Assembly: GCA_021845665.1 (NCBI GenBank)
Contig: JAJZVO010000001.1
Span: 62,001-126,000, forward strand
DNA length: 64,000 bases
DNA from: Bacteroidota bacterium
GTDB taxonomy: Bacteria > Bacteroidota > Ignavibacteria > Kryptoniales > JAKASW01
Direction of reading: 5' to 3'
The notes under the pieces were generated by a model. The model did not search any database. It was given only the letters and a program-made list of their open reading frames with translations, and was not told the origin of the DNA. A program made the translations under genes and the position numbers. Positions 1 to 64,000 of the stretch are shown here, piece by piece. How positions within the stretch are numbered: position 1 is the first letter of the stretch; every line of letters begins with the position of its first letter.

Positions 1-745
1 CAGCCGTGTTCCAAATGAGGTTAACGACATCCGGCGCATACTCCACTGAGTAACCTTCCTTCGGTATACTCAAGTCCTTCTGCCCGATCATGTCGAGGTT
101 TATCGCGAAGAGAGGCTGATACATGGATGGTTTTGTTGCGGCCCAGTACTTCGAGCCGAGACAATAATAGTTCATGTCGCCTTCCTTGCCGTAGTCCTCG
201 CCGTCCCAGAGGATTATGTCGATGCCGACCGGAGGCGGAGATTCTTTGAAATCCCTGGCAAGCTCGAGAAGCACCGCGACCCCGCTGGCGCCATCATCGG
301 CTCCCGGAATCGGCTTGTCCACCGGTCCACCCGGCTGATGGTCGGCGCGCGGACGGCTGTCCCAATGCGCCGAGAGCAGGATCCGCACCTTGGATTTCAT
401 ATTGAAATGAGCGATGACGTTTGCAAGATGAAGAACAACACCGTCATATCCTGGTACGTTGAATTTCTGAATCTCAACAGAGTCCGCGTAGAGACTCAAC
501 TCATGCTGGAGATATTGCAGGCATTTTGCATGCGCCTCACTGTTCGGAGCTCGCGGGCCGAAATCCACCTGCTTAACAAGATAGCTGAAAGCCCGCGTGG
601 AATTGAACTTTGGCATCGGAACATTCGGTATGATGGTAGTCTGCTCCTGGCTGCTTTGCGCCTCGTTCGCCTGTCCATTCTTCGTTTTTTTTGAGCATGA
701 TGTGAGCACTATCGCGGCCACAAGCACAAAGAGAACCTTTTTCAT
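1..745 (-). CDS. M28-family peptidase / glutaminyl-peptide cyclotransferase-like lipoprotein (3' end outside window)
   Basis: The reading frame starts at an ATG at 745 and runs off the left edge after about 248 residues, so the C-terminus is missing. The N-terminus is a lipoprotein signal: two lysines, a hydrophobic stretch and a lipobox LTSC with the acylated Cys at residue 17. A Ser/Gln-rich linker follows. The M28 fold shows as FGPRAPNS, then SAHWDSRP (metal-ligand His and Asp), GADDGASGVAVLLELAR (second metal Asp) and ILWDGEDYG (Glu/Asp ligands). This order is shared by zinc aminopeptidases and bacterial glutaminyl cyclases, and the WDSRP and DGED context favours the cyclase side. It probably acts at the membrane surface. 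It follows the frameshifted VOC gene by about 100 bases on the same strand. Substrate cannot be told from the sequence. Confidence 0.85.
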   Translation of the reverse strand, partial: MKKVLFVLVAAIVLTSCSKKTKNGQANEAQSSQEQTTIIPNVPMPKFNSTRAFSYLVKQVDFGPRAPNSEAHAKCLQYLQHELSLYADSVEIQKFNVPGYDGVVLHLANVIAHFNMKSKVRILLSAHWDSRPRADHQPGGPVDKPIPGADDGASGVAVLLELARDFKESPPPVGIDIILWDGEDYGKEGDMNYYCLGSKYWAATKPSMYQPLFAINLDMIGQKDLSIPKEGYSVEYAPDVVNLIWNTA

Positions 746-849
746 AAAGAAGTTTAAAGATTGTGACAGGAATTTCCAAAACTTGACTGAAAGAACGTTG
801 CATTGCCCCGTCCTTTCTCCTCGTCTGAATCTTCATTCGAGCCTTACTT

Positions 850-1189
850 CTAATACTTCTTTTTCGCCTCAAAAAAATGGATACAAAACCCGTCCTTCGG
901 ACAAACTTCCACAAAATCGCCATATTCACCTTGTTGAATCTCGACACCCCGCCGAAAGTTTCTGCTCAAGCTTGGCACGAAGCCCGTGAAGGTTCTGGAC
1001 CTTAAACGTAATCACAAACTTCTGTCCGTTTCCCGATGTAACCGCGAAATCGAATCCGGCAATCTTAAACTCCGACCAGTCGCCGTCAACATGCGCCGGC
1101 GGGCCGAATAACTCCTCGTAAAAGACCCTGGCGGGAGAAGGCTCATCAAGCACGCAATGAATGTTCTCGACCCCTTTGATATGAGACAT
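850..1189 (-). pseudogene. VOC-family (glyoxalase/dioxygenase fold) gene with a +1 frameshift
   Basis: The start at 1189 (MSHIKGVENI) lies four bases after the comF stop. The frame reads as a VOC protein (FYEELFGPP, GFDFAVTSG, FVITFKVQNLHGLRAKLEQ) but hits a stop at 926. One base earlier in register, from about 946, the sequence continues as GVEIQQGEYGDFVEV, then PKDGFCIHFFEAKKKY and a stop at 850, which is the normal end of the family. Dropping a single base near 946 (minus-strand T between GCGGGG and GTCGAG) restores a 112-residue protein of usual length. It is either a fresh pseudogene or a base-calling error. Function of the intact protein is unknown; the family covers glyoxalases, antibiotic-binding proteins and dioxygenases. 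Confidence 0.75.
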
Positions 1190-1193
1190 AATG

Positions 1194-1901
1194 TCAGATT
1201 GCGATGGCTGCCGATGCCGCATAGACTTCTGATGCTCCGTTTGACTTGAGTGTCCTCGCACATTCCTTTATGGTCGCCCCGGTTGTAATCACGTCATCAA
1301 TGAGAAGTATCTTCTTCCCTTCCAGTTCTCGGTGACTTATTTTTCCAAGTCCGAACGCTCCCTCCACGTTCTTCTTTCTCCCCTCGGCATCGAAAGAAGT
1401 CTGCGTTTGAGTCTGGCGGAGCCTCACCAGAAGTCCAGGTACATGCTTCACTTGCAGGAACTTTCCGACGCTTCCGGCGATGAGTTCGCTCTGGTTGTAT
1501 CCCCTTTCGCGCCGCCGCGTAGGATGGAGCGGTACGGGTATGATGGTATTACACAACGACAGTTTACCGTCGATCACTATCTTCTTCGAGATGTAAAAGC
1601 CAAATCTCTCGGCGATCGCTTCCGCGCCGCCGTATTTCAGAAGGTGCACCGCTTGACGTACCCTGCGATCCTGCTCGAAGAGAAAAACAGAATCGATCTT
1701 GTCGATAATCTCGTCCGCGAGGAATTTAGTCTCAACCAATTGCGTGATCGTCTCGGTCGGCGACACACGCTCGAAGTCTTCCCAACAGCTCGAACATACA
1801 AACGCTTCGCCCCTCCTCAGATTTCTCTCGCATGTCGAGCAAACCGGAGGATAGATAAAATTTACGAGCGCTTCGGCAACGCTACCCATATGAGTCACCA
1901 T
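1194..1901 (-). CDS. comF: ComF-family phosphoribosyltransferase-like protein
   Basis: A 235-residue protein. The N-terminus carries the ComF zinc ribbon (CSTCERNL and CSSCWEDF, about residues 18-42). The C-terminal half is a type I phosphoribosyltransferase domain ending in the PRPP loop ILLIDDVITTGAT. A conserved middle motif, PVPLHPTRRRERGYNQSE, is typical of the family. ComF proteins are needed for DNA uptake in transformable bacteria and are found widely in non-competent ones, where the role is unclear. An ATG at residue 5 (MGSVAEAL) is an alternative start. It lies 79 bases downstream of uvrB and four bases before the VOC gene, so the three may be co-transcribed. Confidence 0.93.
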   Translation of the reverse strand: MVTHMGSVAEALVNFIYPPVCSTCERNLRRGEAFVCSSCWEDFERVSPTETITQLVETKFLADEIIDKIDSVFLFEQDRRVRQAVHLLKYGGAEAIAERFGFYISKKIVIDGKLSLCNTIIPVPLHPTRRRERGYNQSELIAGSVGKFLQVKHVPGLLVRLRQTQTQTSFDAEGRKKNVEGAFGLGKISHRELEGKKILLIDDVITTGATIKECARTLKSNGASEVYAASAAIAI

Positions 1902-1980
1902 TCCCTGATCACAATGTTATGTCGTTAGTACGCAGCCGTACCGGCGCCGATCGCATATGGCAGCCGCCCAAGCCGCTTAA

Positions 1981-3999
1981 CTATTTCTTTCCGCCCAGCC
2001 TGTGTATCTCGTCGCGCAATTCCGCGGCTTTCTCGAAGTCGAGGCCTTTCGCCGCCTCGTACATTTCTTTGGTTAGCCGTTCGACAAGTTCTTTCTTCTG
2101 CAGATCGGTCAGATACTTCTGTCTCGGCTCCGCCACGCTTGCTTCCTGCAGCCGCCTTGTCTTCTCCTCCGCCTCGGAACGCACGTCCGCAATGGCCGTC
2201 GACGCCATGATCTCCTCCGCGGTCTTCACGATCGACTTCGGCTTGATGTTGTGCTCGGTATTATAGCTAGTCTGGATATTCCTGCGCCGCTCAGTCTCAT
2301 CGATCATTCTCCGCATGCTCTTCGTGATATTGTCGGCATATAGGATAACTTTGCTGCTGGTATTCCTGGCCGCACGCCCGGCCGTCTGTATCAGACTCTT
2401 TTCCGACCTGAGGAACCCTTCCTTGTCTGCATCGAGTATGGCCACGAGCGATACTTCAGGGAGATCCAGCCCTTCCCGCAGAAGGTTGACCCCTACCAGG
2501 ACGTCGAACTCGCCCAGCCGCAGATCTCTTAGAATCGAAACTCGCTCAAGGGAGTCGATGTCCGAGTGAACATATCTCACTCTTATGTTCAGCCCGTGGA
2601 AATACTCCGTAAGGTCTTCAGCCATCCTCTTCGTGAGTGTCGTCACGAGGGTGCGCTCCTTTGCCACGACGCGCTCGCGTATCTCGTGGAGGAGATCGTC
2701 CATCTGGTTCTTTATGGGCCTTACTTCGACCACTGGATCTACGATGCCTGTCGGCCTGATGACCTGCTCGACGAAAACTCCGCCGCTCTTTTCGAGTTCG
2801 TACTCGTCAGGAGTCGCACTAACGTAGACTGCCTGGTTCACCATAGACTCGAACTCCTCGAACTTCAGCGGACGGTTGTCGAGCGCCGACGGGAGCCTGA
2901 ATCCGTATTCCACAAGCGTCGTCTTCCGTGAACGGTCGCCGTGGTACATCGCGTGAAGCTGTGGAAGAGTTTGGTGAGACTCGTCGATGAACATAAGAAA
3001 GTCTTTCGGGAAGTAATCGAGGAGCGTGTACGGCCTCTGGCCGGGCTCCCTCCCTGTGATGTGTCTGGAATAGTTCTCGATGCCGCTGCAATATCCCACT
3101 TCCTTCATCATTTCGATGTCGAATCGGGTCCGCTGTTCTAAACGCTGCGCCTCGAGATATTTCCCGAGCGCGCGCAGCTCCGTCAGCCTGTTCACGAGCT
3201 CCGCTTCTATTCCGACTATTGCACGCTGAAGGTTCTCTTCGCTGGTAACGAAGTGCCTTGCCGGATAAATAGCGACCTCTTCCATGTCTATCGCCGGCAC
3301 GCCGGTGAGCGGGTCGAAAGTTTTGATCGACTCTATCTCATCGCCGAAGAATTCCACCCTTATCGCTTCCTCGATCTCGTATGCCGGAAATATCTCGACG
3401 ACATCTCCCCTTACCCTGAACACGCCGCGGAGAAACTCGACGTCGTTTCGCGCGTAGAGGCTTTCGATTAGCAGCTGCTGGAGATGCCGCCTCCCCATCT
3501 TCTCACCTTTCCTGATCATGACCATTTCGCTCTTGTAATCATGCGGAGAGCCTATCCCATAAATGCACGAGACCGACGCTACAACCACGACGTCGCTTCG
3601 CCCGCTCAGGAGCGAGCTTGTCGCCCGGAGACGAAGCCTGTCGATCTCGTCGTTGATCGATGAATCTTTTTCTATATAGGTGTCGGATTGCGGGATGTAA
3701 GCTTCCGGCTGGTAGTAATCGTAATAGGAAATGAAAAACTCGACGACGCTCTCCGGGAAGAGCTGCTTGAATTCTCCGTACAATTGGGCCGCGAGGGTTT
3801 TGTTATGCGAGATCACGAGTGTCGGGCGGTTGATGTTCTGCATGATCTGGGCCATCGTGTACGTCTTGCCGCTCCCCGTCACACCGAGAAGCGTCTGATG
3901 CTTCAACCCTTTCCGTATCCCCTCCGTAAGCTCCTTTATAGCCCGCGGCTGGTCCCCGGAGGGCTTGTAATCCGATACCAGCTGGAATTTATTGATCAT
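1981..3999 (-). CDS. uvrB: UvrABC excinuclease subunit B
   Basis: A 672-residue protein, the usual UvrB length. It acts in the cytoplasm in nucleotide excision repair: it is loaded by UvrA, verifies the lesion and recruits UvrC. Visible features are Walker A GVTGSGKT at residues 39-46, the beta-hairpin [12 protein letters not shown] near residue 92, Walker B as [12 protein letters not shown], the helicase motif QTAGRAARN, and a C-terminal UVR domain ([24 protein letters not shown]) that contacts UvrC. The ATG at 3999 is preceded by AAGGAG at good spacing. The open frame extends cleanly with no sign of damage. Confidence 0.98.
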
Positions 4000-4100
4000 C
4001 TGCTCTCCTTAGGTCTTATCCTCACATAAATCTAACCCTCGCCGCAGAAAAACGAAATGGATTGAAAAACACAAAATACCATCGGCAGCCGAACATTTCA

Positions 4101-4170
4101 TCCTTTCTGAATTCTTTCCCTTTCCCCCTCTCACCAAGTCTCCCAGTCCCCCTGTCCCTTTGTCGCGTCT
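4101..4170. repeat. Pyrimidine-rich dispersed-repeat-like tract between uvrB and proline dehydrogenase
   Basis: A run of C/T-rich words (TTTCCC, CCCCCTCTC, AGTCTCCCAGTCCCC, CTGTCCC) with almost no coding sense, directly after the proline dehydrogenase stop on the minus strand. It resembles the word-like repeats seen at 56889, 60223 and 61067 in style but not in exact sequence. No clear hairpin with a U-tract is visible. Confidence 0.3.
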
Positions 4171-4171
4171 C

Positions 4172-5074
4172 TCACCTTCCCGTCATCACCGACTTGAACA
4201 CGTATCCCGCCACCTGTGGATTTTCCTTGAAACGCCTGATCGAATAAGCGTACCACTGTTTCCCGAACGGGACATACACGCGCAGCTTGTGCCCGTCAGC
4301 TACGATCCTGTCGCGAAGATCCTGCCTGACACCGTAAAGCATTTGGAACTCATAACTGTCGGGCTGGAGATGGTCCCGGCTGAGAAGATCGTAGGCTGCC
4401 CGAACCAGAAGGTCGTCATGAGTTGCGATGCCGATCCTGCATCCTCCTTCCATCAACATCCCCATAAGCTTCACGTAATTCTTACGAATTTCATCCTTCC
4501 CCTTGAACGCAATCGACTCCGGTTCGATATAGATGCCTTTGCAAAGCCGCACGCTTGCCTTCATGTCAATTAACCGCTTGACGTCTTCCTCACTTCGGCG
4601 CAAATATGCCTGTATCACGATGCCGGTGTTGTCGAAACCGGCCTTGCGGAATCTCTCGTAGGTATCGAGGGTGGCCGTGGTAACACTCGAGTCTTCCATA
4701 TCGATACGAACGAAAATGCCGAGGACCTTCGCCATATCCATTATTCTCTTCACATTCTCGAAGCAGTAATCTCTGTCGATGTTCAGACCGAACTGCGTAA
4801 GCTTGATCGAAAGATTCGCGTTAAGCTTGTCCTTGTCGATCATTTTCAGGACTTCGATCGCCGCATCGGAAGACGCGGACGCTTCCTCCCTCGTACTCAC
4901 GTTCTCGCCGAGGACGTCGATCGTCGCCATCATCTTTCTCGAATTGAGTTCCTTGACTACCTTTTTCGCATCTTCGATATACTCGCCTGCGATGTAACGC
5001 ATGGCGAAACGCTTAACCAATCCTCTTGGGAAAAGTTGAAGCGTCGAAACTATGACACTGTTCAGCGGGTTCAT
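4172..5074 (-). CDS. Proline dehydrogenase (monofunctional, FAD-dependent)
   Basis: A 300-residue protein of the PutA/ProDH TIM-barrel family, which oxidises proline to pyrroline-5-carboxylate and passes electrons to the quinone pool. Family marks in order are IDVLGENVS near residue 52, LSIKLTQFGL (about 105), VRIDMEDSS (about 142), RLCKGIY (about 196), ATHDD (about 238), the substrate-binding region YEFQMLYGVR (about 261) and the C-terminal YSIRRFKENP. Length matches monofunctional bacterial and Deinococcus-type enzymes. The start is set by GGAGAAC seven bases upstream. The DUF2203-like gene ends 11 bases before it, suggesting one transcript. No P5C dehydrogenase gene is in the window. Confidence 0.93.
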   Translation of the reverse strand: MNPLNSVIVSTLQLFPRGLVKRFAMRYIAGEYIEDAKKVVKELNSRKMMATIDVLGENVSTREEASASSDAAIEVLKMIDKDKLNANLSIKLTQFGLNIDRDYCFENVKRIMDMAKVLGIFVRIDMEDSSVTTATLDTYERFRKAGFDNTGIVIQAYLRRSEEDVKRLIDMKASVRLCKGIYIEPESIAFKGKDEIRKNYVKLMGMLMEGGCRIGIATHDDLLVRAAYDLLSRDHLQPDSYEFQMLYGVRQDLRDRIVADGHKLRVYVPFGKQWYAYSIRRFKENPQVAGYVFKSVMTGR

Positions 5075-5085
5075 TTGTTCTCCGT

Positions 5086-5496
5086 TTAGAGTTCGGTTGT
5101 GCTTCTTCGCCCGGCAAAGCCCGTTTCAATCGGGTGCCAGAACATAATGTCCTCCTCTCCTAGTTTGTAACAAAGATAGACCTCTTCCTCATTCTCCCTG
5201 ACATGCGGGAAGTCTATCAGGCCGTCGTCCAGGCTTTTAACAAGAACGCCCTGCTCATTAAGCCTCTTAACAATTTTCACGAGCTCGTCGAGCTCCTCCG
5301 GGTACGTCCCCGTGCCGTTGGGACCCGCTCCCCCGAAGTAGCGGTGCCTGTAGACGTCGTAACTCTTCGACTCGAGCGACTTCTTGAGTTCGACTATTCG
5401 CAAAAGATCCGCAAGGATCTCAGATAGAAGCGACCGGGCTTCCCCTAGCGTGAAGTGCCTGGCATGCAGCGGCATGAGAAAATTTATAAGTACCAC
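5086..5496 (-). CDS. DUF2203-family protein of unknown function
   Basis: 136 residues if it starts at the GTG at 5496, or 129 from the ATG at 5475 (MPLHARHFTLGEA). A GGAGG lies directly against the GTG and too far from the ATG, so the start is unsettled. Recognisable family features are RHFTLGEARSLL at the N-terminus, a charged helical middle, DGLIDFPHVRENEEEVYLCY, and the end FWHPIETGFAGR. The family has no known function. It sits 11 bases upstream of proline dehydrogenase. Confidence 0.8.
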   Translation of the reverse strand: MVLINFLMPLHARHFTLGEARSLLSEILADLLRIVELKKSLESKSYDVYRHRYFGGAGPNGTGTYPEELDELVKIVKRLNEQGVLVKSLDDGLIDFPHVRENEEEVYLCYKLGEEDIMFWHPIETGFAGRRSTTEL

Positions 5497-5926
5497 CCTC
5501 CAGAATCAAACCGTGGAATATGAAGTATGACCCAGAAGTTAGACTTTGTAACTCGACTTTGATACCTTTCGAAAACATCGACGAACCTCCTCATAAATGA
5601 GTGATTCATAAAAACCGATTGCAACCTTCAGGCGAACGGGTATCCACAGATGGTCCGCAAGCTTCCCGGAGAGCAGACTCGAATACCTCCGGGTCAGCAG
5701 GGACTCTTGAACGCCGGCCCGCTTAAATCCTCCACTGTTGTTGTTCGCCCGGAGCAAAGCGGACGCTGCGATCCGTTACGTTAACCGCGCTGGCATCCTT
5801 AGTGATCCACTTTACATTCCAAACGTGACTGACACCGCAAAGATCTGGTGTTCTCAAGGACCTGCAGGCGGACGATCACTCGGAGTAACGATTGGGTAAC
5901 GGATGCCGGAAGAAACTGTTACCCGC
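5497..5926. other. 430-base stretch with no recognisable gene
   Basis: Between the hybrid kinase stop and the DUF2203 start. A 72-codon minus-strand frame at 5539-5757 has no good ribosome site and resembles no family I know. Its basic, Tyr-rich C-terminal half (LADHLWIPVRLKVAIGFYES) could be the remnant of a gene. No tRNA, repeat or convincing terminator was seen. Confidence 0.3.
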
Positions 5927-8431
5927 TTAGTTCAGAGAGACCGTGTGACTCTTTTGTGACAGTACCTGGCGAATTCTGAGCGCCAGCTCAGTGAGTTCAA
6001 AAGGCTTCTGGATGAAGTCGTTGGGATTCCCTCCCTTTTCCCCTTCGACGAGATTATCTGAACCATATCCGGACATATAGAGCGTCCTCAAACCCTGTCT
6101 CCGCATCGATATTCTTTCGCTGAGCTCTCTGCCGCTCATCTTCGGCATGATTATGTCCGTTAGTAGAAGATGAATCTCACCGGAATAGGAACGCGATAAT
6201 ACTTCGGCGTCGATAGGACCTGCCGCAGTTATGACGTTGTATCCGCACCCCTCTAAGAAAGCTCTTGTCAAATTGAGCAGATCGGTTTGATCCTCCACAA
6301 CCAGGACGGTCACCGTACCTTTCACCGACTCATCGGCAGGAAGCAGTTCAATACTTTTTACAGCACCGGCAAATCTTGGAACGTAAACAGTGAATTTACT
6401 TCCCTTCCCAATTTCACTCTTCACTTCGATGCTTCCTCCGTTCTGTCTGAGAATCCCGTAGACCGTAGAGAGCCCTAACCCTGTACCATGCCCTTTCGGT
6501 TTTGTGGTGAAAAACGGCTCAAAGAGGCGCTTCAGAGTCTGCGCATCGATTCCTCTCCCGCTATCCTCGAATTCCACAACAACATACTCACCCGGGGTTA
6601 ACCTCGTACCCTGTGGGACATCCCCATTCGAGAATTTCTTATTGAAAGTCCGAATCGTGATTGTACCGACGTCATCGATTGCATCCTTCGCATTTGTAAC
6701 GAGATTCACGACTATCTGGTCGAACTGCGTAGGATCGATCTTGACGTTCCACAATCCGTTCTCAGGAATAAAGACAAGCCGGAGATTCTCGCCTATGATT
6801 CTATGGAGCATATTCATTATCGATTCGATGGCTGAGTTGACGCTTACCACTTGTGGAGAGACGATCTCTTTCCTGGCAAAGGCGAGGAGCTGTCTTGTGA
6901 GGTCGGCCCCGCGCCTTGCTGCGGCAAGAATAGCCTCCAGCGGCTGCCTCGAAGGATCGTCTTCGGGAAGTTTTCTTTTCAGCAGGTCGCTGTATCCCAC
7001 GACGACATTGAGAATGTTGTTGTAATCGTGCGCGACGCCGCCGGCGAGTTGCCCGATGCCCTCAAGCTTCTGCGATTGTAGGAGTTTTTCCTCGAGAAGT
7101 TTCCGCGCAGTGATATCCTGTTTGACGGCGACGAAATTGGTGATTTCACCGCGATCGTTGCGCACCGGGGTGATCGTCATAGACTCGTCGTAAAGAGACC
7201 CGTCTTTACGCCTGTTTACCAGCTCTCCGTGCCACACGTTCCCTGCTAAAATCGAATCCCACATGTCCTGGTAAAACGGTAGTCTTTGTTTCCCTGACGC
7301 TATTAAGTCTCTTGGATTTCTCCCTGTCACCTCATCGAGGGCATAGCCGCTGAGACTCTCGAAGGCCGGGTTGGCCCACACGATGTATCCTTCCCTGTCG
7401 GTTATGACGATAGCGTTCCCAGCCGAGTTCAGGGCTGCAATGCGAAGATGCATCTCTTCCTGGAGTTCCCGCAACCCTGTCACATCCTTGACGATAGTCT
7501 GGATAGCAGGCTGTCCATTGAATGCGATCGGCATACTGGACACTTCTACAAATGCCACAGATCCGTCAAGCTTCAGCAGCTTACCTTCCCGGATCTGCGA
7601 TGAAATAGCTTGTTCGTTGGACATTTCAAGGAGACTCGTAACAAGCTCCCGGGAGTCGGGATGCACCACGGTCATTATCGAATTTCCAAGAAGCCGCCCG
7701 GCTGAATCGGCTTTCAATAGCTTGAGTGAAGCCGGGTTAAGGTACACGAATTTTCCAGACGAGTGGATCACAATAGCGTCCCGAGAACTGTCGATAAATT
7801 CGATATAGCGCATTTCATTTTCGCGCGCGATCTCCCCGGAGCGCCGCATTTCCTCGCGCTCGTCTTCAGCCACCTGCAACGCCAGTCGCACTCGCCGAGT
7901 CGCAAAAATCGGAACCGATGCGGCCAGAACAAGGAAGAAGATATGCGGCAGGAGCATACCCATCGAAAGCCCTCTCGATAAGGAGTGAATGATACCGTCC
8001 CTGATGAGAAGCGCAAAGACAATTTCCGTCACGGCACAAACAGCCGCCGCCAAATATCCTGCCCGCTTTCCGAAAAGAAGTCCCGAGGTTACGACAAGCA
8101 ACAAGTACCTGTTGTCGTCGAGCGTAACACGATCCGAGTAAAGGACGCCGAGCAGTGTCAGAACACCCCAGGCAATTATCAATAGAAGGATAATCGCAGC
8201 TCTTGTCTTTCCGCGAGAGTTCAACTTCTGACCGACGAAGAAAGCAGTCGTCAACGGCAGGTAAAAGGTCATCCATACGATGGCGTTGGCCGGATAGTAG
8301 ATTGTTAGGAGCGCCCATAGTATTGTCAACGCCCCGGTCGCCAGCCAGATATAGAAGTGGAAGTCCCATGCGAGCGAACCCGTCTTAGGATCGTCCTGTA
8401 CGCTGGGTTTGAAGGGTAGATTCATTTTCAT
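5927..8431 (-). CDS. Hybrid sensor histidine kinase: membrane sensor, two PAS domains, kinase core, receiver
   Basis: An 834-residue inner-membrane signalling protein. Residues 25-175 hold about six hydrophobic helices with almost no periplasmic domain, so it may sense within the membrane. Two PAS domains follow (about 205-325, and about 330-450 with ITDREGYIVWANPAFESLSGY). The HisKA phospho-acceptor is in LAGGVAHDYNNILN near residue 470. The ATPase domain shows LVTNAKDAI (N box), FEDSGRGI (G1) and GTGLGLSTVYG (G2). A C-terminal receiver (about 705-825) has the phospho-Asp in LLLTDIIMPKMSG and the Lys in FIQKPF. The DYNNI form of the H box is typical of hybrid kinases that pass phosphate to their own receiver. 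There is no DNA-binding output, and no response-regulator gene adjoins it. Confidence 0.93.
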   Translation of the reverse strand: MKMNLPFKPSVQDDPKTGSLAWDFHFYIWLATGALTILWALLTIYYPANAIVWMTFYLPLTTAFFVGQKLNSRGKTRAAIILLLIIAWGVLTLLGVLYSDRVTLDDNRYLLLVVTSGLLFGKRAGYLAAAVCAVTEIVFALLIRDGIIHSLSRGLSMGMLLPHIFFLVLAASVPIFATRRVRLALQVAEDEREEMRRSGEIARENEMRYIEFIDSSRDAIVIHSSGKFVYLNPASLKLLKADSAGRLLGNSIMTVVHPDSRELVTSLLEMSNEQAISSQIREGKLLKLDGSVAFVEVSSMPIAFNGQPAIQTIVKDVTGLRELQEEMHLRIAALNSAGNAIVITDREGYIVWANPAFESLSGYALDEVTGRNPRDLIASGKQRLPFYQDMWDSILAGNVWHGELVNRRKDGSLYDESMTITPVRNDRGEITNFVAVKQDITARKLLEEKLLQSQKLEGIGQLAGGVAHDYNNILNVVVGYSDLLKRKLPEDDPSRQPLEAILAAARRGADLTRQLLAFARKEIVSPQVVSVNSAIESIMNMLHRIIGENLRLVFIPENGLWNVKIDPTQFDQIVVNLVTNAKDAIDDVGTITIRTFNKKFSNGDVPQGTRLTPGEYVVVEFEDSGRGIDAQTLKRLFEPFFTTKPKGHGTGLGLSTVYGILRQNGGSIEVKSEIGKGSKFTVYVPRFAGAVKSIELLPADESVKGTVTVLVVEDQTDLLNLTRAFLEGCGYNVITAAGPIDAEVLSRSYSGEIHLLLTDIIMPKMSGRELSERISMRRQGLRTLYMSGYGSDNLVEGEKGGNPNDFIQKPFELTELALRIRQVLSQKSHTVSLN

Positions 8432-8822
8432 ATTAAAGGCTCGCCTCTCGGGATTCAGTCACATGCAGGTCGGCTGACTCGTCACACACATAGTCAACCT
8501 ATGAAGAGATATCTTCTAAGAGAGAATGCCCCATTCTCCGGCACCCGTATAAACCGAAAGAGCATAGATCGTCTCCACCTTTCTCCCTTTTCTCCTGTTC
8601 ATTTCCACTCTCCATGGATGGGTTCGTGAATCTCTACCATCGCAATCGTACATCGGAATTATCAGTGTAATCTTAAACAATCTCTGCGTTCCATTTGTTC
8701 TCCAGTGGAAATGGAAATCGCACAAGCCGCCATCGGTTTCTTGGTTCAATCAAAAGCGAACTTCGACAGCCGCTTGCAATAGCTGCCGGGCGGCATTACT
8801 TTCCGCCCGGCACAACGTGCAT
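8432..8822. other. 390-base stretch with no recognisable gene
   Basis: It lies between the hybrid kinase start and the end of the decayed PQQ-propeller gene. Short minus-strand frames (for example 8516-8749) match nothing I recognise and may be decayed sequence continuing from the neighbouring pseudogene. No repeat or RNA gene is apparent. Confidence 0.3.
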
Positions 8823-9293
8823 CTATCGAGGCTCGGGTGGACTGATTGCGGCTTTCTCTCCGGATAGTATCTCGGACGACGGCATTGCCAGGAGCCAGCC
8901 GTAAATATTCGAGACATAGAGTGCCCCGCCTGGCACAAGTAACGACGACGGGCCGAAAGCTTCCCCGAGGTGTTTGTTCGCAACAAGATCGCCTTCTTCA
9001 TTGCAGGCGGAATCGGCACCTTCGAAAACTCCTTCTTCCATATAGTACTTCCCGTTGCGGCATGCAGAGCAAGAAGAACATTCACTACCGGCATTCCGCC
9101 ATCCCCGGTCTGAACGCTTGCCTGCTGTACCATGATGCTATTCGAATATGCGGGCGCGCAATCGCTCATGCCGGTGGCCACCAACTTTGGGAAAGTCATT
9201 CACCACGCGAGCTCCCCCGTTTTCTTATCCAGAACATAGAAATAGTTCGGGTGAGTAACGCTGGCATAAACGGGGACGAATAAGTTCCTGCGA
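8823..9293 (-). pseudogene. Remnant of a PQQ-type beta-propeller protein
   Basis: Three blocks of a PQQ/BamB-like propeller are legible in order. From about 9293: VPVYASVTHPNYFYVLDKK then TGELAW, followed by an in-frame TGA. The same frame then continues MSDCAPAYSNSIM and LLALHAATGSTIWKKEF down to about 9020. The frame then shifts by one to give NEEGDLVANKHLGEAFGPSS and GALYVSNIYGWLLAMPSS, and ends at 8823. The repeated pattern YVLDxxTGELxW / ALxAATGSTIWK is the propeller blade signature. No N-terminus or signal peptide is left. One stop, one frameshift and the missing 5' part make it a pseudogene. Confidence 0.75.
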
Positions 9294-9387
9294 ATCCGCT
9301 CTCTAAATGTTGATCTCCAAGCTCAAATCGCCATTCAAGGGTGCGAGGGCGCTTTGCCGCTTGATTCATATGTTCGTCAAAACAAAA

Positions 9388-10488
9388 TCAGTAAGCCAAT
9401 TCTGCCTTTAGTCTCGAGCGACAGTAGCTTTCGGCTATCAGCTTGTCGAGAGAGTCCTGCATAAAGAATAGCGAGGGGAGAAACGGTTCCGAAGCTCCAC
9501 CTGCCAACTTGGGGACGATGCGTTCGGCTAATCTGACGGCAACTTCGATATATCTGCCTGAGAATGCAACGGTATCGAATCCGCCCATCACGCCGATCGC
9601 TGCACCACAACTCAGAAGAAGTCTGTACTCTAAAAGATCCCTGGCACGTTCAAACTCTCTATCTCCACGGACTACATCTGCAATCGTGACATTCTTCCCG
9701 GTCAGAGCCGTTAAACCGCTCCTCCTGGAAAGCATCTCGTTTATTGTCTCTGGGCCCCATTTCTTCTTTTCCTCGAGGAGCATTATGATACCGGGATCAA
9801 TCTCCCCGCAGGTCGTGTTTCCTGGCAGACCTTCCAGTGGTGTGGACCCGCTCGAAACGGTGACCGGCTTCCCGTCACAAATTCCCGCCACTTCCGGAAT
9901 AGGCTCAAGACAAATCGAGAGTATCCTTCTCGCTTCGATTCCCTTTCGCCTTATTTTGCCGGCAAGGGCGCCGTGGAAAATGCCGTGATATCCGAATCTT
10001 CTTACATCTCCGAGCCCTTCGCCGTAATAGTCGGGAAGGTCCCCACCGATGGCATAGGTCCTTTCGCTGAGAGGCAGGTTAGCGAAAAACGCCGTCTCGA
10101 AAAAAAGCATTATCTCCGGCGTCGGAACGATTCGTTCCAGTGTCCTCAGCAATCTGACCGCAGGTGGAATATGAAGCGGCGACTGTACTGCAAGCGACTT
10201 GAGTTTCTCAAGCACGTCCCCGTCATATACCTGTGTTTTCTTGAACTCTTCCCCGCCATAAAGGAGGCGCACGGTAATCGCTACCGGGGAGTACTTGCTG
10301 ATGAGTTTGCGCAGTTCTTCCGATGTCAAACCTGCACCCCTAAAACGAATCTTCCCTGTCCATTCAACTCTGCAAGTTTCACCGGTCTTGCTGGAATCTC
10401 TCTCCGACTCTTCGGCGTCCGGAGTAAACGAGTACACGAAGTAATCTATGAAATAGCCTTCAGGAATTAAGACAATCAACCTGCTCAT
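9388..10488 (-). CDS. Degenerate acetate-kinase paralogue (ASKHA fold, probably not a normal kinase)
   Basis: A 366-residue protein with acetate/butyrate kinase features. FGYHGIFHGALAG matches the GFHGISH region, and STPLEGLPGN-TTCGEIDPG matches SPLQGLVMSTRCGDLDP. Compared with the upstream ackA it lacks the N-terminal NxGSSSxK phosphate motif (MSRLIVLIPEGYF instead). It has Glu for the catalytic Asp (FFETAF against VLDTAF) and Thr for the transition-state Arg (NTTCGE against STRCGD). The ATG at 10488 has GGAG nine bases upstream and lies 29 bases inside the end of ackA, so translation is coupled. It may act as a partner or regulator of AckA, or as a kinase for another acid; this is inference. 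Confidence 0.7.
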   Translation of the reverse strand: MSRLIVLIPEGYFIDYFVYSFTPDAEESERDSSKTGETCRVEWTGKIRFRGAGLTSEELRKLISKYSPVAITVRLLYGGEEFKKTQVYDGDVLEKLKSLAVQSPLHIPPAVRLLRTLERIVPTPEIMLFFETAFFANLPLSERTYAIGGDLPDYYGEGLGDVRRFGYHGIFHGALAGKIRRKGIEARRILSICLEPIPEVAGICDGKPVTVSSGSTPLEGLPGNTTCGEIDPGIIMLLEEKKKWGPETINEMLSRRSGLTALTGKNVTIADVVRGDREFERARDLLEYRLLLSCGAAIGVMGGFDTVAFSGRYIEVAVRLAERIVPKLAGGASEPFLPSLFFMQDSLDKLIAESYCRSRLKAELAY

Positions 10489-11722
10489 CGAGACATTCTC
10501 CTTTTTCAGATTCGGACAATCTACGTCCTTGTGAGACGAATCGTTCGTACGCGTTCTTAGCAATGGCCAGTTCTTCATTGGTCTTAACAACAATAATCCG
10601 CACCCGGCTATCCTTCGCCGATATGTCTGCCGGATAGTGCGAGATATTCCTGTTTTTCCACTCATCAAGCTTCACACCAAAAAAATCCAGGTTCCTGCAT
10701 ACCGCCTCCCGGACATAAGGCACAGATTCGCCGATTGTATCGGTGAATATTATGGCATGTGGGCAACCAACCACAGTCAAATACGCTCCTAAATATTTCC
10801 TTACCCGCCACAAGTAGACGTCAAGTGTCATCTGAGCTCTCTCGTCGTCAGTCTTGGTAGCTCGCGAAATTACATCCCTGATGTCCGATGAAAGCCCCGA
10901 TAAACCGAGTACACCGCTCTTCTTGTTGAGTAGATCGTTGACTTGCGAATAGTTTCCTCCGGAAAAGGCAATCAGCTTCAGGATAAGCGCCGGATCGAGA
11001 TCCCCGCATCTCGTGCTCATTACCAATCCCTGAAGCGGCGAGAACCCCATTGTGTTGTCCACCGACTTCCCGCCTACGACTGCACAGAGGCTCGCGCCTC
11101 CTGAACCAAGGTGACAGCTTACAACATTCAATTCTTCGAGCGGGATGTGTAAATACTCGGCGGTTTCTCCGGTAACGAATTGATGACTTATCCCATGGAA
11201 TCCATATTTCCTGATCCCAAGCTGATCCGCAACATCCGGCGGAATCGGATACGTATAAGCGTAGCTCGGTATTGTCGAGTGGAAGGCCGTATCGAGCACG
11301 ACTGCCTGCGGGATCTCCGGGTAAGCCCTGCGGCATTCCTCGATGATTTCCACGACTGGGGGGTTATGTATCGGTGCAAGCCCTTTGACCAATTCGAGTG
11401 ACTCAAAGTCGTCGTCCCTTATGATGGTGTTGGATCGAAACTCCATTCCACCCTGAACGAGACGGTGGGCGAAAATATCCGGAGAAGGTCCCGACTCACT
11501 CGCGAGCGCTTTCATCACTTCCGTAAAGGCTTCCTTGTAACTGTTTACGGAGATTCGCCGAATACTCTCACCCCTCGGGCCGCGATGAACTATTCGAGCT
11601 GACTCAGCGGTTCTGCCGCCGATTCTCTGTACTTCTCCTCCCAATATCTCTTCGCCGGAAGGCATGGAAATCATCCTGTATTTCAAAGAAGAACTTCCGC
11701 AATTCAAAACAAATATGTTCAT
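10460..11722 (-). CDS. ackA: Acetate kinase
   Basis: A 420-residue cytoplasmic enzyme that interconverts acetate + ATP and acetyl phosphate. All key motifs are present: FVLNCGSSSLK at the N-terminus, AHRLVQGG (substrate Arg), VLDTAFHSTIP (catalytic Asp), YGFHGISH, HLGSGGASLCAV (phosphate loop), STRCGDLDP (transition-state Arg) and TNEELAIA near the end. It is about 20 residues longer than typical because of a C-terminal tail rich in acidic residues. The tail coding region overlaps the start of the degenerate paralogue. The M20 gene lies 83 bases upstream on the same strand. No phosphotransacetylase gene is visible nearby. Confidence 0.95.
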   Translation of the reverse strand: MNIFVLNCGSSSLKYRMISMPSGEEILGGEVQRIGGRTAESARIVHRGPRGESIRRISVNSYKEAFTEVMKALASESGPSPDIFAHRLVQGGMEFRSNTIIRDDDFESLELVKGLAPIHNPPVVEIIEECRRAYPEIPQAVVLDTAFHSTIPSYAYTYPIPPDVADQLGIRKYGFHGISHQFVTGETAEYLHIPLEELNVVSCHLGSGGASLCAVVGGKSVDNTMGFSPLQGLVMSTRCGDLDPALILKLIAFSGGNYSQVNDLLNKKSGVLGLSGLSSDIRDVISRATKTDDERAQMTLDVYLWRVRKYLGAYLTVVGCPHAIIFTDTIGESVPYVREAVCRNLDFFGVKLDEWKNRNISHYPADISAKDSRVRIIVVKTNEELAIAKNAYERFVSQGRRLSESEKGECLDEQVDCLNS

Positions 11723-11749
11723 ATGTCTTTCGTGATAAATTATTCAGCT

Positions 11750-11812
11750 GCTTGCAATCCATTATTCCATGGTTCCATAATTCCAATACTCCATTATCCC
11801 ACATCTCATATT
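11750..11812. repeat. TCCATTATTCC-type word repeat
   Basis: Between ackA and the M20 gene stop there is a run of near-repeats of TTCCA: CCATTATTCCATGG, TTCCATAATTCC, AATACTCCATTATCCC, ATATTTCC. It is low-complexity, not coding, and reaches into the last codons of the M20 gene. It looks like one of several word-type dispersed repeats used in the gaps of this genome. Confidence 0.45.
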
Positions 11813-13035
11813 TCCAGATCAGCCGTCCAGCCGAACACGGGAACTCCGACAAGGCTGTGGACAATCGAAGTTGTTCCGAGAATGGCTTCCGTAATTTTAT
11901 CTGTCTCTACAAATTCATTTTCAGAATGAGCAGTCTCTTCGAGGCCTGGACCGTAACCGATCGTCGGTATATTAAAGCGCTTTGTCAGTATGGATCCCGC
12001 GGTACCCATTCCCAGGTGGGGAAGGTTCCATTTGCCCGGTTGGTTCTTGCAGCCGGCCGAAGTGAGAGCCTCCCTTGCCCGATCCATCAAAGAAGAAAAC
12101 GGATTCGTCTCCCATGCGTTGCTGAGGTATCGCACCTGTACCGTTTGTCCGCTCTGCAATTTCTGAGCCTCTTCCCTTACTTTGATATCGAATTTCAGAT
12201 TGTGTTCGAGTGAAACGTTCTGCAGACTGTAGTCGCGGATCCTTTCTGCAAGTTGCTCGGTGTCGTCGTCCGGAAAGAGCCTGCGGTTGAAGGTTATGGA
12301 GACATTTTGCGATTCGGTGGCAAACTTCGGCTTCTTCACCTTCATGAGTTCCATGTAGCCTGGGACCCCCTTCAGCTCGCTGGCGTTCAACAGATTCTGG
12401 AATACGACATTCGCAGCATCCTGCAGGAAATTGGGATTCGGTGAATCCATACCAATTTTAAATTCCACCCATCCGTCGTGCCCGTAGAAAAGGCCGAGCC
12501 CGGTCGGCTCGCCGAGTATTGCATAATCCACTTTGATCTTCATTTCCGCAAGTGTCTTGGAGATCAGATGCTGTACCCCGAGGCTTAATCCATTCTCTTC
12601 TGAAACGGTAGCGGCTACTATCAGCGTTCCTCGCAGCGGAAGCATAACCCGCTTCAGAAGGTAGCCTGCGTATATCTGTGCAGCCAGTCCGCCCTTGCAG
12701 TCGGAGCTTCCCACACCATGGAGCTTTCCACCTGTCAGCTCGCCCGAGTACGGAGGTAACTCCCACAAACCTTCCCCCTCGTTCGGAGCCACGGTGTCCA
12801 TGTGGCAGTTGAGCATCACGACCGGTGATGGATCGATTCCGTAAATTATGCCGAACACATTGCCAAAATCGTCCACGATCACTTTGTCGTAGCCCAACTG
12901 GTACATACGTTTTTCGACGAGCCTTGCGACGCCGTTCTCGCAGAGACTTTGGCTCGGTGTTCTGACGAGTTCGGACGCAAACTCCGCGGCCTGCTTGCCA
13001 AGGTAGTTCGCATGTTCTTTCAGAAGTGTGTACAT
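11806..13035 (-). CDS. M20-family metallo-deacylase/peptidase (ArgE/DapE type)
   Basis: A 409-residue cytoplasmic enzyme with the di-zinc M20 motifs in order: LNCHMDTVAPNE (His and Asp ligands), GVGSSDCKGG (bridging Asp), SEENGLSLG (general-base Glu pair), LGEPTGL (Glu ligand) and, near the end, EETAHSENEFV (His ligand). This layout fits acetylornithine deacetylase, succinyl-diaminopimelate desuccinylase and related amide hydrolases; the substrate is not decided by sequence. AAGGGA sits upstream of the ATG. It is the first gene of a likely operon with ackA and its paralogue, which would suit an enzyme releasing a short-chain acid. Confidence 0.88.
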   Translation of the reverse strand: MYTLLKEHANYLGKQAAEFASELVRTPSQSLCENGVARLVEKRMYQLGYDKVIVDDFGNVFGIIYGIDPSPVVMLNCHMDTVAPNEGEGLWELPPYSGELTGGKLHGVGSSDCKGGLAAQIYAGYLLKRVMLPLRGTLIVAATVSEENGLSLGVQHLISKTLAEMKIKVDYAILGEPTGLGLFYGHDGWVEFKIGMDSPNPNFLQDAANVVFQNLLNASELKGVPGYMELMKVKKPKFATESQNVSITFNRRLFPDDDTEQLAERIRDYSLQNVSLEHNLKFDIKVREEAQKLQSGQTVQVRYLSNAWETNPFSSLMDRAREALTSAGCKNQPGKWNLPHLGMGTAGSILTKRFNIPTIGYGPGLEETAHSENEFVETDKITEAILGTTSIVHSLVGVPVFGWTADLEI

Positions 13036-13068
13036 CGTTTTCCCTTTCTTAGTTTCATCGTTTATAGC

Positions 13069-13083
13069 TCAAGGGACATGCCG
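13069..13083 (-). promoter_or_regulatory. Candidate sigma-54 promoter for the M20-ackA operon
   Basis: On the minus strand CGGCAT-GTCCC-TTGA has the exact GG-N10-GN spacing of the -24/-12 consensus TGGCAC-N5-TTGC, with the last position of the -12 element off (A for C). It lies 34 bases upstream of the M20 ATG. A sigma-54 activator gene is divergent from it, which raises the prior. Confidence 0.45.
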
Positions 13084-13150
13084 GACTTGATAACGCGCAG
13101 AACCTGCTAATCCGCGACATTCTGCATTGATGCTGAAGGGGATGCTTTGT

Positions 13151-13181
13151 ATTTTGCAATGGTTGTATTGCAAAGCAAAAT
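13151..13181. promoter_or_regulatory. Inverted repeat, candidate activator site
   Basis: Arms TTTGCAAT (13153-13160) and ATTGCAAA (13167-13174) are perfect complements around GGTTGT. An outer pair ATTTTGC / GCAAAAT (13151-13157, 13175-13181) is nested around them. It lies about 85 bp upstream of the sigma-54-like promoter of the M20 operon and about 62 bp before the ATG of the sigma-54 activator, where an enhancer or autoregulatory site would be expected. Confidence 0.5.
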
Positions 13182-13242
13182 GGTCCGATGGATCGATCAA
13201 CTTAGAGGTGGGGCTTAATTCGCTGTCGAAACGGCTGAAAAT

Positions 13243-14886
13243 ATGAAAGCAGAAGATCTAAGGCTAGACGAGTTAGTAAACTTCTCAGAAGGAGCATTGA
13301 CGCCTCGCGGAAGAGAGGTTGTGCTTCACAGCCTGCACGCGTTCGCGCAAATCAGGAAAGACCTTATCGATACGGCCGGTCTCGAACATGCGAGAAGCAT
13401 TCTTTCGAGGTTCGGATATTTCCAGGGACAGGCTGATGCCTCCGACCTCATGAATAACTTCAAGTGGGACGACAAGGTAGAGCTGATACGAGCTGGATGC
13501 AAACTTCATTCTCTGGAAGGCATCTCGAGAGACATCATAAACAGCGTGGAACACAATCCGGGATCTCAGCGATTCCGGATGGAGATAAGCTGGTACGATT
13601 CAAAGGAAGCTCAAGAACATCTTTACACAATCGGCAGCGCAGCGGAACCCATCTGCTGGATACTTACCGGCTACTTCACAGGTTTCGTTTCGCTCAGCCT
13701 CGGCATCGACGTCTATTTTATCGAACAATCATGCAAGGCGCAGGGGGAGAAAGTTTGTCATGCTGTCGGAAAAGACCTGGCTTCGTGGGGCAGTGAGATC
13801 AAGCCGTATGTCGACTACTTCAAGACACATGACATAAAACTCAGGATCGAAAAACTTACCGATCAGCTTAGACAGAAATCTTCCCTGCTGAGGAAATACG
13901 AGAAGGAGATCGCTGCACTCGGGACCGCGGCAAAGCCGTCATTCATTGAGATACACAGCAAGGCTTACAAACAGGTCCTTTTTGTAGCCAACAAAGTGGC
14001 GCGATTCGATTCCACTGTTCTCATAACCGGTGAAACCGGTGCAGGAAAAGAAGTCCTGGCAAAATACATCCACCAGCTATCGCCGCGCTCGAAACAAACT
14101 TTCGTGGCGGTGAACTGCGGGGCTCTCCCCGAGTCTCTTCTCGAAAGTGAATTGTTCGGACATAAAGCCGGGTCCTTCACCGGTGCGGTAAAAGACAGAG
14201 TTGGCTTGTTCGAGAAAGCCGACAAAGGCACGATTTTCCTCGATGAGATAGGCGACATAAGCGAGGCGATGCAGCTGAAGATACTTAGAGTGCTTCAGGA
14301 GCGTGAGATCATGCGCGTTGGGGAAAGTACGGCAAGAAAAGTCGATATCAGGATAATCGCCGCCACAAACAAAGACCTCCAGGACATGATCGCACACGGC
14401 AGGTTCCGGGAAGACCTATACTACAGGCTTAGCGTCATGGAGCTAAGGGTCCCCGCCCTGCGGGAACGCAAGGAGGACATACTTCCTCTTACCCGATTCT
14501 TCATAGACAGGATGTCCAGGAAACTCCATATCAGGAACCTGCACATCGACTCGTCGTGCATCGACTACCTTCAGGATTATGGTTGGCCCGGAAACGTGAG
14601 AGAATTGGAAAATGTGATCGAACGCGCTGCGATACTTAGTTCGGACGGGAATATTCTCCCTCAGCACCTGCCCCCTCCTTTGGTCAACACGAGTAAGAAA
14701 TCTTTCGACGCAGTCCTTCACGCCAATCCGTCCCTCGACGACATGGAGCAGGCCTACATCGAACGGATTCTGAATCTCACAGGAGGAAACAAGTCTAAGG
14801 CTGCGCGCATTCTCCGCATAGACGTTTCGACACTATGGAGAAAGCTCAAGTCGGATTCCGGGCAACATCGAAAAAGCAACACTTGA
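13243..14886 (+). CDS. Sigma-54-dependent activator with XylR-N and V4R sensory domains
   Basis: A 547-residue enhancer-binding protein. Residues 5-95 match the XylR/DmpR N-terminal activator region (LRLDELVNFSEG...RFGYFQGQADA). Residues about 110-180 are a V4R domain with the paired Cys of EQSCKAQGEKVC (164, 172). A coiled-coil B-linker lies at about 195-228. The AAA+ domain has Walker A GETGAGKE (263-270), a GSFTGA loop (310-315; the canonical form is GAFTGA) and Walker B TIFLDE (330-335). A Fis-type helix-turn-helix closes the protein (GGNKSKAARILRIDVSTLWRKL). V4R proteins of this class are usually switched by a small ligand bound at the N-terminus. Likely targets are the divergent M20-ackA operon and perhaps the pilin-like cassettes, whose leaders carry similar promoters. 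Confidence 0.93.
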   Translation: MKAEDLRLDELVNFSEGALTPRGREVVLHSLHAFAQIRKDLIDTAGLEHARSILSRFGYFQGQADASDLMNNFKWDDKVELIRAGCKLHSLEGISRDIINSVEHNPGSQRFRMEISWYDSKEAQEHLYTIGSAAEPICWILTGYFTGFVSLSLGIDVYFIEQSCKAQGEKVCHAVGKDLASWGSEIKPYVDYFKTHDIKLRIEKLTDQLRQKSSLLRKYEKEIAALGTAAKPSFIEIHSKAYKQVLFVANKVARFDSTVLITGETGAGKEVLAKYIHQLSPRSKQTFVAVNCGALPESLLESELFGHKAGSFTGAVKDRVGLFEKADKGTIFLDEIGDISEAMQLKILRVLQEREIMRVGESTARKVDIRIIAATNKDLQDMIAHGRFREDLYYRLSVMELRVPALRERKEDILPLTRFFIDRMSRKLHIRNLHIDSSCIDYLQDYGWPGNVRELENVIERAAILSSDGNILPQHLPPPLVNTSKKSFDAVLHANPSLDDMEQAYIERILNLTGGNKSKAARILRIDVSTLWRKLKSDSGQHRKSNT

Positions 14887-14978
14887 CTTCGTCCGCCGCC
14901 GGACTTGCTGCGATAGATTCGGGATGGCGTAAGTCATGCCCTCTGGCAAACAGTCTCCCGAAACACAAAGCGCCGGGA

Positions 14979-16358
14979 TCAATGGTACACGATTTTCGGT
15001 GTCTCCTCATGCCATGTGACAATTCCAAAATTCCCGGTGTAGGGGAACGAAGGAGGTGCTGAAGTGGCCAGCCGCGGATCATACACATAGTTCTTGTGGT
15101 ATCCTGTTTTTATGACAGCGTTTCCGTTCGCATCAGTGGTGAACGTTCCGACCGGCCCACGGATATTGTTTGCAACAGAACCATACAAATTGATTTTATC
15201 GTATGGCCCGTTCTTGTCATAACCCTGATATGTAAATGACCCGTTCTTTGCGTAGATAGCCCCCTGGATAGTTGCATCCTGCTGGGTCCCCGTCAATCTT
15301 ACGTTGTTATCGGCGACGAGGCCAAGCATATCGGTGCTGGCATTCTTCGTCGGGTCGGTATAATATTTGACATCCGCATCGATAAGCACGTTACCGCTGT
15401 TGCTGCTGCCGCAATTTCCCTGCTGGGATACTACCGTCAACTTGCCCTGCAAGGTCCCCTGGACATGAGCGTCTCCATTAACAACTGCCACAACTCCGTT
15501 GGGTGCAAACGTACTCAAAGGGACTGTCTGACTTGGCGTAGTACTGGTCACGGTTACAGTTACCGTCCTTGTTCTTATGGTCCCCCAAAAAGTCTGATAT
15601 GTTTCAGTGTAGCTCGAATCGTGCTTCCCCGTCGTATAGTAGGTTACATTTCCTCCGCTGGCGTCCGACCCGAAAGTCATGTAGAGATCGTACGTACTGC
15701 TCGGATCTGTGTTGGGATTGGTAAATGTTGCATTGGGGCCTGCGGCGTTGGCAGTCGGCAGCACACTCGCCATCATATTGTTCGGCCCACCGGTCACGAG
15801 ACCTCCGAGAAACTTCGGCTTGTTGTTGCCATTAGGGTCGTACACGACTCCCCCGCCGGTACGTACCTGGCCGTTAAAAACCGGCTTGCCCGAAATATTA
15901 AGTACGTCGTTGGTATACAATGGACCTGTCACGACGTCACCGGTTGTCCACCAGATACCGTTCTCATCGTTGGAGTAGAATTGCCACTGTGAGTATTGTC
16001 TCATGGTAAGGACGACATCGACCTCATCCGTGTAATCAGCCGCGGCGTCGCTGTAGGTGCCGATTGAACGGAGAACACATCCGCTGCCACTTCCCACCAC
16101 CATAGGAGTGACCTTGACTTCATAGCTTCCGCTTGCCAGTTTTCCCTTCAAATCCAGATTGGTGGTAGCGGTATTCACGAACAGCGAATCGCAGCCTATA
16201 TTTGCACCGGCACAAGCCACGTTGTACACGTTAGCCTGACCGTAGTACGCAGACGCAGTCTCCACGCCTTGCGTTGCCTCCTTGTTCCAGTATCTCCCGG
16301 CAAACGCAAAAGCCATCGCGAAGCCTAGTATCACAACCAAAGTCCCATTGCCGACCAT
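14979..16358 (-). CDS. PilX-like anchored surface protein, cassette 1 (459 aa)
   Basis: The N-terminus is a single hydrophobic helix (GTLVVILGFAMAFAFAGRYW) directly after MVGN, with no basic leader. A Tyr-rich segment (ETASAYYGQANVYNVACAGA) follows, then a long Gly/Thr/Asn-rich beta region. Phrases such as PNGVVAVVNGDAHVQG, GNVLIDADVKYYTD and DMLGLVADNNV suggest a right-handed beta-helix. The end has GYHKNYVYDPRL and PPSFPYTG. It is clearly paralogous to the 414-residue product at 20395-21639 throughout. GGAGG is well placed before the ATG, and the PilW-like gene ends 10 bases upstream. Probably anchored in the inner membrane or assembled into a pilus-like structure; it may be a DUF4900-type protein, which I cannot verify here. 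Confidence 0.7.
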   Translation of the reverse strand: MVGNGTLVVILGFAMAFAFAGRYWNKEATQGVETASAYYGQANVYNVACAGANIGCDSLFVNTATTNLDLKGKLASGSYEVKVTPMVVGSGSGCVLRSIGTYSDAAADYTDEVDVVLTMRQYSQWQFYSNDENGIWWTTGDVVTGPLYTNDVLNISGKPVFNGQVRTGGGVVYDPNGNNKPKFLGGLVTGGPNNMMASVLPTANAAGPNATFTNPNTDPSSTYDLYMTFGSDASGGNVTYYTTGKHDSSYTETYQTFWGTIRTRTVTVTVTSTTPSQTVPLSTFAPNGVVAVVNGDAHVQGTLQGKLTVVSQQGNCGSSNSGNVLIDADVKYYTDPTKNASTDMLGLVADNNVRLTGTQQDATIQGAIYAKNGSFTYQGYDKNGPYDKINLYGSVANNIRGPVGTFTTDANGNAVIKTGYHKNYVYDPRLATSAPPSFPYTGNFGIVTWHEETPKIVYH

Positions 16359-16368
16359 GATATGCCTC

Positions 16369-16983
16369 CTACCTGTTATTCAAGTTCTTACTTACGAGTC
16401 TCGTTTGCATCCAGGAAGAAAAGATCTGCTTGTTTGTTGTGTCGGCGTAAGCCGCCACTGGTTCAAGCCTGAGCTCCACTCTAATAAGCTGAACGCTCGA
16501 TGGATCAGAAAAGGGCGTCTTAACGGTGTCTCCAATCGCATCGAAATAAGTGAGGTGGAATCTGGTCACTCCGAGATTCGAGCTGTATGCTTTCGTGGTT
16601 CCGTCTATTGTAGTAGTCCTTGTCAACATGCGAACGTTAGGATTAGGGCATCCCGGGATGCGGGTAGTATCGAGTGACCACTGAACTGTATCCATCACTC
16701 CGTCGTCATTAAGATCCGCCAGAAATGCTATCGAGTTCGTATCACCCGAAACGATATAATCGCTCGAAGGGGTCGTATTTGTGAAGCTGTTACAGTACCC
16801 TACCAGCCGGAAATCCCATTCAAGGTTCTCTACGACGGAGGTCATGTTCTCCTGCACGGTGAGCGCAGTCTGCGCTGCGTAAGTGTTGCTGGATGCTCTC
16901 TCATTCATCGAAAGTGCCGTAAGGAGCAGCAAGCTGCTCACAACTATTGAACTAATCAGATCTAGTAGCGTCAGGCTCCCCAT
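16369..16983 (-). CDS. PilW-like anchored protein, cassette 1 (204 aa)
   Basis: I place the start at the ATG at 16983 (MGSLTLLDLISS) because GGAGG is eight bases upstream; a longer frame is open but lacks a site. One hydrophobic helix (LISSIVVSSLLLLTAL) is followed by NENLEWDFRLVGYC-type sequence (VVENLEWDFRLVGYC), which recalls the DIRMAGY motif of PilW minor pilins. It then has short beta-rich segments (SIAFLADLNDDGVMDTVQW). The Asp at residue 8, inside the helix, is shared with the cassette 3 protein and aligns with Asp6 of the cassette 2 protein. The prepilin Gly-Phe-x3-Glu site is absent. Two bases separate it from the upstream PilV-like gene. Confidence 0.7.
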   Translation of the reverse strand: MGSLTLLDLISSIVVSSLLLLTALSMNERASSNTYAAQTALTVQENMTSVVENLEWDFRLVGYCNSFTNTTPSSDYIVSGDTNSIAFLADLNDDGVMDTVQWSLDTTRIPGCPNPNVRMLTRTTTIDGTTKAYSSNLGVTRFHLTYFDAIGDTVKTPFSDPSSVQLIRVELRLEPVAAYADTTNKQIFSSWMQTRLVSKNLNNR

Positions 16984-16985
16984 TG

Positions 16986-17507
16986 TCAGATCCTCCCGAC
17001 CCTGCCGAAGAACCAATACCCGAACACCGCCTGCATAAATAGTGTATCTGGCAAATCCTTGTTCCAGACCCAGATGTCAAGCCTTTTCAGCCTGGTTCTT
17101 GTCGCGGAGTTAACGTTCAGATCCGAATAATCGCCTACGTAAGACACTTTCGTGCGCACGAAGTACGTCCCTGTGCCGAGTACATCGGTTTCGAGCCGAC
17201 CTGCATTGTTCAGCCCGTTATAATCATCAAGGTCGTCAAGATCGGTCGGGTTATTGTTCTCCTGGCCAAGTGAATCCGGAGCCGTGAACATGGTAATCCC
17301 AGGCGCCGCACCGCCGACAGTGGCCTGATCGAAAGGCAAGTTGCTTGCCTCCTGTATCATCGATGTGGCGAGCGAAACCGCGTCGATCTGACAATTCGTT
17401 CTCACGAGCGTATACTGAGTTTCATTAATGCCGCGGTTTGTACCCAGGATAACAGTACCCAATAGAAGCATTGCAGCAATAGTCATTAGGATTTGCCCAG
17501 TCCCCAT
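16986..17507 (-). CDS. PilV-like anchored protein, cassette 1 (173 aa)
   Basis: Starts MGTGQILMTIAAMLLLGTVILGTNRGINET: a hydrophobic helix immediately after Met-Gly-Thr-Gly, with no charged leader and no Glu at +5. The C-terminal part has an Asp/Asn-rich loop with GLNNAGRLETDVLGTGTYFV and ends in KRLDIWVWNKDLPDTLFMQ. The cassette 3 protein has the same end pattern (KRLDVWIWNNDVPDTVKM), and so, less closely, does cassette 2. The order PilV-, PilW-, PilX-like equals that of the minor-pilin operon of Pseudomonas. Its ATG overlaps the TGA of a small upstream frame as TGATG. Confidence 0.68.
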   Translation of the reverse strand: MGTGQILMTIAAMLLLGTVILGTNRGINETQYTLVRTNCQIDAVSLATSMIQEASNLPFDQATVGGAAPGITMFTAPDSLGQENNNPTDLDDLDDYNGLNNAGRLETDVLGTGTYFVRTKVSYVGDYSDLNVNSATRTRLKRLDIWVWNKDLPDTLFMQAVFGYWFFGRVGRI

Positions 17508-17707
17508 CAATTCATCTCCATTCTTTGGCTAGCCCCTCCCTCTACAGGGAAAATCTTCTTTAGTTTTGTTGTCCAGTGTCCCCATTTCTCAACAGGCAAC
17601 GCTCTACAATCCAGAACTACATGGCGGACTTCCCCGTCAAATGGATCACGCAGGTTGTGATTCTTTCTGCCCGCTTTACCGAAGTATTTGTCTGAACCTC
17701 GGTTCAT
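17507..17707 (-). CDS. Small protein of unknown function ahead of cassette 1 (66 aa)
   Basis: ATG at 17707 with GGAAGGGCA in front. It encodes a basic 66-residue protein (MNRGSDKYFGKAGRKN..., ending GGASQRMEMN) with no membrane segment. Its stop overlaps the start of the PilV-like gene as TGATG, a usual sign of translational coupling. A sigma-54-like promoter lies 73 bases upstream of this ATG, about the same distance as in cassette 2. I recognise no family; it could also be leader sequence. Confidence 0.4.
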   Translation of the reverse strand: MNRGSDKYFGKAGRKNHNLRDPFDGEVRHVVLDCRALPVEKWGHWTTKLKKIFPVEGGASQRMEMN

Positions 17708-17779
17708 TGCCCTTCCCACGACTCGTTTTAATCAAGTAGAGTTGTACTCGCAAAAATATATCGGGAGCCGATATGGGAT

Positions 17780-17794
17780 GCAACCGCTCAGCCG
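17780..17794 (-). promoter_or_regulatory. Candidate sigma-54 promoter, cassette 1
   Basis: Minus strand CGGCTG-AGCGG-TTGC: exact GG-N10-GC spacing, perfect TTGC at -12, weaker -24 (CGGCTG against TGGCAC). It lies 73 bases before the small gene at 17707 and 273 bases before the PilV-like start. Confidence 0.38.
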
Positions 17795-17871
17795 AGCTTT
17801 GTGTCCTGGATCAAAGCAAAACCGAAAGGTTGGATTGTGTGGGAACTTGTGAAGCCGGTGCAAAGGGGGGC

Positions 17872-17904
17872 GCTGCTCGAAAGATAAATCTATGATCGAG
17901 CAGC
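17872..17904 (-). terminator. Hairpin after cassette 2
   Basis: Nine-base perfect arms GCTGCTCGA / TCGAGCAGC around a 15-base loop, 14 bases past the stop of the PilX-like gene of cassette 2. No U-tract follows (the minus strand goes on GCCCCCC), so it may block decay or act with Rho rather than terminate alone. Confidence 0.45.
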
Positions 17905-17917
17905 TGGTCCCAAAATA

Positions 17918-18958
17918 TTATTGCCACCAGTCCATGATGAGGTACTTACCAACTGTCTTGTCCTGCACGTTTTGAATTGCCGCACTGCTGTAGCGGACAA
18001 GTGCGCTACCTTGCTGGCTGTAACTGGCGTTCTCTCCTGCCACTACCACCCCGCCATAGATAGCAGAGGCCCCTTCCTGGGTATAAGAAGATGTCGAGGA
18101 TGCGGAGATTGTAGTTGTCCCGTAGACAATAACAAGCCCGTGGAATGTAAATTGGCCGGAGATGTTCAACGCCCCGTCCACGATCAGTATTCCGGAGCCG
18201 GTGACCGGTCCCGTTATGTGCGTGTCACCTGTGAAATAAGTTATCTGCGGTGCCAAATCGGTACCGAGCGTGCCGGAGCTGAAAGTCTCCCCGCTGTAAA
18301 CTGTGGCGAGTCGAATCATCGCGTTGGCAAACGTTGTATAGTTCGCTGTGCCTGACACCCTCATCGTATCTGGCACCATGCCTCCCTTACCGAAAACGTT
18401 ATCATCCACCGAAATGTTTGACGATGGAGTCGCCGAGTTAATTGCAACTCCGGCGACAGAGTCCGGAGCAGGCGAGCCATTTATCACATTCGTGTCGATA
18501 CCGCTCGTCGTCGCGTGTCCCCCAATCTCGATTGAGACAGACTTGCCGGCCGACATGGATACGGCACCAGGAGGCGTCGGTATCTGAAGTGGAACCGGGT
18601 ATAGTTTATTCATAATCACATCGCTATCTCCGTCAAAGACCCCGACGCTTGTCATCATGAGAGTATCCAGGGCCTGACCGGCCAGTGTATCGTAAACCCC
18701 GGTGATGGAATCGATCCGAACCGTCGCGCTTCCCTGAAGTAATGGATCGATCGTGTACGTTCCCCTCATGGTAGGGTCCTCGTTCAACTTCCGGATAAAG
18801 ATTTCAGCCGCGCTCGATGCGACGTCCTCGGCACGCGTTTCGCTGTAATAATTCGTGTAGTTATTGACTGCCGACGTCGCTCGCCTGTTCATATTGTAAC
18901 CTACTATCGAAAGCGAGAACAGCAGCGTGATTACTGCGATAATTGCGAATCTTCCCAT
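17918..18958 (-). CDS. PilX-like anchored protein, cassette 2 (346 aa)
   Basis: Starts MGRFAIIAVITLLFSLSIVGYNMNRR with GGAGG upstream. One N-terminal hydrophobic helix is followed by YTNYYSETRAEDVASSAAE, which resembles the segment after the helix in PilX-type minor pilins. The C-terminal half is beta-rich with GSGILIVDGALNISGQF, FHGLVIVYG and SIYGGVVVAG-type repeats (SAIYGGVVVAG). It is shorter and more divergent than the 459- and 414-residue homologues but occupies the same third place in its cassette. The protein ends KYLIMDWWQ. Confidence 0.7.
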   Translation of the reverse strand: MGRFAIIAVITLLFSLSIVGYNMNRRATSAVNNYTNYYSETRAEDVASSAAEIFIRKLNEDPTMRGTYTIDPLLQGSATVRIDSITGVYDTLAGQALDTLMMTSVGVFDGDSDVIMNKLYPVPLQIPTPPGAVSMSAGKSVSIEIGGHATTSGIDTNVINGSPAPDSVAGVAINSATPSSNISVDDNVFGKGGMVPDTMRVSGTANYTTFANAMIRLATVYSGETFSSGTLGTDLAPQITYFTGDTHITGPVTGSGILIVDGALNISGQFTFHGLVIVYGTTTISASSTSSYTQEGASAIYGGVVVAGENASYSQQGSALVRYSSAAIQNVQDKTVGKYLIMDWWQ

Positions 18959-18972
18959 TGCTTATCCTCCAA

Positions 18973-19563
18973 TCACATCAGGGTCCGAAGGTTCTTTGGG
19001 CTGATATATTCTTCCCAATATGCTCCCGCGTAGGTCGAATCAGACATGAGTTTATTGGGACTCTCCACCGAAACTGCAACTCTGATCGATTTAATTCTTG
19101 CAAGTATGCTCGGATTTGTCGAGTCTGCACCTGATATGTTTATCCTGGCTCCTGTACTATCGAAATACTGAAGGTTGAAGTATGTCTGTCCAAGTGTTGC
19201 ACCAGTAGGTAAACCATTGTTTACAGAGCGGTATAAGATCCTCATGTTCGGATTGAGGTCCGATCCCGACAGCGGGGAGCTAACCCAGTAGTGTACCGTG
19301 TCCGGATTCCCATCTTGTTCGAGGTCGGCGCGAAAGACGATGGCATTGGAGTCCGCCAGCAATATCGCAGGTGAAGCCCGATAACCGATTTTGTAAAAGT
19401 CATACGTAATTGTATTTGCGATTGCCGTGATGTTCGACTGCGTTATAACCGAGGCATTTGTATCTGACCCCGCATCGGACAAGGAAGCATTCAATTTCAA
19501 TACTGCCAGCATCACTAACCCAGCCATTATGATCGATCCCGCTGTATCTATCATTGTATCCAT
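18973..19563 (-). CDS. PilW-like anchored protein, cassette 2 (196 aa)
   Basis: Starts MDTMIDTAGSIIMAGLVMLAVLKLN, aligning its TMID with the TILD/TLLD of the other two PilW-like proteins. It keeps ITYDFYKIGYR, the counterpart of the DFRxxGYC motif, and the extracellular-looking NAIVFRADLEQDGNPDTVHYW. It lies 14 bases before the PilX-like start and 8 bases after the PilV-like stop. AGGGA precedes the ATG. No prepilin peptidase site is visible. Confidence 0.68.
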   Translation of the reverse strand: MDTMIDTAGSIIMAGLVMLAVLKLNASLSDAGSDTNASVITQSNITAIANTITYDFYKIGYRASPAILLADSNAIVFRADLEQDGNPDTVHYWVSSPLSGSDLNPNMRILYRSVNNGLPTGATLGQTYFNLQYFDSTGARINISGADSTNPSILARIKSIRVAVSVESPNKLMSDSTYAGAYWEEYISPKNLRTLM

Positions 19564-19571
19564 GGTCGTCC

Positions 19572-20081
19572 CTAGTTTTTGTACCTGTAAGACACGATAT
19601 CGGACAGTTCAAGTGTGTGAGTAGGAGTACTGATATACGGGTTCTCTACGGCTACGACAATTTTCTTGTAGAAAGTCTGGACCGTGCTGCTGTCTCCGTT
19701 TCCATCGACATAGTACACGCTGCATAACCTCTTGAAGTATCCGAGTCGAGGTGTCGACACTGAATCAACAAACCCGTTGTAGTCGCTGATATCGTCATAA
19801 GTCGTGTCGACTCCCGGCACGTCGCTGGCATCCGGTCCGAGTTGATCGGGTGGAGTAAATGCCGATGCGCTGTCTGTGGTCAGGGGGGGAAGGACGTTAT
19901 GGTCAAAGTATTTTATCGTAATCTCTTCAATCATCGCCTGGCCGATTGCCGTCCCGGTGATCATCGCTTCTGAGCCGTACACGGCACCAGTTTGGTTAAG
20001 CAAAAGCTGATTGGCAGATATGGTAACGCTCGCCAGGATGGTAAGTGCAAGCAGCGCCAACAGCATCTGTCCGGTACCCAT
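19572..20081 (-). CDS. PilV-like anchored protein, cassette 2 (169 aa)
   Basis: Starts MGTGQMLLALLALTILASVTISANQLLLNQ, again a helix right after MGTGQ. It has the Asp-rich segment YDDISDYNGFVDSVSTPRLGYF and ends in a short beta region. GAGGAGAATATAA precedes the ATG. It heads cassette 2, 71 bases from a good sigma-54-like promoter. Confidence 0.68.
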   Translation of the reverse strand: MGTGQMLLALLALTILASVTISANQLLLNQTGAVYGSEAMITGTAIGQAMIEEITIKYFDHNVLPPLTTDSASAFTPPDQLGPDASDVPGVDTTYDDISDYNGFVDSVSTPRLGYFKRLCSVYYVDGNGDSSTVQTFYKKIVVAVENPYISTPTHTLELSDIVSYRYKN

Positions 20082-20394
20082 TTATATTCTCCTCGATCAA
20101 TGGTTCTGTGCAACTGGGGAACAGTGACAACTCCTCATCCTACTTTATCGGGCAATATGTATGCCGGGCAGGAAGTTGCGATTCTTCGTGAAATGATAGT
20201 GGAATTCCGGAAAGATCGGAAATATTTACAGGCTACAGGTATTCTTTCCGCAGTACGCGAAAGGTCCGCGACAATTTCCAGTTCGTTTTGAAACTGCGCT
20301 CATGGAATCCCGGCGGCAACCAGGAAGCAAACACCACTCCAGGACGCGTGAATTCCATCTTTCTTGTGACGCTTATCTTTTCACCAGCGTCGGT
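20082..20394. other. Intergenic region between cassettes 3 and 2
   Basis: 313 bases holding the cassette 2 leader and candidate sigma-54 promoter. A bulged inverted repeat CTTTCCGC-AGTAC-GCGAAAG lies about 80 bases further upstream (near 20247) and could be an activator site, but it does not resemble the repeat at 13151. No gene or RNA family recognised. Confidence 0.35.
20152..20166 (-). promoter_or_regulatory. Candidate sigma-54 promoter, cassette 2
   Basis: Minus strand CGGCAT-ACATA-TTGC: perfect TTGC, exact GG-N10-GC spacing, four of six -24 positions. It is 71 bases upstream of the PilV-like start and shares CCGGCAT with the candidate before the M20 operon. Confidence 0.5.
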
Positions 20395-21639
20395 TCAACC
20401 GCGCCATGCAACTATCTGAAAGCCGGAAGCAGTCGGGAAGAAGGGGGGTGCCTCTGTATCGAATCGATTGTCATACCGGTAGTGCTTATGGTACCCGCTC
20501 TCCAACTGGTCGGTCGACGAATTAAATTGGCCCACGCCTCCTCTCTGATAGTTGGTAATTGACCCATAAAGATAAATACTTCCAAGGGGTCCGGCACTCA
20601 AATCGTTATATCCCTGGTATCCGAATGCCCCCGTCCTCGCAAAAATTCCCGCGTCGATGTGGACGTTTTGCATAGGTGGCGAGGTCTCGGAAATTGTGAC
20701 ATTGTTGTTCGCCACAAGACCGAGCATATCGTTGCTTGGGCCCGTTGACGGATCGTGCGCGTATGTTACATTGCCGTCGATGTAGATGTTCCCGTACTCG
20801 AGTCCCGAGCTCCCATCGGCAACTACAGTGGTTCTTCCGTTAACTACTCCCTGGACGTGCGCATTCCCTTTTGAAATGTAGATCACGCCGTTCGGTGCAA
20901 GAGTACTTAGAGGTACTGTCGAGTCCTGCGACATCGTGTTGTCCTTATACGTGACGGTCCCATCCGAATTGAATGTCAGGTAGACATCATACGGACCGCC
21001 TCCCGGATTCGAGAAGACTTTTCCACCCTGTGAAGCCGTCTGCAAAGTCGAAAGACTGTTGGGAAGATTTATACTTACTCCCGATTGGTATCCACCGTAG
21101 AAGTACGGGTGAGCGCTTCTGCTCGGCAATTTCGGATTCGTTCCAAGCCTCGTGGTAACCTTCCCGTAAAAGACCGGACTTCCTGATATGAAGAGTTTCG
21201 ACTCTGTGTGATATGGTCCCCACATAGTGTCGCCAGTGATCCAGTAAATGCCTGACTCTATCACCGAGAAGAAGGCATACTTGGTGAAGGAGTAGGGGCT
21301 CAACATCACCTTGACCGTATCATGCAGATCGTCGTAGCTCCCGACGGCGGTAATCATGGTATCGGTCACACCGAACTTATCGTATGCCGAGGTAGAAATA
21401 TGGTAAGACCCGCCGGAAAAATTTCCCGACATTGAGACGGCCGGTGTCCCCGGGTCCCTGAAGATTGTGTCGGCGGCGACGTTTGCGGCGCTGACCGCTA
21501 TATTATGAGCGACCGTCTCATTGTAATATTGGACGAAATTGTCAACAGCATCCGTACTCGTCCTCTCCCAATATCCGCTCGCCAGGGCGAATATAAGACT
21601 GAAGCCGAGTATCACTATGAGTGTGCCTCTGCCAACCAT
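20395..21639 (-). CDS. PilX-like anchored surface protein, cassette 3 (414 aa)
   Basis: Starts MVGRGTLIVILGFSLIFALA, nearly the same anchor as the cassette 1 protein. Shared blocks are GIYWITGDTMWGPYHTESKLF against GIWWTTGDVVTGPLYTND, LAPNGVIYISKGNAHVQG, GNIYIDGNVTYAHDPSTG, NDMLGLVANNNV and YHKHYRYDNRF. The rows of short Gly-turn strands suggest a beta-helix exposed outside the membrane. It ends GFQIVAWRG, 16 or so residues shorter than cassette 1. The PilW-like stop is 9 bases upstream. Confidence 0.7.
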   Translation of the reverse strand: MVGRGTLIVILGFSLIFALASGYWERTSTDAVDNFVQYYNETVAHNIAVSAANVAADTIFRDPGTPAVSMSGNFSGGSYHISTSAYDKFGVTDTMITAVGSYDDLHDTVKVMLSPYSFTKYAFFSVIESGIYWITGDTMWGPYHTESKLFISGSPVFYGKVTTRLGTNPKLPSRSAHPYFYGGYQSGVSINLPNSLSTLQTASQGGKVFSNPGGGPYDVYLTFNSDGTVTYKDNTMSQDSTVPLSTLAPNGVIYISKGNAHVQGVVNGRTTVVADGSSGLEYGNIYIDGNVTYAHDPSTGPSNDMLGLVANNNVTISETSPPMQNVHIDAGIFARTGAFGYQGYNDLSAGPLGSIYLYGSITNYQRGGVGQFNSSTDQLESGYHKHYRYDNRFDTEAPPFFPTASGFQIVAWRG

Positions 21640-21648
21640 ACTTGTACC

Positions 21649-22254
21649 CTACCTGTTCCTTAGATTGCGTGAAATCAACCGCGTTTGTCTCCATAATGCG
21701 AAGTCATGATCGTACGTAGTATCGTCATACGCCGCCGTCGGCTCTATTTTCAGAGTTATCTCGACCATCTGAACCTGCGACGGTGCGTAAATCGGCGTAG
21801 GAAGAGTCTGCCCGAACCCATCCAAATACTTGAGGCTAAACTGCACGACTCCAAGATTTGAGCCGACAGGCGGATCGCTGTCGATTTGCCTGTAAAGCAT
21901 CCTGACGTTTTTGTTTGCACATCCCGGTATTGGATTCGTCCCCAGAAAATACTTCACGGTGTCCAGTACGCCAGTATTATCCATGTCCGCCACAAACCAG
22001 ATATAACTTGAATTTCCTTTTACAATATACATGTCGGGATTCGGCTGCACATTCGGGTCAGCGCAGTATCCCATTCTCCTGAAATCATATTCCAGATTCT
22101 CAACTAGAGAAGTAAGATTCTGTTGGACGGTCAGATTTGTTTCCGAATAGTAAGTAGTCTTTACGGACTGTTCGTCCATATGCAATGCAGTAAGCAGGAG
22201 AAAACCGCTGATAAGCATCGAGCTGATTATGTCGAGAATTGTGCTGGAGCCCAT
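21649..22254 (-). CDS. PilW-like anchored protein, cassette 3 (201 aa)
   Basis: Starts MGSSTILDIISSMLISGFLLLTALHMDEQ, with GGAGGAGAAATC before the ATG. Carries LTSLVENLEYDFRRMGYC, the best match of the three to the PilW motif, then YIWFVADMDNTGVLDTVKYFLG and RQTRLISRNLRNR at the end. The cassette 1 protein ends almost identically (QTRLVSKNLNNR). Confidence 0.7.
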   Translation of the reverse strand: MGSSTILDIISSMLISGFLLLTALHMDEQSVKTTYYSETNLTVQQNLTSLVENLEYDFRRMGYCADPNVQPNPDMYIVKGNSSYIWFVADMDNTGVLDTVKYFLGTNPIPGCANKNVRMLYRQIDSDPPVGSNLGVVQFSLKYLDGFGQTLPTPIYAPSQVQMVEITLKIEPTAAYDDTTYDHDFALWRQTRLISRNLRNR

Positions 22255-22265
22255 GATTTCTCCTC

Positions 22266-22784
22266 CTAGAAATACCAGTAGCTGAAAACGGTGTGCATCT
22301 TGACGGTATCAGGCACATCGTTGTTCCATATCCATACATCGAGTCTTTTGTACCATGTACGTCTGTCGACTGGATTATCGAGACCGCTGGCCGGATCCAC
22401 GTAACAAACGTGCGTCGAGTCGTAGTAGATCCCTGTCACAACCGAGTCTACGGTGACGGTGTCGATCCTCAGAAGCCCGTTGTGGTTCAACCCGTTATAA
22501 TCGTCGAAATCGTTGAAATCGTTCGGGTCTCCGTTTTCCTGTCCCAGCATGTTCGCAGGAGTTAGTTGAGACAATTGCGTGACATTATTCGTATCCGTAT
22601 TTTCATCGAATGCCTTCCCCTCAGCTTCCTCGATAGTCGATGTGGCCAGCGACACCTCCTCTAATCCTATGTTCGAATTGAGAAGAACCTGCCCCGTGTC
22701 GTTCATCGTTCTGTCCGTGGTGAGGATCACAGTACCAAGGAGCATTATTGCTGCGATCGTCAAGAGAGTCTCACCTGTACCCAT
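22266..22784 (-). CDS. PilV-like anchored protein, cassette 3 (172 aa)
   Basis: Starts MGTGETLLTIAAIMLLGTVILTTDRTMND; the helix and the end WYKRLDVWIWNNDVPDT closely follow the cassette 1 protein. An acidic, Asn-rich middle (NDFNDFDDYNGLNHNG) could bind calcium; this is inference. First gene of the first-transcribed cassette, 11 bases before the PilW-like start. Confidence 0.68.
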   Translation of the reverse strand: MGTGETLLTIAAIMLLGTVILTTDRTMNDTGQVLLNSNIGLEEVSLATSTIEEAEGKAFDENTDTNNVTQLSQLTPANMLGQENGDPNDFNDFDDYNGLNHNGLLRIDTVTVDSVVTGIYYDSTHVCYVDPASGLDNPVDRRTWYKRLDVWIWNNDVPDTVKMHTVFSYWYF

Positions 22785-22825
22785 ACTTCGATCCCTTCTT
22801 GTGCTACGCCTGAGAATTATCTTGC

Positions 22826-22868
22826 CCGAGGAATCGAATCCCGGGTATCCACCCCGGCAATTCCTCGG
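22826..22868. repeat. Perfect 9-base inverted repeat in cassette 3 leader
   Basis: Arms CCGAGGAAT (22826-22834) and ATTCCTCGG (22860-22868) around a 25-base loop containing CCCGGG. It lies 42 bases before the PilV-like start, so it would be in the 5' leader or act as an operator. The loop reads a little like a tRNA T-arm on the minus strand but no tRNA is present. Confidence 0.5.
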
Positions 22869-22904
22869 CGCGTCCCTATCATTGATTTCTCGCTCGCAGA
22901 TCGT

Positions 22905-22919
22905 ACTACTTCTGTGCCG
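22905..22919 (-). promoter_or_regulatory. Weak sigma-54-like site, cassette 3
   Basis: Minus strand CGGCAC-AGAAG-TAGT: strong -24 (GGCAC), correct spacing, poor -12 (TAGT for TTGC). 121 bases before the PilV-like start. Confidence 0.22.
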
Positions 22920-23032
22920 AAAATCACAATCTCAGCTTATGAAACAACAGCCCCAAAAGAGCACCGATACGCGTTGATTGTGTCGAGGTACCGAATTAAG
23001 GCAAGTCTCAACCGGGATGATCTGTGAACTAT

Positions 23033-23095
23033 TTACTTGCGTAGGGTAAATGTTACCGCATGGAGAGTGACCGGCAACACATCCAGGCTCAGTTC
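23033..23095 (-). pseudogene. C-terminal scrap of an unidentified gene
   Basis: An open frame DELSLDVLPVTLHAVTFTLRK followed by a stop at 23033. It looks like a true protein end (alternating beta-strand residues, basic tail) but has no 5' part: the preceding sequence belongs to a lipocalin-like frame. Parent family not recognised. Confidence 0.35.
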
Positions 23096-23378
23096 ATCTG
23101 GCCGTCTGCCCGGTCGGTATGAAATCGGCTGGGCTGTAACCGTCCCTTCTCAAGAGGCTGTCCACCGATTGCTTCTCCTCAAGCGTAAGAGATGTGCGGC
23201 TCAGTATCCATCCGCATTTCCTGGAAGAAGGAACCGGCAAATCATCACGGGCGTGCTGGTCAGCATCCTTGCTCCCTGCGTAATACTGGCACATCTGCCC
23301 GGCCTTTTCTCCAAGGGTCATCTGATTCAACATATCCTCAACCTTCTCGTCAATCGGGATGTTTGGATTGTTGTCCCT
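23094..23378 (-). pseudogene. Chimeric remnant: GH3 N-terminus joined to a lipocalin C-terminus
   Basis: One continuous frame starts with NPNIPIDEKVEDMLNQMTLGEKAGQMCQYYAG (written here in parts: IDEKVEDMLNQMTLGEKAGQ, then MCQYYAG), the typical beginning of family 3 beta-glucosidases just after the signal peptide. At about 23225 it passes into CGWILSRTSLTLEEKQ and RRDGYSPADFIPTGQ, the typical end of Blc-type outer-membrane lipocalins. Neither half could be functional: the GH3 part keeps about 50 of 700 residues and the lipocalin about 40 of 180. It reads as the scar of a deletion that joined two genes. Confidence 0.65.
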
Positions 23379-23397
23379 GACATGTGAAACGGAAAAC

Positions 23398-24177
23398 CTA
23401 CACAGCAATAGTCCCGGTCAGATAAGTAACAGCCTTCCCTGCAATCTTAACCTTATCAACCAGGTCTTCGCAAAAGAGCTTCCCGCCTCGCCGCGAAATC
23501 TGCATAGCGGCGAGTTGCTTCTTCCTCAGCCTTGCACTCCAGTATGGAATGAGAGTAGTGTGGGCCGAACCGGTGACGGGATCTTCGTTAATGCCTGCCT
23601 GAGGCGCGAAATATCTCGAAACAAAGTCCGCGTTCTTGCCCGGCGCCGTCGCAATTACTCCGAGGCACTCGAGCTTTTTGACTTTATCGAAGTTTGGCTC
23701 CAGGGCTCTCACGCATCCCTCATCCTCGAAAACCGCCATGATATCCCTCGCCTTGAATACCTCAGTCGGAATAGCTCCAAGGGCGGCCGCAATTTCATCG
23801 ACACCGGAGTACACCGCACCTTCTCTTCTCGGAAAGATCATTGACATCATGTCACCGCCATAAATGACCTCGAGGATTCCACTCTTCGTCTTGAAACTTA
23901 TCTCGTCCTCCTTGTAATCAAGATGTTCCTTGAAAGCGTATGCGGTCGCGAGAGTCGCGTGGCCGCAGAGATCGACCTCCAGCGCGGGTGTGAACCACCT
24001 GAGCTCAATATTATTGTTCTTCCTGACCACAAACGCAGTTTCGGCGAGGTTGTTCTCTTCGGCGATGCTTTGAAGGACTTTGTCGGGGAGCCATCCTTCA
24101 AGAATACAGACCGCGGCCGGGTTGCCCCGGAATCTTTCGTCAGTGAATGCATCGATTTGATAGATTGGAATATTCAT
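23398..24177 (-). CDS. PhzF-family isomerase
   Basis: A 259-residue protein with the PhzF/DapF-like fold. MNIPIYQIDAFTDERFRGNPAAVC at the start, NNLAETAFV with the catalytic Glu near residue 45, FTPALEVDLCGHATLA, and EDPVTGSAH near residue 200 are all standard. PhzF itself isomerises an anthranilate-derived intermediate in phenazine synthesis, but most members act on unknown small metabolites, and no phenazine genes are near. It stands alone between a gene remnant and a gap. The ribosome site is weak. Confidence 0.92.
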   Translation of the reverse strand: MNIPIYQIDAFTDERFRGNPAAVCILEGWLPDKVLQSIAEENNLAETAFVVRKNNNIELRWFTPALEVDLCGHATLATAYAFKEHLDYKEDEISFKTKSGILEVIYGGDMMSMIFPRREGAVYSGVDEIAAALGAIPTEVFKARDIMAVFEDEGCVRALEPNFDKVKKLECLGVIATAPGKNADFVSRYFAPQAGINEDPVTGSAHTTLIPYWSARLRKKQLAAMQISRRGGKLFCEDLVDKVKIAGKAVTYLTGTIAV

Positions 24178-24491
24178 TTCAAGCCTGTCGGGTTTTCAAA
24201 AGGAGTGTGAAGTAAGCCACGTATGCAATCTCTGCCGACGGGCATCGGTCGCACCATGGTATAGTTGAGGTTCGGAAATGCAGGAGGAACCATCTTACAC
24301 CGCCGAATTTATTCTCTCAGCCGCGAGACATCGGCTCGAAGCCTGGTTCCCGGCTGACATTCATAATCCAGCTCGGACTCCAAAGCGAGCGATACGTTCA
24401 GAAGATAACAGAAGAGGATGATATATAGTAGCTTAAGGATTAAGTTGCCAATTCGGTCGTGAACGCTTCTTGATAACCTTCCGCTATTCTT
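24178..24491. other. 314-base stretch, nothing recognised
   Basis: Between the SDR stop and the PhzF start. No open frame with a ribosome site, no clear repeat and no hairpin with a U-tract. It presumably holds the PhzF promoter on the minus strand. Confidence 0.3.
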
Positions 24492-25475
24492 TCATACAGC
24501 GAGACGGCTCACAGCGTGCGTACCCGTAGCTGCGTGTTGTTTTCGCCACCTTTCCATTATCGCCTCATGCCCTTCTCGATAGGTCGGATAACGAAGGTGC
24601 CATCCAAGCTCTTCTTTCGCACGCTTGTTCATACATTTCATGCTTTGAAGAAGGTACTGGACGGTTATTTCTCCGATTGCATGTTTGGCAAGAAAGATTG
24701 GGATGCTTCCCGGTTTGGGGGCGCCAAGAGAGCTCGCAAGAAATTCGACAAGGTCCTTATACTTGACCGGTTCATCGTCGCAGATATTGTAGACCTTGCC
24801 GACATTTCGCTTCCCTTTTTTCACGGCGGCTATTACCGCTTCCGCAGCATCGTCGGCCGTGACCAAGTTCCAATAGGCGGTTCCCCTTTCGATCAATGGA
24901 AATTTACCGCGACTAATCATGTCATACATCGTGGTCGTATGTTTGGAATCATGGCTATATACGTTGCTGAACCTTAAAACGATGGCCGGGAGCTTTTCCC
25001 GCGTGATTGCGTTGAGGACCAATCGTTCCATCTCAACCGATGACTTCACGACGGCGGGCAGATCATCGGCAGGCGGGCACGCTTCATCTACCCACTCGCC
25101 GTGCCTTCTTCCATACAGGAAAGTCACACTGGATTGTATATAGAGTTGAGTGTTGTTTCTCCTGGCCGCGGACAGAAGATTAGCAGTTCCCTCGATCTTT
25201 ATCCTGTCGTTGAGAACCAAGTCGTCGATGCTGGTACGCGATTTCATCGGAATCGACGTGGCTAAATGAATGATTGCATCACAATCTGCAGAAATCGAAT
25301 AGAGCCCTTCACGATCAAATAAGTCTCCACGTCTCGCCTCTGCTCCTAGAGTAGCGAGCAAATCGTCATTGTCTATTGACCGGCTGAGCCCTACAACCTC
25401 GTACCCTAATGAAATTAGGCCAGGTACGACCCTTCTGCCCAACACACCCGTTCCCCCTGCAACGAATATCTTCAT
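24492..25475 (-). CDS. NAD(P)-binding atypical SDR / nucleoside-sugar epimerase-like protein
   Basis: 327 residues from the ATG at 25475 (MKIFVAGGTGVLG), which has GAGGAAAAGAGGGA before it; a longer open frame lacks a site. The Rossmann motif is GGTGVLGRR. The usual active-site YxxxK of SDR enzymes falls where the protein reads VVKSSVEMERLV, so both Tyr and Lys appear replaced. RFSNVY and later epimerase-type sequence (YNICDDEPVKYKDLVEFL) are kept. It may bind a nucleotide without normal dehydrogenase chemistry. Stands alone. Confidence 0.82.
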   Translation of the reverse strand: MKIFVAGGTGVLGRRVVPGLISLGYEVVGLSRSIDNDDLLATLGAEARRGDLFDREGLYSISADCDAIIHLATSIPMKSRTSIDDLVLNDRIKIEGTANLLSAARRNNTQLYIQSSVTFLYGRRHGEWVDEACPPADDLPAVVKSSVEMERLVLNAITREKLPAIVLRFSNVYSHDSKHTTTMYDMISRGKFPLIERGTAYWNLVTADDAAEAVIAAVKKGKRNVGKVYNICDDEPVKYKDLVEFLASSLGAPKPGSIPIFLAKHAIGEITVQYLLQSMKCMNKRAKEELGWHLRYPTYREGHEAIMERWRKQHAATGTHAVSRLAV

Positions 25476-25578
25476 TCCCTCTTTTCCTCTCTGATCGATT
25501 GCGTTGCAGGCAAATTTCAGGACTGCCTTCAATAAGGCACTCCCTTCCGCCCGACTTTATCGAAAGGCGGCTTTATAA

Positions 25579-25728
25579 TTATACAACAATCTGTTTCTTG
25601 AAAAGTTCAGAATTGATTGCCGTCGGACATGTTTCAGTGCCGCATAGAGATAGATACACCGGGATCCTGATGACCGCGTGCTTCAAACCGTTGTTGTCCA
25701 GGTATTCCTTCAACTTGTCCGGATTCAC
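25579..25728 (-). CDS. Short protein of unknown function with GTG start (49 aa)
   Basis: A strong AAGGAGG (25734-25740) sits five bases before a GTG at 25728. The frame codes for 49 residues (VNPDKLKEYLDNNGLKHAVI, then RIPVYLSLCGTETCPTAINS and a short tail) with two Cys. No family recognised. The ribosome site is better than that of most genes here. Confidence 0.45.
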   Translation of the reverse strand: MNPDKLKEYLDNNGLKHAVIRIPVYLSLCGTETCPTAINSELFKKQIVV

Positions 25729-25854
25729 GACGACCTCCTTTGCAGTTGCATGATTCCTTCCTGCCGGAACCGCTGCGTCGCCGCCATCCCTATTCATTCA
25801 TAAGTCATGAATAAGTGCTGTCTCTAACTCATGCTGAGGCTGTCTCAAAAGCCG

Positions 25855-25868
25855 TCCGATTCATCGGA
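25855..25868 (-). terminator. Small hairpin after doxX-like gene
   Basis: TCCGAT-TC-ATCGGA, perfect six-base arms, about 35 bases past the DoxX stop. On the minus strand it is followed by CGGCTTTTGA, a short T-run, so a weak Rho-independent terminator is possible. Confidence 0.38.
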
Positions 25869-25902
25869 TGGGCTACTCCGGGGATAACCTCAATTCATTA
25901 CT

Positions 25903-26319
25903 TCAATTAAACTTTCCTTTCAATCCACCGAGGCTAAGTCGCCCCGCACCAAGAAGGAAGATACTTATTCCGCCGAGGAAATAGAATGCATCCAACTCTA
26001 GAGCCCAGCCTCCCACCGGATTCAGCATGAAGAAATGCGAATGCGTCACGAGGACAAATGCCATGAACAGGTCGAAAGACAAAACCAGACCGGCAATTCT
26101 CGTATAGAGTCCGAATATGATGAAGATGGGCGCAATGACCTCTCCAACATAAGCGCCGTACATTATGAATGCAGGCAGGTGAATCGCAGCAAGCGGGCCT
26201 GCCATCCATGCTACGCCGTGGATGATTTTTGATACGCCATGAAACAGCAAAAGGCCGGCAACGGTCAACCGCAGGACTAATTTCCCGAGGTCTTCAGATA
26301 TACTTTTCGCAGCTTCCAT
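25903..26319 (-). CDS. DoxX-family membrane protein
   Basis: A 138-residue protein with four hydrophobic helices and family marks: LRLTVAGLLLFHGVSKI near residue 16, YVGEVIAPIFIIFGLYTR, and GGWALELDAFYFLGGISIFLLGAGRLSL. DoxX proteins are inner-membrane proteins linked to quinone or thiosulfate metabolism and oxidative stress; function here is open. GAGGAATAATC precedes the ATG. Confidence 0.9.
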   Translation of the reverse strand: MEAAKSISEDLGKLVLRLTVAGLLLFHGVSKIIHGVAWMAGPLAAIHLPAFIMYGAYVGEVIAPIFIIFGLYTRIAGLVLSFDLFMAFVLVTHSHFFMLNPVGGWALELDAFYFLGGISIFLLGAGRLSLGGLKGKFN

Positions 26320-26671
26320 GATTATTCCTCTTTTTTGTCTGTTTGCTATTCTCTGCCTTATCGTTCCAAGTATAAACCATTATAGAAGCAGCTTTGTTCC
26401 ATCTTCCCGGAATTACCTGTAAGGGACCTACCGCTCCTGCACCCGCGCCACGCGTCCGTCAGGCATAAGGTTAAGTGTTTGCATGCTCGGGTCACCGATG
26501 CGATATTTAATACAATGACTGTGTGCCCTTTCCCCGCGGGAGTTCATTTCGTGCAACGAAGACCGGCATCGGAGCATAGCCACAGGTACCAACCCCCAAA
26601 AGAGGCGCTTATGCTTCAATGACAAAAATCTTGAAGTCGTAATGTTTCCGCACAAAAAAACAGGAGGTCCA
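26320..26671. other. 352-base divergent intergenic region
   Basis: Between the starts of the DoxX gene and the prolyl oligopeptidase gene. A minus-strand frame near 26428-26530 (IGDPSMQTLNLMPDGRVARV) may be the end of a lost gene but lacks a 5' part. Promoters for both neighbours must be here; none is clear. Confidence 0.3.
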
Positions 26672-28852
26672 ATGATTACGCGCAGTACGAATCGAGACTT
26701 TCTTACGGCAGTACTCGGAACCTGCATCATTCTTGCCTTCATGACTTTACCAGGGATTTCAATGGCTCAACAACTAAAGTACCCCGACACGTTTCGGGAC
26801 ACGATCGTTAACGATTATTTCGGGACCAAAGTACCTGCCCCGTACCAATGGATGGAAGCCCAGAACAGCCCTAAGGTAGAAAAATGGGTAGAGGACGAAA
26901 ACGAAATCACTTTCGCGTACCTCGACAGGATTCCATACCGCAGTCTAATCCGGAAGAGAATTACGAAATTGTGGAACTACCCGAAGGTCGGTGTCCCGAG
27001 CGAACACGGCGGCATTCTCTTCTACAGCAAGAATACAGGTCTGCAAAATCAGAGCCCGGTATACATGGAGAAGATGGTCAAAGGGAGAGCCAAGCTGGTT
27101 CTCGATCCCAATAAGCTTTCCCCGAATGGCTCGATCGCCCTTTTGGAATACGACGCCTCGCCGAACGGCAAATACTTCTGTTACGGCCTTTCCGAGGGCG
27201 GTGCCGACTGGGAAGATTTTCACGTAAGGAACACCGCTTCCGGCAAAGATCTCACCGACACGGTGAAGTGGGTCAAGTTTTCAGGCATCGCATGGACAAA
27301 GGATAGCAAAGGATTCTTCTACTCACGCTTCCCCGAGCCCAAGAAGGGAGACGCACTAATGTCCGAAGCGGTGGGCCAGATGCTTTATTACCACAGGATC
27401 GGAACTCCGCAAAGTGAAGACAAACTCTTCTACAGCCTGAAAGATTATCCGGGATGGTACGTCGGCGGCAGCGTGACTGACGACGGTCATTACCTGTTCA
27501 TCATTCTCAACAAAGGAACCGAGTCACGTAACAAGGTCTATTCTGTCGATCTGAAAGATGCTAAACATCCCGATCTATCTTCGCCCGTCACGCCCCTTTT
27601 CGGAAAAGATAACGCCGAATACTACCCGATAGGTAACGTCGGCAAGACTATTTATCTCCAGACCACGCTGGACGCTCCGAACAGAAAAATCGTGTCGTTC
27701 AACATCGACGACCCTTCTCCGAAAAACTGGAAGACAATTGTCCCCGAAACTAAGAACGCCATCCAGAGTTCAATGCTCGCCGGCGGGCATATCGTTGTCA
27801 ACTACCTCGTGGATGCGAAGAGCGACATATCCATCTATTCGCTCGACGGCAAACACGAGAAGGAGCTGAAACTTCCGGGACTCGGGACTGTCGGCGAGAT
27901 GAACGGCAGGGAAAATTCACATTATATGTTTTACTCCTTCACTTCTTTTCTTTACCCGACCACCGTTTTCAAATACGATTTCAAAACGGGAAAGAGCTCA
28001 CCGTTTCACGCGCCACATGTCGACTTCAATCCGAAAGCCTTCGTCACAAAGCAGGTCTTCTACCACTCGCTGGACGGCACTGTAATCCCAATGTTCATCA
28101 CGATGAAAAAGGGGACTAAGCTAAACGGCGAAAACCCGACTCTCCTCTACGGCTATGGCGGCTTCGATATCAGCATTACGCCGTCGTTCAACCCCGTCAA
28201 CATCGTGTGGCTTGAGATGGGAGGCATTTACGCCGTTGCGAACATTCGAGGCGGCGGAGAATACGGTGAGGCCTGGCATCATGCAGGCATGCTTGGAAAG
28301 AAGCAAAATGTATTCAACGACTTCATAGCGGCAGCGGAATATCTCATAAAAGAGAAGTACACCTCCACGCCGAGGCTCGGTATCGAAGGCTACTCGAATG
28401 GCGGACTCCTTGTCGGCGCGTGCGAGACCGAACGTCCGGACCTCTTCGGTGCGGTCTACGCCGGCGCGGGCGTGATGGACATGCTGAGATACCAAAAGTT
28501 CTCCGCCGGCGTGGGCTGGGTACCCGAATATGGTTCTTCCGACGATTCGACGGCTTTTCAGTGGCTGATAAAGTATTCGCCGGTTCAGAACGTCAGACCC
28601 GGCACCTGCTACCCACCGACGATAGTCACCACCGCCGACCACGACGATCGCGTCGTACCCAGTCACTCTTACAAATTCACGGCGGCCATGCAGCACGACC
28701 AGGCATGCAGTAATCCGATATTGATCCGCGTGGAGACAAAGACGAGCCACAACTACATGCCGACTGACAAAAGGATAGCCCAGGCAGCAGATGTGCTATC
28801 CTTTATGGCGTACAATCTGCGCGTCAGAAAATTTCCTTCGTTGAGTAGGTGA
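26672..28852 (+). CDS. Secreted prolyl oligopeptidase (S9A family)
   Basis: 726 residues from the ATG at 26672, which has AGGAGG five bases upstream. A Sec signal peptide (helix FLTAVLGTCIILAFMTLPG, cleavage near SMAQQ) sends it to the periplasm. The N-terminus YPDTFRDTIVNDYFG...PYQWME is typical of prolyl endopeptidases. A seven-bladed propeller fills the middle. The alpha/beta hydrolase end has the nucleophile in GYSNGGLLVG (usually GGSNGG), the Asp in TADHDDRVVPSHSYKF, and the His in KTSHNYMPTDK, where GHG is usual. It cleaves short peptides after proline. Single transcription unit. Confidence 0.95.
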   Translation: MITRSTNRDFLTAVLGTCIILAFMTLPGISMAQQLKYPDTFRDTIVNDYFGTKVPAPYQWMEAQNSPKVEKWVEDENEITFAYLDRIPYRSLIRKRITKLWNYPKVGVPSEHGGILFYSKNTGLQNQSPVYMEKMVKGRAKLVLDPNKLSPNGSIALLEYDASPNGKYFCYGLSEGGADWEDFHVRNTASGKDLTDTVKWVKFSGIAWTKDSKGFFYSRFPEPKKGDALMSEAVGQMLYYHRIGTPQSEDKLFYSLKDYPGWYVGGSVTDDGHYLFIILNKGTESRNKVYSVDLKDAKHPDLSSPVTPLFGKDNAEYYPIGNVGKTIYLQTTLDAPNRKIVSFNIDDPSPKNWKTIVPETKNAIQSSMLAGGHIVVNYLVDAKSDISIYSLDGKHEKELKLPGLGTVGEMNGRENSHYMFYSFTSFLYPTTVFKYDFKTGKSSPFHAPHVDFNPKAFVTKQVFYHSLDGTVIPMFITMKKGTKLNGENPTLLYGYGGFDISITPSFNPVNIVWLEMGGIYAVANIRGGGEYGEAWHHAGMLGKKQNVFNDFIAAAEYLIKEKYTSTPRLGIEGYSNGGLLVGACETERPDLFGAVYAGAGVMDMLRYQKFSAGVGWVPEYGSSDDSTAFQWLIKYSPVQNVRPGTCYPPTIVTTADHDDRVVPSHSYKFTAAMQHDQACSNPILIRVETKTSHNYMPTDKRIAQAADVLSFMAYNLRVRKFPSLSR

Positions 28853-28904
28853 AGTGCTTTTCGGTGAGTATCCCGATGGAAAACAAATATTAGACATAGC
28901 GACA

Positions 28905-28975
28905 GGGAAAATCAGAGAACTCCGCAGAGATTGATCCCTCTGTGCATCTCAGTGCACCTCTGCGGAACTCTGCGC
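28905..28975. repeat. CTCTGCGGAACTCTGCG / GCAGAG-type dispersed repeat
   Basis: CAGAGAACTCCGCAGAG at the left and CTCTGCGGAACTCTGCG at the right are near-complementary, so the region can fold. The words are kin to ACACAGAGA at 31770. It follows the peptidase stop and could serve as its transcript end. Confidence 0.45.
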
Positions 28976-29034
28976 CATTGTTCTTCCGCCAGTGAAGGAT
29001 GATGCACGGAGTCCGACAACTGCCGCCGCCCTCC

Positions 29035-29244
29035 TTAATACTCACCGACACCCCTGATCACGTCGGATCTGATCCATCCTGCGTTCGCGAAAAGGATGAG
29101 CATCACCTGTAATCCCAATTGAACGAAAGCCTGTAGATCTCGGACTGCGCTCAGGAAGAAGATTAACCTCGTACCGCGTAGTCCCGCGGTCAATGTAGGA
29201 GCGCTGGCCTTGAAGGCTCTTTCTCTATGGAATCGGAACCATAT
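29035..29244 (-). pseudogene. Headless C-terminal fragment, possibly of a membrane protein
   Basis: A 69-codon frame between stops, with no ATG. It carries GTRLIFFLSAVRDLQAFVQL, then GLQVMLILFANAGWIRSDVI and an ending RGVGEY. One amphipathic or membrane helix is suggested. With no start or ribosome site it is best read as the 3' end of a lost gene. Family not recognised. The rest of 28853-29352 shows no gene. Confidence 0.3.
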
Positions 29245-29352
29245 CTATTTCTTTCCGGTTAATATTTTTATTGGTTCGGAGCGGTCGCACGTTTTGAAAG
29301 TACAAACGGATTATAGTTCAGATGAGATATAAATCTATGGGAAGGGTTGCAC

Positions 29353-30672
29353 ATGTCTTTTTCTTCAAAAAGCCACCGAACCAGGTCTGGGAGTCTCCTT
29401 TTGTTTTCAATTGCTATGGCGCTTTGCGCCGTCGTTCCGGCAATCGCCGAAGCGAAACATGACGGCAACGGCATCCGGTTGAAATTTCATTTCCAGCAAA
29501 CCTTAATAGACCAGGCAAACAACAACTTTCGCTCCCCGTACGCCGGCAAAAACAGCTTCCTTTCTAAAGAGCCGCCGGCAATGTCTTTGCTGTCGAACTT
29601 CAAATTCAACTTGTCTCTCCCGGACCAATTCAGTGTGTATTTCAACCCCGACCTGGCCGGAGGAAAGGCACTGAGCAACACGCTTGGCCTGGCGGCTTTC
29701 CCAAATGGCGACATCTATCGCGTTGCTGCGCCGACGCCGGTATTCTCATCCGGTGAAATCTATCTTAAGAAAACCTTCAGCCTGAGCGGCACTCCTTACT
29801 CTACGAACGGGACTAGGCTCTCCATAATAGCAGGCAAATTCTGTCTCGCTGATTTCTTCGACAGGAACGAATACAGCAACGATCCGAACACCCAGTTCAT
29901 GAATTGGGCGCTGATGAACAACGGTGCCTGGGATTATGCTGCGGACACTCGTGGTTACATTCCCGGATTTGTGGCGGAGTATCTAAGCCCTATTTTCACG
30001 CTCCGCTTTGCCGCGACGATGCAAACAAGCTCGGCGAATGGTCCTCGCTTCGATCCCAACATCGCGAAGGCTCATAGCTTCAACCTTCAGGGCGGATATG
30101 CTTACAGTCTCGAAGGCCTCCCCGGAAAGGTCAGGCTGCTACTCTACTACAACACCGGACATTTCGGAAATTATGCACAGGCTACGAACGACCCTCAGTA
30201 CCATCATAACATAGCTCTCACCAGACAATATGGGAGAACCAAAGTCGGTTTGGGGGTAAACATCCAACAGAGCCTTTGCAGGAACGCAGGATTATTTGCC
30301 AGGATCGGATGGAACGACGGACAAAATGAGTCCTGGTCTTACACCGAAATCGACCGCACAGTCTCTGTCGGCATTCTCACGAAGCCGCATCTTTTCGGAC
30401 GAAGACACGATACGTTCGGAATAGGCGCGGCAGTCGACGGCATATCGAAGGCCCACAGGGATTACCTTGCCAGCGGTGGATATGGATTTATAATCGGAGA
30501 CGGAAAGCTGCCTCAGTATGGACCGGAGGAGCTGCTCGAGACATTTTACAAGTTCCAGTTCAATAAGATGCTCGCACTGAGCGCGGATTACCAGTACATC
30601 GTAAACCCTGCATACAACCCGCAGCGCGGACCGGTGAATGTATTCGGCCTGAGAGCGCACGTTTCACTTTGA
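29353..30672 (+). CDS. OprB-family carbohydrate-selective porin
   Basis: 439 residues from the ATG at 29353 (a TTG two codons earlier is less likely; GGAAGGG precedes both). A signal peptide ends near AIAEAKHDG. The body is a 16-strand-type outer-membrane barrel with OprB marks: FDRNEYSNDPNTQFMNWALM, NGAWDYAADTRGYIPG, and near the end ADYQYIVNPAYNPQRGPVNV followed by FGLRAHVSL with the C-terminal strand. It would let sugars or other small solutes cross the outer membrane. No sugar ABC transporter adjoins it. Confidence 0.93.
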   Translation: MSFSSKSHRTRSGSLLLFSIAMALCAVVPAIAEAKHDGNGIRLKFHFQQTLIDQANNNFRSPYAGKNSFLSKEPPAMSLLSNFKFNLSLPDQFSVYFNPDLAGGKALSNTLGLAAFPNGDIYRVAAPTPVFSSGEIYLKKTFSLSGTPYSTNGTRLSIIAGKFCLADFFDRNEYSNDPNTQFMNWALMNNGAWDYAADTRGYIPGFVAEYLSPIFTLRFAATMQTSSANGPRFDPNIAKAHSFNLQGGYAYSLEGLPGKVRLLLYYNTGHFGNYAQATNDPQYHHNIALTRQYGRTKVGLGVNIQQSLCRNAGLFARIGWNDGQNESWSYTEIDRTVSVGILTKPHLFGRRHDTFGIGAAVDGISKAHRDYLASGGYGFIIGDGKLPQYGPEELLETFYKFQFNKMLALSADYQYIVNPAYNPQRGPVNVFGLRAHVSL

Positions 30673-30693
30673 ACTAACCGGAACCGGTTATTG

Positions 30694-30750
30694 ATGATGG
30701 ACGGCGGATTACGCGGGCCGGACGGATTCACGCCGGTCACGGTCCATCAT
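30694..30750. terminator. Long hairpin between convergent oprB-like and dsbA-like genes
   Basis: Arms ATGATGGAC (30694-30702) and GTCCATCAT (30742-30750), with a G+C-rich loop that can pair further. A second small palindrome AACCGG-AA-CCGGTT lies just left of it. The position between two converging genes suits a two-way terminator, but U-tracts are poor. Confidence 0.4.
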
Positions 30751-30882
30751 TGTGAATCGTGCGGTATCCAGTGAAATCTTTTGCGAGCTTGTCCCGATAC
30801 TGGATTCGACCCTCCGAGGACAGCCGCTTCTGAACAAGCTGACGCACGGAGCGACCCATCGAATAGCTACTTCCGGCACACC

Positions 30883-31518
30883 TCACTCGCCCGCGGATAC
30901 CTTCTGAAGCGTTTCGAGAAACAGGTGCGTCGGCTGCGCACCGGAAATCGCGTATCTCCTGTCGAACACGAAGAACGGGACGGCATTTATTCCAAGCGAT
31001 TCCGCTTCCTGGATGTCCCCTCGTACGGCATCGGCATAATCCGTTGACTCGACCATCCTCCTGGCTTCGTCACGGTCCAGTCCGATTTCGCCAATTAACT
31101 CGACCAGCGTTTCCAAATCGCCGAGGTCCTTTCCTTCTGTGAAATAAGCGGCGAAAAATCTCTCTTCGGCTTTCTCCTGCAAACCGTGTGTCGCAGCAAG
31201 ATGGATCATCCTGTGCGCGTCGAAGGTATTCGCCGGAATCACTCTCTCGAAGCGGTAATCCAGTCCGACCTTCTTTGCGTTCTCAACGAGGTTCCTATTC
31301 ACATTCAGAGCCCACTCGCGGTCCTGGCCATACTTTTCCGCGACATGATCGTAAATGTCCTTTCCCTCTTCCCTCTTTGCCGATGGATCGAGCTGAAAGC
31401 TGTGCCAGAGTATCTCGACGTCATCCCTGGGCGAAAACTGTTCTAATGCATTCTCGAGTTTTCTTTTTCCGATGTAACAGAACGGACAAACTACGTCCGA
31501 CCAAATTTCTATTTTCAT
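30883..31518 (-). CDS. DsbA-family oxidoreductase, FrnE type
   Basis: 211 residues from the ATG at 31518 (MKIEIWSDVVCPFCYIGKRK). The CPFC redox motif is at residues 11-14. Helical insert sequence (HSFQLDPSAKREEGKDIYDH), NTFDAHRMIHLA and the cis-Pro loop INAVPFFVFDRRYAISGAQP are the standard FrnE/2-hydroxychromene isomerase-like order. No signal peptide, so it acts in the cytoplasm as a thiol oxidoreductase, often in stress response. Convergent with the porin gene. Confidence 0.93.
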   Translation of the reverse strand: MKIEIWSDVVCPFCYIGKRKLENALEQFSPRDDVEILWHSFQLDPSAKREEGKDIYDHVAEKYGQDREWALNVNRNLVENAKKVGLDYRFERVIPANTFDAHRMIHLAATHGLQEKAEERFFAAYFTEGKDLGDLETLVELIGEIGLDRDEARRMVESTDYADAVRGDIQEAESLGINAVPFFVFDRRYAISGAQPTHLFLETLQKVSAGE

Positions 31519-31739
31519 TTCGACATTTCCCTTTCTCGTAGAATCAGCACTCAGATAAAACGGACCGGCTGGATTTGCATAGACAGAAATCAGCCGTTTC
31601 ATTCTGCGGTCCATTTCATAATGTGCGACCGGATATTCCCTTTAAAAATACAAACAATCAGGCGCCGATAGAAATTCATGCTAAAAATCTTATAAGGTCT
31701 TGCGCCCAAGGCGGCCCCGATCGTGACATCTCAAATGAA

Positions 31740-31832
31740 TATGGAAATACCTTTTCCGTGTCTCTCTTTTCTTCCTCTGTTTCTCTGTGGAACTCCTTCT
31801 TTTCTCTGTGTATCTCTGTGTAATTTCATAGC
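31740..31832. repeat. ACACAGAGA-type dispersed repeat
   Basis: Plus strand shows TCTCTGTGTATCTCTGTGTAA and CTGTTTCTCTGTGGAACTCC beside T-rich sequence (the first is 21 bases long in full; key word CTCTGTG repeated four times). Not coding; translations of it give basic, low-complexity peptides. It belongs with 28905-28975. Confidence 0.5.
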
Positions 31833-31965
31833 CCCTGTCCGAAGTCAGCCGCGACTTGGCTTCTCGCGTATTACAGTCCAATGAATCCCGTGGATCTATA
31901 CGAACTTCCGGGAATTGAATCGCGAGAAGAAGGAACACTAGAGCCGCGGCCGAAAAGTCCAACCA

Positions 31966-32072
31966 CGAGAGCACGAAGATTTTTCACGAAGGACACGAAG
32001 GGATCTATTCATTTATCGCTCTTTCTTTGTGCTCCTTGCGCCAGTTCTTCGTGACCTTTGTGGTTAAATAGT
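31966..32072. repeat. CACGAAG / CTTCGTG word-pair repeat
   Basis: GAGCACGAAGA, CACGAAGGACACGAAGG on the left and CTTTGTGCTCC, TTCTTCGTGACCTTTGTGG on the right are roughly complementary and could fold into a long imperfect hairpin of about 90 bases. This style of repeat is found in the gaps of many environmental genomes. No gene is present. Confidence 0.45.
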
Positions 32073-32253
32073 TTTGCGGCGGGTTTTCGGCCACGTCCCT
32101 GGAACGACGGCGCGTACGATTGGTGTGATTCTCACGCATGGTTGTCATTTCCGTTTTGTCGGGGCGGAGCATACGATGCTGTACTGTCCCCATTCCCGTA
32201 GATACCTCGAATTTGTGCCACATTCGGCGGTTCACTCCCTTGAATAGAGATTC

Positions 32254-32380
32254 TAATCTCTCGTAATGCACTTTTGCTCTCTCGTAATGACAATTCACGG
32301 TCTTGTAATGGCCGCTCATCAGGCTACAATGGCTGGTGAACTCTTTGCAATGCGCATTCGCCGACTCGTATTGGCAGCCG
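32254..32380. repeat. Degenerate 21-base tandem repeat (about six units)
   Basis: Six consecutive units of 21 bases share the core TCGTAATG: TCTCGTAATGCAC, TCTCGTAATGACA, TCTTGTAATGGCC, GGCTACAATGGCT, CTTTGCAATGCGC, ACTCGTATTGGCA, each followed by a variable remainder. In a minus-strand frame (32005-32478) this gives a seven-residue repeat of the form HYERAKV. The frame has no ribosome site, so I take it as a DNA repeat rather than a gene. 31519-32588 otherwise holds no gene. Confidence 0.6.
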
Positions 32381-32588
32381 CGCAATTCCGTCTCACCTTG
32401 AAATCGGTATGGAAATGACGGTCGGCCGGCCAAGGTGAGCCACAATTGTGAAGGTACGGCAGTCTCACATGGAAGCACTGCTCAGCTTTTGACATTTCAC
32501 TTACCTGACAACACTTCGGGAGAGCCAGATGCCGGCTCGAGCCCGCCGTGGGACTCCATGGAATTGTGAAACCTCTGCTTGTGAATCG

Positions 32589-33578
32589 CTAATCCGGTCG
32601 AACGATATCCCAGTAGACGGTATAATGTTGATGGCTTATTTCATATAGAGGCTTCAGTTCCAAGTCATTCGGCCGCCCGACGCCGACCGTTTTGAAATAG
32701 AGCGGGTGACCCGCAACAGGTTTCAGCCACTCGTTAACTGGCTTACCCTCGATGGCAAGACTTGGTACACTCACATCGGGCATGTCGAAGAACTGGCTAT
32801 TGTCTTTTGCATACGGAAGTGGAACGTGACCTCCCAGCTCGCCGGCCAGGACTATCGTACCGTACATGATAGCGACTTTGTCGCTGTCGTTCGCCATCGG
32901 AAAGACACGGAGCCGCATCGGGAGATGCACTGTGATCTTATCGCCGCTGTGCCATTCAAGCGACACACGAAAGCAGCTCCCGGGCTCCCCTGTATCGGCT
33001 AACTTTCTGCCGTTGACTTCAATCGAAAATCCGGCTCCCGCCCACCACGGGTGGCGTATCTCCAACGTCAGCTTTTGGTTGTGGTCCATCTTCAGGTGAA
33101 GCGAAGTCTCCTGCGTATCGGGAAAACGAGTCTCCTGGCATTGTTTAAGCCTATCCACGATGTAATCGACTCTCTCTTTCAGTTTCGGGTTGCCCGTGGA
33201 AGCAAACATCATCGAAGCTGCGGAAAGATAGTGACCAAGGATCGCGCCGGAAAGATGTGTCGATTCCCATCCGCCGTACTGCGGAGCTTTGGGTTTAAGC
33301 CCGGCGGTCTTGTAATACGACGCGAGAAGACGATCCGGATCGAGTTCAAGCAGATAGCGCTCATCCATTTCCTGCGCGTGCCTGAATGGTCCGGGGAGAA
33401 GTCGCACGTCGCTAAGATTGAAGACTTCTATTTTCTTCCGCTCGTCGCGGGATTGAGCACGAGCGGGAGAAAGGAATACAAACGACAACAGAATGAGGAA
33501 TCCGACTGCCAGGAGCGAGTTGACGCCCGAATAATCTCCCAGACGGTCTGATATCGTGTTTGAAAGAGTCGGCTTCAT
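32589..33578 (-). pseudogene. GH127 (DUF1680) beta-L-arabinofuranosidase-like gene with its centre deleted in frame
   Basis: 329 residues with an intact frame. There is an uncleaved signal-type helix and AQSRDERK, then the family N-terminus (LSDVRLLPGPFRHAQEMDER, LAGLKPKAP-type YKTAGLKPKAPQYGGWES, HLSGAILGHYLSAAS, VDYIVDRLKQCQ). It then jumps straight to the family C-terminal beta domain (ETRFPDTQETSLHLK, LEIRHPWWAG, GGHVPLPYAK). GH127 proteins run to about 650-790 residues. The missing 350 or so carry the catalytic Glu and the Zn-binding Cys site. The join falls where both sides read CAGGA, which suggests deletion through short homology. Inactive as a glycosidase, though it could still be made. 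Confidence 0.75.
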
Positions 33579-33857
33579 AATCCGGAGGCCTCCCTTGATT
33601 TCTCAGATAATTTACCCGCTGGCTGCGGTTTTGGTTAAGAACGTCGACTCAGTATATAAGGTAAGTCAAGTAGAAATCGCGAAAGCAAGTCGCCAATTCG
33701 GGCAGATCAGCCGGATAAGGAGACGAATTCTCGAAGCCGCACCATTACACTTAGCGACAATTGAGCTGTCACAATCCCCCTGCCCTTTTCCCTCGGCCCA
33801 TCGGTCGACGGTTGACTTCCCTTTCGTTTGCCGGTAAATTGCCAGTGAGAGGAAAGG

Positions 33858-34265
33858 ATGGAAAAGACAAAGATGGGCATGTTCAAAGTCAAGGCGCGGG
33901 TCGCAAATCCGACCGACCCGAAGAGGTACTTCGAGGAAGACTTCTGGGTCGATACGGGGGCGCTGCACAGCTTTGTTCCCGAAGACCGCTTGCAGGCCAT
34001 AGGAATAGAGCCGCTGCATACAAGGGAGCTGATTCTGGCCGATGGGCGTCGTGAGCGTCGCATCATCGGGGCCGCATCGTTCACCGTACCCGAATTAAAA
34101 GAAACACTCCCCTGTTTGGTTATTTTTGGTCCGAAGGACTCCTTATGTTTGCTTGGTGCTACAACCCTTGAAAACTTTGGCGTGGAAGCGGACCCTGCAA
34201 CCGGCAAACTCAAGCCAATAGCCGCTATTGTCGGGGGCTTTATAGCCTCACGTCCTGGTGAATGA
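33858..34265 (+). CDS. Retropepsin-like aspartic protease family protein, copy 1
   Basis: 135 residues, ATG at 33858 after GAGGAAAGG. The single DTG motif is in FWVDTGALHSFVPEDRL, followed by the family pattern ELILADGRRERRIIGAA and LLGATTLENFGVEADPATGKL. This is a clan AA, single-domain fold that would act as a homodimer. Other members of this bacterial group are of unknown role. It points against the permease operon, sits at its far end, and is about 65% alike by eye to the copy at 45327. The upstream regions share CCCTCGGCCC and GTTGACTTCCC, so promoter and gene were copied together. Confidence 0.75.
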   Translation: MEKTKMGMFKVKARVANPTDPKRYFEEDFWVDTGALHSFVPEDRLQAIGIEPLHTRELILADGRRERRIIGAASFTVPELKETLPCLVIFGPKDSLCLLGATTLENFGVEADPATGKLKPIAAIVGGFIASRPGE

Positions 34266-34401
34266 GCCGCTGAACCATTTAAACCGCGAAACCAGCGAGA
34301 CATTTGAACGCGGTGAGGACCTCCGGCTATTTGATCCATACGTTTCTTCATTCGTACCTCAGAGGATCGATCCACCCTTGGCAGATCTCCGCACTTCGCT
34401 G
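34266..34401. repeat. Junction after P1: extra copy of a permease stop region
   Basis: At 34348-34370 the minus strand reads IDPLRYE and a stop, a second copy of the permease 3' end just beyond the true end of P1 (EALRYE, stop at 34402). CGCACTTCGCTG separates the two. No terminator is seen. Confidence 0.5.
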
Positions 34402-36789
34402 TTATTCATATCGCAGCGCTTCCACCGGATTTGCTGTCGCGGCACTGACCGCTCTCACGCCGACCGTTGCCGCGGCTATCAGTATCGCAATCCCTCCCGC
34501 CAAAAAGAAAATCCAGATGCTCATGTCGGTCCTGTAAGCGAACACCTGGAGCCATCTCTCCATGAAGTAATAGGCCACTGGCCATGCAATCAAGTTTCCC
34601 AGCAGAACAAGGCCTATGAATTCTCTCGCCAGTAGCCCAACAATGCCTGACACGGAAGCACCGAGAACTTTTCTCACGCCGATCTCCTTCGTGCGCCGCT
34701 CCACTGTGTTTGCTGCAAGACCGAAAAGACCGAGGAGGGCTATTACAATGGCCAGCATAGAAAACGCGCCAAAAATCTCACCCAGTCTGACATCGCTGCC
34801 GTAAAGCTGGTTGAAGTCACGACTCAGAAACGAATACACGAACGGCCGACTCACTGAAAACTTCCTCCAAGCCTTCGCTATCCCTGATATAGCACGCCGG
34901 ACATCCCCCGGTCCCAGCCGCGCAATGATGTATTTCGGCGGCTTGTCGAGAAGCAGGATGACCATCGAGGCTATCTTCCTCCGCAGGGACTGGAAATTGA
35001 AATTCCGGGTGACACCGATTATAGCAACCGGCGACGACTTGAAACCGATATTCAACTCTTTACCGACAGGGTGACGCAGCCCTATTTCCCGCGCCGCAGT
35101 TTCGTTGAGTAATACATCCAGTGTGTCACCCGGCAAATTTGAAGAGAAGTTTCTGCCCGAACGCACCTTGACGCCGAGGGTGGACAGAAAGTTCCAGCTC
35201 ACAAAATCATAATCGACACGGAAGACCGAATACTTTCGCGAGTTAGATTCCTGCGGCAAACTTAGGCCGACTGTATCGAAGTTTCCCCCCGGTATAAATT
35301 CGGCTCCGGCGGCTTGAAGAACATCCGGGTCGCTTTCCATTGCCTGGACGAACGGCTTCCAGTGCTCGCCCAATGCCTGCGCGTCCTGAATGACCAACAC
35401 ATGCTGCTTGTCAAATCCGAGTTGCTTCTGAACAACGTACATCATTTGTCTGCGGACAACGAGAGCAGCGACAATGAGAACGATTGACACGGCAAACTGG
35501 AAAGTCACGAGTCCGCCGCGAAGCAATCGCCCCTCGTCCGCTTTGGCCATTCTCCCCCGGAGATTCGTGGACACATTGAAAGATGTTATCACTAAAGCGG
35601 GATAGAATCCTGAAAGCAGGCTCAGCCCCGCGGCCATGATCAAAAGGTCGGGAAGGATGCTTCCCGGACCGCTCAGCACGATCTTCATCGAAGTCCGAGC
35701 CAGACTATTGAACAATGGGAGAAATATCTCCCCAAGCGCGACCGATATGACGATAGCACAAACGACAGATATGACAGCCTCCGACATCAGCTGCGAGAAG
35801 AGTTGCGTGCGGCTCGCCCCACACGTTTTTCTCACGCCGATCTCACGCGCGCGGGAAGCAGCGTGGGCGGTTGCGAGATTCACGTAGTTTATCGACGATA
35901 TCAGGATCAGCAGCAGCCCGACCACGACAAAAATGTAAACATCCGTCTCGCTGCCGTTCGGCTCGATCTCAAACTGATAATGTGAATTAAGGTGAATCGT
36001 AGTGAGAGGCTGCAGCATCAATCCGTAGTGCAGATGGCTGAGACCGACATGCTCTTGAACTACGCGAGGCAGCTCCCCTTCGATCTTCGCGGTAGAGACG
36101 CCTTTCTTCATGAGCACATAAGTGTAGAATGGATTTGGCCACCACGACGTCGAGCGGCTGAACGGAAGCGTGGAGAGCGAGGCGAGAAAATCGAAATGGA
36201 AGTGAGAATTTGCCGGAACGTCCTCGGTGACCCCGGTAACCGCAAATGTGTATCTATTTCGTCCGAGGAATACCTCCAAAGTCTTCCCGACCGGATCTTC
36301 GTCGCCGAAATATTTCTCGGCGGAGGAGCGGGTAAGCAGTACGCTGTTCGGATTTCGAAGAGCTGTTGATGGATTCCCTTCGAGCACACGGATACTGAAG
36401 GCGCTGAAAAAGTTTGAGTCCGCGAAGAAGAAACGTTTCTCCGGGAAGACTTTTCCCTTGTACCCTACTGAGCAGTCCCAGTACGAGCGGGCTGGAAACA
36501 GTCTCGTTGCCTGCTCCACTCCGGGGATTTCACGAGCAAGGGTTCCGGCGACCGGCGCGCCGGTTGTAGGCGTGACAGTCTTCTTGCCATTGAAGTCCAT
36601 ATACTTGATTACCCGATATATCCTGCCGGCGTGCTTGTTAAACCGATCAAACGACAGCTGGTTTTGAACATATAGCAATACCAGTATCGCGCAGGCGAGG
36701 CTGACGGCAAAGCCGATAATGTTGATGAAGGAATATGTTTTCGATCTTCGAAGGTGTCTGAATGCGATCTTGAAATAATTCTGTAGCAT
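34402..36789 (-). CDS. FtsX-like ABC permease P1 (MacB-type, 795 aa)
   Basis: Last of the nine permeases in transcription order. Start at the ATG at 36789 (MLQNYFKIAFRHLRRSKTYS) with AAGG touching it; the longer frame upstream is repeat sequence. The middle FtsX motif is SRAREIGVRKTCGAS (Cys where others have Val or Leu) and the C-terminal one RRTKEIGVRKVLGAS. The first periplasmic domain has Trp-rich RSTSWWPNPFY. Ends NPVEALRYE. Such permeases carry two MacB core domains outside the membrane. They need an ATPase from elsewhere in the operon. No damage seen. Confidence 0.93.
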   Translation of the reverse strand: MLQNYFKIAFRHLRRSKTYSFINIIGFAVSLACAILVLLYVQNQLSFDRFNKHAGRIYRVIKYMDFNGKKTVTPTTGAPVAGTLAREIPGVEQATRLFPARSYWDCSVGYKGKVFPEKRFFFADSNFFSAFSIRVLEGNPSTALRNPNSVLLTRSSAEKYFGDEDPVGKTLEVFLGRNRYTFAVTGVTEDVPANSHFHFDFLASLSTLPFSRSTSWWPNPFYTYVLMKKGVSTAKIEGELPRVVQEHVGLSHLHYGLMLQPLTTIHLNSHYQFEIEPNGSETDVYIFVVVGLLLILISSINYVNLATAHAASRAREIGVRKTCGASRTQLFSQLMSEAVISVVCAIVISVALGEIFLPLFNSLARTSMKIVLSGPGSILPDLLIMAAGLSLLSGFYPALVITSFNVSTNLRGRMAKADEGRLLRGGLVTFQFAVSIVLIVAALVVRRQMMYVVQKQLGFDKQHVLVIQDAQALGEHWKPFVQAMESDPDVLQAAGAEFIPGGNFDTVGLSLPQESNSRKYSVFRVDYDFVSWNFLSTLGVKVRSGRNFSSNLPGDTLDVLLNETAAREIGLRHPVGKELNIGFKSSPVAIIGVTRNFNFQSLRRKIASMVILLLDKPPKYIIARLGPGDVRRAISGIAKAWRKFSVSRPFVYSFLSRDFNQLYGSDVRLGEIFGAFSMLAIVIALLGLFGLAANTVERRTKEIGVRKVLGASVSGIVGLLAREFIGLVLLGNLIAWPVAYYFMERWLQVFAYRTDMSIWIFFLAGGIAILIAAATVGVRAVSAATANPVEALRYE

Positions 36790-37003
36790 CCTTATTCCAT
36801 GGTTTCTAAACGCATGGGGCACAGGGCAGAGCGCAAAGACTGTGGCGAACAGCTCGCGTCGCCACATCCATTACTCTCCATGCGCCATGCTCCTTGCCCG
36901 ATTATTCATACCTCAGAGACTTGAGCCCGCAAGGCGGGATCTTCGCACTTCGATATTACTCATTTCGTAAAGACTCGATGCCGCCAGGGGCGGCATTTCG
37001 GCG
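36790..37003. repeat. Junction P2/P1: GCGCATAG repeat, two extra permease stop regions, two hairpins
   Basis: Minus strand from P2: after its true stop at 37004 come a hairpin GCCGCC-CCT-GGCGGC (36980-36994), a copy GIESLRNE plus stop (about 36957-36979), a hairpin around CCCGCCTTGCGGG (36925-36939), and LKSLRYE plus stop (36903-36924). Words like GCATGGGGCACAGGGCAGAGCGC then continue up to the P1 start. Confidence 0.6.
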
Positions 37004-39355
37004 CTACTCGTAGCGTAGCGCCTCAACCGGATTCGTCATGGCTGCCTTGACTGCCTGATAGCCCGTCGTAACAGCTGCTATGGCCAAAGCGACCACCGCA
37101 GCCAAAACAAAGACCAGGAGATTCATGTTGATCCTGTAAGCAAAAGTCTGGAGCCATCTCTGCATGAAGTAGTATGCGACAGGCCAGGCTATAATGTTGC
37201 CTATCAGCACGAGTGCGATCAACTCCCTCGAGAGGAGAAGAACTACTCCCGGTACCGAAGCACCGAGGACTTTCCGGATGCCGACTTCCTTCGTCCTCGC
37301 TTCGGCGGCGAACGAAGCAAGCCCGAAGAGCCCGAAACATGCGATGATCACGGCCAGCAGCGAGAACGCGCCGATAATCTTCCCAAACCTCTGTTCGGAA
37401 GCATACATTCGCTCGAAGGTCTTGTCCACAAAATGATAATTGAAGATAAAACCCGGATCTATGCTCTTGCAGGTTTTGTCGATGAAATCCAACGTGGCTG
37501 GCAAGTTTTCGTCTCTCACCTTCACACACATGATTGTGTTCAGCGGGCTGTAGAATATTGCCAGCGGACCGATCCTGCTGTGCAGGTTCACGAAGTTGAA
37601 ATCGCCTACCACGCCGATGACTCTGTACGGACGACCATATCTAAGTTCCATTCCGACAGGCGATTTCTTCCCGATCAGCTTCGCGAAACTTTCGTTGATG
37701 ACGACCGAACTGGAATCATCGGCAGGGTGCTCCCGTGAGAAGAATCGCCCTTCTTTGAGCGAGATGCCGAAGGTCTTGAGGTAGCCATAATCGCACCGCT
37801 CGTCAGACACGAGGGCGTTTTGATTTGCGGGCATACCTTCCCAGCTCCATCCCCCGCCGTTTTCGTAGATCGAAATAGGAAGATTCGACACCGACGTTAC
37901 GCCCAATACGTTCGGATTCTCCTTCAACTGCTCCTCAAGACGCGCGGTCTCTTTGCTGAGCACGTCGCTTGGCTGAAAATAAACGACGTTGTTCAATCCG
38001 AGACCCAAGTTCCTCGTCTGGATATATTTCATCTGGAGGTAGACGATGGACGTGCCGATGATCAGCGCAATGGAGATAGCAAACTGGACCACCACCAAAA
38101 CTCTACGAAGAGAGAATCGTCCAGGTATATCGGAGCCCGCTTTCTTCAGCATCGATGCCGGTTTGAGAGAAGAGAGGAAAATTGAAGGATATATACCTGC
38201 AAGAAGGCCTGTCACTACGGTGACCAGCAGGATTGACAAGATCGATGCAAGGCTCATCTGGGAGAGAGCCAGGGACCTGCCGGTTATTTCGTTGAAAGAC
38301 GGTAAGAATATCTCGACCAGGAACAGCGCAACCACGAGGGAGATAAGCGTCACGAAAATCGACTCACCGAAAAACTGTCTCGCAATCTGGAGACGCGTCG
38401 CTCCGACAACCTTCTTAATCCCAACCTCGGTCGCTCTCCGCGCGGAGCGAGCCGTAGCCAGGTTCATGAAATTGATGCAGGCAATTATCAGAATGAAAAG
38501 CGCGACGATCGAGAAAAGTATAACGTCTTCGATCTTCCCGCCTTTCTCGGTCAGGTTGTGAAGATGATAATCCTTGAATGGGAATAGAAAGAGCTTCCCT
38601 GCGGTAGGGTCATTCCCGGCTTTGCGTATCAGGTCTGATATTTCGTGCGTAAGCTTGGGAGCATATTTCGCAGACCTGAGGAGGAGGTATGTCGAGATCA
38701 TATTGCTGTTCCACGAATCGAACGCATCCCCGAATCCGAAAGTCTTCAACAAGTCCGTCGGAACGAGCCCGTCAAACTGCAAGTCGGAGTTCTTCGGCAC
38801 GTTGTCAATAACTCCCGTTACTTTCAGATCGACCTTCTCATTCCATCTGAGTTCTCTACCGAGCGCGTCTTCGTCGCCGAACAACATCCTGGCCGCGCTC
38901 TCCGTAAGAACAATCGAATTCGGATCCGTAAGGGCAGTTACAGGATCGCCCTCGATGAAATGGAAGGTAAAGATTCTGAAGAAAGAAGAATCGGCGAAGT
39001 TTATGCGCTCATTGAATGATCTCTGACCTCGCGTAACGAGAGTTTTACCGAAGAAGTATTCGTACCTCGTCGCATATTGAATCTCCGGATAATCCAGTTT
39101 CAGAGTTTGGGCGAGCGGCATAGGAGTTGGTTCGACGGTGAAATCGCCGATCGTCTGATAATGTTGCGTCTGTGCGACCAGGAAGATGCGGTCGAGATTC
39201 TTGTTGAAACTGTTGTAACTCAGCTCGTTCGACACCCACAGCAGGATAAGGACGCACGCCGCCATGCCTATCGCCAGCCCGGCGATGTTCAGGAACGAAT
39301 AGAGTTTATTCCGCAGGATATTACGGAAGGCGATCTTGATGTAGTTCTTTAACAT
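37004..39355 (-). CDS. FtsX-like ABC permease P2 (783 aa)
   Basis: ATG at 39355 (MLKNYIKIAFRNILRNKLYS) with GGGAG upstream; a GTG directly before it is in frame but less likely. The middle motif ATEVGIKKVVGATRLQIARQF shows Gln at the position mutated to a stop in P5. C-terminal motif EARTKEVGIRKVLGAS. The first periplasmic part is shorter than in its neighbours. Second core domain contains GGGWSWEGMPANQ. Ends NPVEALRYE. The first 20 residues are nearly the same as in P5. Confidence 0.93.
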   Translation of the reverse strand: MLKNYIKIAFRNILRNKLYSFLNIAGLAIGMAACVLILLWVSNELSYNSFNKNLDRIFLVAQTQHYQTIGDFTVEPTPMPLAQTLKLDYPEIQYATRYEYFFGKTLVTRGQRSFNERINFADSSFFRIFTFHFIEGDPVTALTDPNSIVLTESAARMLFGDEDALGRELRWNEKVDLKVTGVIDNVPKNSDLQFDGLVPTDLLKTFGFGDAFDSWNSNMISTYLLLRSAKYAPKLTHEISDLIRKAGNDPTAGKLFLFPFKDYHLHNLTEKGGKIEDVILFSIVALFILIIACINFMNLATARSARRATEVGIKKVVGATRLQIARQFFGESIFVTLISLVVALFLVEIFLPSFNEITGRSLALSQMSLASILSILLVTVVTGLLAGIYPSIFLSSLKPASMLKKAGSDIPGRFSLRRVLVVVQFAISIALIIGTSIVYLQMKYIQTRNLGLGLNNVVYFQPSDVLSKETARLEEQLKENPNVLGVTSVSNLPISIYENGGGWSWEGMPANQNALVSDERCDYGYLKTFGISLKEGRFFSREHPADDSSSVVINESFAKLIGKKSPVGMELRYGRPYRVIGVVGDFNFVNLHSRIGPLAIFYSPLNTIMCVKVRDENLPATLDFIDKTCKSIDPGFIFNYHFVDKTFERMYASEQRFGKIIGAFSLLAVIIACFGLFGLASFAAEARTKEVGIRKVLGASVPGVVLLLSRELIALVLIGNIIAWPVAYYFMQRWLQTFAYRINMNLLVFVLAAVVALAIAAVTTGYQAVKAAMTNPVEALRYE

Positions 39356-39914
39356 CACTCACTCCCAGGTTTTAAGCCGCATAGAGCATAGGGCATAGCG
39401 CAACGCGCAGGGTGCACCCCTGCCGTTGCACTCCACCTCTTGCGCTCTGCGCTTTGCTTCATCACACATACCTCATCGACTTGATCCCGCAAGTCGGCAT
39501 CTGGGCATTTCTATTCATACCTTAAGGACTCGAGCCGATTTGCCGTCACCAATCGAGGATACACATCGTCGGTGAATTTCGCATTGCATCTAAAACACTT
39601 CTCGATGATAGTTCACGTGGAGTTATATCCATGATAAAGAAGAAAAACACGATCTCGCAGGAGCAAAGGCTGCAAAAGGCAAAGATGTTTCTCTGGCGGA
39701 TTATCTGAGAACACGTGCCGTACTAGATAATCCTTAAACCTTCTGCACTCCATGGAATCAAGGATAGAAAGGATGTTTACAGATAATCTGCCGGCCGAAT
39801 AGTTTCCTTGCATCAACACGAAGGCGTGCTTCGTGTCTCTTGTTCTCTCCTGATTTCTCCTGCGTGCTTTATTCATAGCGAAGCGCCTTTATCCTCCAAA
39901 GCGGGAGTTCGAGT
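39356..39914. repeat. Junction P3/P2 with repeats and relics
   Basis: After the P3 stop (minus strand): a copy KALRYE plus stop near 39870-39888, then on the plus strand a relic of a small antitoxin-like gene (39618-39737). Next, VTANRLESLRYE plus stop at about 39515-39552, a larger scrap of a permease C-terminus, and IKSMRYV plus stop near 39470. A GCATAGAGCATAGGGC-type repeat (39374-39455) runs to the P2 start. Confidence 0.55.
39618..39737 (+). pseudogene. Relic of the small antitoxin-like gene found intact at 50936
   Basis: The frame HDKEEKHDLAGAKAAKGKDV then SLADYLRTRAV and a stop matches EDKYDLEEAKAAKGKDISRADYLKKRAI of the intact copy. The first 35 codons are gone and no start remains. 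Confidence 0.65.
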
Positions 39915-42281
39915 TTACTCATATCGCAAAGTCTCAGCTGGATTTACGGCGGACGCCCGTAGTGTTTTGAGAAATACCGTCAGGGTAGCGGCTACAAAAA
40001 CGACGGCAGCTGCCGCTAGAAACGGCCAAACGCTTAACTCTATCTTGAAGGCAAAATTTTCCAGCCAGCCCATCATGAAATAATATGCAGCAAGGCAGCC
40101 GATAACTGCGCCGGTCGTGACAAGCATTATAAAATCTCTTGTGAGCAGGCTTATGATATTGACTTCACTTGCGCCCAATACCTTCCGGACACCGATCTCC
40201 TTAGACCGTTTCTGCACACCATAACTTGCCAGGCCGAACAAGCCAAGCATGCTTATCAAAACCGACAATCCCGCTCCCACGTCGAACATAGATTTCATTA
40301 TCGAATCCGACTTGTAGGCTTCCTCAAACGTCCTATCCTGGAATCTCCAATCGAGAGGATATTCCGGCAGTGTCTTCTTCCACGCGGCTTCGATCATCGC
40401 AATAGTGTTTCCCATGTTGGCACGGTCTATTCTCACCACCATGAATCTTGTGGCTTCTGGATGAAGGAACACGACGAGCGGCTCGACCGGATAAAGCAGC
40501 GGCCGATAGTTGAAGTTCTTCATTACCCCTACCACCCGTGCTTTATCATACACATTGCCGATCTGGAGAGTCTTGTCAATGAGCCCCATTGCACGGAGTT
40601 TTTCTGCCGCACTTTCATTGACGAGTATCGAACTCGTCGTATCAGAAGGAATATCCTTCGAGAAATGCCTGCCGGACACAATCTTTATGCCCATCGTCTT
40701 CAAGAACACGTAGTCCACGGCGAGATATCGAGTCTGGAACAATGGCTGTCCATGATACCACACGTTGCTTATGAAGTTCGTGTTTCCAATCTGTCCGGAT
40801 GCTCCCGATGCATCCTTGACGCCCGGGATTCCCGTGAGAACCTGTTTCATCACCGCATATTTTTCCATCAATCCTTTCTGGCGCAGCGGGATTACCATGA
40901 CCCGCTCCTTATCGAAGCCAAGGTCCTTGTTGCGTAGATAATGGAGCTGTTCTCCCGTAACGATTGTCGAGGCGATGATGGCTACCGCTATCCCGAACTG
41001 GAGCACTATCAACGCTTTCCTCAGCGGTACTCCAGTGGATTTGAGGAATTGTTTCTTCTGGAAAATTGAGGTGGGCTTGAATGCAGAGAGGAACAAGGCG
41101 GGATAAGCTGCTGTTGCGATGCCCACACAGCACAGCAACACGACGGCGGTTACAACGTCGAAAATGCCGAACGAAATTGATTGGCCCGTCAGATCGTTAA
41201 AATATGGGAGAGTGAGCTCTACAAGTGAGACCGAAACCGCAGATGCTATCAGTGATAGCACGAGCCCTTCTGAAATAAGCTGCGTTACTATTTCCCTTCT
41301 GACGGCTCCGACAACCTTGCGAACCCCGACTTCTTTGGTCCGATCTGAAAATCCAACTGTGGTAATAGAGATGAAGTTGATAATTGAGACGAGAAGGATA
41401 AACAGACCGATAGCACCGAATATGTAGACAGTCTCCATGCTTCCGTTGGGTTCGATCTCTCCGATCAGATGCGAATGCAGATGGATGGCCGTCAACTTCT
41501 GAAGGCCGTAGGACCACTTCTGCTCTTCTCCCCATTTCCCAAGGTATTGTCTCGTAATAAGAGGAAGTTCGCTTTTCACGCTTGCTATATTCGAGTTCCG
41601 ACGCAGCATGAAATATGTATAGAGACCGACCGATTGCCACATCTTCAAATAAGGATTGATCTGTTGCACGGTTGAGTAAGAAGCAAGGCACACCGGATGG
41701 AACTGCGAATTCCGGGGGAAATCCTGAATGACGCCGGTTACGAGAAAGTCATGGTTCAAATCAAAGGTCTTGATATTAACGAACTTTCCAACCGCATCTT
41801 CGCCCCCAAACAGGCAGAGTGCAAGTGATCGAGTGAGGACAATCGAGTACGGGGCAGTGAGTATCCTCTTCGGATTCCCTTCCAGCATTTTGACAGTGAA
41901 GATTTTAAAGAATTCTGGATCGGTGTAGAAGAAGTCGGAAATATTGAACAGCTTGTCCCCATGTTTCACAGCCACATCGTTAGCGGGCATACTCAGGCGG
42001 GTTGCGGACTCTACCTGTGGCAGGTGTGAAAGTGCGTCTGCAAGCGGACCTGGCGTCCAGGGCATCGTGTAGTCGGCGCTTCCATATACCCAGTGTGACG
42101 TGACCCTGTAAATCCTCTCGGCGTTTACATTGTACCTGTCGTAGCTGAATTGGTTCAGAATCCAAAGCACAATCAGGATTGCCGCGGCGAATCCCAATGC
42201 AAGGCCTGAGACATTAATTATCGAGTAGAGCTTCGTCCTTCGAATGTTGCGAACTGCGGATTTGAGATAACTAGTTAGCAT
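39915..42281 (-). CDS. FtsX-like ABC permease P3 (788 aa)
   Basis: Start ATG at 42281 (MLTSYLKSAVRNIRRTKLYS), GAGG eight bases upstream. Among the most divergent of the array: middle motif DRTKEVGVRKVVGAVRREIV, C-terminal motif KRSKEIGVRKVLGASEVNI. It ends NPAETLRYE. The first periplasmic core has SHWVYGSADYTMPWTPG. The second TM block (SLIASAVSVSLVELTLPYF) is intact. It is the only permease whose last TM precedes VFLKTLRASAVNPAE. Confidence 0.92.
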   Translation of the reverse strand: MLTSYLKSAVRNIRRTKLYSIINVSGLALGFAAAILIVLWILNQFSYDRYNVNAERIYRVTSHWVYGSADYTMPWTPGPLADALSHLPQVESATRLSMPANDVAVKHGDKLFNISDFFYTDPEFFKIFTVKMLEGNPKRILTAPYSIVLTRSLALCLFGGEDAVGKFVNIKTFDLNHDFLVTGVIQDFPRNSQFHPVCLASYSTVQQINPYLKMWQSVGLYTYFMLRRNSNIASVKSELPLITRQYLGKWGEEQKWSYGLQKLTAIHLHSHLIGEIEPNGSMETVYIFGAIGLFILLVSIINFISITTVGFSDRTKEVGVRKVVGAVRREIVTQLISEGLVLSLIASAVSVSLVELTLPYFNDLTGQSISFGIFDVVTAVVLLCCVGIATAAYPALFLSAFKPTSIFQKKQFLKSTGVPLRKALIVLQFGIAVAIIASTIVTGEQLHYLRNKDLGFDKERVMVIPLRQKGLMEKYAVMKQVLTGIPGVKDASGASGQIGNTNFISNVWYHGQPLFQTRYLAVDYVFLKTMGIKIVSGRHFSKDIPSDTTSSILVNESAAEKLRAMGLIDKTLQIGNVYDKARVVGVMKNFNYRPLLYPVEPLVVFLHPEATRFMVVRIDRANMGNTIAMIEAAWKKTLPEYPLDWRFQDRTFEEAYKSDSIMKSMFDVGAGLSVLISMLGLFGLASYGVQKRSKEIGVRKVLGASEVNIISLLTRDFIMLVTTGAVIGCLAAYYFMMGWLENFAFKIELSVWPFLAAAAVVFVAATLTVFLKTLRASAVNPAETLRYE

Positions 42282-42706
42282 GTCGATACCTCGATCTATT
42301 GAGGATACGACACCCGCGAATCTGAATTGTGTCATTACAATTTTCCTTCGACAGAAAGTCACGTTTTGCCATCTTCTCTTCCGGTTTCACACTCTTGATT
42401 TCTCCTGTCCCGACATGTAAGTTTTGCAAAAGAGCCAGAGGCAGCAATGACAGGGCACTATGCTGCGAAGTACACAAAGGTCGAATCTGGTTACATGGGC
42501 CAACTTCTCGAGTGGCCGGAGGTCGTAACTGAGGGCAAGGGCATATCCCGTAGCGCTCATGCAGTCCGCGCCCCGTTCTATTTGCGACAAATGGTAGCCA
42601 ACCCAGTTTGCCCCGTGCTCCATTCGCGTTGCACTCTGCCGCATGCTACATACCCCCTTCTTATTCATACCTCATCGACTCGATCCCGCAAGGTGGGATG
42701 TCTGCA
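42282..42706. repeat. Junction P4/P3 with stop-region copy, hairpin and hicB relic
   Basis: After the P4 stop: hairpin ATCCCGC / GTGGGAT (42682-42699 region), a copy IESMRYE plus stop (42662-42681), degenerate GCGCATAG-type words, and on the plus strand a hicB fragment at 42447. The flank CTTGATTTCTCC...GACATGTAAG is a copy of the sequence before intact hicB at 51180. Confidence 0.55.
42447..42542 (+). pseudogene. Relic of hicB
   Basis: MTGHYAAKYTKVESGYMGQL then LEWPEVVTEGKG matches the first 31 residues of intact HicB at 51239 with a few changes, and the 13 bases before the ATG (GCCAGAGGCAGCA) are identical. After that the sequence drifts into repeat words. No hicA part is left. Confidence 0.75.
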
Positions 42707-45175
42707 TCACTCATATCGTAATGCTTTCACCGGACTTGCCGAGGCAGCTCTCACAGCCTCAATGCCGACGGTCAGTACAACCACGACCAGGACGAAGAGC
42801 CCCGCCGCGAGAAAGACCCAGATATCGATGGTAATATGATATGCAAATCCCTGCAGCCAGCGGGTCATGCCGTAGTATGCCAGCGGCCACGCTCCGACGT
42901 TGGCCAGAAGAATCCACTTCGCAAGATCTCCCGTCAACATCGCAGCAATGTCGGGAACGGATGCACCCAGCACCTTTCGGATTCCGATCTCTTTGATCCG
43001 GCGCTCGGTTGTAAAAAGTGACACGGCGAACAGGCCGATACAGGCAATGACGACAGCAATCGCTGAGAAAAGCCCCATAACCGCCTTGAATTGGTTGTCA
43101 GCAACGTATTTTGCCGCGAAAGCTTCGTTCACGAACTCATAGTCGAAAGGATATTCCGGGTTCACCTGATTCCATGCCTTCTTAAGATTAGCCAGCGTAC
43201 TTTGGAGATCTTTCGTGTGTACCCTGATAAGAACATTACTGAACCATAACGGCTCGACGAACATTATAATCGGTTCTATCCTGCTGTGCAACGAAGTAGA
43301 GTGAAAATCCTTCACGACGCCGACAACCGGCCCATACTTGAAATTTATCCCATCCAGACGGATTCCAATCGGTACTCCGATTGCCTGGGCCGGTGTCTTG
43401 AATCCGATGGCTTTCATGGCAGCCTGGTTGATAACGTAAACCCTCCCCGTTGTCTCGAAATATTTCTCGAAATCCTGCTCACTGTTTAGCTGTTTCGCGT
43501 CCAGGTCGGCAGAAACGAATTTCCTGAACGAATCTCCGGCGAGAAGCTTCATTCTCATTACGCCTATGAAATCTCTGTCGACCGGTAATACTTCACAAGA
43601 CGGCGGGCTCTTACTCACCCAGCCGCCGCCTGTGAACACCTGGCAATTGTCGACAATCTTCTCCGAGGGAATTTCCAAAGCCGACGTCATCCCGACGACT
43701 CCGCTCTGCTCGGTTATTTCCTTCTTCAACACGGCGTATTTTTCCCTGGCCGAGAAAGGAATATTCGGGAGCGCAACGAGCTGGTCAGTATCGTATCCCA
43801 TATCGATGTTCGCGACATACTTCATCTGCTCGTAGACAATAATGACAGCTGAAATGAGAACTATGGCAATGGAGAATTGCACGATCAGCAATGCTCTGCG
43901 GGAAAGCATTCCATGCACTCTTGCCGCCGAAGGCCCCGGCGACTGATTACGCGATGCAAGGATAGAAGCAGACGACACATGTCTTACGACGAGTGCGGGG
44001 TATCCGCCTGATATCAGGATGAGCAAAGCGATCTCAGCGGCGAACGAACCCAGCACGTATGGTATCGTCGATGCCGGGATATTTATTTTCAAATTCAGGA
44101 CACTGCCAAGCGCAGAGACGGAAGGCTCGTAAAGCAACAGCACAAGGATCAGCGAAAAAAGGACGTACATGGCCGATTCGGCGATGTTCTGAGCAAACAA
44201 CCCGCTTGTACTTGCCCCAAGCACCCTTCTAACTCCGACATCCTTCAACGAAGCCGTCTTGCGCGCGATCGCCAGGTTGACATAGTTTATGCAGGTTATC
44301 GCAATGATGAGCAGAGCGACGATAAGCAGCGCATACACTTGTGTAGCGCTTCCGTTCACTTCCAACTCTCTCTGTAAATGAGAATAGAGGTGTATGCTTG
44401 TCAGCGCCTGCAGTCGCAGGGAAAAGCCGGAAGCTTCATTCGGCGGCAAATGCGCCGACACGAACTGACCGAGCTTTGACTCGAGATTCTTCACGCTTGC
44501 CCCAGGCTTGAGGAGTATGTAGTAGTACCCCAAATTTTCACCCGCGTATGTATTCGGCCACCTTGCCACGAACTCGGGATGAAAATGGGAATTCGGCGGC
44601 ACATTCTCCATTACGCCGGTGATGTGGTACTCGTAGGAGTTGGACCACTGGTCGCGGATCTTCAAACTCCTTCCGACCGGATCTGAGTTGCCGAAGTATT
44701 TATGAGCAACTTTCTCGCTCAGCACAACTGACATCGGAGACTCCAGTGCGCTTACGCGGCTTCCCCGAATGAATTTGAATCTGAAAACATCAAAGAAAGT
44801 GGAATCTGTCGTATAGAAATTGTTCGGCCTGAACGTCTTATTGTTGGCGGTGGCGGCGGTGATGGGCGCGTTGTTGAACTTGACCAGCTGAGCCACCTGA
44901 GGATAATTGCTCTTGATCTGGCGAATCCAGTTGTAATAACATCGCGCTATTTGTTCGCTAGCGAAGTTATTCTCCATTCCGTGGTAATCGCTCGTGATCC
45001 GGTATGTCCGGTTTGAGTCCGGGAGATAGCGGTCATAGCTGAACTGATCGATCACGTATGTCAGAAGGAGGAAACTCGACAGTATCCCGAGGGCGAGCCC
45101 GGCAATCATTGTTCCTGAAAGCAGTTTTCGCCTCATCATGTTTCTAAAGGTAGATTTTAAATAGCTTTTAAGCAT
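42707..45175 (-). CDS. FtsX-like ABC permease P4 (822 aa, longest)
   Basis: ATG at 45175 (MLKSYLKSTFRNMMRRKLLS) after GGGAG. Middle motif KTASLKDVGVRRVLGAST departs from the KEVGVRK norm; C-terminal motif RRIKEIGIRKVLGAS is regular. Ends SPVKALRYE. The extra length lies in the second periplasmic core (LDAKQLNSEQDFEKYFETTG). Membrane segments are all present. Its 5' flank adjoins the second aspartic protease gene, which is transcribed the other way. Confidence 0.92.
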   Translation of the reverse strand: MLKSYLKSTFRNMMRRKLLSGTMIAGLALGILSSFLLLTYVIDQFSYDRYLPDSNRTYRITSDYHGMENNFASEQIARCYYNWIRQIKSNYPQVAQLVKFNNAPITAATANNKTFRPNNFYTTDSTFFDVFRFKFIRGSRVSALESPMSVVLSEKVAHKYFGNSDPVGRSLKIRDQWSNSYEYHITGVMENVPPNSHFHPEFVARWPNTYAGENLGYYYILLKPGASVKNLESKLGQFVSAHLPPNEASGFSLRLQALTSIHLYSHLQRELEVNGSATQVYALLIVALLIIAITCINYVNLAIARKTASLKDVGVRRVLGASTSGLFAQNIAESAMYVLFSLILVLLLYEPSVSALGSVLNLKINIPASTIPYVLGSFAAEIALLILISGGYPALVVRHVSSASILASRNQSPGPSAARVHGMLSRRALLIVQFSIAIVLISAVIIVYEQMKYVANIDMGYDTDQLVALPNIPFSAREKYAVLKKEITEQSGVVGMTSALEIPSEKIVDNCQVFTGGGWVSKSPPSCEVLPVDRDFIGVMRMKLLAGDSFRKFVSADLDAKQLNSEQDFEKYFETTGRVYVINQAAMKAIGFKTPAQAIGVPIGIRLDGINFKYGPVVGVVKDFHSTSLHSRIEPIIMFVEPLWFSNVLIRVHTKDLQSTLANLKKAWNQVNPEYPFDYEFVNEAFAAKYVADNQFKAVMGLFSAIAVVIACIGLFAVSLFTTERRIKEIGIRKVLGASVPDIAAMLTGDLAKWILLANVGAWPLAYYGMTRWLQGFAYHITIDIWVFLAAGLFVLVVVVLTVGIEAVRAASASPVKALRYE

Positions 45176-45326
45176 CAGTTACTCCCGGTTTTAAACGCAT
45201 AGAGCATAGGGCAGAGCGCAAAGCGCGCCGTGCTCCCTGCCCTTTGCCCTCGGCCCGTGTGTCGTCCGTTGACTTCCCATATATTCGCAGCTAAATTGTT
45301 GACGGTTGAGAAAAGGGAAGTGAAAA
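45176..45326. repeat. GCATAGAGCATAGGGC repeat between P4 and protease copy 2
   Basis: CGCATAGAGCATAGGGCAGA and AGCGCGCCGTGCTCCCTGCC (45197-45240) are followed by CCCTCGGCCC and GTTGACTTCCC, which also precede protease copy 1 near 33790. The left half can fold on itself. Confidence 0.5.
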
Positions 45327-45710
45327 GTGGGCATGTTTAAAGTCAAAGCGAAAGTCGCGAATCCGGCCGACCCGAAGCGGTTCTTCGATGAAGATTTCTG
45401 GGTGGACACGGGATCCTTGTACACATTCATTCCGGAAGACCGTTTACAGGGAATAGGGATAGAACCTTCCCGCACCCGCGAGTTTACACTGGCGGACGGA
45501 AGACACGACAGGCGGCTCTTAGGCGAAGCGCTGATAACCCTGCATGAGTTGAATGAAACAGTTACTAACCCGGTCGTATTCGGCCCAAAGGATTCCTTGT
45601 ACTTGATCGGCGCCGTGACGCTTGAAACTTTTGCCGTTGAGGTGGATCCGGCAACCAGGGAGCTTAAGCCGATCACAGCAATCATCGGCGCACACTTCGA
45701 TAGTCGATGA
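45327..45710 (+). CDS. Retropepsin-like aspartic protease family protein, copy 2
   Basis: 127 residues if it starts at the GTG at 45327 (ATG at 45333 is the alternative); AAAAGGGA lies about nine bases before the GTG. Active-site segment FWVDTGSLYTFIPEDRL, then TREFTLADGRHDRRLLGEA and LIGAVTLETFAVEVDPATREL. It is homologous from end to end with copy 1 at 33858, and lacks only a few residues at each end. Lies between P5 and P4 on the opposite strand. Dimer and cofactor-free acid protease activity are expected from the fold; target unknown. Confidence 0.75.
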   Translation: MGMFKVKAKVANPADPKRFFDEDFWVDTGSLYTFIPEDRLQGIGIEPSRTREFTLADGRHDRRLLGEALITLHELNETVTNPVVFGPKDSLYLIGAVTLETFAVEVDPATRELKPITAIIGAHFDSR

Positions 45711-45788
45711 TCATGTTTCGGGCAAAATGCAGAGCCAGCCGCGTTCAGCGCTATGCACCGTGCACCTTGCTCTATGCGCTTTGCTCGA

Positions 45789-48200
45789 TCATTCATATCT
45801 CAAAGACCTGACCGGATTTGCCGTCGCGGCTTTGACCGCGTGTGTGCCGACAGTCAGCAGGGCCACGACCAATGCAAGGGCACCGGAGAACACAAACACC
45901 CACACGCCGATGCTTGCTTTGTATGCAAAATTCTGGACCCAATTGTGCATGATGTAGTAGGCTACCGGCCATGCTATTAGGTTCCCTACGAGGACCCATT
46001 TTGTGAACTCTTTGGAAAGCATGAATACTACTTCCGGAACTGAAGCTCCGAGAACTTTCCTGATTCCGACTTCCTTGGTCCTTCTTTCCGCAGCGTATAA
46101 AACAAGACCATAGAGACCCGAACACGCGACCGCTATGGCGATGAAGGAAAACCATGTGAAGAGTACGCTCATTTTCTCTTCCGACTTGTAAAACGCATCA
46201 AGGCTCTTATCCAGGAAGCTGTATTCTATCTGACTGTTCGGGAACATTTCTTTCCATGTCTTCCGTATGAATCCGAGGGTAGCCCCAATATTGTTTTGAG
46301 AAATTCTCACGGCAATCTTATGCACACCATTGCCTCTAAATATTATGAATACCATCGGCTGTACACTGTAACGAAGGGACTGGTAATTGAAGTCACGAAC
46401 AACTCCTATTACCGTTCCGTTCAATAAATCCGGGATATTGCTGAAAGGCTTTCCGATTGCTTCCTTCGGTGACCATCCGATCTTCCTTACCGCCGCACGA
46501 TTGAGAATGTAAGTGTTTTCCTTCCGGTCGTTCCAGGAAAAGTTCCGCCCCGCGATTAGTTTCATCCCCAGAACGGGGATATAATCGGGGCCGATCAAAC
46601 CGAAGTCAGATTGCATGGATTCGACTTTTGATCTGCCTTTGAAGAAAAACGGGCCGACACTGAATGCGCCTCCGGGGAGTGCATCTGCGGCGGCCACACC
46701 AAGGATCCGAGGGTTTTCCAGGAGGTTCTGTTCGAACGGCTGATAGTCCCCATTTGTCGCTTGATCGTAATTGAGGACAACGACGTTGTCCTTGTTGAAG
46801 CCGATGTTATGATATCTAAGAAGATCATATTCTCTGATAATTACGATTGTACAGAAGATCAGCGCAATCGCGGCGGAGAACTGGAAGAGGATAAGTATCT
46901 GTCTGCCGAAGCTCTTTCCAGTCCCTCCTCTCCTGCCCAGCTTCAAGGCGTGCACCGGATGAAGCGACGAGAGGTAGAAGGCCGGAAGGATACCGGAGAA
47001 CAGGCTCGTTAAGACCCAGATGCCGATGATAGCGTACAGAATCGGAGGATTATGCAAGTAGCCAATTTGAAGAGAAGTGCCAAGAAGGCGATTCACACCG
47101 AGTACGAACGGCTCACTTAGACCGACGGCCGCGAGCAAGGAGATGAAACTCGTCAGTGCAGATTCCATCATGAACTGTCCGGCAAGCTACCTTCGCTCGC
47201 CGCCTACAACTTTTCTTATCCCAATTTCCTTCGCACGTATGAGGGACCTCGCAGTAGATAGGTTCACAAAATTCGCACAGGCTATGAGCAAAATGATAAC
47301 AGCGATGACAGTGAAAGCCGCGACTGTGGCTTTGCTCCCCTTCACCGGGATGTCGTAGCCGAGGCTGTTGTCCCAGTACAAATCCCCAAGACGTTCAAAG
47401 TACACTGTGGGTCTGCCGACCAGCGAAAGTAAATCCTTGCCCCAATATCCATCAAGGGTTTTCTGCCCATGCGAGTCGAGATTGTTGATATTTGAACCTT
47501 CGTTAAGGAGAATATATGTGTAATAGTTAAACTGAGTGCCGGTCTTAAGTATGTTCGAGTATCCGGTCAAATCGGGCAAAGAAGTGAGCGAACCCAGGTA
47601 GTCAAATTGGATTGTCGAGTTGGGCGGCGGGTTTTGCACCACCCCGGTTACTGTAAAATGAAACATGCCATTATAAAGGATGGTCTTCCCTATCGGATCT
47701 TCATCGCCAAAGAATTTCTTCGCGGCATCTTCCGTCAAGATAACGGATAGAGGATGTGCCAGCGCTGTCGCGGGATTCCCTTGAATCATTTTGAACGAGA
47801 ACACTCTGAAGAAGGCTGAGTCGACGAGAACGAACTGCTTTGCACGTATAACTTTGTCCCCGTATTTGAGAACAGGCTTCCCATACGGGCCGACGACATC
47901 GAAAGCATAAAGACGAACTACACTTTCGATTTGTGGAAATTGGCTCATGAGAAAAGGCCCGAGTGTCGCCGGAGAGAGAGCGACTTTAGTCATCGTACCA
48001 TTCAAAGGCAGCTCGGTATTAACACGGTAAATTCTATCAGCTTTCTTGTCGAAACTGTCATAACTGTATTCGTGCTGCACATACACGAATATGGTTATGC
48101 ACGCTGCCATGCCAATGGCAAGTCCCGCGATGTTGATGAACGAATAGAGCTTGTTCCGAAGGATGTTTCGGAAGGCGAGTTTCAGGTAGTTCTTTAGCAT
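45789..48200 (-). pseudogene. FtsX-like ABC permease P5, split by one in-frame TAG
   Basis: The ATG at 48200 (MLKNYLKLAFRNILRNKLYS) opens a frame that would be 803 residues and end NPVRSLRYE. Codon 338 (47187-47189) is TAG, in the phrase KEIGIRKVVGGERR-stop-LAGQF. P2 (ATRLQIARQF) and P7 (AERAQLISQF) have Gln there, so one C-to-T change of CAG explains it. No other damage: both halves keep their TM segments and the downstream half has the C-terminal motif RRTKEVGIRKVLGAS. An ATG six codons after the stop (MMESALTS) could restart translation. Recent pseudogene, suppressed stop or base error. Confidence 0.85.
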
Positions 48201-48203
48201 CAC

Positions 48204-48355
48204 TTACTCCCATATTCTGTGTGCATAGAGCATAGGGCAGAGCGCAAAGCACAACTTGCACACCCAGTGCAATATGCGCCATGCTCCATGCCCCAAGCCC
48301 TTTGCCCGTTTACTCATACCGCAGGGTTTCGATCCCGCAAGGCGGGATGTCGGCA
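48204..48355. repeat. Junction P6/P5: hairpin, stop-region copy, GCGCATAG repeat
   Basis: After the P6 stop at 48356 (minus strand): hairpin ATCCCGCCTTGCGGGAT (48331-48347), a copy ETLRYE plus stop (48312-48330), then CATAGAGCATAGGGCAGAGC and CATGCTCCATGCCCC, which can pair with each other, up to the P5 start. Confidence 0.6.
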
Positions 48356-50767
48356 TTACTCGTATCGTAATGCCTCCACCGGATTTGCTGTCGCCGCCCT
48401 GACTGCCTGAGCAGTCACTGTTGCCAATGCAATCATCAATGCCAATCCGCCCGAAAAGATAAAACTCCAAAGGCCCATGTCAATTCTGTATGCGAAGCTT
48501 TGAAGCCACCTCTCCATGGCATAGTACGCCAACGGCCAGGCAATGACATTTGCAATTATCACAAGCCTTATGAAGTCGCCAGCGATAAGGCTGACCACCT
48601 GCGGGATGGATGCACCAAGAACCTTTCGAATTCCCATCTCTTTCGTGCGCTGTTGGGTTGCATAAGCGGCGAGACCGAAGAGGCCAAGACAAGCGATCAA
48701 GATGGCAAGCACGGAAAATGTCAGAAAGATTTCACTTAGTCTCTGCTCCGATCGATAGAGCTGATCAAAGCTCTGATCAAGAAAATGAAAATCAAACGGG
48801 AAGTCGGGTGAGAATTGCTTCCAGGTTCCGTCAATGTAGCTGAGAGTAGCCGGAATATCCTTCGAAGACATTTTAATCACGATACCCTGGGCTGAGACAA
48901 GGGAAGAATCCATCACCATCACGACAGGTTCTATCCCTCTCCGCAGTGATCTGAAGTTGAAATCTTTCACGACTCCAATGACACGTCCCTTATGGTACCA
49001 CGCAATCAACGGTTGATTTATAGCAGAATCAGGCCTCCACCCGATCATTCGGGCGGCGGTTTCATTCAGGATGTAACCGTCACTCCAATCAGATGGCCTC
49101 TCCCATGAGAAATCACGTCCCGCCACGAGCTTGAGCCCGAGCGCTTTGACAAAATCCGGATCTACGATTAACGAGTAGGAATCCAAGGGATGCCATCCCG
49201 ATCTTCCTCTCCAATAAAACGTTTCTTCGTCGCTGGCATTTCCCGGAACCCAATTCGCCCTCGAAACGTACCGGACATCAGGTCGCTGGAGTAATTGGGC
49301 TTTGAAAGGATCATAGTCTCCTGTTATCTCTGAATTCGGCGGAACGAAGAGGACTTGTCTATCGTTAAAACCGAGTTTGTGCGAGACCAGAAAGTTGTAT
49401 TGCCTCCACACAACGACAGTCACAACCAGTAAAAAAACCGAAACGGCAAATTGGAAGACAATCAGTGACTTCCTCAATCTGTGTCCTCCCGTACGGCCTC
49501 CAAAAACTCCTTTGATTATGGAAGATGGTTCAAAGGAGGAAAGATACATCGACGGATACACACAGGCCAGAAAAACAACCAACGCCCAGACAGAAACAAA
49601 TGCGACGATTACTGCCGGGTTGGCGAGAAGCTCTGCGGATAGATGTGCTTTTGCCATGGAGTCAAATTCTGGCAGAAATAGTTCGAGAATCCCAAATGCG
49701 AGAACGGCCGATCCGAGCGTCAGCAGCGCAAACTCCACCATCAATTGACGGACTAGCCCCGACCGATTTGCGCCAAGCACCTTTCTCAAACCGATTTCTC
49801 TCGCCCTCGTCGCCGAACGTGCAGTTGAAATATTGATGAAGTTCACGCACGCGATAAGGAGAATGAGCAACGCTATAGCCGAAAGCATGTAATCGTAACG
49901 GAGGTCCCCTTTGTTTGGAAAATCATCTTGCAGACTTGTATTGAAGTGAATATTCCCTAACGGTTGAAGCACGATTTGGGATTCCCCCTCCTCGCGGAGC
50001 CCCACGTACTTGCCCACAAAAGCTGGCATCTGTTTTTCCAAGGACTTAATCGCGAGCCCTTTGGGGAGAAGGAGAAAAGTGAAGAAGTTTTCCGAGTTGA
50101 AATTATCTAAAATATCCTTGAACATACTGAGGTGGTACTGGGTGGTGTAAAGATCTTTGATATTGACAGATGACGCCAGATAGTTGAATTGAATCGAAGA
50201 GTTACGGGGAGGATCTTCAGCTACGCCGGTAACCGTGAAATCAAATAAGTTACTTACCCTGATGATCTTTCCGATTGGATCCGTGTCGCCAAAGATTTTC
50301 CAAGCCTCGCTTTGGGAAAGCACAAGCGAGAAAGGCCGGGCTAAGACCGTGCGCGGGTTTCCCTGGATGAGCGGAAATGTGAAGACGTCGAAAAATGTTG
50401 AATCGGCAAAGACGAAATCTTTCCCCGTGAAGAGCTTATCGCCGTATCTGATCACGGGTGTATAGAATGCAGGAGGCGTTATTCGCACAGCCCGAATGGA
50501 CGGGAACTCGTTCACGAAGGCCGGCGCGTAACCTGATGGCGTCAGGGGCCAGTTAGAATTGCCGCTACTATGTTTTGGTTCTACTACTACCCTGTAGATT
50601 CGATTATAATTGGTATTGAATCTGTCAAAGCTGAGGTCGTTCTCCACGTAAAGAAATATCAGCAAACACGCGGCCATTCCTACGGCCAACCCACCGACAT
50701 TGATCAACGAATAAGTCCTGGTTCGGAAGATGTTTCTAAGTGCGATTTTAAAATAATTCTTGAGCAT
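48356..50767 (-). CDS. FtsX-like ABC permease P6 (803 aa)
   Basis: ATG at 50767 (MLKNYFKIALRNIFRTRTYS), GGAG seven bases upstream. Middle motif TRAREIGLRKVLGANRSGLV, C-terminal QRTKEMGIRKVLGAS (Met for the usual Ile/Val). Ends NPVEALRYE. First core domain shows NSEIGYAPAFVNEF-type sequence (SGYAPAFVNEFPSIRAVRIT). Upstream of it the strand switches to the small plus-strand genes around hicBA. Confidence 0.93.
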   Translation of the reverse strand: MLKNYFKIALRNIFRTRTYSLINVGGLAVGMAACLLIFLYVENDLSFDRFNTNYNRIYRVVVEPKHSSGNSNWPLTPSGYAPAFVNEFPSIRAVRITPPAFYTPVIRYGDKLFTGKDFVFADSTFFDVFTFPLIQGNPRTVLARPFSLVLSQSEAWKIFGDTDPIGKIIRVSNLFDFTVTGVAEDPPRNSSIQFNYLASSVNIKDLYTTQYHLSMFKDILDNFNSENFFTFLLLPKGLAIKSLEKQMPAFVGKYVGLREEGESQIVLQPLGNIHFNTSLQDDFPNKGDLRYDYMLSAIALLILLIACVNFINISTARSATRAREIGLRKVLGANRSGLVRQLMVEFALLTLGSAVLAFGILELFLPEFDSMAKAHLSAELLANPAVIVAFVSVWALVVFLACVYPSMYLSSFEPSSIIKGVFGGRTGGHRLRKSLIVFQFAVSVFLLVVTVVVWRQYNFLVSHKLGFNDRQVLFVPPNSEITGDYDPFKAQLLQRPDVRYVSRANWVPGNASDEETFYWRGRSGWHPLDSYSLIVDPDFVKALGLKLVAGRDFSWERPSDWSDGYILNETAARMIGWRPDSAINQPLIAWYHKGRVIGVVKDFNFRSLRRGIEPVVMVMDSSLVSAQGIVIKMSSKDIPATLSYIDGTWKQFSPDFPFDFHFLDQSFDQLYRSEQRLSEIFLTFSVLAILIACLGLFGLAAYATQQRTKEMGIRKVLGASIPQVVSLIAGDFIRLVIIANVIAWPLAYYAMERWLQSFAYRIDMGLWSFIFSGGLALMIALATVTAQAVRAATANPVEALRYE

Positions 50768-50935
50768 CTCTCACTCCATGTTTTGTGGGTCCAGCGCAAA
50801 TGGCAAAGCGCGTCTTTTCTCTCTTCGCGCCTGGCGCTGTGCCCTCTTGTCTTGTCCGCTGTACGTTTTCAGTATTGTTGGAAGTCAAGGCTAACCACTT
50901 TATTCTGTCGGTGAAAGTTTTCCGGACAAAGAGAA
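50768..50935. other. Divergent region between P6 and the small plus-strand genes
   Basis: Contains degenerate GCGCAAATGGCAAAGCGCG words and a CCTCTTGTCTTGTCCGCTGTACG block similar in position to the sequence before the protease genes. Promoter for the small genes must lie here. Confidence 0.35.
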
Positions 50936-51151
50936 ATGATACCAACCAAAAAATGGCGATTCCGGGCGAATAAGGACGAAGTCCGAATTCCGAGAAAAGA
51001 CTGGGAATCACTGAAGAAAAATCCGGCGTTTGGGGAGCTGATTGAACTGATAGAAGACAAATACGACCTCGAAGAGGCAAAGGCGGCAAAAGGAAAAGAT
51101 ATTTCGCGGGCGGATTATCTGAAGAAACGTGCCATACGAAATAATCATTAA
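50936..51151 (+). CDS. Small antitoxin-like protein (71 aa)
   Basis: MIPTKKWRFRANKDEVRIPR then a helical, charged part (ELIELIEDKYDLEEAKAAKG) and DISRADYLKKRAI. Size, helicity and place 87 bases before hicB suggest an antitoxin or regulator of a toxin-antitoxin pair, without a clear family match. A relic of the same gene is at 39618, so it has been copied within the permease array. Confidence 0.6.
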   Translation: MIPTKKWRFRANKDEVRIPRKDWESLKKNPAFGELIELIEDKYDLEEAKAAKGKDISRADYLKKRAIRNNH

Positions 51152-51238
51152 GCCTTCCGCTTTCCTTTCTTCTACTATCGCAGTCTTGATTTCGCCCGCT
51201 CGGGGACTTAAGTTTTTGTGAAAGAGCCAGAGGCAGCA

Positions 51239-51469
51239 ATGACAAAGCACTATACGGCAAAGTATACGAAGATCGAATCGGGTTATATGGGGCAGCTTGT
51301 CGAGTGGCCTGAGGTAATAACCGAAGGGAAGAATCTTGAAGATTGTCGCAAATCTTTGAAAGATGCCCTCCATGAAATGCTCCTGGCATACGAACAAACC
51401 GGGCAGGAATTGCCTGCAAGCGCAGATCTGTTTGAACCGGTAGCGGTTGAGACAGACAGTGTCCGTTAA
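51239..51469 (+). CDS. hicB: HicB-family antitoxin
   Basis: 76 residues from the ATG at 51239; a start seven codons earlier is open but the relic at 42447 keeps this one. The partial RNase H-like HicB fold shows as YTAKYTKIESGYMGQLVEWP, ITEGKNLEDCRKSLKDALHE and MLLAYEQTGQELP. It has no C-terminal DNA-binding tail, so it is the short HicB form. It would bind and block HicA. The antitoxin comes first here, the reverse of E. coli hicAB. Its end overlaps hicA by 11 bases. Confidence 0.88.
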   Translation: MTKHYTAKYTKIESGYMGQLVEWPEVITEGKNLEDCRKSLKDALHEMLLAYEQTGQELPASADLFEPVAVETDSVR

Positions 51470-51647
51470 GAGGCGCGACCTCGTTAAGTATCTCATAGAG
51501 AACGGTTTCTATCTTCTCCGGGAGGGGGCTAATCATTCGATATACACGAACAATCAAAAGACAATACCTGTGAAGCGGCACAAAGTTTTCGACCGCATCA
51601 CCGCCAACGAGTTGTGCAAACAAGCAGGTCTCAAACCGAAGTTCTGA
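51459..51647 (+). CDS. hicA: HicA-family mRNA interferase toxin
   Basis: 62 residues from the GTG at 51459 (MSVKRRDLVKYLIENGFYLL), 11 bases inside hicB, so translation is coupled; a TTG four codons earlier is an alternative. The dsRBD-like HicA fold is clear: REGANHSIYTN has the catalytic His, then TIPVKRHKVFDRITANELC and KQAGL. It cleaves mRNA when free. Both genes look intact. Confidence 0.9.
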   Translation: MSVKRRDLVKYLIENGFYLLREGANHSIYTNNQKTIPVKRHKVFDRITANELCKQAGLKPKF

Positions 51648-51928
51648 AGGTAAAGCACACGGCGTGAAGTGGATGACGATCTGCTCCACAAGCTTTGCTG
51701 CTTGCACAATGCGCGCCGAGGATGTTTCATTCATACCTCAAGTTCTCCATGCTGTTTCACGGCATTTCGCTGCACTCACTCGTACCTCAGAGACTCGATC
51801 CCGCCAAGTCGGATTTCGAGTCTACTCATAGCGTAAAGTCTCCATCCCGCATGGCGCATAGGGCAGAGCGCATAGCGAGCGGGCTACGTTTCATTCGCTT
51901 TGCTCCATGCGCTATGCGCCGTGCAAGG
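51648..51928. repeat. Junction P7/hicA with up to three stop-region copies and a large hairpin
   Basis: Minus-strand permease-end copies lie near 51730 (LRYE-like), 51780-51800 (ESLRYE) and 51820-51835 (TLRYE), with ATCCCGCC-type hairpin words. Then 51845-51928 forms a long imperfect hairpin: GGCGCATAGGGCAGAGCGCA against TGCTCCATGCGCTATGCGCC. Confidence 0.6.
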
Positions 51929-54346
51929 TTATTCATAGCGTAGAGATTGGATCGGATTTGCCGTCGCGGCCTTGATCGCATGCGCCGCCACAGTCATAAG
52001 CGCCACCGCCAAAGCGATTCCACCAGATAGAATGAATATCCAAATTCCAATCCCAGTTCTGTACGCAAAACCTTGTAACCATCTCGTCATAACATAGTAT
52101 GCCAATGGCCAGGCAATCACATTTGCTACCAGGACGAGTTTCACGAATTCTCCCGACAGCAGTTTGATTATGACGGGTACCGATGCGCCCAAGACCTTTC
52201 TAATTCCAATCTCTTTCGTCCGCTCTTGCACACCGAATGACGCAAGCCCGAACAAGCCAAGACAGGCGATAGCAATTGCCAAGCCTGCGAACCCGTTTAC
52301 CGCGCCGCCGAACCTGCCGTCATTGACGTATAGTCTTGCGAGATCGGCATCCAGGAACGAATAGTCGAAAGGATACCCGGGATAAATCTCATCCCATCTT
52401 GTCTTCAAGAAATTCAAGGTCGCTTGATAATTCAAGGGAGCGATCCTGCAAATCAAAAATTGATACTGACTTTGCTTGCCGTCAAAAATTACCAAAGGGT
52501 CAATCTTGTTTCGCAGAGATTGATAATTAAAATCTCTGACCACCCCCACTATCTTGCAATTGCCCAGGCCATTATAAGTCACCAGTTCCTGACCGACAGG
52601 ATTATTAAGTCCCAGCTCACGTTGTGCGCTTTCATTGATGATCATTCCATACTGAGTATGCGACTTTGAAAAAGGCACACCAGCCTTCATGTGTAAACCA
52701 AGAACGTTTATGTATTCGGAATCAACCGGTACCCAGTTCATAACCAATGATTTCGAGTCTTTGCCCGTGGTTTGGAAACTACTCTTCATGAAGATTCCCC
52801 CCGGATAGCCATAAGAAGCTGTCGTCGAGACCACATTGGGATTCCTGGCTATTTCCGTGCGATAAGCATCAAATCTGCTCATCTCGTCAGCTTGCCACAG
52901 GGGCCGGCACAAACTGATGACAACTAAGTTGCTTTTGTTAAATCCAAGGTCCGAATTCTGGATGTAGCCCATTTGATTCGCTACTACTATCGCGCAAACA
53001 ATCAACGCAATCGAAATTGTAAACTGAAAAACTACTAGAAACTTGCGGACAGCGTCTCCAAGATTCACCGACTTTATTGTCCTCTTAAATAACGATAACG
53101 GCTCCATGGATGAAAGAAATACAGCAGGATAAATACCAGCCAGGAGCCCCGTCACTACGGTCGCGGCAACGAAACCTATTCCAATAACACCACCGTTTAA
53201 CTTGTGCAGGCTAAGCCCGACTCCAGTGAGAGCTTTCGCGTATGGTGCGAGAAGTTCAACCAAAACAAGGCCGAGCACGGTCGCCAAGAGGCTTGTAATC
53301 AGAGACTCCCCGAGAAATTGCGATATCAATTGAGCCCTCTCTGCCCCCAGTACTTTTCTGACACTAATTTCCTTCGAACGCTTGACATATTTAGCCGTTG
53401 AAAGATTCATGAAGTTTACACACGCCAGAAACAGGAGAAACAACGCAATCACGGAAAGGATATATAAAGTCTGGATGTCCATGTTAGAAGGGAAATCATA
53501 ATCCAGATGCGACCGCAGATGTATGTCTTTCAAAGGCTGGAGTATGACGGACACGCTCATCCCTTCAAGCTCAGGATTTCCCTTCAGGTGTTGTTCGGTA
53601 AATAACGCTAACTCTTTTCTAAGATTCCCTGCGGATTGGCTATGAGACGACAAGATAAATGTATAGTAACTGATTGTGCCCCACTTCCCGATTGTAATAT
53701 CGTGCGCCCACCAATTGGTATAGAGAGTGCTAAAGGAACTGAGAAATTGAAACTGCAGACTCGAATTTGACGGAGGGTCAGCTACAACCCCGGTGACAGT
53801 GAAATTGAGAGTCGTGTCTCCCTGCTCCAACTGTACCACCTGACCAACCGGATCTCGATCGCCAAAGTATTTCAATGCCGCGGACTTTGTAATAACAATC
53901 GAATAAGGAACCGACAAGGCTGATGATGAATTCCCTTCGAGCAGTTTGTAACTGAAGACAGAAAAAAAGCTGGAATCTACAAACATAAACCCGCGTGTGT
54001 AAAAGGACCTGTCTTGAAATTTGACCAACTGCCTGGCAATCATCCCCAAGTCAAATATCCTGGTGTAATTCTCAACACCGGGGACATCATCTTTCAACGC
54101 AGGGCCAAGCTTATCCGAAGACACCGCCGCTTTTATGGTCTTACCGGAGAAGCTGATCTCGCTTGCAGTCCGGTAGATACGACTATAGTTCTTGTTAAAT
54201 CTGTCGAAGCTGAACTCATACTGAACGTACAAAAGAATGACGAGACAGCTTGCGATGCCGATGGAAAGCCCAACGATGTTGATGAACGAATAGACCTTGT
54301 TCCGAAGGATATTTCGGAAAGCGATCTTAAGGTAATTCTCAATCAT
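51929..54346 (-). CDS. FtsX-like ABC permease P7 (805 aa)
   Basis: ATG at 54346 (MIENYLKIAFRNILRNKVYS), AAGGATCG upstream. Middle motif KRSKEISVRKVLGAERAQLI keeps the Gln lost in P5; C-terminal motif ERTKEIGIRKVLGASVPVII. Ends NPIQSLRYE. The first core domain is acidic with TRIFDLGMIARQLVKFQDRS. The last 30 or so bases of the gene and the downstream hairpin are almost identical to those of P8. Confidence 0.93.
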   Translation of the reverse strand: MIENYLKIAFRNILRNKVYSFINIVGLSIGIASCLVILLYVQYEFSFDRFNKNYSRIYRTASEISFSGKTIKAAVSSDKLGPALKDDVPGVENYTRIFDLGMIARQLVKFQDRSFYTRGFMFVDSSFFSVFSYKLLEGNSSSALSVPYSIVITKSAALKYFGDRDPVGQVVQLEQGDTTLNFTVTGVVADPPSNSSLQFQFLSSFSTLYTNWWAHDITIGKWGTISYYTFILSSHSQSAGNLRKELALFTEQHLKGNPELEGMSVSVILQPLKDIHLRSHLDYDFPSNMDIQTLYILSVIALFLLFLACVNFMNLSTAKYVKRSKEISVRKVLGAERAQLISQFLGESLITSLLATVLGLVLVELLAPYAKALTGVGLSLHKLNGGVIGIGFVAATVVTGLLAGIYPAVFLSSMEPLSLFKRTIKSVNLGDAVRKFLVVFQFTISIALIVCAIVVANQMGYIQNSDLGFNKSNLVVISLCRPLWQADEMSRFDAYRTEIARNPNVVSTTASYGYPGGIFMKSSFQTTGKDSKSLVMNWVPVDSEYINVLGLHMKAGVPFSKSHTQYGMIINESAQRELGLNNPVGQELVTYNGLGNCKIVGVVRDFNYQSLRNKIDPLVIFDGKQSQYQFLICRIAPLNYQATLNFLKTRWDEIYPGYPFDYSFLDADLARLYVNDGRFGGAVNGFAGLAIAIACLGLFGLASFGVQERTKEIGIRKVLGASVPVIIKLLSGEFVKLVLVANVIAWPLAYYVMTRWLQGFAYRTGIGIWIFILSGGIALAVALMTVAAHAIKAATANPIQSLRYE

Positions 54347-54445
54347 GGTACGATCCTTCTTAAGGGCATGGCGCATAATGCAGAGCGCATAGCGAGCGGG
54401 CCACGTGTCATTCGCTTTGCTCCATGCGCTATGCGCCGTGCAAGG
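54347..54445. repeat. Junction P8/P7: long GCGCATAG hairpin, near-identical to the one after P7
   Basis: 54362-54445 matches 51838-51928 with only about five differences over roughly 120 bases when the permease ends are included. It forms the same large imperfect hairpin (GGCGCATAATGCAGAGCGCA / CATGCGCTATGCGCC). Confidence 0.65.
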
Positions 54446-56869
54446 TTATTCATAGCGTAGAGATTGGACCGGATTTGCCGTCGCGGCTTTGACCGCATGT
54501 GAAGCCACGGTCGCAAGCGCGATAAGCAATGCAATAGCTCCCGACACCGCAAAAATCCATAAGCTCAAGCTCGTACGGTATGCGAAGAGGCTCAGCCACT
54601 TATTCATGAGCAAGTACGCGAGCGGCCACGCGACGACATTCGCTATCAACACCCACTTCACAAACTGCAGCGACAGCAGCCTGGTTACTTCCGGCACCGA
54701 AGCTCCTAGAACTTTTCTGATCCCGATCTCTTTCGTCCGCTGTTCAGTCGTGAACGCGGCCAATCCGAAAAGGCCGAGACAGGCTATGATTATCGCCAGC
54801 GCCGAAAACAAGCCGACAATTTCTTCGGTCTTGAAATCGAGAGAGTAGAGTTGGTGTAAATCATCGTCAAGAAACGAATAGTTTAGAGGTTCATTCCCTG
54901 CATACTTTTTCCACGCGCTTTGGATCGCTGTGATTCCTTTTGCCTGATTGCCGGGCGCCAATCGAGCCGTGACATAACTCCCCACGTACTCTTTATAGCG
55001 CGGAAGAATTATCGCCAGCGGTCTTACCGGCTCGTGCATCCACGCGTACTTGAAATCCTTCACCACGCCAATGATGTCGAACGGCACCCACTCTTTCGGC
55101 CTCGGACCGGGGAAAAGAAGACGTCTCCCCACGATGTTCTTTATGCCGTAGAATCTCTCCAGCGCCTCGTTGACAACGACCGCACCTGTATCCGAAGGAT
55201 GCGATGCTGAGAAGAATCTTCCCTCCGCCATTTTCAACTCATACGTCTTCGCAAAATCATTATCGGAAACCAACACGCATGTGTTCTCCGGCTGATCCTT
55301 GCCTGAGCCCTCAAGTTTGTATGCGTGGTTGCCACCCAGATTGCCCGGAACAGCCGATGAATTGGTGAGGCTTGCGATGTTCTTGTTCCCTTCAATCTCG
55401 TGCATGAACGACTGGAACTGGCCCGATAGATGGTCTGCCCCGTTCACCACGAGAAGACCGGATTTTTGAAATCCGAGGTTCACGGTACGGACATATCTCA
55501 TCTGAGAATAAATGACGAATGTTGCGATAATCAGGACGATGGACACTGCAAACTGAGAGACAACCAGTGTATTCCGTAGTTTGGATTTCCTTCCGCCTTC
55601 CGTCGCACTCGACCTGAGAGCTTTGACCGAATTCGAAGACGACAAATAAAACGCGGGATAGATCCCTGCGACAACGCCAACCACAACGACAAAGCCAACC
55701 AGGACCGGTATCAGTAGCAGATCGCCGAAAAGGTCGAAGCTCATCTTCCTGCCGACGACGTCGCTGAAAAGTGGAAGGAATAGCTCGATAATTGCCACTG
55801 CCATCAGCACCGAAATTGCAGTCATCAAAATCGACTCAGCCAGGAATTGCCGGATGAGATGGAATCGGGGTGCCCCTAATGATTTTCTCACTCCGACTTC
55901 CTTTGTGCGCTTCGCCGATCTCGCAGTCGCGAGATTGATGAAGTTTATCGTCGCAATTAACAGAATCGCGATCGCGATTGCTGAGAAGACATAAACCAAA
56001 GGGGCGTAACCGCCCGGCTCTATTTCACCGAAAGGCGAGGCGAGGTGAATCGATGTCAAAGGCTGGAGCCTGTACCCGTACCTGTTCCCTGTCGCGAGGA
56101 AGTCTTTGTACGAAGTGCCCGTAAACTCTTTCAATTGTGAGGCGGCATGATCGGTCACTTCCCGATCCAGTTTGCCCTGGACATTCCCGAGATTCGCGCC
56201 GCTTCGGAGGAGAAAGTAGGTGTAGTAATTGTTTGTCAACCAGGCCGTGTTCCGACTGTCCGGCAGTGTCGTGAGCGATACGATGAAATCCGGATGGAAA
56301 TGTGAATTCTGTGGAAAGTCTTTGAACACGCCGGTCACTACATAATCATTCTGTCTGTCGACTGTGGCGACTTTGCCGAGCGGATTCTCGTTACCGAAAT
56401 ATCTGCGGGCAGTCGACTCATTCATCACAATGGTGTTTGGCTGCGTGAGAGCGGTCTTCGGGTCTCCTTCCACAACATGGATGGTGAACACTTCGAAGAC
56501 GGTGGAGTCGGCCCAGAAGAATCTCTCTTCGTTGAAAGCCTTGTTCTTATACGCGACAGTTTGAGAACCTTGGAGATGCAAGCGCGTGTATGCGACGACA
56601 TCGGGTACATCGTGCGCGACTTGAGGTCCAAGAGGTGCAGGACTTGCCGGTCCGCTGAAACCGTGACCGTTGACCCTGACAGAGAAAGCAGCACGGTAAA
56701 TGCGGTCCGCGTTCTTGTTGAACTTGTCGTAGCTGAACTCGTCCCGCACGAAAGTTAGAATCGCAAGACAGCTGGCAATGCCTACTGCAAGACCGGCAAT
56801 GTTGATGAACGAATAGAGCTTGTTCCTGAGAATGTTTCTCACTGCGATTTTCAAATAGTTTTTCAGCAT
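54446..56869 (-). CDS. FtsX-like ABC permease P8 (807 aa)
   Basis: ATG at 56869 (MLKNYLKIAVRNILRNKLYS) with AAAGGAG six bases before it, the best ribosome site in the array. Middle motif KRTKEVGVRKSLGAPRFHLI and C-terminal motif QRTKEIGIRKVLGASVPEVT resemble P9 closely, as does the first core domain (NGHGFSGPASPAPLGPQ against GGEVRSAMSPAPMGP in P9). Ends NPVQSLRYE. P8 and P9 look like the youngest full-length pair of duplicates, apart from shared 3' ends with P7. Confidence 0.93.
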   Translation of the reverse strand: MLKNYLKIAVRNILRNKLYSFINIAGLAVGIASCLAILTFVRDEFSYDKFNKNADRIYRAAFSVRVNGHGFSGPASPAPLGPQVAHDVPDVVAYTRLHLQGSQTVAYKNKAFNEERFFWADSTVFEVFTIHVVEGDPKTALTQPNTIVMNESTARRYFGNENPLGKVATVDRQNDYVVTGVFKDFPQNSHFHPDFIVSLTTLPDSRNTAWLTNNYYTYFLLRSGANLGNVQGKLDREVTDHAASQLKEFTGTSYKDFLATGNRYGYRLQPLTSIHLASPFGEIEPGGYAPLVYVFSAIAIAILLIATINFINLATARSAKRTKEVGVRKSLGAPRFHLIRQFLAESILMTAISVLMAVAIIELFLPLFSDVVGRKMSFDLFGDLLLIPVLVGFVVVVGVVAGIYPAFYLSSSNSVKALRSSATEGGRKSKLRNTLVVSQFAVSIVLIIATFVIYSQMRYVRTVNLGFQKSGLLVVNGADHLSGQFQSFMHEIEGNKNIASLTNSSAVPGNLGGNHAYKLEGSGKDQPENTCVLVSDNDFAKTYELKMAEGRFFSASHPSDTGAVVVNEALERFYGIKNIVGRRLLFPGPRPKEWVPFDIIGVVKDFKYAWMHEPVRPLAIILPRYKEYVGSYVTARLAPGNQAKGITAIQSAWKKYAGNEPLNYSFLDDDLHQLYSLDFKTEEIVGLFSALAIIIACLGLFGLAAFTTEQRTKEIGIRKVLGASVPEVTRLLSLQFVKWVLIANVVAWPLAYLLMNKWLSLFAYRTSLSLWIFAVSGAIALLIALATVASHAVKAATANPVQSLRYE

Positions 56870-57006
56870 TGTCTACTCCTTTGACTAACAGGAGAAAGCA
56901 GACAGGAGGCAGGACATTCTGCACCCCTTTAGCTTCCTCCTTTCTCCTGTTTCTCGTAGAGTCCGTCGGACTCAACGGAGTCTGACGAGCTTTCTCCTTC
57001 CCTTGG
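56870..57006. repeat. Junction P9/P8: purine/pyrimidine hairpin repeat
   Basis: ACAGGAGAAAGCAGACAGGA and GGCAGGA on the left, CTTCCTCCTTTCTCCTGT on the right (56889-56960), with a loop between: an imperfect hairpin. CGTAGAGTCCGTCGGACTCA at 56957 adds a further perfect-looking stem (GAGTCCG / CGGACTC). Confidence 0.55.
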
Positions 57007-59430
57007 TTACTCATACCTTAAGGATTCCACAGGATTTGCAGTCGCCGTTTTAATTGCATGCAAACTCACCGTCAACAGCGCAATGACGAGTGCCATGACA
57101 CCCGACGCGACGAAAATCCACACGCTGATGTCCATCCTGTATGCGAAATTCTTCAGCCAATTATTCATTACGTAGTAAGCCAGCGGCCAGGCTATGACGT
57201 TTGCGATTAACACCCATCTCATGAACTGTCCTGACAGGAGCGCGACCACTTCCGGCACAGATGCACCGAGGACCTTTCGAATCCCAATCTCCTTGGTTCG
57301 CTGCTCGGTGATAAAAGCGGCAAGCCCCAACAAGCCCAAACATGCGATGAAAATCGCCAGGACAGAAAATGTTCCGGCAATCTTACTGGTCCTCTGATCT
57401 GCTGCATAAAGATTCTGCAGGCTGTTATCGAGAAAGTTGAAGTTGAATTCTTCGTTGCCTGCATACTCTCTCCAGGCTCCCTCAATGAAGGATATCGTGC
57501 TCAGGTGGTTCCCAGGCGCAAGGCGCACCGTAACGAATTGGGCAGCGCTGGTTTCCGGCAGTAGACCGATGACGAGCGGCAAAATCGGCTCGTGGAGCGA
57601 GTGATAATTAAAATCTTTCACGACTCCGACTACCTCCAGTCGCCTTTGGTCTGCCATTGTCTCGCCCGGCAACACGAGATACTTTCCGACCAGGTCTTTT
57701 ACACCGAAGGCTTTCTCAACTTCCTGGTTGACGACAATTGCCGCCGTGTCTGAAGGGTGACCCCGAGAAAAGAATCTCCCTTCCGCCATCTGCAGCTTGT
57801 ATGTCTTTGCAAAGTCGTAATCGCTTCGCATCGTTCGTAAGTCTACAAGCTGACGGGCACCTGTCCCTTCGAGCCAGAATCCACTGTCGCTATACTGGTT
57901 CCCCGGAATCGCCGTCGAGTTGGTCACGTTTAATATGTCTGTGTTCTGCCTCAATTTGTCTTCGAAGGATCGTATCCGGCCTCCTAAGTCATCTGTTCTA
58001 TAGATCACTACGCTCTCTTCCTTGTCAAATCCCAGATTTCTTGTTTGTACATAGTTCAATTGATCATATATCACGATTGTACCGATGAAGAGAGCGATTG
58101 AAATCGCGAACTGGAACACAACAAGTCCGTTTCTTACGAGCGATTTTCTTCCTCCTTTCTTCGTCTCCCGCTTGAGCGCATCGATAGGATGGAAAGACGA
58201 TAAGTAGAGGGCGGGATAACATCCGGCAATGATCCCGACAACAATAGCGAGACCGATAAGAATCGGAATCGTCGAGAGATTAGCCAAAAGACCGAGACTC
58301 AGTTTCTTGCCGGCGGTTTCATTGAAAAGAGGAAGCATGAGCTCGACGATACCGACCGCTAATATGACTGCTGCGCTGCTCATCATCACTGACTCCGCTA
58401 TGAACTGCCAGACCAGGTGAGAGCGAGGCGCCCCGAGCGTCTTCCTGATTCCCACTTCCTTCGCTCGCTTCTCGGATCTCGCTGTGGCAAGGTTTACGAA
58501 ATTTATGCAGGCGATCAGAAGGATCGCGATTGCTATCGCCGAGAAGATATATTCAGTGGAAATGTTGCCGTTCTGCTCCAGCTCGTAATCGAGATGCGAG
58601 TACAAGTGTATCGATTTCAGCGGCTGCATATTGAACCCGACCCTGTTGCCTGCGGCGAGGAATTGCTCGATCGGCACCCCCGTAACAGCTTTCACCTGTG
58701 GACCGGCATGATCGACAAGTTCCTGGTTGAGCCTGTGCCTGAATTGTTCCGGGTCGGTTCCCTTCTTCAGGAGGAAATACGTGTAGTAGTTGTTGCTCAT
58801 CCAGTTTGGATTCCGGCCATCTTTCAAAGTGCAAAGCGATGCGAGAAGGTCAGCGTGAAAATGCGAGTTCCTTGGGATATCCTTTATCACGCCAGTGATG
58901 ATATATTTGGTGCCGTTTCCCACATCCAGTATCTTCCCGATCGGGCTATCCTGACCGAAATACCTCCTGGCAGCAGACTCGGTGATCACAAGCGTATTCG
59001 GCTGAGCAAGAGCAGTCCCGGGATTCCCAGTCACAAATGGCAGGGTAAAGACACTGAATACTGTAGAATCAGCCCAGATCAACTGCTGGTTCGCAAATGT
59101 TTTTTTGTGATACCTGACTACTTTTCCTCCTTCGTAATGAAGCCGGGCATACGTCGTGACTTCGGGAAAATCCTGAAAGGCCGTAGGTCCCATCGGGGCC
59201 GGGCTCATGGCTGACCTGACTTCGCCGCCGTGGAAAGTTGCTGTGAACCCTGGCCTGTATACTTGATCCGCATTCTTGTTGTACCTGTCGTAGCTCAGTT
59301 CATCTCTCACGAAGAGGGCTATGATTATGAAGCAGGCAATGCCCACGGCGAGGCCGACAATGTTAATGACCGTGTAGGATCTGGAGTTTCTGAGATTTCT
59401 CAGAGCGACTTGGACATAATTCTTAAGCAC
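57007..59430 (-). CDS. FtsX-like ABC permease P9 (807 aa), first permease of the operon
   Basis: Starts at a GTG at 59430 with AAGGAG six bases upstream. It shows the layout shared by all nine: TM1 at 20-42, a MacB-type periplasmic core at about 50-290, TM2 292-314, the cytoplasmic coupling motif KEVGIRK 324-330, TM3 and TM4 to 410, TM5 433-455, a second periplasmic core to about 680, TM6, KEIGIRK 713-719, TM7, TM8 and the tail NPVESLRYE. MacB of E. coli has four TM and carries its own ATPase. Here two FtsX units are fused and the ATPase is separate. Likely moves or mechanically releases a lipid, peptide or lipoprotein. Confidence 0.93.
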   Translation of the reverse strand: MLKNYVQVALRNLRNSRSYTVINIVGLAVGIACFIIIALFVRDELSYDRYNKNADQVYRPGFTATFHGGEVRSAMSPAPMGPTAFQDFPEVTTYARLHYEGGKVVRYHKKTFANQQLIWADSTVFSVFTLPFVTGNPGTALAQPNTLVITESAARRYFGQDSPIGKILDVGNGTKYIITGVIKDIPRNSHFHADLLASLCTLKDGRNPNWMSNNYYTYFLLKKGTDPEQFRHRLNQELVDHAGPQVKAVTGVPIEQFLAAGNRVGFNMQPLKSIHLYSHLDYELEQNGNISTEYIFSAIAIAILLIACINFVNLATARSEKRAKEVGIRKTLGAPRSHLVWQFIAESVMMSSAAVILAVGIVELMLPLFNETAGKKLSLGLLANLSTIPILIGLAIVVGIIAGCYPALYLSSFHPIDALKRETKKGGRKSLVRNGLVVFQFAISIALFIGTIVIYDQLNYVQTRNLGFDKEESVVIYRTDDLGGRIRSFEDKLRQNTDILNVTNSTAIPGNQYSDSGFWLEGTGARQLVDLRTMRSDYDFAKTYKLQMAEGRFFSRGHPSDTAAIVVNQEVEKAFGVKDLVGKYLVLPGETMADQRRLEVVGVVKDFNYHSLHEPILPLVIGLLPETSAAQFVTVRLAPGNHLSTISFIEGAWREYAGNEEFNFNFLDNSLQNLYAADQRTSKIAGTFSVLAIFIACLGLLGLAAFITEQRTKEIGIRKVLGASVPEVVALLSGQFMRWVLIANVIAWPLAYYVMNNWLKNFAYRMDISVWIFVASGVMALVIALLTVSLHAIKTATANPVESLRYE

Positions 59431-59449
59431 GCGATCTCCTTTTGGGCGC

Positions 59450-59539
59450 ATTGCGCAGAGCGTTCAGCGCGGCCCCGTCATGATATATCACAGGGAACCT
59501 CGCACTTTGCTCCATGACCTTTGCACCATGCCCTTTGCG
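59450..59539. repeat. GCGCATTGCGCAGAGCG-type repeat between ATPase 2 and P9
   Basis: GGGCGCATTGCGCAGAGCG on the left and TGCACCATGCCCTTTGCGCT on the right pair imperfectly around an unrelated loop (ATGATATATCACAGGG). The right arm enters the last codons of the ATPase gene. Confidence 0.5.
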
Positions 59540-60205
59540 CTATGCCTTTTCGATCCACCCATCTTTCAACCTTATGATCCTGTTTCCATACGCAGCGTTC
59601 GTTTCGGAGTGCGTTACCTGTATTATGGTCGTACCCTGGTTATTCAATTCCTTCAGGAGGTCCATGATTTCCTTGCCCTGTTCTGAATGCAGATTTCCCG
59701 TAGGTTCATCCGCCAAAATCAGCTTTGGCTCCGCGATCACCGCCCTCGCGATCGCCACGAGCTGCTGCTGTCCGCCGGAGAGCTGGTTTGGAAATAAGTC
59801 CTTCTTGGCAACGATGTTGAACTTGTCGAGCGCCTCCGCCACTCTTCCCTTTCTGTCGTTCCCATTCACCTTTTGGTAAAGGAGCGGCGTCTCAAGGTTT
59901 TCATAAACCGTCAGCTCATCGATCAGGTGATAACTCTGGAATACGAAACCGATATAAGTCTTGTGAAGTTCGGTCAGCTTCTTCTCGCTCATCTTGTGGA
60001 CGGGTTCATCGAGGAAATAATATTCGCCGTTCGACGGGGTATCCAGCATACCGATGATATTGAGAAGTGTTGTCTTGCCTGAGCCCGATGGTCCCATGAC
60101 GGAAACGAACTCGCCCGGTTTTACTTCGAGGTTGATGTTTCGTAGGACGTAGGTCTTGATGGCCCGGTTTTCGTAGTACTTTTCGATGGCTGATAGCTTT
60201 ATCAT
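59540..60205 (-). CDS. ABC transporter ATPase 2 (LolD/MacB type) with altered D-loop
   Basis: 221 residues; GAGGAAGAA precedes the ATG. Walker [10 protein letters not shown]-loop [13 protein letters not shown], signature [14 protein letters not shown] (Leu where Arg is usual), Walker [17 protein letters not shown] and H-loop QVTHSE. In the D-loop the usual Asp (NLDS) is His. The Glu after Walker B and the switch His are intact, so ATP hydrolysis is still possible. It should power one or more of the nine permeases from the cytoplasmic side. The 3' end overlaps repeat words. Confidence 0.95.
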
Positions 60206-60346
60206 TTCTTCCTCTTTTCAAGAAGGAGAAAGGAAACAGGAGGTAGGAGACAGGAATCACATGTTCCCTTGCTCCTTCACTTTCCTATCTCCTTTCTCCT
60301 GTCTGCCGAATCTCGCGCTTTGCGCTTTGCCCTCTGCGCTTTGCGC
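60206..60346. repeat. Purine/pyrimidine hairpin plus GCGCTTTGC words between the two ATPase genes
   Basis: AGGAGAAAGGAAACAGGAGG and TAGGAGACAGGA (60223-60254) can pair with TTTCCTATCTCCTTTCTCCT (60281-60300). After it comes CGCGCTTTGCGCTTTGCCCT up to the stop of ATPase 1. Confidence 0.55.
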
Positions 60347-61036
60347 TCACACGTGAAACTTCTCTTTATAGTTTTCGGTCACCACATGCCCATCGAAAAG
60401 ATGTATTATGCGATGAGCAAACTCCGAATCGTGCGGTGAGTGAGTGACCATAAGGATAGTTGTGCCCCCTTCGTTCAGTTGAGTCAGTATGTTCATCACC
60501 TCTTCTCCGTTGGCGGAATCCAGATTCCCGGTCGGTTCATCGGCAAGTATAAGTGCGGGCTTCGCGACAACCGCCCTGCTGACCGCCACGCGCTGCTGTT
60601 GGCCGCCCGAAAGCTGTTGCGGAAAATGATCCCTTCGATGCATTATCTGCATGCGTTCCAGCACCTCATCAACTATCTTCTTCCTCTCGGAAGCCGACAC
60701 CCCAAGGTAGAGCAGCGGCAGCTCGACGTTCTCGAAGACTGTCAGTTCATCGATCAGGTTGAAGCTCTGAAATACAAACCCGATGTTCCGCTTCCGGATG
60801 TTTGCGCGCTGCCGTTCCGTATATTTCGATACTTCCTCATTTAAGAAGTAGTATTCACCTTCGCTGGGGTTGTCAAGCATTCCGAGAAGATTAAGGAGCG
60901 TGGACTTGCCGCAACCTGACGGCCCCATTATTGCGACAAACTCTTTCTCCTTTATGTCGATGTTGACACTGTCGAGAGCCGTGGTTTCGACTTCTTCGGT
61001 GGTGTAAAGCTTCTTCAGGTTGACAGTTCGAATCAT
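60347..61036 (-). CDS. ABC transporter ATPase 1 (LolD/MacB type)
   Basis: 229 residues. All motifs are canonical: Walker [10 protein letters not shown]-loop [11 protein letters not shown], signature [14 protein letters not shown], Walker [17 protein letters not shown] with normal D-loop, H-loop [23 protein letters not shown] precedes the ATG. Second gene of the operon, 107 bases after the adaptor gene. Because its partner at 59540 has a changed D-loop, a mixed dimer with one strong and one weak site is conceivable. Confidence 0.96.
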
Positions 61037-61143
61037 AGGTTAATCCTTTCTTATTACGTGAAGACAGGAAACGGGAGAAAGGACACAACACAGCCGCATT
61101 CCTTTCTCCTGTCTGCTTCCTCCTTTCTCCCCACTATTGATCT
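61037..61143. repeat. Purine/pyrimidine hairpin repeat between adaptor and ATPase 1
   Basis: AGACAGGAAACGGGAGAAAG (61065-61084) against CTTTCTCCTGTCTGCTTCCT (61103-61122), third member of the family at 56889 and 60223. Confidence 0.5.
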
Positions 61144-62397
61144 TCATTTGTTTATGACGAGCTGGTTGACATTTCCAAAGTTGTCGTACGACGACGTCAC
61201 GACCCTGTCGCCCGGCTTCAGCCCGCTTAAGACTTCGAAGTAATCCGGATTTTGCCGTCCAAGGCTGATGCTCCTTCTCACGGCAACGTTCCCCGAGCCG
61301 TTAAGGATAAAAACCCATTGCCCGCCGGTCGCCTGGTAAAAACCTCCTCGCGCCAACAGCAACGCTTTAGTCCTCTCACTTAGCTGAAGCCTCACCTGGA
61401 GTGTCTGTCCCCGTCTTATTCCATCGGGAACCCGACCCAGGAAGTTCATATCGACCTGGAACTTTCCACCCGTAACCTCGGGATATACTTTAGTCACTAT
61501 GAGTTTGTAGTCACTGTCATTTATCGTAACGGTGGCGTGCAATCCCCCGACAACCCGCGCGATGTAGAACTCGTCGATATCGGCTCTCACCTTGAACCCA
61601 TCTAGTGCATCGATGACACCGAGCTGGTCTCCCGGATTTTTCGATTGACCTATCTCGGCATTCAGAGAAGTAAGCTGACCACCAATCGGCGCCTTAACGG
61701 TAAGGTTGTCGATCGTCTCCCTTATCAATCGCAGATTCTGCTCCATCCTCGTAATCGAGGAGGCAATTTGTGAAATCTGAGACACTCCGAGGAGCGAATC
61801 CTGCTCGTAGTTTCTTCGCGCCAACTCTTCCTGCTCAAGCGCCTGATGGTAATTGTTGTACGCCAGTTCATAGTCCTGTACGGAGATGAGTTTCCTGTCG
61901 AACATCTTCTTCTGGCGCTCAAAATTTTCATTATAGTTAGTCAGCTGATATACGGCGCTGACGAGCGCATTCTGGAGCGAGATACTATTCTCCTGAATCT
62001 GAAGACGCGTGTTCCGTGCGTCGTTTATCTGCTGATAAGCAAACGTCTCCTGCTGGAGTGCATTCAGCTTAACATTGGTATTAGAAAGCTTCAGAAGTTT
62101 CTGACCTTTCTTGACGATTGTTCCCTCTTCGACATATTTCGCCTCCACTATGCCACCCTGGATCGCGTCAAGGTAATACGAGGTCTTGGGCATAACTGTC
62201 CCGGTTACAGGGATGAATTCCTGAAAGTCACCTTCCCTTACGGTGGATATTGTTATCTTGTCCGCGTCGACATTCAGTTTGGACCCGCTGTCTGAAATTA
62301 TCATCGCTATCAACACGATGAACAACGCGACTCCGCTCGCGTATATCCAGAATCGCGTCCTCTTGTAGAATGGCTTCTTTTCGATCTTCCTGTCCAA
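61144..62397 (-). CDS. HlyD/MacA-type periplasmic adaptor (membrane-fusion protein)
   Basis: 417 residues starting at a TTG (62397) with AAGG eight bases upstream; no ATG is close. One TM helix (FWIYASGVALFIVLIAMII, about 17-36) anchors it. The split lipoyl domain is marked by GTVMPKTSYYLDAIQGGIVE and LTVKAPIGGQLTSLNAEIG. Between them lies a long coiled-coil hairpin (about 100-235). Beta-barrel and membrane-proximal parts end in LKPGDRVVTSSYDNFGN. It would bridge the ABC permease to an outer-membrane channel, though no TolC-like gene is in the window. First gene after the sigma-54 promoter. Confidence 0.93.
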   Translation of the reverse strand: MDRKIEKKPFYKRTRFWIYASGVALFIVLIAMIISDSGSKLNVDADKITISTVREGDFQEFIPVTGTVMPKTSYYLDAIQGGIVEAKYVEEGTIVKKGQKLLKLSNTNVKLNALQQETFAYQQINDARNTRLQIQENSISLQNALVSAVYQLTNYNENFERQKKMFDRKLISVQDYELAYNNYHQALEQEELARRNYEQDSLLGVSQISQIASSITRMEQNLRLIRETIDNLTVKAPIGGQLTSLNAEIGQSKNPGDQLGVIDALDGFKVRADIDEFYIARVVGGLHATVTINDSDYKLIVTKVYPEVTGGKFQVDMNFLGRVPDGIRRGQTLQVRLQLSERTKALLLARGGFYQATGGQWVFILNGSGNVAVRRSISLGRQNPDYFEVLSGLKPGDRVVTSSYDNFGNVNQLVINK

Positions 62398-62459
62398 CTG
62401 AATGCCTTCTCTCTCAACGACTGAGCAGCTTCTTGAACTTATGATTATGATAATTGAAG

Positions 62460-62475
62460 TACAACTGGTGTGCCA
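62460..62475 (-). promoter_or_regulatory. Sigma-54 promoter of the adaptor-ATPase-permease operon
   Basis: Minus strand TGGCAC-ACCAG-TTGTA: perfect -24 element, exact GG-N10 spacing, -12 element TTGT for TTGC. It lies 63 bases before the adaptor start and faces away from a sigma-54 activator gene. Transcription would start near 62450. Confidence 0.75.
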
Positions 62476-62557
62476 TCAAACTGTCAGTGGATGCGGGACG
62501 GATTTCCATCTTTTTAAATGAATTTGAATGTTTCATCGAATAGTGAGAAGTTACGGG

Positions 62558-62573
62558 TGTTCGGAATCGGACG
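62558..62573. promoter_or_regulatory. Enhancer-type site 1
   Basis: TGTTCGGAATCGGACG: ten of twelve bases fit the palindrome TGTCCG-N4-CGGACA. About 98 bp upstream of the sigma-54 promoter. Confidence 0.6.
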
Positions 62574-62577
62574 GCAG

Positions 62578-62593
62578 CGCCCGATAGCGGACA
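62578..62593. promoter_or_regulatory. Enhancer-type site 2
   Basis: CGCCCGATAGCGGACA: again ten of twelve bases of TGTCCG-N4-CGGACA. Its centre is 20 bp from that of site 1, about two helical turns, as expected for side-by-side dimers of an NtrC-type activator. The remaining 62594-62875 shows no gene. Confidence 0.6.
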
Positions 62594-62875
62594 GTGGCGT
62601 GAGGAAGAAAATGAAGAGGGATGAGATTGACAGCAGACATCCGCGGGCTTCTCAAGAACTGCAGTGACTTTCCTTTGAGAGATCGAATTTACAGATCGTA
62701 TGTCAGGTGCAGAAAGATATCTTCGATATCGTATAAGTTAATCGAAACAAGAAGACGCGAAACGGCGCAAGAGAGCCCCGGGACTTTCGGTGGCCCTAGT
62801 TTCATCCTCCGTGCTCCATCCTCCGTGATTCCTTTCAACGATTTACACAAATACACAACCAGCGAGACCCAAAGC

Positions 62876-64000
62876 TCATGGCCAACAAAACCGGTAAGAT
62901 CCTCATAATCGACGACGACGAAGACGTACTCTATTCGGCCCGGCTTCTTCTGAAGCAATACTACTCGATCACACGGACCGAGAAAGACCCGGGGCAGATT
63001 CCTTCAATCCTTAGAGATGAACGATACGACGTGATTCTTCTCGATATGAATTTTTCGGGAGATGCGACGAGCGGGACGGAAGGATTCGATTGGCTCAGGA
63101 AAATTTTGGAGATCGATCGAGCTGCCGTCGTGGTCCTCATAACGGCATACGGCAATATCGAGATGGCGGTAAAGGCTATCAAGGAAGGGGCTATCGATTT
63201 CGTTTTGAAACCGTGGCAAAATGAAAAGCTCCTCGCTACGGTCTCTTCCGCAATGAGACTTAGCGAATCAAAACAGGAAATCGAGGATCTACGCTCCAAG
63301 CAGAAGCAACTCACAAGCGATCTCGACAGCCGGTATCAGGAAATCATCGGCGCATCCGATGAGATGCAAAAAGTCTTCAGCACGATTTCGAAAGTAGCTT
63401 CGACGGATGCCAACGTTCTCATAGTCGGCGAGAATGGTACAGGCAAAGAACTGGTAGCCAGGGCAATCCATAGGAAGTCCAAACGCAATGGGAATATCTT
63501 CCTTGGCGTCGATGTCGGATCCCTGAGTGAAAGTCTCTTTGAGAGCGAGCTCTTCGGACATGTGAAGGGCGCCTTCACAGACGCGAAGGAGGATAAAGTC
63601 GGCCGTTTCGAGATAGCGTCCGGCGGTACGTTATTCCTTGACGAGATCGGGAATCTCACAAAAAATCTGCAGATGAAACTTCTGACGGTCCTGCAAAACA
63701 GACAAGTCACGAGGCTCGGCGCGAATATCCCGAAACCGATCGACATAAGACTCATCTGTGCGACTAACCTTCCTGCCGAAGAGATCAGATCCGAGGAGAG
63801 GTTCCGGCAGGACCTACTCTACCGGATTAACACCGTCGAAATACAGCTCCCCCCGCTTAGAAAGCGCACCGATGACATTCCTCTCCTTGCGTACCATTTC
63901 ATACAAACGTACTCACAGAAATACGGTAAGCCCCTCAAACGATTTGACGACGACGCGATGCAGCAACTTCACAGGTACCGATGGCCCGGTAATGTCCGGG
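62876..64000 (+). CDS. Sigma-54-dependent response regulator, NtrC type (3' end outside window)
   Basis: 375 codons are visible. The receiver domain has DDDED (12-15 region), phospho-Asp56 in VILLDMNFSG, Thr in LITAYG and Lys111 in FVLKPW. The AAA+ domain has Walker A GENGTGKE (184-191), GAFTDA (231-236, where GAFTGA is usual) and Walker B TLFLDE (251-256), then LYRINTVEIQLPPLRKR and the start of WPGNVR. The Fis-type DNA-binding end is cut off. Ribosome site is weak. It is divergent from the adaptor operon and very probably drives it through the two sites at 62558 and 62578. A partner kinase gene may follow beyond the edge. Confidence 0.94.

Follow-up and report, generated by a model that had tools for sequence, protein, structure and literature searches.

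Why should a gene of the acetate kinase family be followed, with an overlap, by a paralogue that has lost the family's catalytic residues? This question is raised by two genes on the reverse strand of a 64,000-nucleotide stretch (hereafter the window) of contig JAJZVO010000001.1 from a bacterium of the Kryptoniales (Ignavibacteria, Bacteroidota). The first-pass annotation had described an acetate kinase gene and an overlapping paralogue, and had proposed for the second product either a role as pseudokinase partner or a new substrate. We refer to the two as genes A and B.

An overlapping gene pair with one altered member

The features of the locus are as follows.

10460..11722, reverse strand: gene A, acetate kinase-family protein of 420 aa with a PPi-ACK-like donor site (PF00871 match, motif alignment)
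9388..10488, reverse strand: gene B, protein of 366 aa with the acetokinase fold, without catalytic or nucleotide motifs (PF00871, model, alignment)
10460..10488, reverse strand: overlap of A and B, 29 nt
10498..10502, reverse strand: AGGAG within A, 9 nt ahead of the ATG of B and likely its ribosome-binding site
11096..11113, reverse strand: PHOSPHATE2 motif of A, HLGSGG, with an extra Gly and Asn211 changed to Ser
11009..11020, reverse strand: LOOP3 motif of A, MSTR, with Gly239 changed to Ser and Arg241 retained
10724..10747, reverse strand: ADENOSINE motif of A, FTDTIGES, with Asp 330, Thr 331 and Ser 335
11806..13035, reverse strand: M20 metallohydrolase, YgeY/ArgE/DapE-like, the conserved upstream gene at type I pairs
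13153..13174: perfect dyad TTTGCAAT-N6-ATTGCAAA between the activator and M20 genes, possible operator of the activator
13243..14886, forward strand: divergent, conserved XylR_N/V4R sigma-54 activator

Both products match PF00871 (376.8 bits for A and 114.4 bits for B, with a cut-off of 22) and share 29% identity across 273 columns. The mechanical call for B begins at a TTG and runs to 426 aa; we took the ATG start because the homologues align from it, an ATG being present there in 9 of 10 and a TTG in that of genome G361. From this ATG the frame is open over 366 aa, uninterrupted as first described, and the coordinates bear out the 29-base overlap with the ackA-like gene. The distance between A and B ranges from -29 to +11 nt across the 10 intact pairs found in the class, and B is probably translated from the same message as A. 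The same genome carries an ordinary acetate kinase (C94) and another family member (C79), and C37 gives a short match.

Two types of pair were distinguished. Type I pairs, in 8 genomes of two families, show the gene order M20-A-B with the divergent XylR_N/V4R sigma-54 activator, and type II pairs (G008 and G361) have neither M20 nor activator genes nearby. Locus L028 proved to be an ordinary acetate kinase.

Residues are numbered here as in the Methanosarcina acetate kinase (MtACK). In the window's B protein, PHOSPHATE1 reads VLIPEGYFIDY as compared to VLNCGSSSLKY in A; the NxGSSSxK motif is missing, as had been claimed, and with it N7, S10, S12 and K14. The PHOSPHATE2 and ADENOSINE motifs are both absent as well, G239 is Asn, and the alignment agrees with the earlier assignment of Glu for the catalytic Asp (D148) and of Thr for Arg (R241). 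The 10 full-length B proteins have these changes in common: none retains PHOSPHATE1, Glu occupies position 148 in 9 (Asp in G361), and Arg 241 is absent throughout, being replaced by Thr in 8 and Gly in 2. On the acyl side the two types differ, type I proteins (n = 8) retaining R91 (8/8), P232 (8/8) and H180 (7/8) and type II proteins (n = 2) lacking R91, H123 and H180.

Modelled with AlphaFold (pLDDT 76.2, residues 145-162 and 214-234 being of low confidence), B shows the acetate kinase fold and superposes on 2iir with a Z of 26.8 and an rmsd of 3.9 over 324 residues. Together with the PF00871 score, this upholds the earlier statement that the fold is kept. Having lost catalytic and nucleotide residues while retaining the modelled fold, B would qualify as a pseudoenzyme.

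Upkeep and distribution of gene B

A B profile of 8 rows, all from the window's genus, was searched against 391 genomes of the class. Among the matches listed, from which very divergent pairs may be missing, B was found in 11 genomes of three families: 8 of the 13 searched genomes of the window's genus, 2 that belong to a single genus of a second family, and 1 from a third family. Ten of these scored 427-613 bits, 8 of them high by construction as rows of the profile, and G361 scored 225 bits, where ordinary family members reach no more than 203; G361, G259 and G256 lie outside the profile. The identity of the G361 protein rests also on its 41% identity to the B of G008 and its adjacency to A.

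An intact A-B pair with full-length open frames is present in 10 of the 11 carriers, and A and B occur together in 10 of the 391 genomes. G007 has the sole B without A, 5'-truncated and interrupted by a stop within the part that matched. At that locus (L034, 10369-11515) the activator is shortened and, next to it, M20, A and the beginning of B are gone; an assembly fault is possible there.

Selection was estimated by the Nei-Gojobori method between the window and G012, the other compared pairs being saturated or nearly so. For this single pair, dN/dS was 0.127 for B (dS 0.64), 0.068 for A (dS 0.55) and 0.061 for the M20 gene (dS 0.45), and dN of B was about twice that of A. From its recurrence in carriers and its dN/dS, B is conserved and under purifying selection. 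Maintenance of its frame, as the first-pass annotation had supposed, is thereby confirmed, and the random decay in relatives that it had named as contrary evidence was not observed in the 10 carriers with intact pairs.

That B is merely a decaying duplicate has in its favour the lost motifs and the damaged G007 copy, but the full-length frames in carriers and the dN/dS value led us to reject it as a pseudogene, a reading to which we attach next to no probability. A real pseudogene lies directly downstream of B and offers a contrast to it: a PQQ/BamB-like propeller gene (8838-9271, reverse strand), broken over two frames and 5'-truncated, which is open in G003 (L030, 482 aa) and has a similar open frame in G012 (L029, 497 aa).

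Purifying selection on B would also suit an enzyme that is active without A, on a new substrate or by a new reaction, and the whole fold together with R91, P232 and (in 7 of 8) H180 on the acyl side of type I proteins is in keeping with this. Against it stand the loss of three ASKHA nucleotide motifs and, in type II, of R91, H123 and H180 in addition, so that no catalytic set is common across B proteins; moreover all 10 intact B genes adjoin A. We regard an independently active B as unlikely. Of the two earlier proposals, the pseudokinase partner is the better supported, since strict linkage, nucleotide-motif loss and a retained fold suggest a structural or regulatory role for B in a heteromer.

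Beyond the class, a sample of 395 genomes from the phylum yielded no recognisable B at 1e-57; the sole match outside the class at this threshold, G609 (200 bits), has ordinary motifs at its locus (L074) and was set aside as an ordinary kinase. With A as query at 1e-135, only G000 and G008 were matched among 326 phylum genomes. A tblastn search of plasmids with B returned 373 records, all below 60% identity, the best 10 of which comprised 9 annotated acetate/propionate family kinases and 1 unannotated record, and type II A returned 380 records, with 38-40% identity in the best 15. Relatives of A or B were not found in the viral_contigs collection.

The donor site of gene A and a possible kinship with EhACK

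The catalytic core of A is complete. All 10 rows retain N7, S10, S12, R91, H123, D148, H180, R241 and E384 and, in the acyl pocket, V93, F179 and P232, with L122 varying (L/I/V). The AlphaFold model (pLDDT 79.2) matches 1g99 with a Z of 40.0 and an rmsd of 3.4 over 359 residues. The donor site is altered in all 10 rows, with S/T at 211 followed by an inserted Gly that extends the PHOSPHATE2 loop, Ser 239, Asp 330 and either Thr or Asp 331. The inserted Gly occurs in none of 41 ordinary family rows, and neither D at 330 nor a non-Gly residue at 331 in any of the 40 rows extending to the ADENOSINE motif; Ser 239 alone is not diagnostic, since the ordinary rows L038 and L039 share it. A DNA pattern for HLG[ST]GG[AS]S, searched in the 391 class genomes, was found in 10, each time inside A with B directly downstream, and a reversed control pattern gave 0 matches. 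The donor motifs of ATP-acetate kinases, HLGNG and GIGEN, are replaced in A by HLGSGG and TIGES and are lacking in B.

A resembles ATP-dependent AckA in its fold, its catalytic residues and the greater part of its acyl pocket and differs from it in the donor-site loops, whereas B differs from AckA in its lost catalytic and nucleotide residues. The earlier naming of the first gene as acetate kinase therefore stands for family, fold and catalytic core and fails for a plain acetate kinase: judged by its sequence, A does not belong with the usual ATP acetate kinases, and its donor site is non-standard.

The closest known counterpart of this site is the PPi-dependent acetate kinase of Entamoeba histolytica (EhACK; 4H0O, EC 2.7.2.12), which shares with A the extra PHOSPHATE2 Gly, T/S for N211, G239S, Asp 330, a non-Gly residue at 331 and the catalytic residues. 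In phmmer alignments its donor sites read ACHLGTGGSS, MSTRCGDIDP and FTDQMGL, and it has T at position 14, where the two type II rows have T or I. Gln323-Met324 and Glu327 of EhACK are unmatched in A, which has T/D-I and S/T/H instead. Dang and Ingram-Smith (2017; PMC5517563) describe EhACK as restricted to PPi/Pi and found the additional Gly and the Asp nowhere but in the ACKs of Entamoeba and in a small number of related bacterial sequences. They also name four proteins from Anaerolineaceae, WP_075061087.1, WP_075074878.1, WP_062279690.1 and WP_062422928.1, and mention some of metagenomic origin, all with the extra Gly and Asp-Asp; the putative PPi-ACKs of Anaerolineaceae match type II A in the extended PHOSPHATE2 loop and the ADENOSINE Asp-Asp, also have Asp for Gln323, and differ from type I A, where the second Asp is Thr.

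Identity to EhACK is highest for the two type II A proteins (47.7% and 47.0%, the next best being 41.4%), and outside the motifs amounts to 44.1 and 42.1 as compared to 40.1 for the next. Type I A proteins, the window's type, reach 35-38% and are no closer than ordinary ACKs. Among solved structures matched by type II A, EhACK is best over the first 200 residues (158.7 vs 126.0 bits), third for the middle piece (97.2 vs 99.4 bits) and second for the last (66.5 vs 71.3 bits). For the window's A (P0002) it ranks 14th among PDB sequence matches and, for the model, 16th by fold (Z 35.6, the best being the 40.0 of 1g99).

Phylogenetic trees were built from 60 rows: 10 of A, EhACK and 49 ordinary ones, the latter made up of 38 of 41 earlier rows (3 partial ones dropped), 9 from the plasmid collection, MtACK and TmACK. 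Anaerolineaceae sequences were not included; PHOSPHATE2, LOOP3 and ADENOSINE columns were dropped and PHOSPHATE1 was retained. EhACK joined type II A with 100/99 support in this tree and in two thinned ones, one without A_G008 and one without type I, its position among the type II proteins being less certain (100/90, then 87/72). Constraining EhACK with the 49 ordinary rows cost 22.9 log units (AU p 0.004, in a test chosen after the tree had been seen). The branch uniting type I A, type II A and EhACK received 95/85 with 60 rows, 65/66 without A_G008 and 94/90 in a tree with B rows and motif columns, in which the B proteins formed one group (94/92). It is to be noted that the tree program issued a long-branch warning, with A_G008 and EhACK among the long branches. 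On this phylogeny, common descent with EhACK is indicated for type II A.

These motifs do not prove the donor, since EhACK residues introduced into E. coli or Methanosarcina ACK conferred no PPi use and, in the account of PMC5517563, residue exchanges left donor choice unexplained; its authors also consider that bacterial relatives might use neither ATP nor PPi. In MtACK, Asn211, Gly239 and Gly331 affect NTP use or rate, and the N211S and G331Q variants still use ATP with activity about 100- to 200-fold lower, as described in PMC4390882. A could accordingly still be an ATP-dependent acyl kinase of weak or altered preference, for which B rescues nucleotide binding or acts as specificity subunit, and the absence of the EhACK Gln-Met and Glu327 from A fits with this. 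On the other hand, according to PMC5517563 the extra PHOSPHATE2 Gly and Asp 330 were seen only in EhACK-like sequences, and EhACK groups with type II A. We consider retained ATP dependence rather improbable, though deserving of weight. The donor-site changes suggest that the unusual chemistry, which the first-pass annotation had sought in B as a new substrate, probably resides in A.

Operon context and a proposed function

The M20 hydrolase upstream of A has YgeY as its best NCBIfam match (181 bits, below the cut-off of 321). In the intergenic regions of type I pairs, 6 of 8 contain a dyad TTGCAAT-N7-TTGCAA, 14 nt start to start, and those of G002 and G011 one TTGCAA each; the dyad was found nowhere else in the 363 kb scanned. 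As three of the six, and another two, come from close relatives, they represent about three independent cases. Scanning for sigma-54 promoters gave no convincing site: in the window's intergenic region the best reaches 8/12, on the activator strand, and G003, G011, G259 and G256 yielded no candidate. A sigma-70 scan found 3 sites as compared to 3.5 in shuffles, and a terminator scan 7 as compared to 3.5 (sd 2.1).

The occurrence of H+-PPase, PPDK, PFK and PTA did not separate 5 carriers from 3 non-carriers, H+-PPase and PPDK being present in both alike, with PPDK fragmented in G361. Type II pairs are followed in two families by a gene resembling FolE2 (GTP cyclohydrolase IB), at L035 8056-8991 by Pfam match and at L077 4526-5020 by 57% identity; enzymes of the GTP cyclohydrolase IB class release formate. 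Beside the window's operon, positions 14979-22254 (reverse strand) hold repeated sets of small proteins, with what we take to be pilin-like starts and with relatives in L029 and L035. Further on, 34402-59451 (reverse strand) encodes some nine large membrane proteins in tandem, one of them divided between two ORFs, presumably permease-like of the FtsX/MacB type, beside which lie two ABC-ATPase-like ORFs and one HlyD-like ORF (59540-62397).

The divergent activator and the dyad shared between it and the operon would also suit a sensor, in which A/B binds a ligand or acetyl phosphate and feeds the activator without metabolic flux. Since A retains its catalytic residues and the two type II pairs have no activator nearby, we give this quite a low probability. 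On the reading we prefer, with confidence that falls somewhat short of even, A acts as an acyl kinase of PPi/Pi type and has B as its pseudoenzyme subunit, much as TsaD has TsaB. The analysis shows sequences, motifs, co-occurrence, gene order, selection and phylogeny, from which donor, complex, direction, physiological acid or substrate, and regulation go further as inferences. A, with a donor site remodelled like that of the Entamoeba enzyme, would probably use Pi/PPi in place of ADP/ATP when exchanging phosphate with acetyl phosphate or the phosphate of a comparable short acyl group. The non-catalytic B is most likely bound to A in a heteromer, as a subunit that sets the activity or stability of A, by analogy with TsaB for TsaD. 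The type I operon is probably inducible, with the XylR_N/V4R activator sensing a small ligand, and the M20 hydrolase may free an acid from an amide, with A/B handling the acyl phosphate.

In TsaD/TsaB of t6A synthesis, as described in PMC11648230, an enzyme of ASKHA fold forms a complex with a reduced paralogue, as proposed here for A and B. Its chemistry and subfamily are different, and the likeness is one of analogy only. The trypanosome AdoMetDC/prozyme and deoxyhypusine synthase pairs reportedly have a catalytically dead paralogue that activates its partner; they are eukaryotic and are not known to be acetokinase relatives.

In a stronger form of the proposal, the pair would be a bacterial heteromeric PPi-dependent acyl kinase whose EhACK-type subunit needs the pseudokinase, Entamoeba having taken the catalytic half alone; we hold this as doubtful. 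EhACK was studied without a partner, unlike A with its adjoining B, and was assayed as a single recombinant protein in the experiments of PMC4390882 and PMC5517563, from which it follows that B is not required in general.

As of 2017-2018, PPi-dependent acetate kinase had been demonstrated only in Entamoeba, according to statements in PMC5517563 and PMC5931981. Bacterial PPi-ACK-like proteins are already in print (2017), and with the Anaerolineaceae proteins of PMC5517563 the idea of a bacterial PPi-ACK is not new. The partner gene, the operon and type I appear to be new: our literature search found no partner protein reported for a PPi-type or other acetate kinase, and PMC5517563, in the sections consulted, describes no partner gene, the words "operon" and "neighbor" being absent from its main text. 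Should A and B form a complex, the result would be an acetate kinase that depends on a pseudoenzyme, for which that search found no description. The amoebal gene may have its source among relatives of type II A, and this bacterial group, with its EhACK-like donor changes and strictly linked paralogue, provides natural variants for testing PPi use.

Follow-up and report, generated by a model that had tools for sequence, protein, structure and literature searches.

A probable NtrC-type sigma-54 control unit, with paired enhancer sites and a divergent activator, upstream of an adaptor-ATPase-permease operon

Results

A promoter, two phased palindromes and a divergent activator gene

The end of the window (the whole 64,000-nucleotide stretch of DNA analysed here) very probably holds a complete NtrC-type sigma-54 control unit that drives an adaptor-ATPase-ATPase-permease operon. 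A -24/-12 promoter, a pair of palindromes and a divergent regulator gene lie there at defined spacing, the pair is unique in the genome, and the arrangement is conserved together with the regulator and its target genes. The features concerned are the following:

62878 to 63999, plus strand: NtrC-type response regulator, from its gene start, 458 aa in full, running past the window (Pfam)
62578 to 62593, no strand assigned: promoter-distal enhancer palindrome CGCCCG-N4-CGGACA (exact position; pair unique in the genome; conserved)
62558 to 62573, no strand assigned: promoter-proximal enhancer palindrome TGTTCG-N4-CGGACG (exact position; conserved)
62460 to 62475, minus strand: sigma-54 -24/-12 element TGGCACACCAGTTGTA (score; aligned in orthologs)
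61144 to 62397, minus strand: HlyD-type periplasmic adaptor with a TTG start, first gene of the operon (Pfam HlyD_3)
60347 to 61036, minus strand: ABC ATPase 1 (Pfam ABC_tran; syntenic in relatives)
59540 to 60205, minus strand: ABC ATPase 2 (syntenic in relatives)
57007 to 59451, minus strand: MacB/ADOP-like permease (Pfam MacB_PCD and FtsX)
54446 to 56869, minus strand: MacB/ADOP-like permease (syntenic in relatives)
51929 to 54376, minus strand: MacB/ADOP-like permease, the last before a 1.16-kb gap (syntenic in relatives)

The original prediction had placed TGGCAC-N5-TTGT before the adaptor, and this element is indeed there, reading TGGCAC-ACCAG-TTGTA, with its -12 G 64 bp from the TTG start codon at 62397. 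It has the make-up of a sigma-54 promoter (a -24 GG and a -12 GC with 10 bp between them, in a genome that encodes RpoN), with T in place of the -12 C: the -12 element reads TTGT, versus TTGC in the relatives G009 and G010. With a simple consensus set of sigma-54 weights, only three sites score as high in 64 kb on both strands; of the three, only that at 62460-62475 falls in one of the gaps between genes that were examined around the permease array, and its score was reached in none of 300 dinucleotide shuffles of the surrounding sequence.

The two palindromes, TGTTCG-GAAT-CGGACG and CGCCCG-ATAG-CGGACA, are 16 bp long each and stand 20 bp apart centre to centre, as had been proposed, though they are imperfect and agree with a doubled TGTNCG-N4-CGNACA at 17 of 20 fixed positions. 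The -24 GG and the near edge of the pair are 83 bp apart, and the pair spans roughly -143 to -108 relative to the expected start site; the 100-120 bp first estimated was about right. As in known upstream activating sequences, at least two dyads lie 80-200 bp upstream and are kept with the activator.

That the divergent gene encodes an NtrC-type regulator is borne out by its domains (Response_reg, Sigma54_activat, AAA_lid_14 and HTH_8), which pass the Pfam cut-offs for PF00072, PF00158, PF25601 and PF02954. The protein, whose full gene occupies 1879-3255 of locus L002, thus has the receiver, the sigma-54-interacting AAA+ domain and the C-terminal Fis-type HTH of NtrC-type bEBPs; its closest solved relatives are 4l4u, 1ny5 and ZraR 1ojl. 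A histidine kinase gene (HATPase_c) lies directly downstream, where the cognate kinase of an NtrC-type response regulator is expected, and is syntenic in relatives. The genome contains one RpoN copy and about 20 full-length sigma-54 activators.

Between the pair and the regulator, a short plus-strand ORF (62621-62760) begins with LTADIRGLLKNCSDFPLRDRIYRS, which we take to resemble the remnant of a four-helix-bundle (23S rRNA intervening-sequence) gene. In several relatives a longer version of this ORF seems to occupy the same place.

The enhancer pair is unique in the genome

A genome-wide pattern search, along the lines of the first check proposed, gave a single copy of the paired motif in 4.64 Mb when up to 3 mismatches were allowed (reversed control, 0) and no second pair at that threshold in the whole genome; weaker pairs within the window were isolated 14/20 matches only. 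Single palindromes were tried as regulon markers and proved useless alone, the genome having 6 and the reversed control giving 8. It is the pair, its position and its conservation that carry weight; a palindrome on its own is not significant. Since it was at this very site that the motif was first read, independent evidence comes from its conservation.

The sites are conserved with the adaptor operon and follow exporter genes

Conservation of the palindromes upstream of orthologous operons was the test set in advance, and the pair was found in all ten orthologous adaptor promoters aligned. Within the genus, 12 of 13 genomes have an adaptor match, partial in one, and 12 of 13 have a regulator ortholog, the window's own counted; G001 has no adaptor, no regulator ortholog and no pair. 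We aligned ten adaptor promoters, nine from genus members and one from another family. All ten have the pair, scoring 16-20 of 20 fixed positions, with both copies perfect in G008. The distance from pair to GG is exactly 83 bp in seven of the ten and 81, 75 and 137 bp in the others, and this spacing held while the sequence in between diverged. In relatives the adaptor begins at the same point with TTG, ATG or GTG, which supports the annotated start.

The same alignment bears on the nature of the promoter. An ordinary sigma-70 promoter could occupy the same bases, with the palindromes bound by an unrelated repressor or activator, and a weak 9/12 match at 62476-62447 does overlap the site. However, such matches occur in the region at chance level (14 found, 14.5 expected), orthologs share GG at -24 and TTG at -12 and conserve nothing at a -10 box, and the sites co-occur with this regulator across phyla. 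We consider a sigma-70 promoter very improbable and retain a sigma-54 promoter as the preferred reading.

Two short blocks are also kept in the otherwise diverged ortholog spacers (62475-62558 here): AACTTC beside the pair and, about 30 bp beyond it, TCAAAT. Judged from sequence, they are a possible site for an architectural protein. The TCAAAT block, which lies between pair and promoter, was also considered as a bend site of the IHF type; this was rejected, the IHF consensus giving no fit when judged by eye.

In some relatives the operon has been rearranged. In G007 and G004 several kilobases separate the adaptor operon from the regulator. The pair (18-19 of 20) sits there between this operon and a permease gene that diverges from it; a -24/-12 element faces the adaptor, 84 bp from the pair in each genome, and a weaker one faces the permease. 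G012 has a lone permease on a different contig (C24), preceded by a pair and -24/-12 of its own; in G023, pair and -24/-12 precede the adaptor and also a permease; and in G006 a four-permease array has the pair with no convincing -24/-12. Because the pair accompanies adaptor and permease genes that have moved, the sites follow the exporter genes and not the regulator only.

These rearrangements help to judge whether the palindromes, even if bound by the regulator, might mainly control the regulator-kinase genes, the adaptor being transcribed from another promoter. In Cyclobacteriaceae, many orthologs lie away from any adaptor or permease, and there, as in G002, the pair is found upstream of the regulator in several genomes. 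G002, however, keeps only a partial adaptor match (query 238-416) and a degenerate pair (15/20), as expected after loss of the target. Elsewhere pair and -24/-12 precede the relocated genes just described, and the -24/-12 elements face the adaptor at fixed spacing. Such an arrangement is very unlikely here, and we keep to control of the adaptor operon as the main role of the pair.

The genus also holds a paralogous regulator-kinase pair, divergent from an ATPase-permease-second activator operon (G000, contig C17, locus L066, about 6868-7104). The regulator identity of this paralogous system is 56%, its own paired sites are altered and conserved (TGTATC-N5-CGCACA and TGTGCC-N5-CGAACA, about 22 bp apart) and its promoter, GGGCAC-N5-TTGG, conserves a GGCA-type -24/-12, comparable in nine genomes.

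The proximal operon is the likely target

From 62397 to 51929, the adaptor, both ATPases and three permeases lie close together on one strand, with gaps of 69-141 bp among the ATPases and MacB-type permeases that follow the adaptor. A 1.16-kb gap (50768-51928) separates them from about six more permease genes, one of them split:

34402 to 50767, minus strand: further MacB/FtsX-type permeases, candidate targets at most (Pfam), made up of
34402 to 36867, minus strand: further permease (Pfam)
37004 to 39358, minus strand: further permease (Pfam)
39915 to 42362, minus strand: further permease (Pfam)
42707 to 45175, minus strand: further permease (Pfam)
45789 to 47171 and 47187 to 48203, minus strand: further permease, split (Pfam)
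48356 to 50767, minus strand: further permease (Pfam)

The original prediction had taken the whole permease array as probably one inducible regulon. Its proximal part stands: the closely spaced genes from adaptor to third permease are very likely the circuit's target. Beyond the gap, at 34402-50767, we found no second enhancer pair and no strong -24/-12 element.

The split permease consists of a PCD half (47187-48203) and an FtsX half (45789-47171) and is probably a broken gene or an assembly error. The gaps around the ATPase genes, 60206-60346 and 61037-61143, contain purine-rich inverted repeats (AGGAGAAAGGA...TCCTTTCTCCT type), which may be dispersed repeats of intergenic DNA or hairpins for RNA processing. 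Low-complexity runs built up from TTTGCGCTATGCCCTTTGCGC are seen at 59500-59550 and 60310-60345, and relatives have comparable CATTGATCAATGATC runs at similar intergenic places.

As to what the operon encodes, the best models for adaptor and permease are those of the darobactin exporter (DarB, DarC) and the ADOP permeases, all below their cut-offs. The nearest full-length NCBIfam model of the adaptor is DarC, at 208.8 of the 450 bits required, and the permease reaches 150.9 of 700 bits against DarB, below the curated equivalog cut-off, and 295.7 of 622.3 bits against the ADOP duplicated permease TIGR03434, likewise below the curated cut-off.

Regulator and sites co-occur across phyla

Regulator orthologs, defined by at least 60% identity, are carried by 21 of 149 genomes. 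The pair at up to 3 mismatches is present in 16 of these 21 versus 10 of the 128 other genomes (Fisher p = 6e-11), the G009 match among the 16 lying at a chance place while its operon copy has 4 mismatches. The reversed pattern also occurs in 10 of the 128, and in none of the 21, so the rate in genomes lacking the ortholog is the control level. In the remaining five ortholog genomes there is no pair within 3 mismatches, some having weaker ones.

We then collected 80 regulator loci, 61-89% identical, from named genomes in Bacteroidota, Ignavibacteriales, KSB1, Caldithrix, Acidobacteriota, Aminicenantes and Neomarinimicrobiota records. They contain 51 pairs (spacing 3-7) against 2 for the reversed pattern, and most of the 51 separate the regulator from a divergent adaptor or permease gene. 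In the majority of the 49 operons tested the pair is followed by a -24/-12 element, with a fixed 66-bp spacing in 12 Bacteroidota operons. The best element between pair and gene, compared with dinucleotide shuffles, gives a combined p of 3e-43 over the 49 operons, a value that overstates independence since the operons are interrelated and several were chosen because the pair had been found there. Together with the site, the recognition helix [IL]TRxxLYRR[LM]EK is kept. Taken as a whole, the comparative evidence (orthologous operons, moved regulon members, co-occurrence in 149 genomes and other phyla) strongly supports the idea that promoter, paired sites and divergent activator would work as one circuit.

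A scan for extra targets in eight named Bacteroidota genomes gave 10 pattern matches and 0 for the control. Related DUF3244 secreted proteins are encoded near three of them (L218, L219 and L223, in Cyclobacteriaceae genomes). At least two of these three look like terminators with T runs, and they share synteny; they were not counted, and an extension of the regulon to these loci is doubtful.

The terminator-like appearance of some same-pattern matches (L218, L219), which run into T runs, raises the question of whether the palindromes might be RNA hairpins, as in a terminator or a mobile repeat, and not DNA binding sites. In the window, however, the pair lies between divergent genes and has no T run, so that no transcript is expected to end there. 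What is conserved is moreover sequence and spacing, not mere pairing, and the pair is single-copy in the genome. A role as hairpins is thus extremely improbable, and we read the palindromes as binding sites of the divergent regulator.

Discussion

How might this control unit operate? Activators of the NtrC type bind dyads as phosphorylated dimers and form a ring, which reaches sigma-54 RNA polymerase through a DNA loop and opens the promoter. Here, the divergent regulator, served by the adjacent kinase, would when phosphorylated bind as dimers both TGTNCG-N4-CGNACA palindromes, whose 20-bp phase corresponds to about two helical turns. Once bound, it would assemble an AAA+ ring that loops about 100 bp to the sigma-54 RNA polymerase waiting at TGGCAC-N5-TTGT, and ATP use by the activator would open the promoter of the adaptor-ATPase-ATPase-permease operon. 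Transcription would start at the position expected from the -24/-12 element, probably continue to the third permease and be inducible by the signal that reaches the kinase.

The contact loop of the regulator (loop region 63550-63600) is a point against this scheme, as is the TTGT at -12: of 84 orthologs, 83 read GAFTDA there and not GAFTGA. For Desulfovibrio, GAFTDA is listed among the natural variants that are tolerated and stay active (PMC4641369), and NorR with the equivalent substitution, G266D, is active and escapes repression by the regulatory domain (PMC2941729). Since the equivalent change frees NorR from such repression, the receiver may control this activator differently.

In the kinase, as in relatives across phyla, a very short loop joins two membrane helices, and the protein lacks a periplasmic sensor domain. 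The signal is therefore likeliest to be a disturbance of the membrane or envelope, or the exporter's own state, and by analogy with intramembrane-sensing kinases it may be perceived within the membrane or through a partner protein. In pairing a two-helix short-loop kinase with FtsX-type ABC permeases the locus recalls BceRS-BceAB. It differs from it by an NtrC-type sigma-54 activator as output, a separate adaptor and many MacB-type permeases; the regulator is NtrC-type and not OmpR-type as in BceRS systems, which leaves the kinase topology as the sole resemblance. A further possibility, which we would place somewhat short of an even chance, is that regulator, short-loop kinase, paired sites and MacB-type exporter operons belong together as a single ancient module for envelope responses, common to Bacteroidota, Ignavibacteria-type lineages, KSB1, Acidobacteriota, Aminicenantes and Neomarinimicrobiota at regulator identities of about 60% or more, and that this module would act like a Bce-type exporter-sensing system with a sigma-54 output.

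The circuit is of a textbook type; the set of regulator, sites and kinase, and its regulon, are to our knowledge undescribed. NtrC-glnA, ZraSR-zraP and NorR-norVW likewise combine a divergent or adjacent activator of receiver-AAA-Fis type, at least two palindromic enhancers about 100-150 bp upstream and a -24/-12 promoter. Unlike these circuits, the present one has TGTNCG-N4-CGNACA enhancers in a fixed 20-bp phase, the GAFTDA loop, exporter targets and a kinase with no periplasmic sensor domain. A 2025 in-silico survey reports sigma-54 promoters enriched before FtsX/COG0577 permeases in Bacteroidia, Opitutia and gamma-Proteobacteria, and calls this first evidence (PMC12316311). Its passages on these permeases that we found name no activator, enhancer site or kinase for them, and these are added here; a search of open-licence papers turned up none on this activator, its sites or its kinase.

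The present analysis offers a testable enhancer motif, with its cognate activator, for exporter-like permease operons that make up a sigma-54 regulon. This regulon occurs in cultured genera such as Labilibaculum, Roseivirga and Adhaeribacter; the signal of the short-loop kinase and the cargo of such permease arrays are thereby open to experiment.
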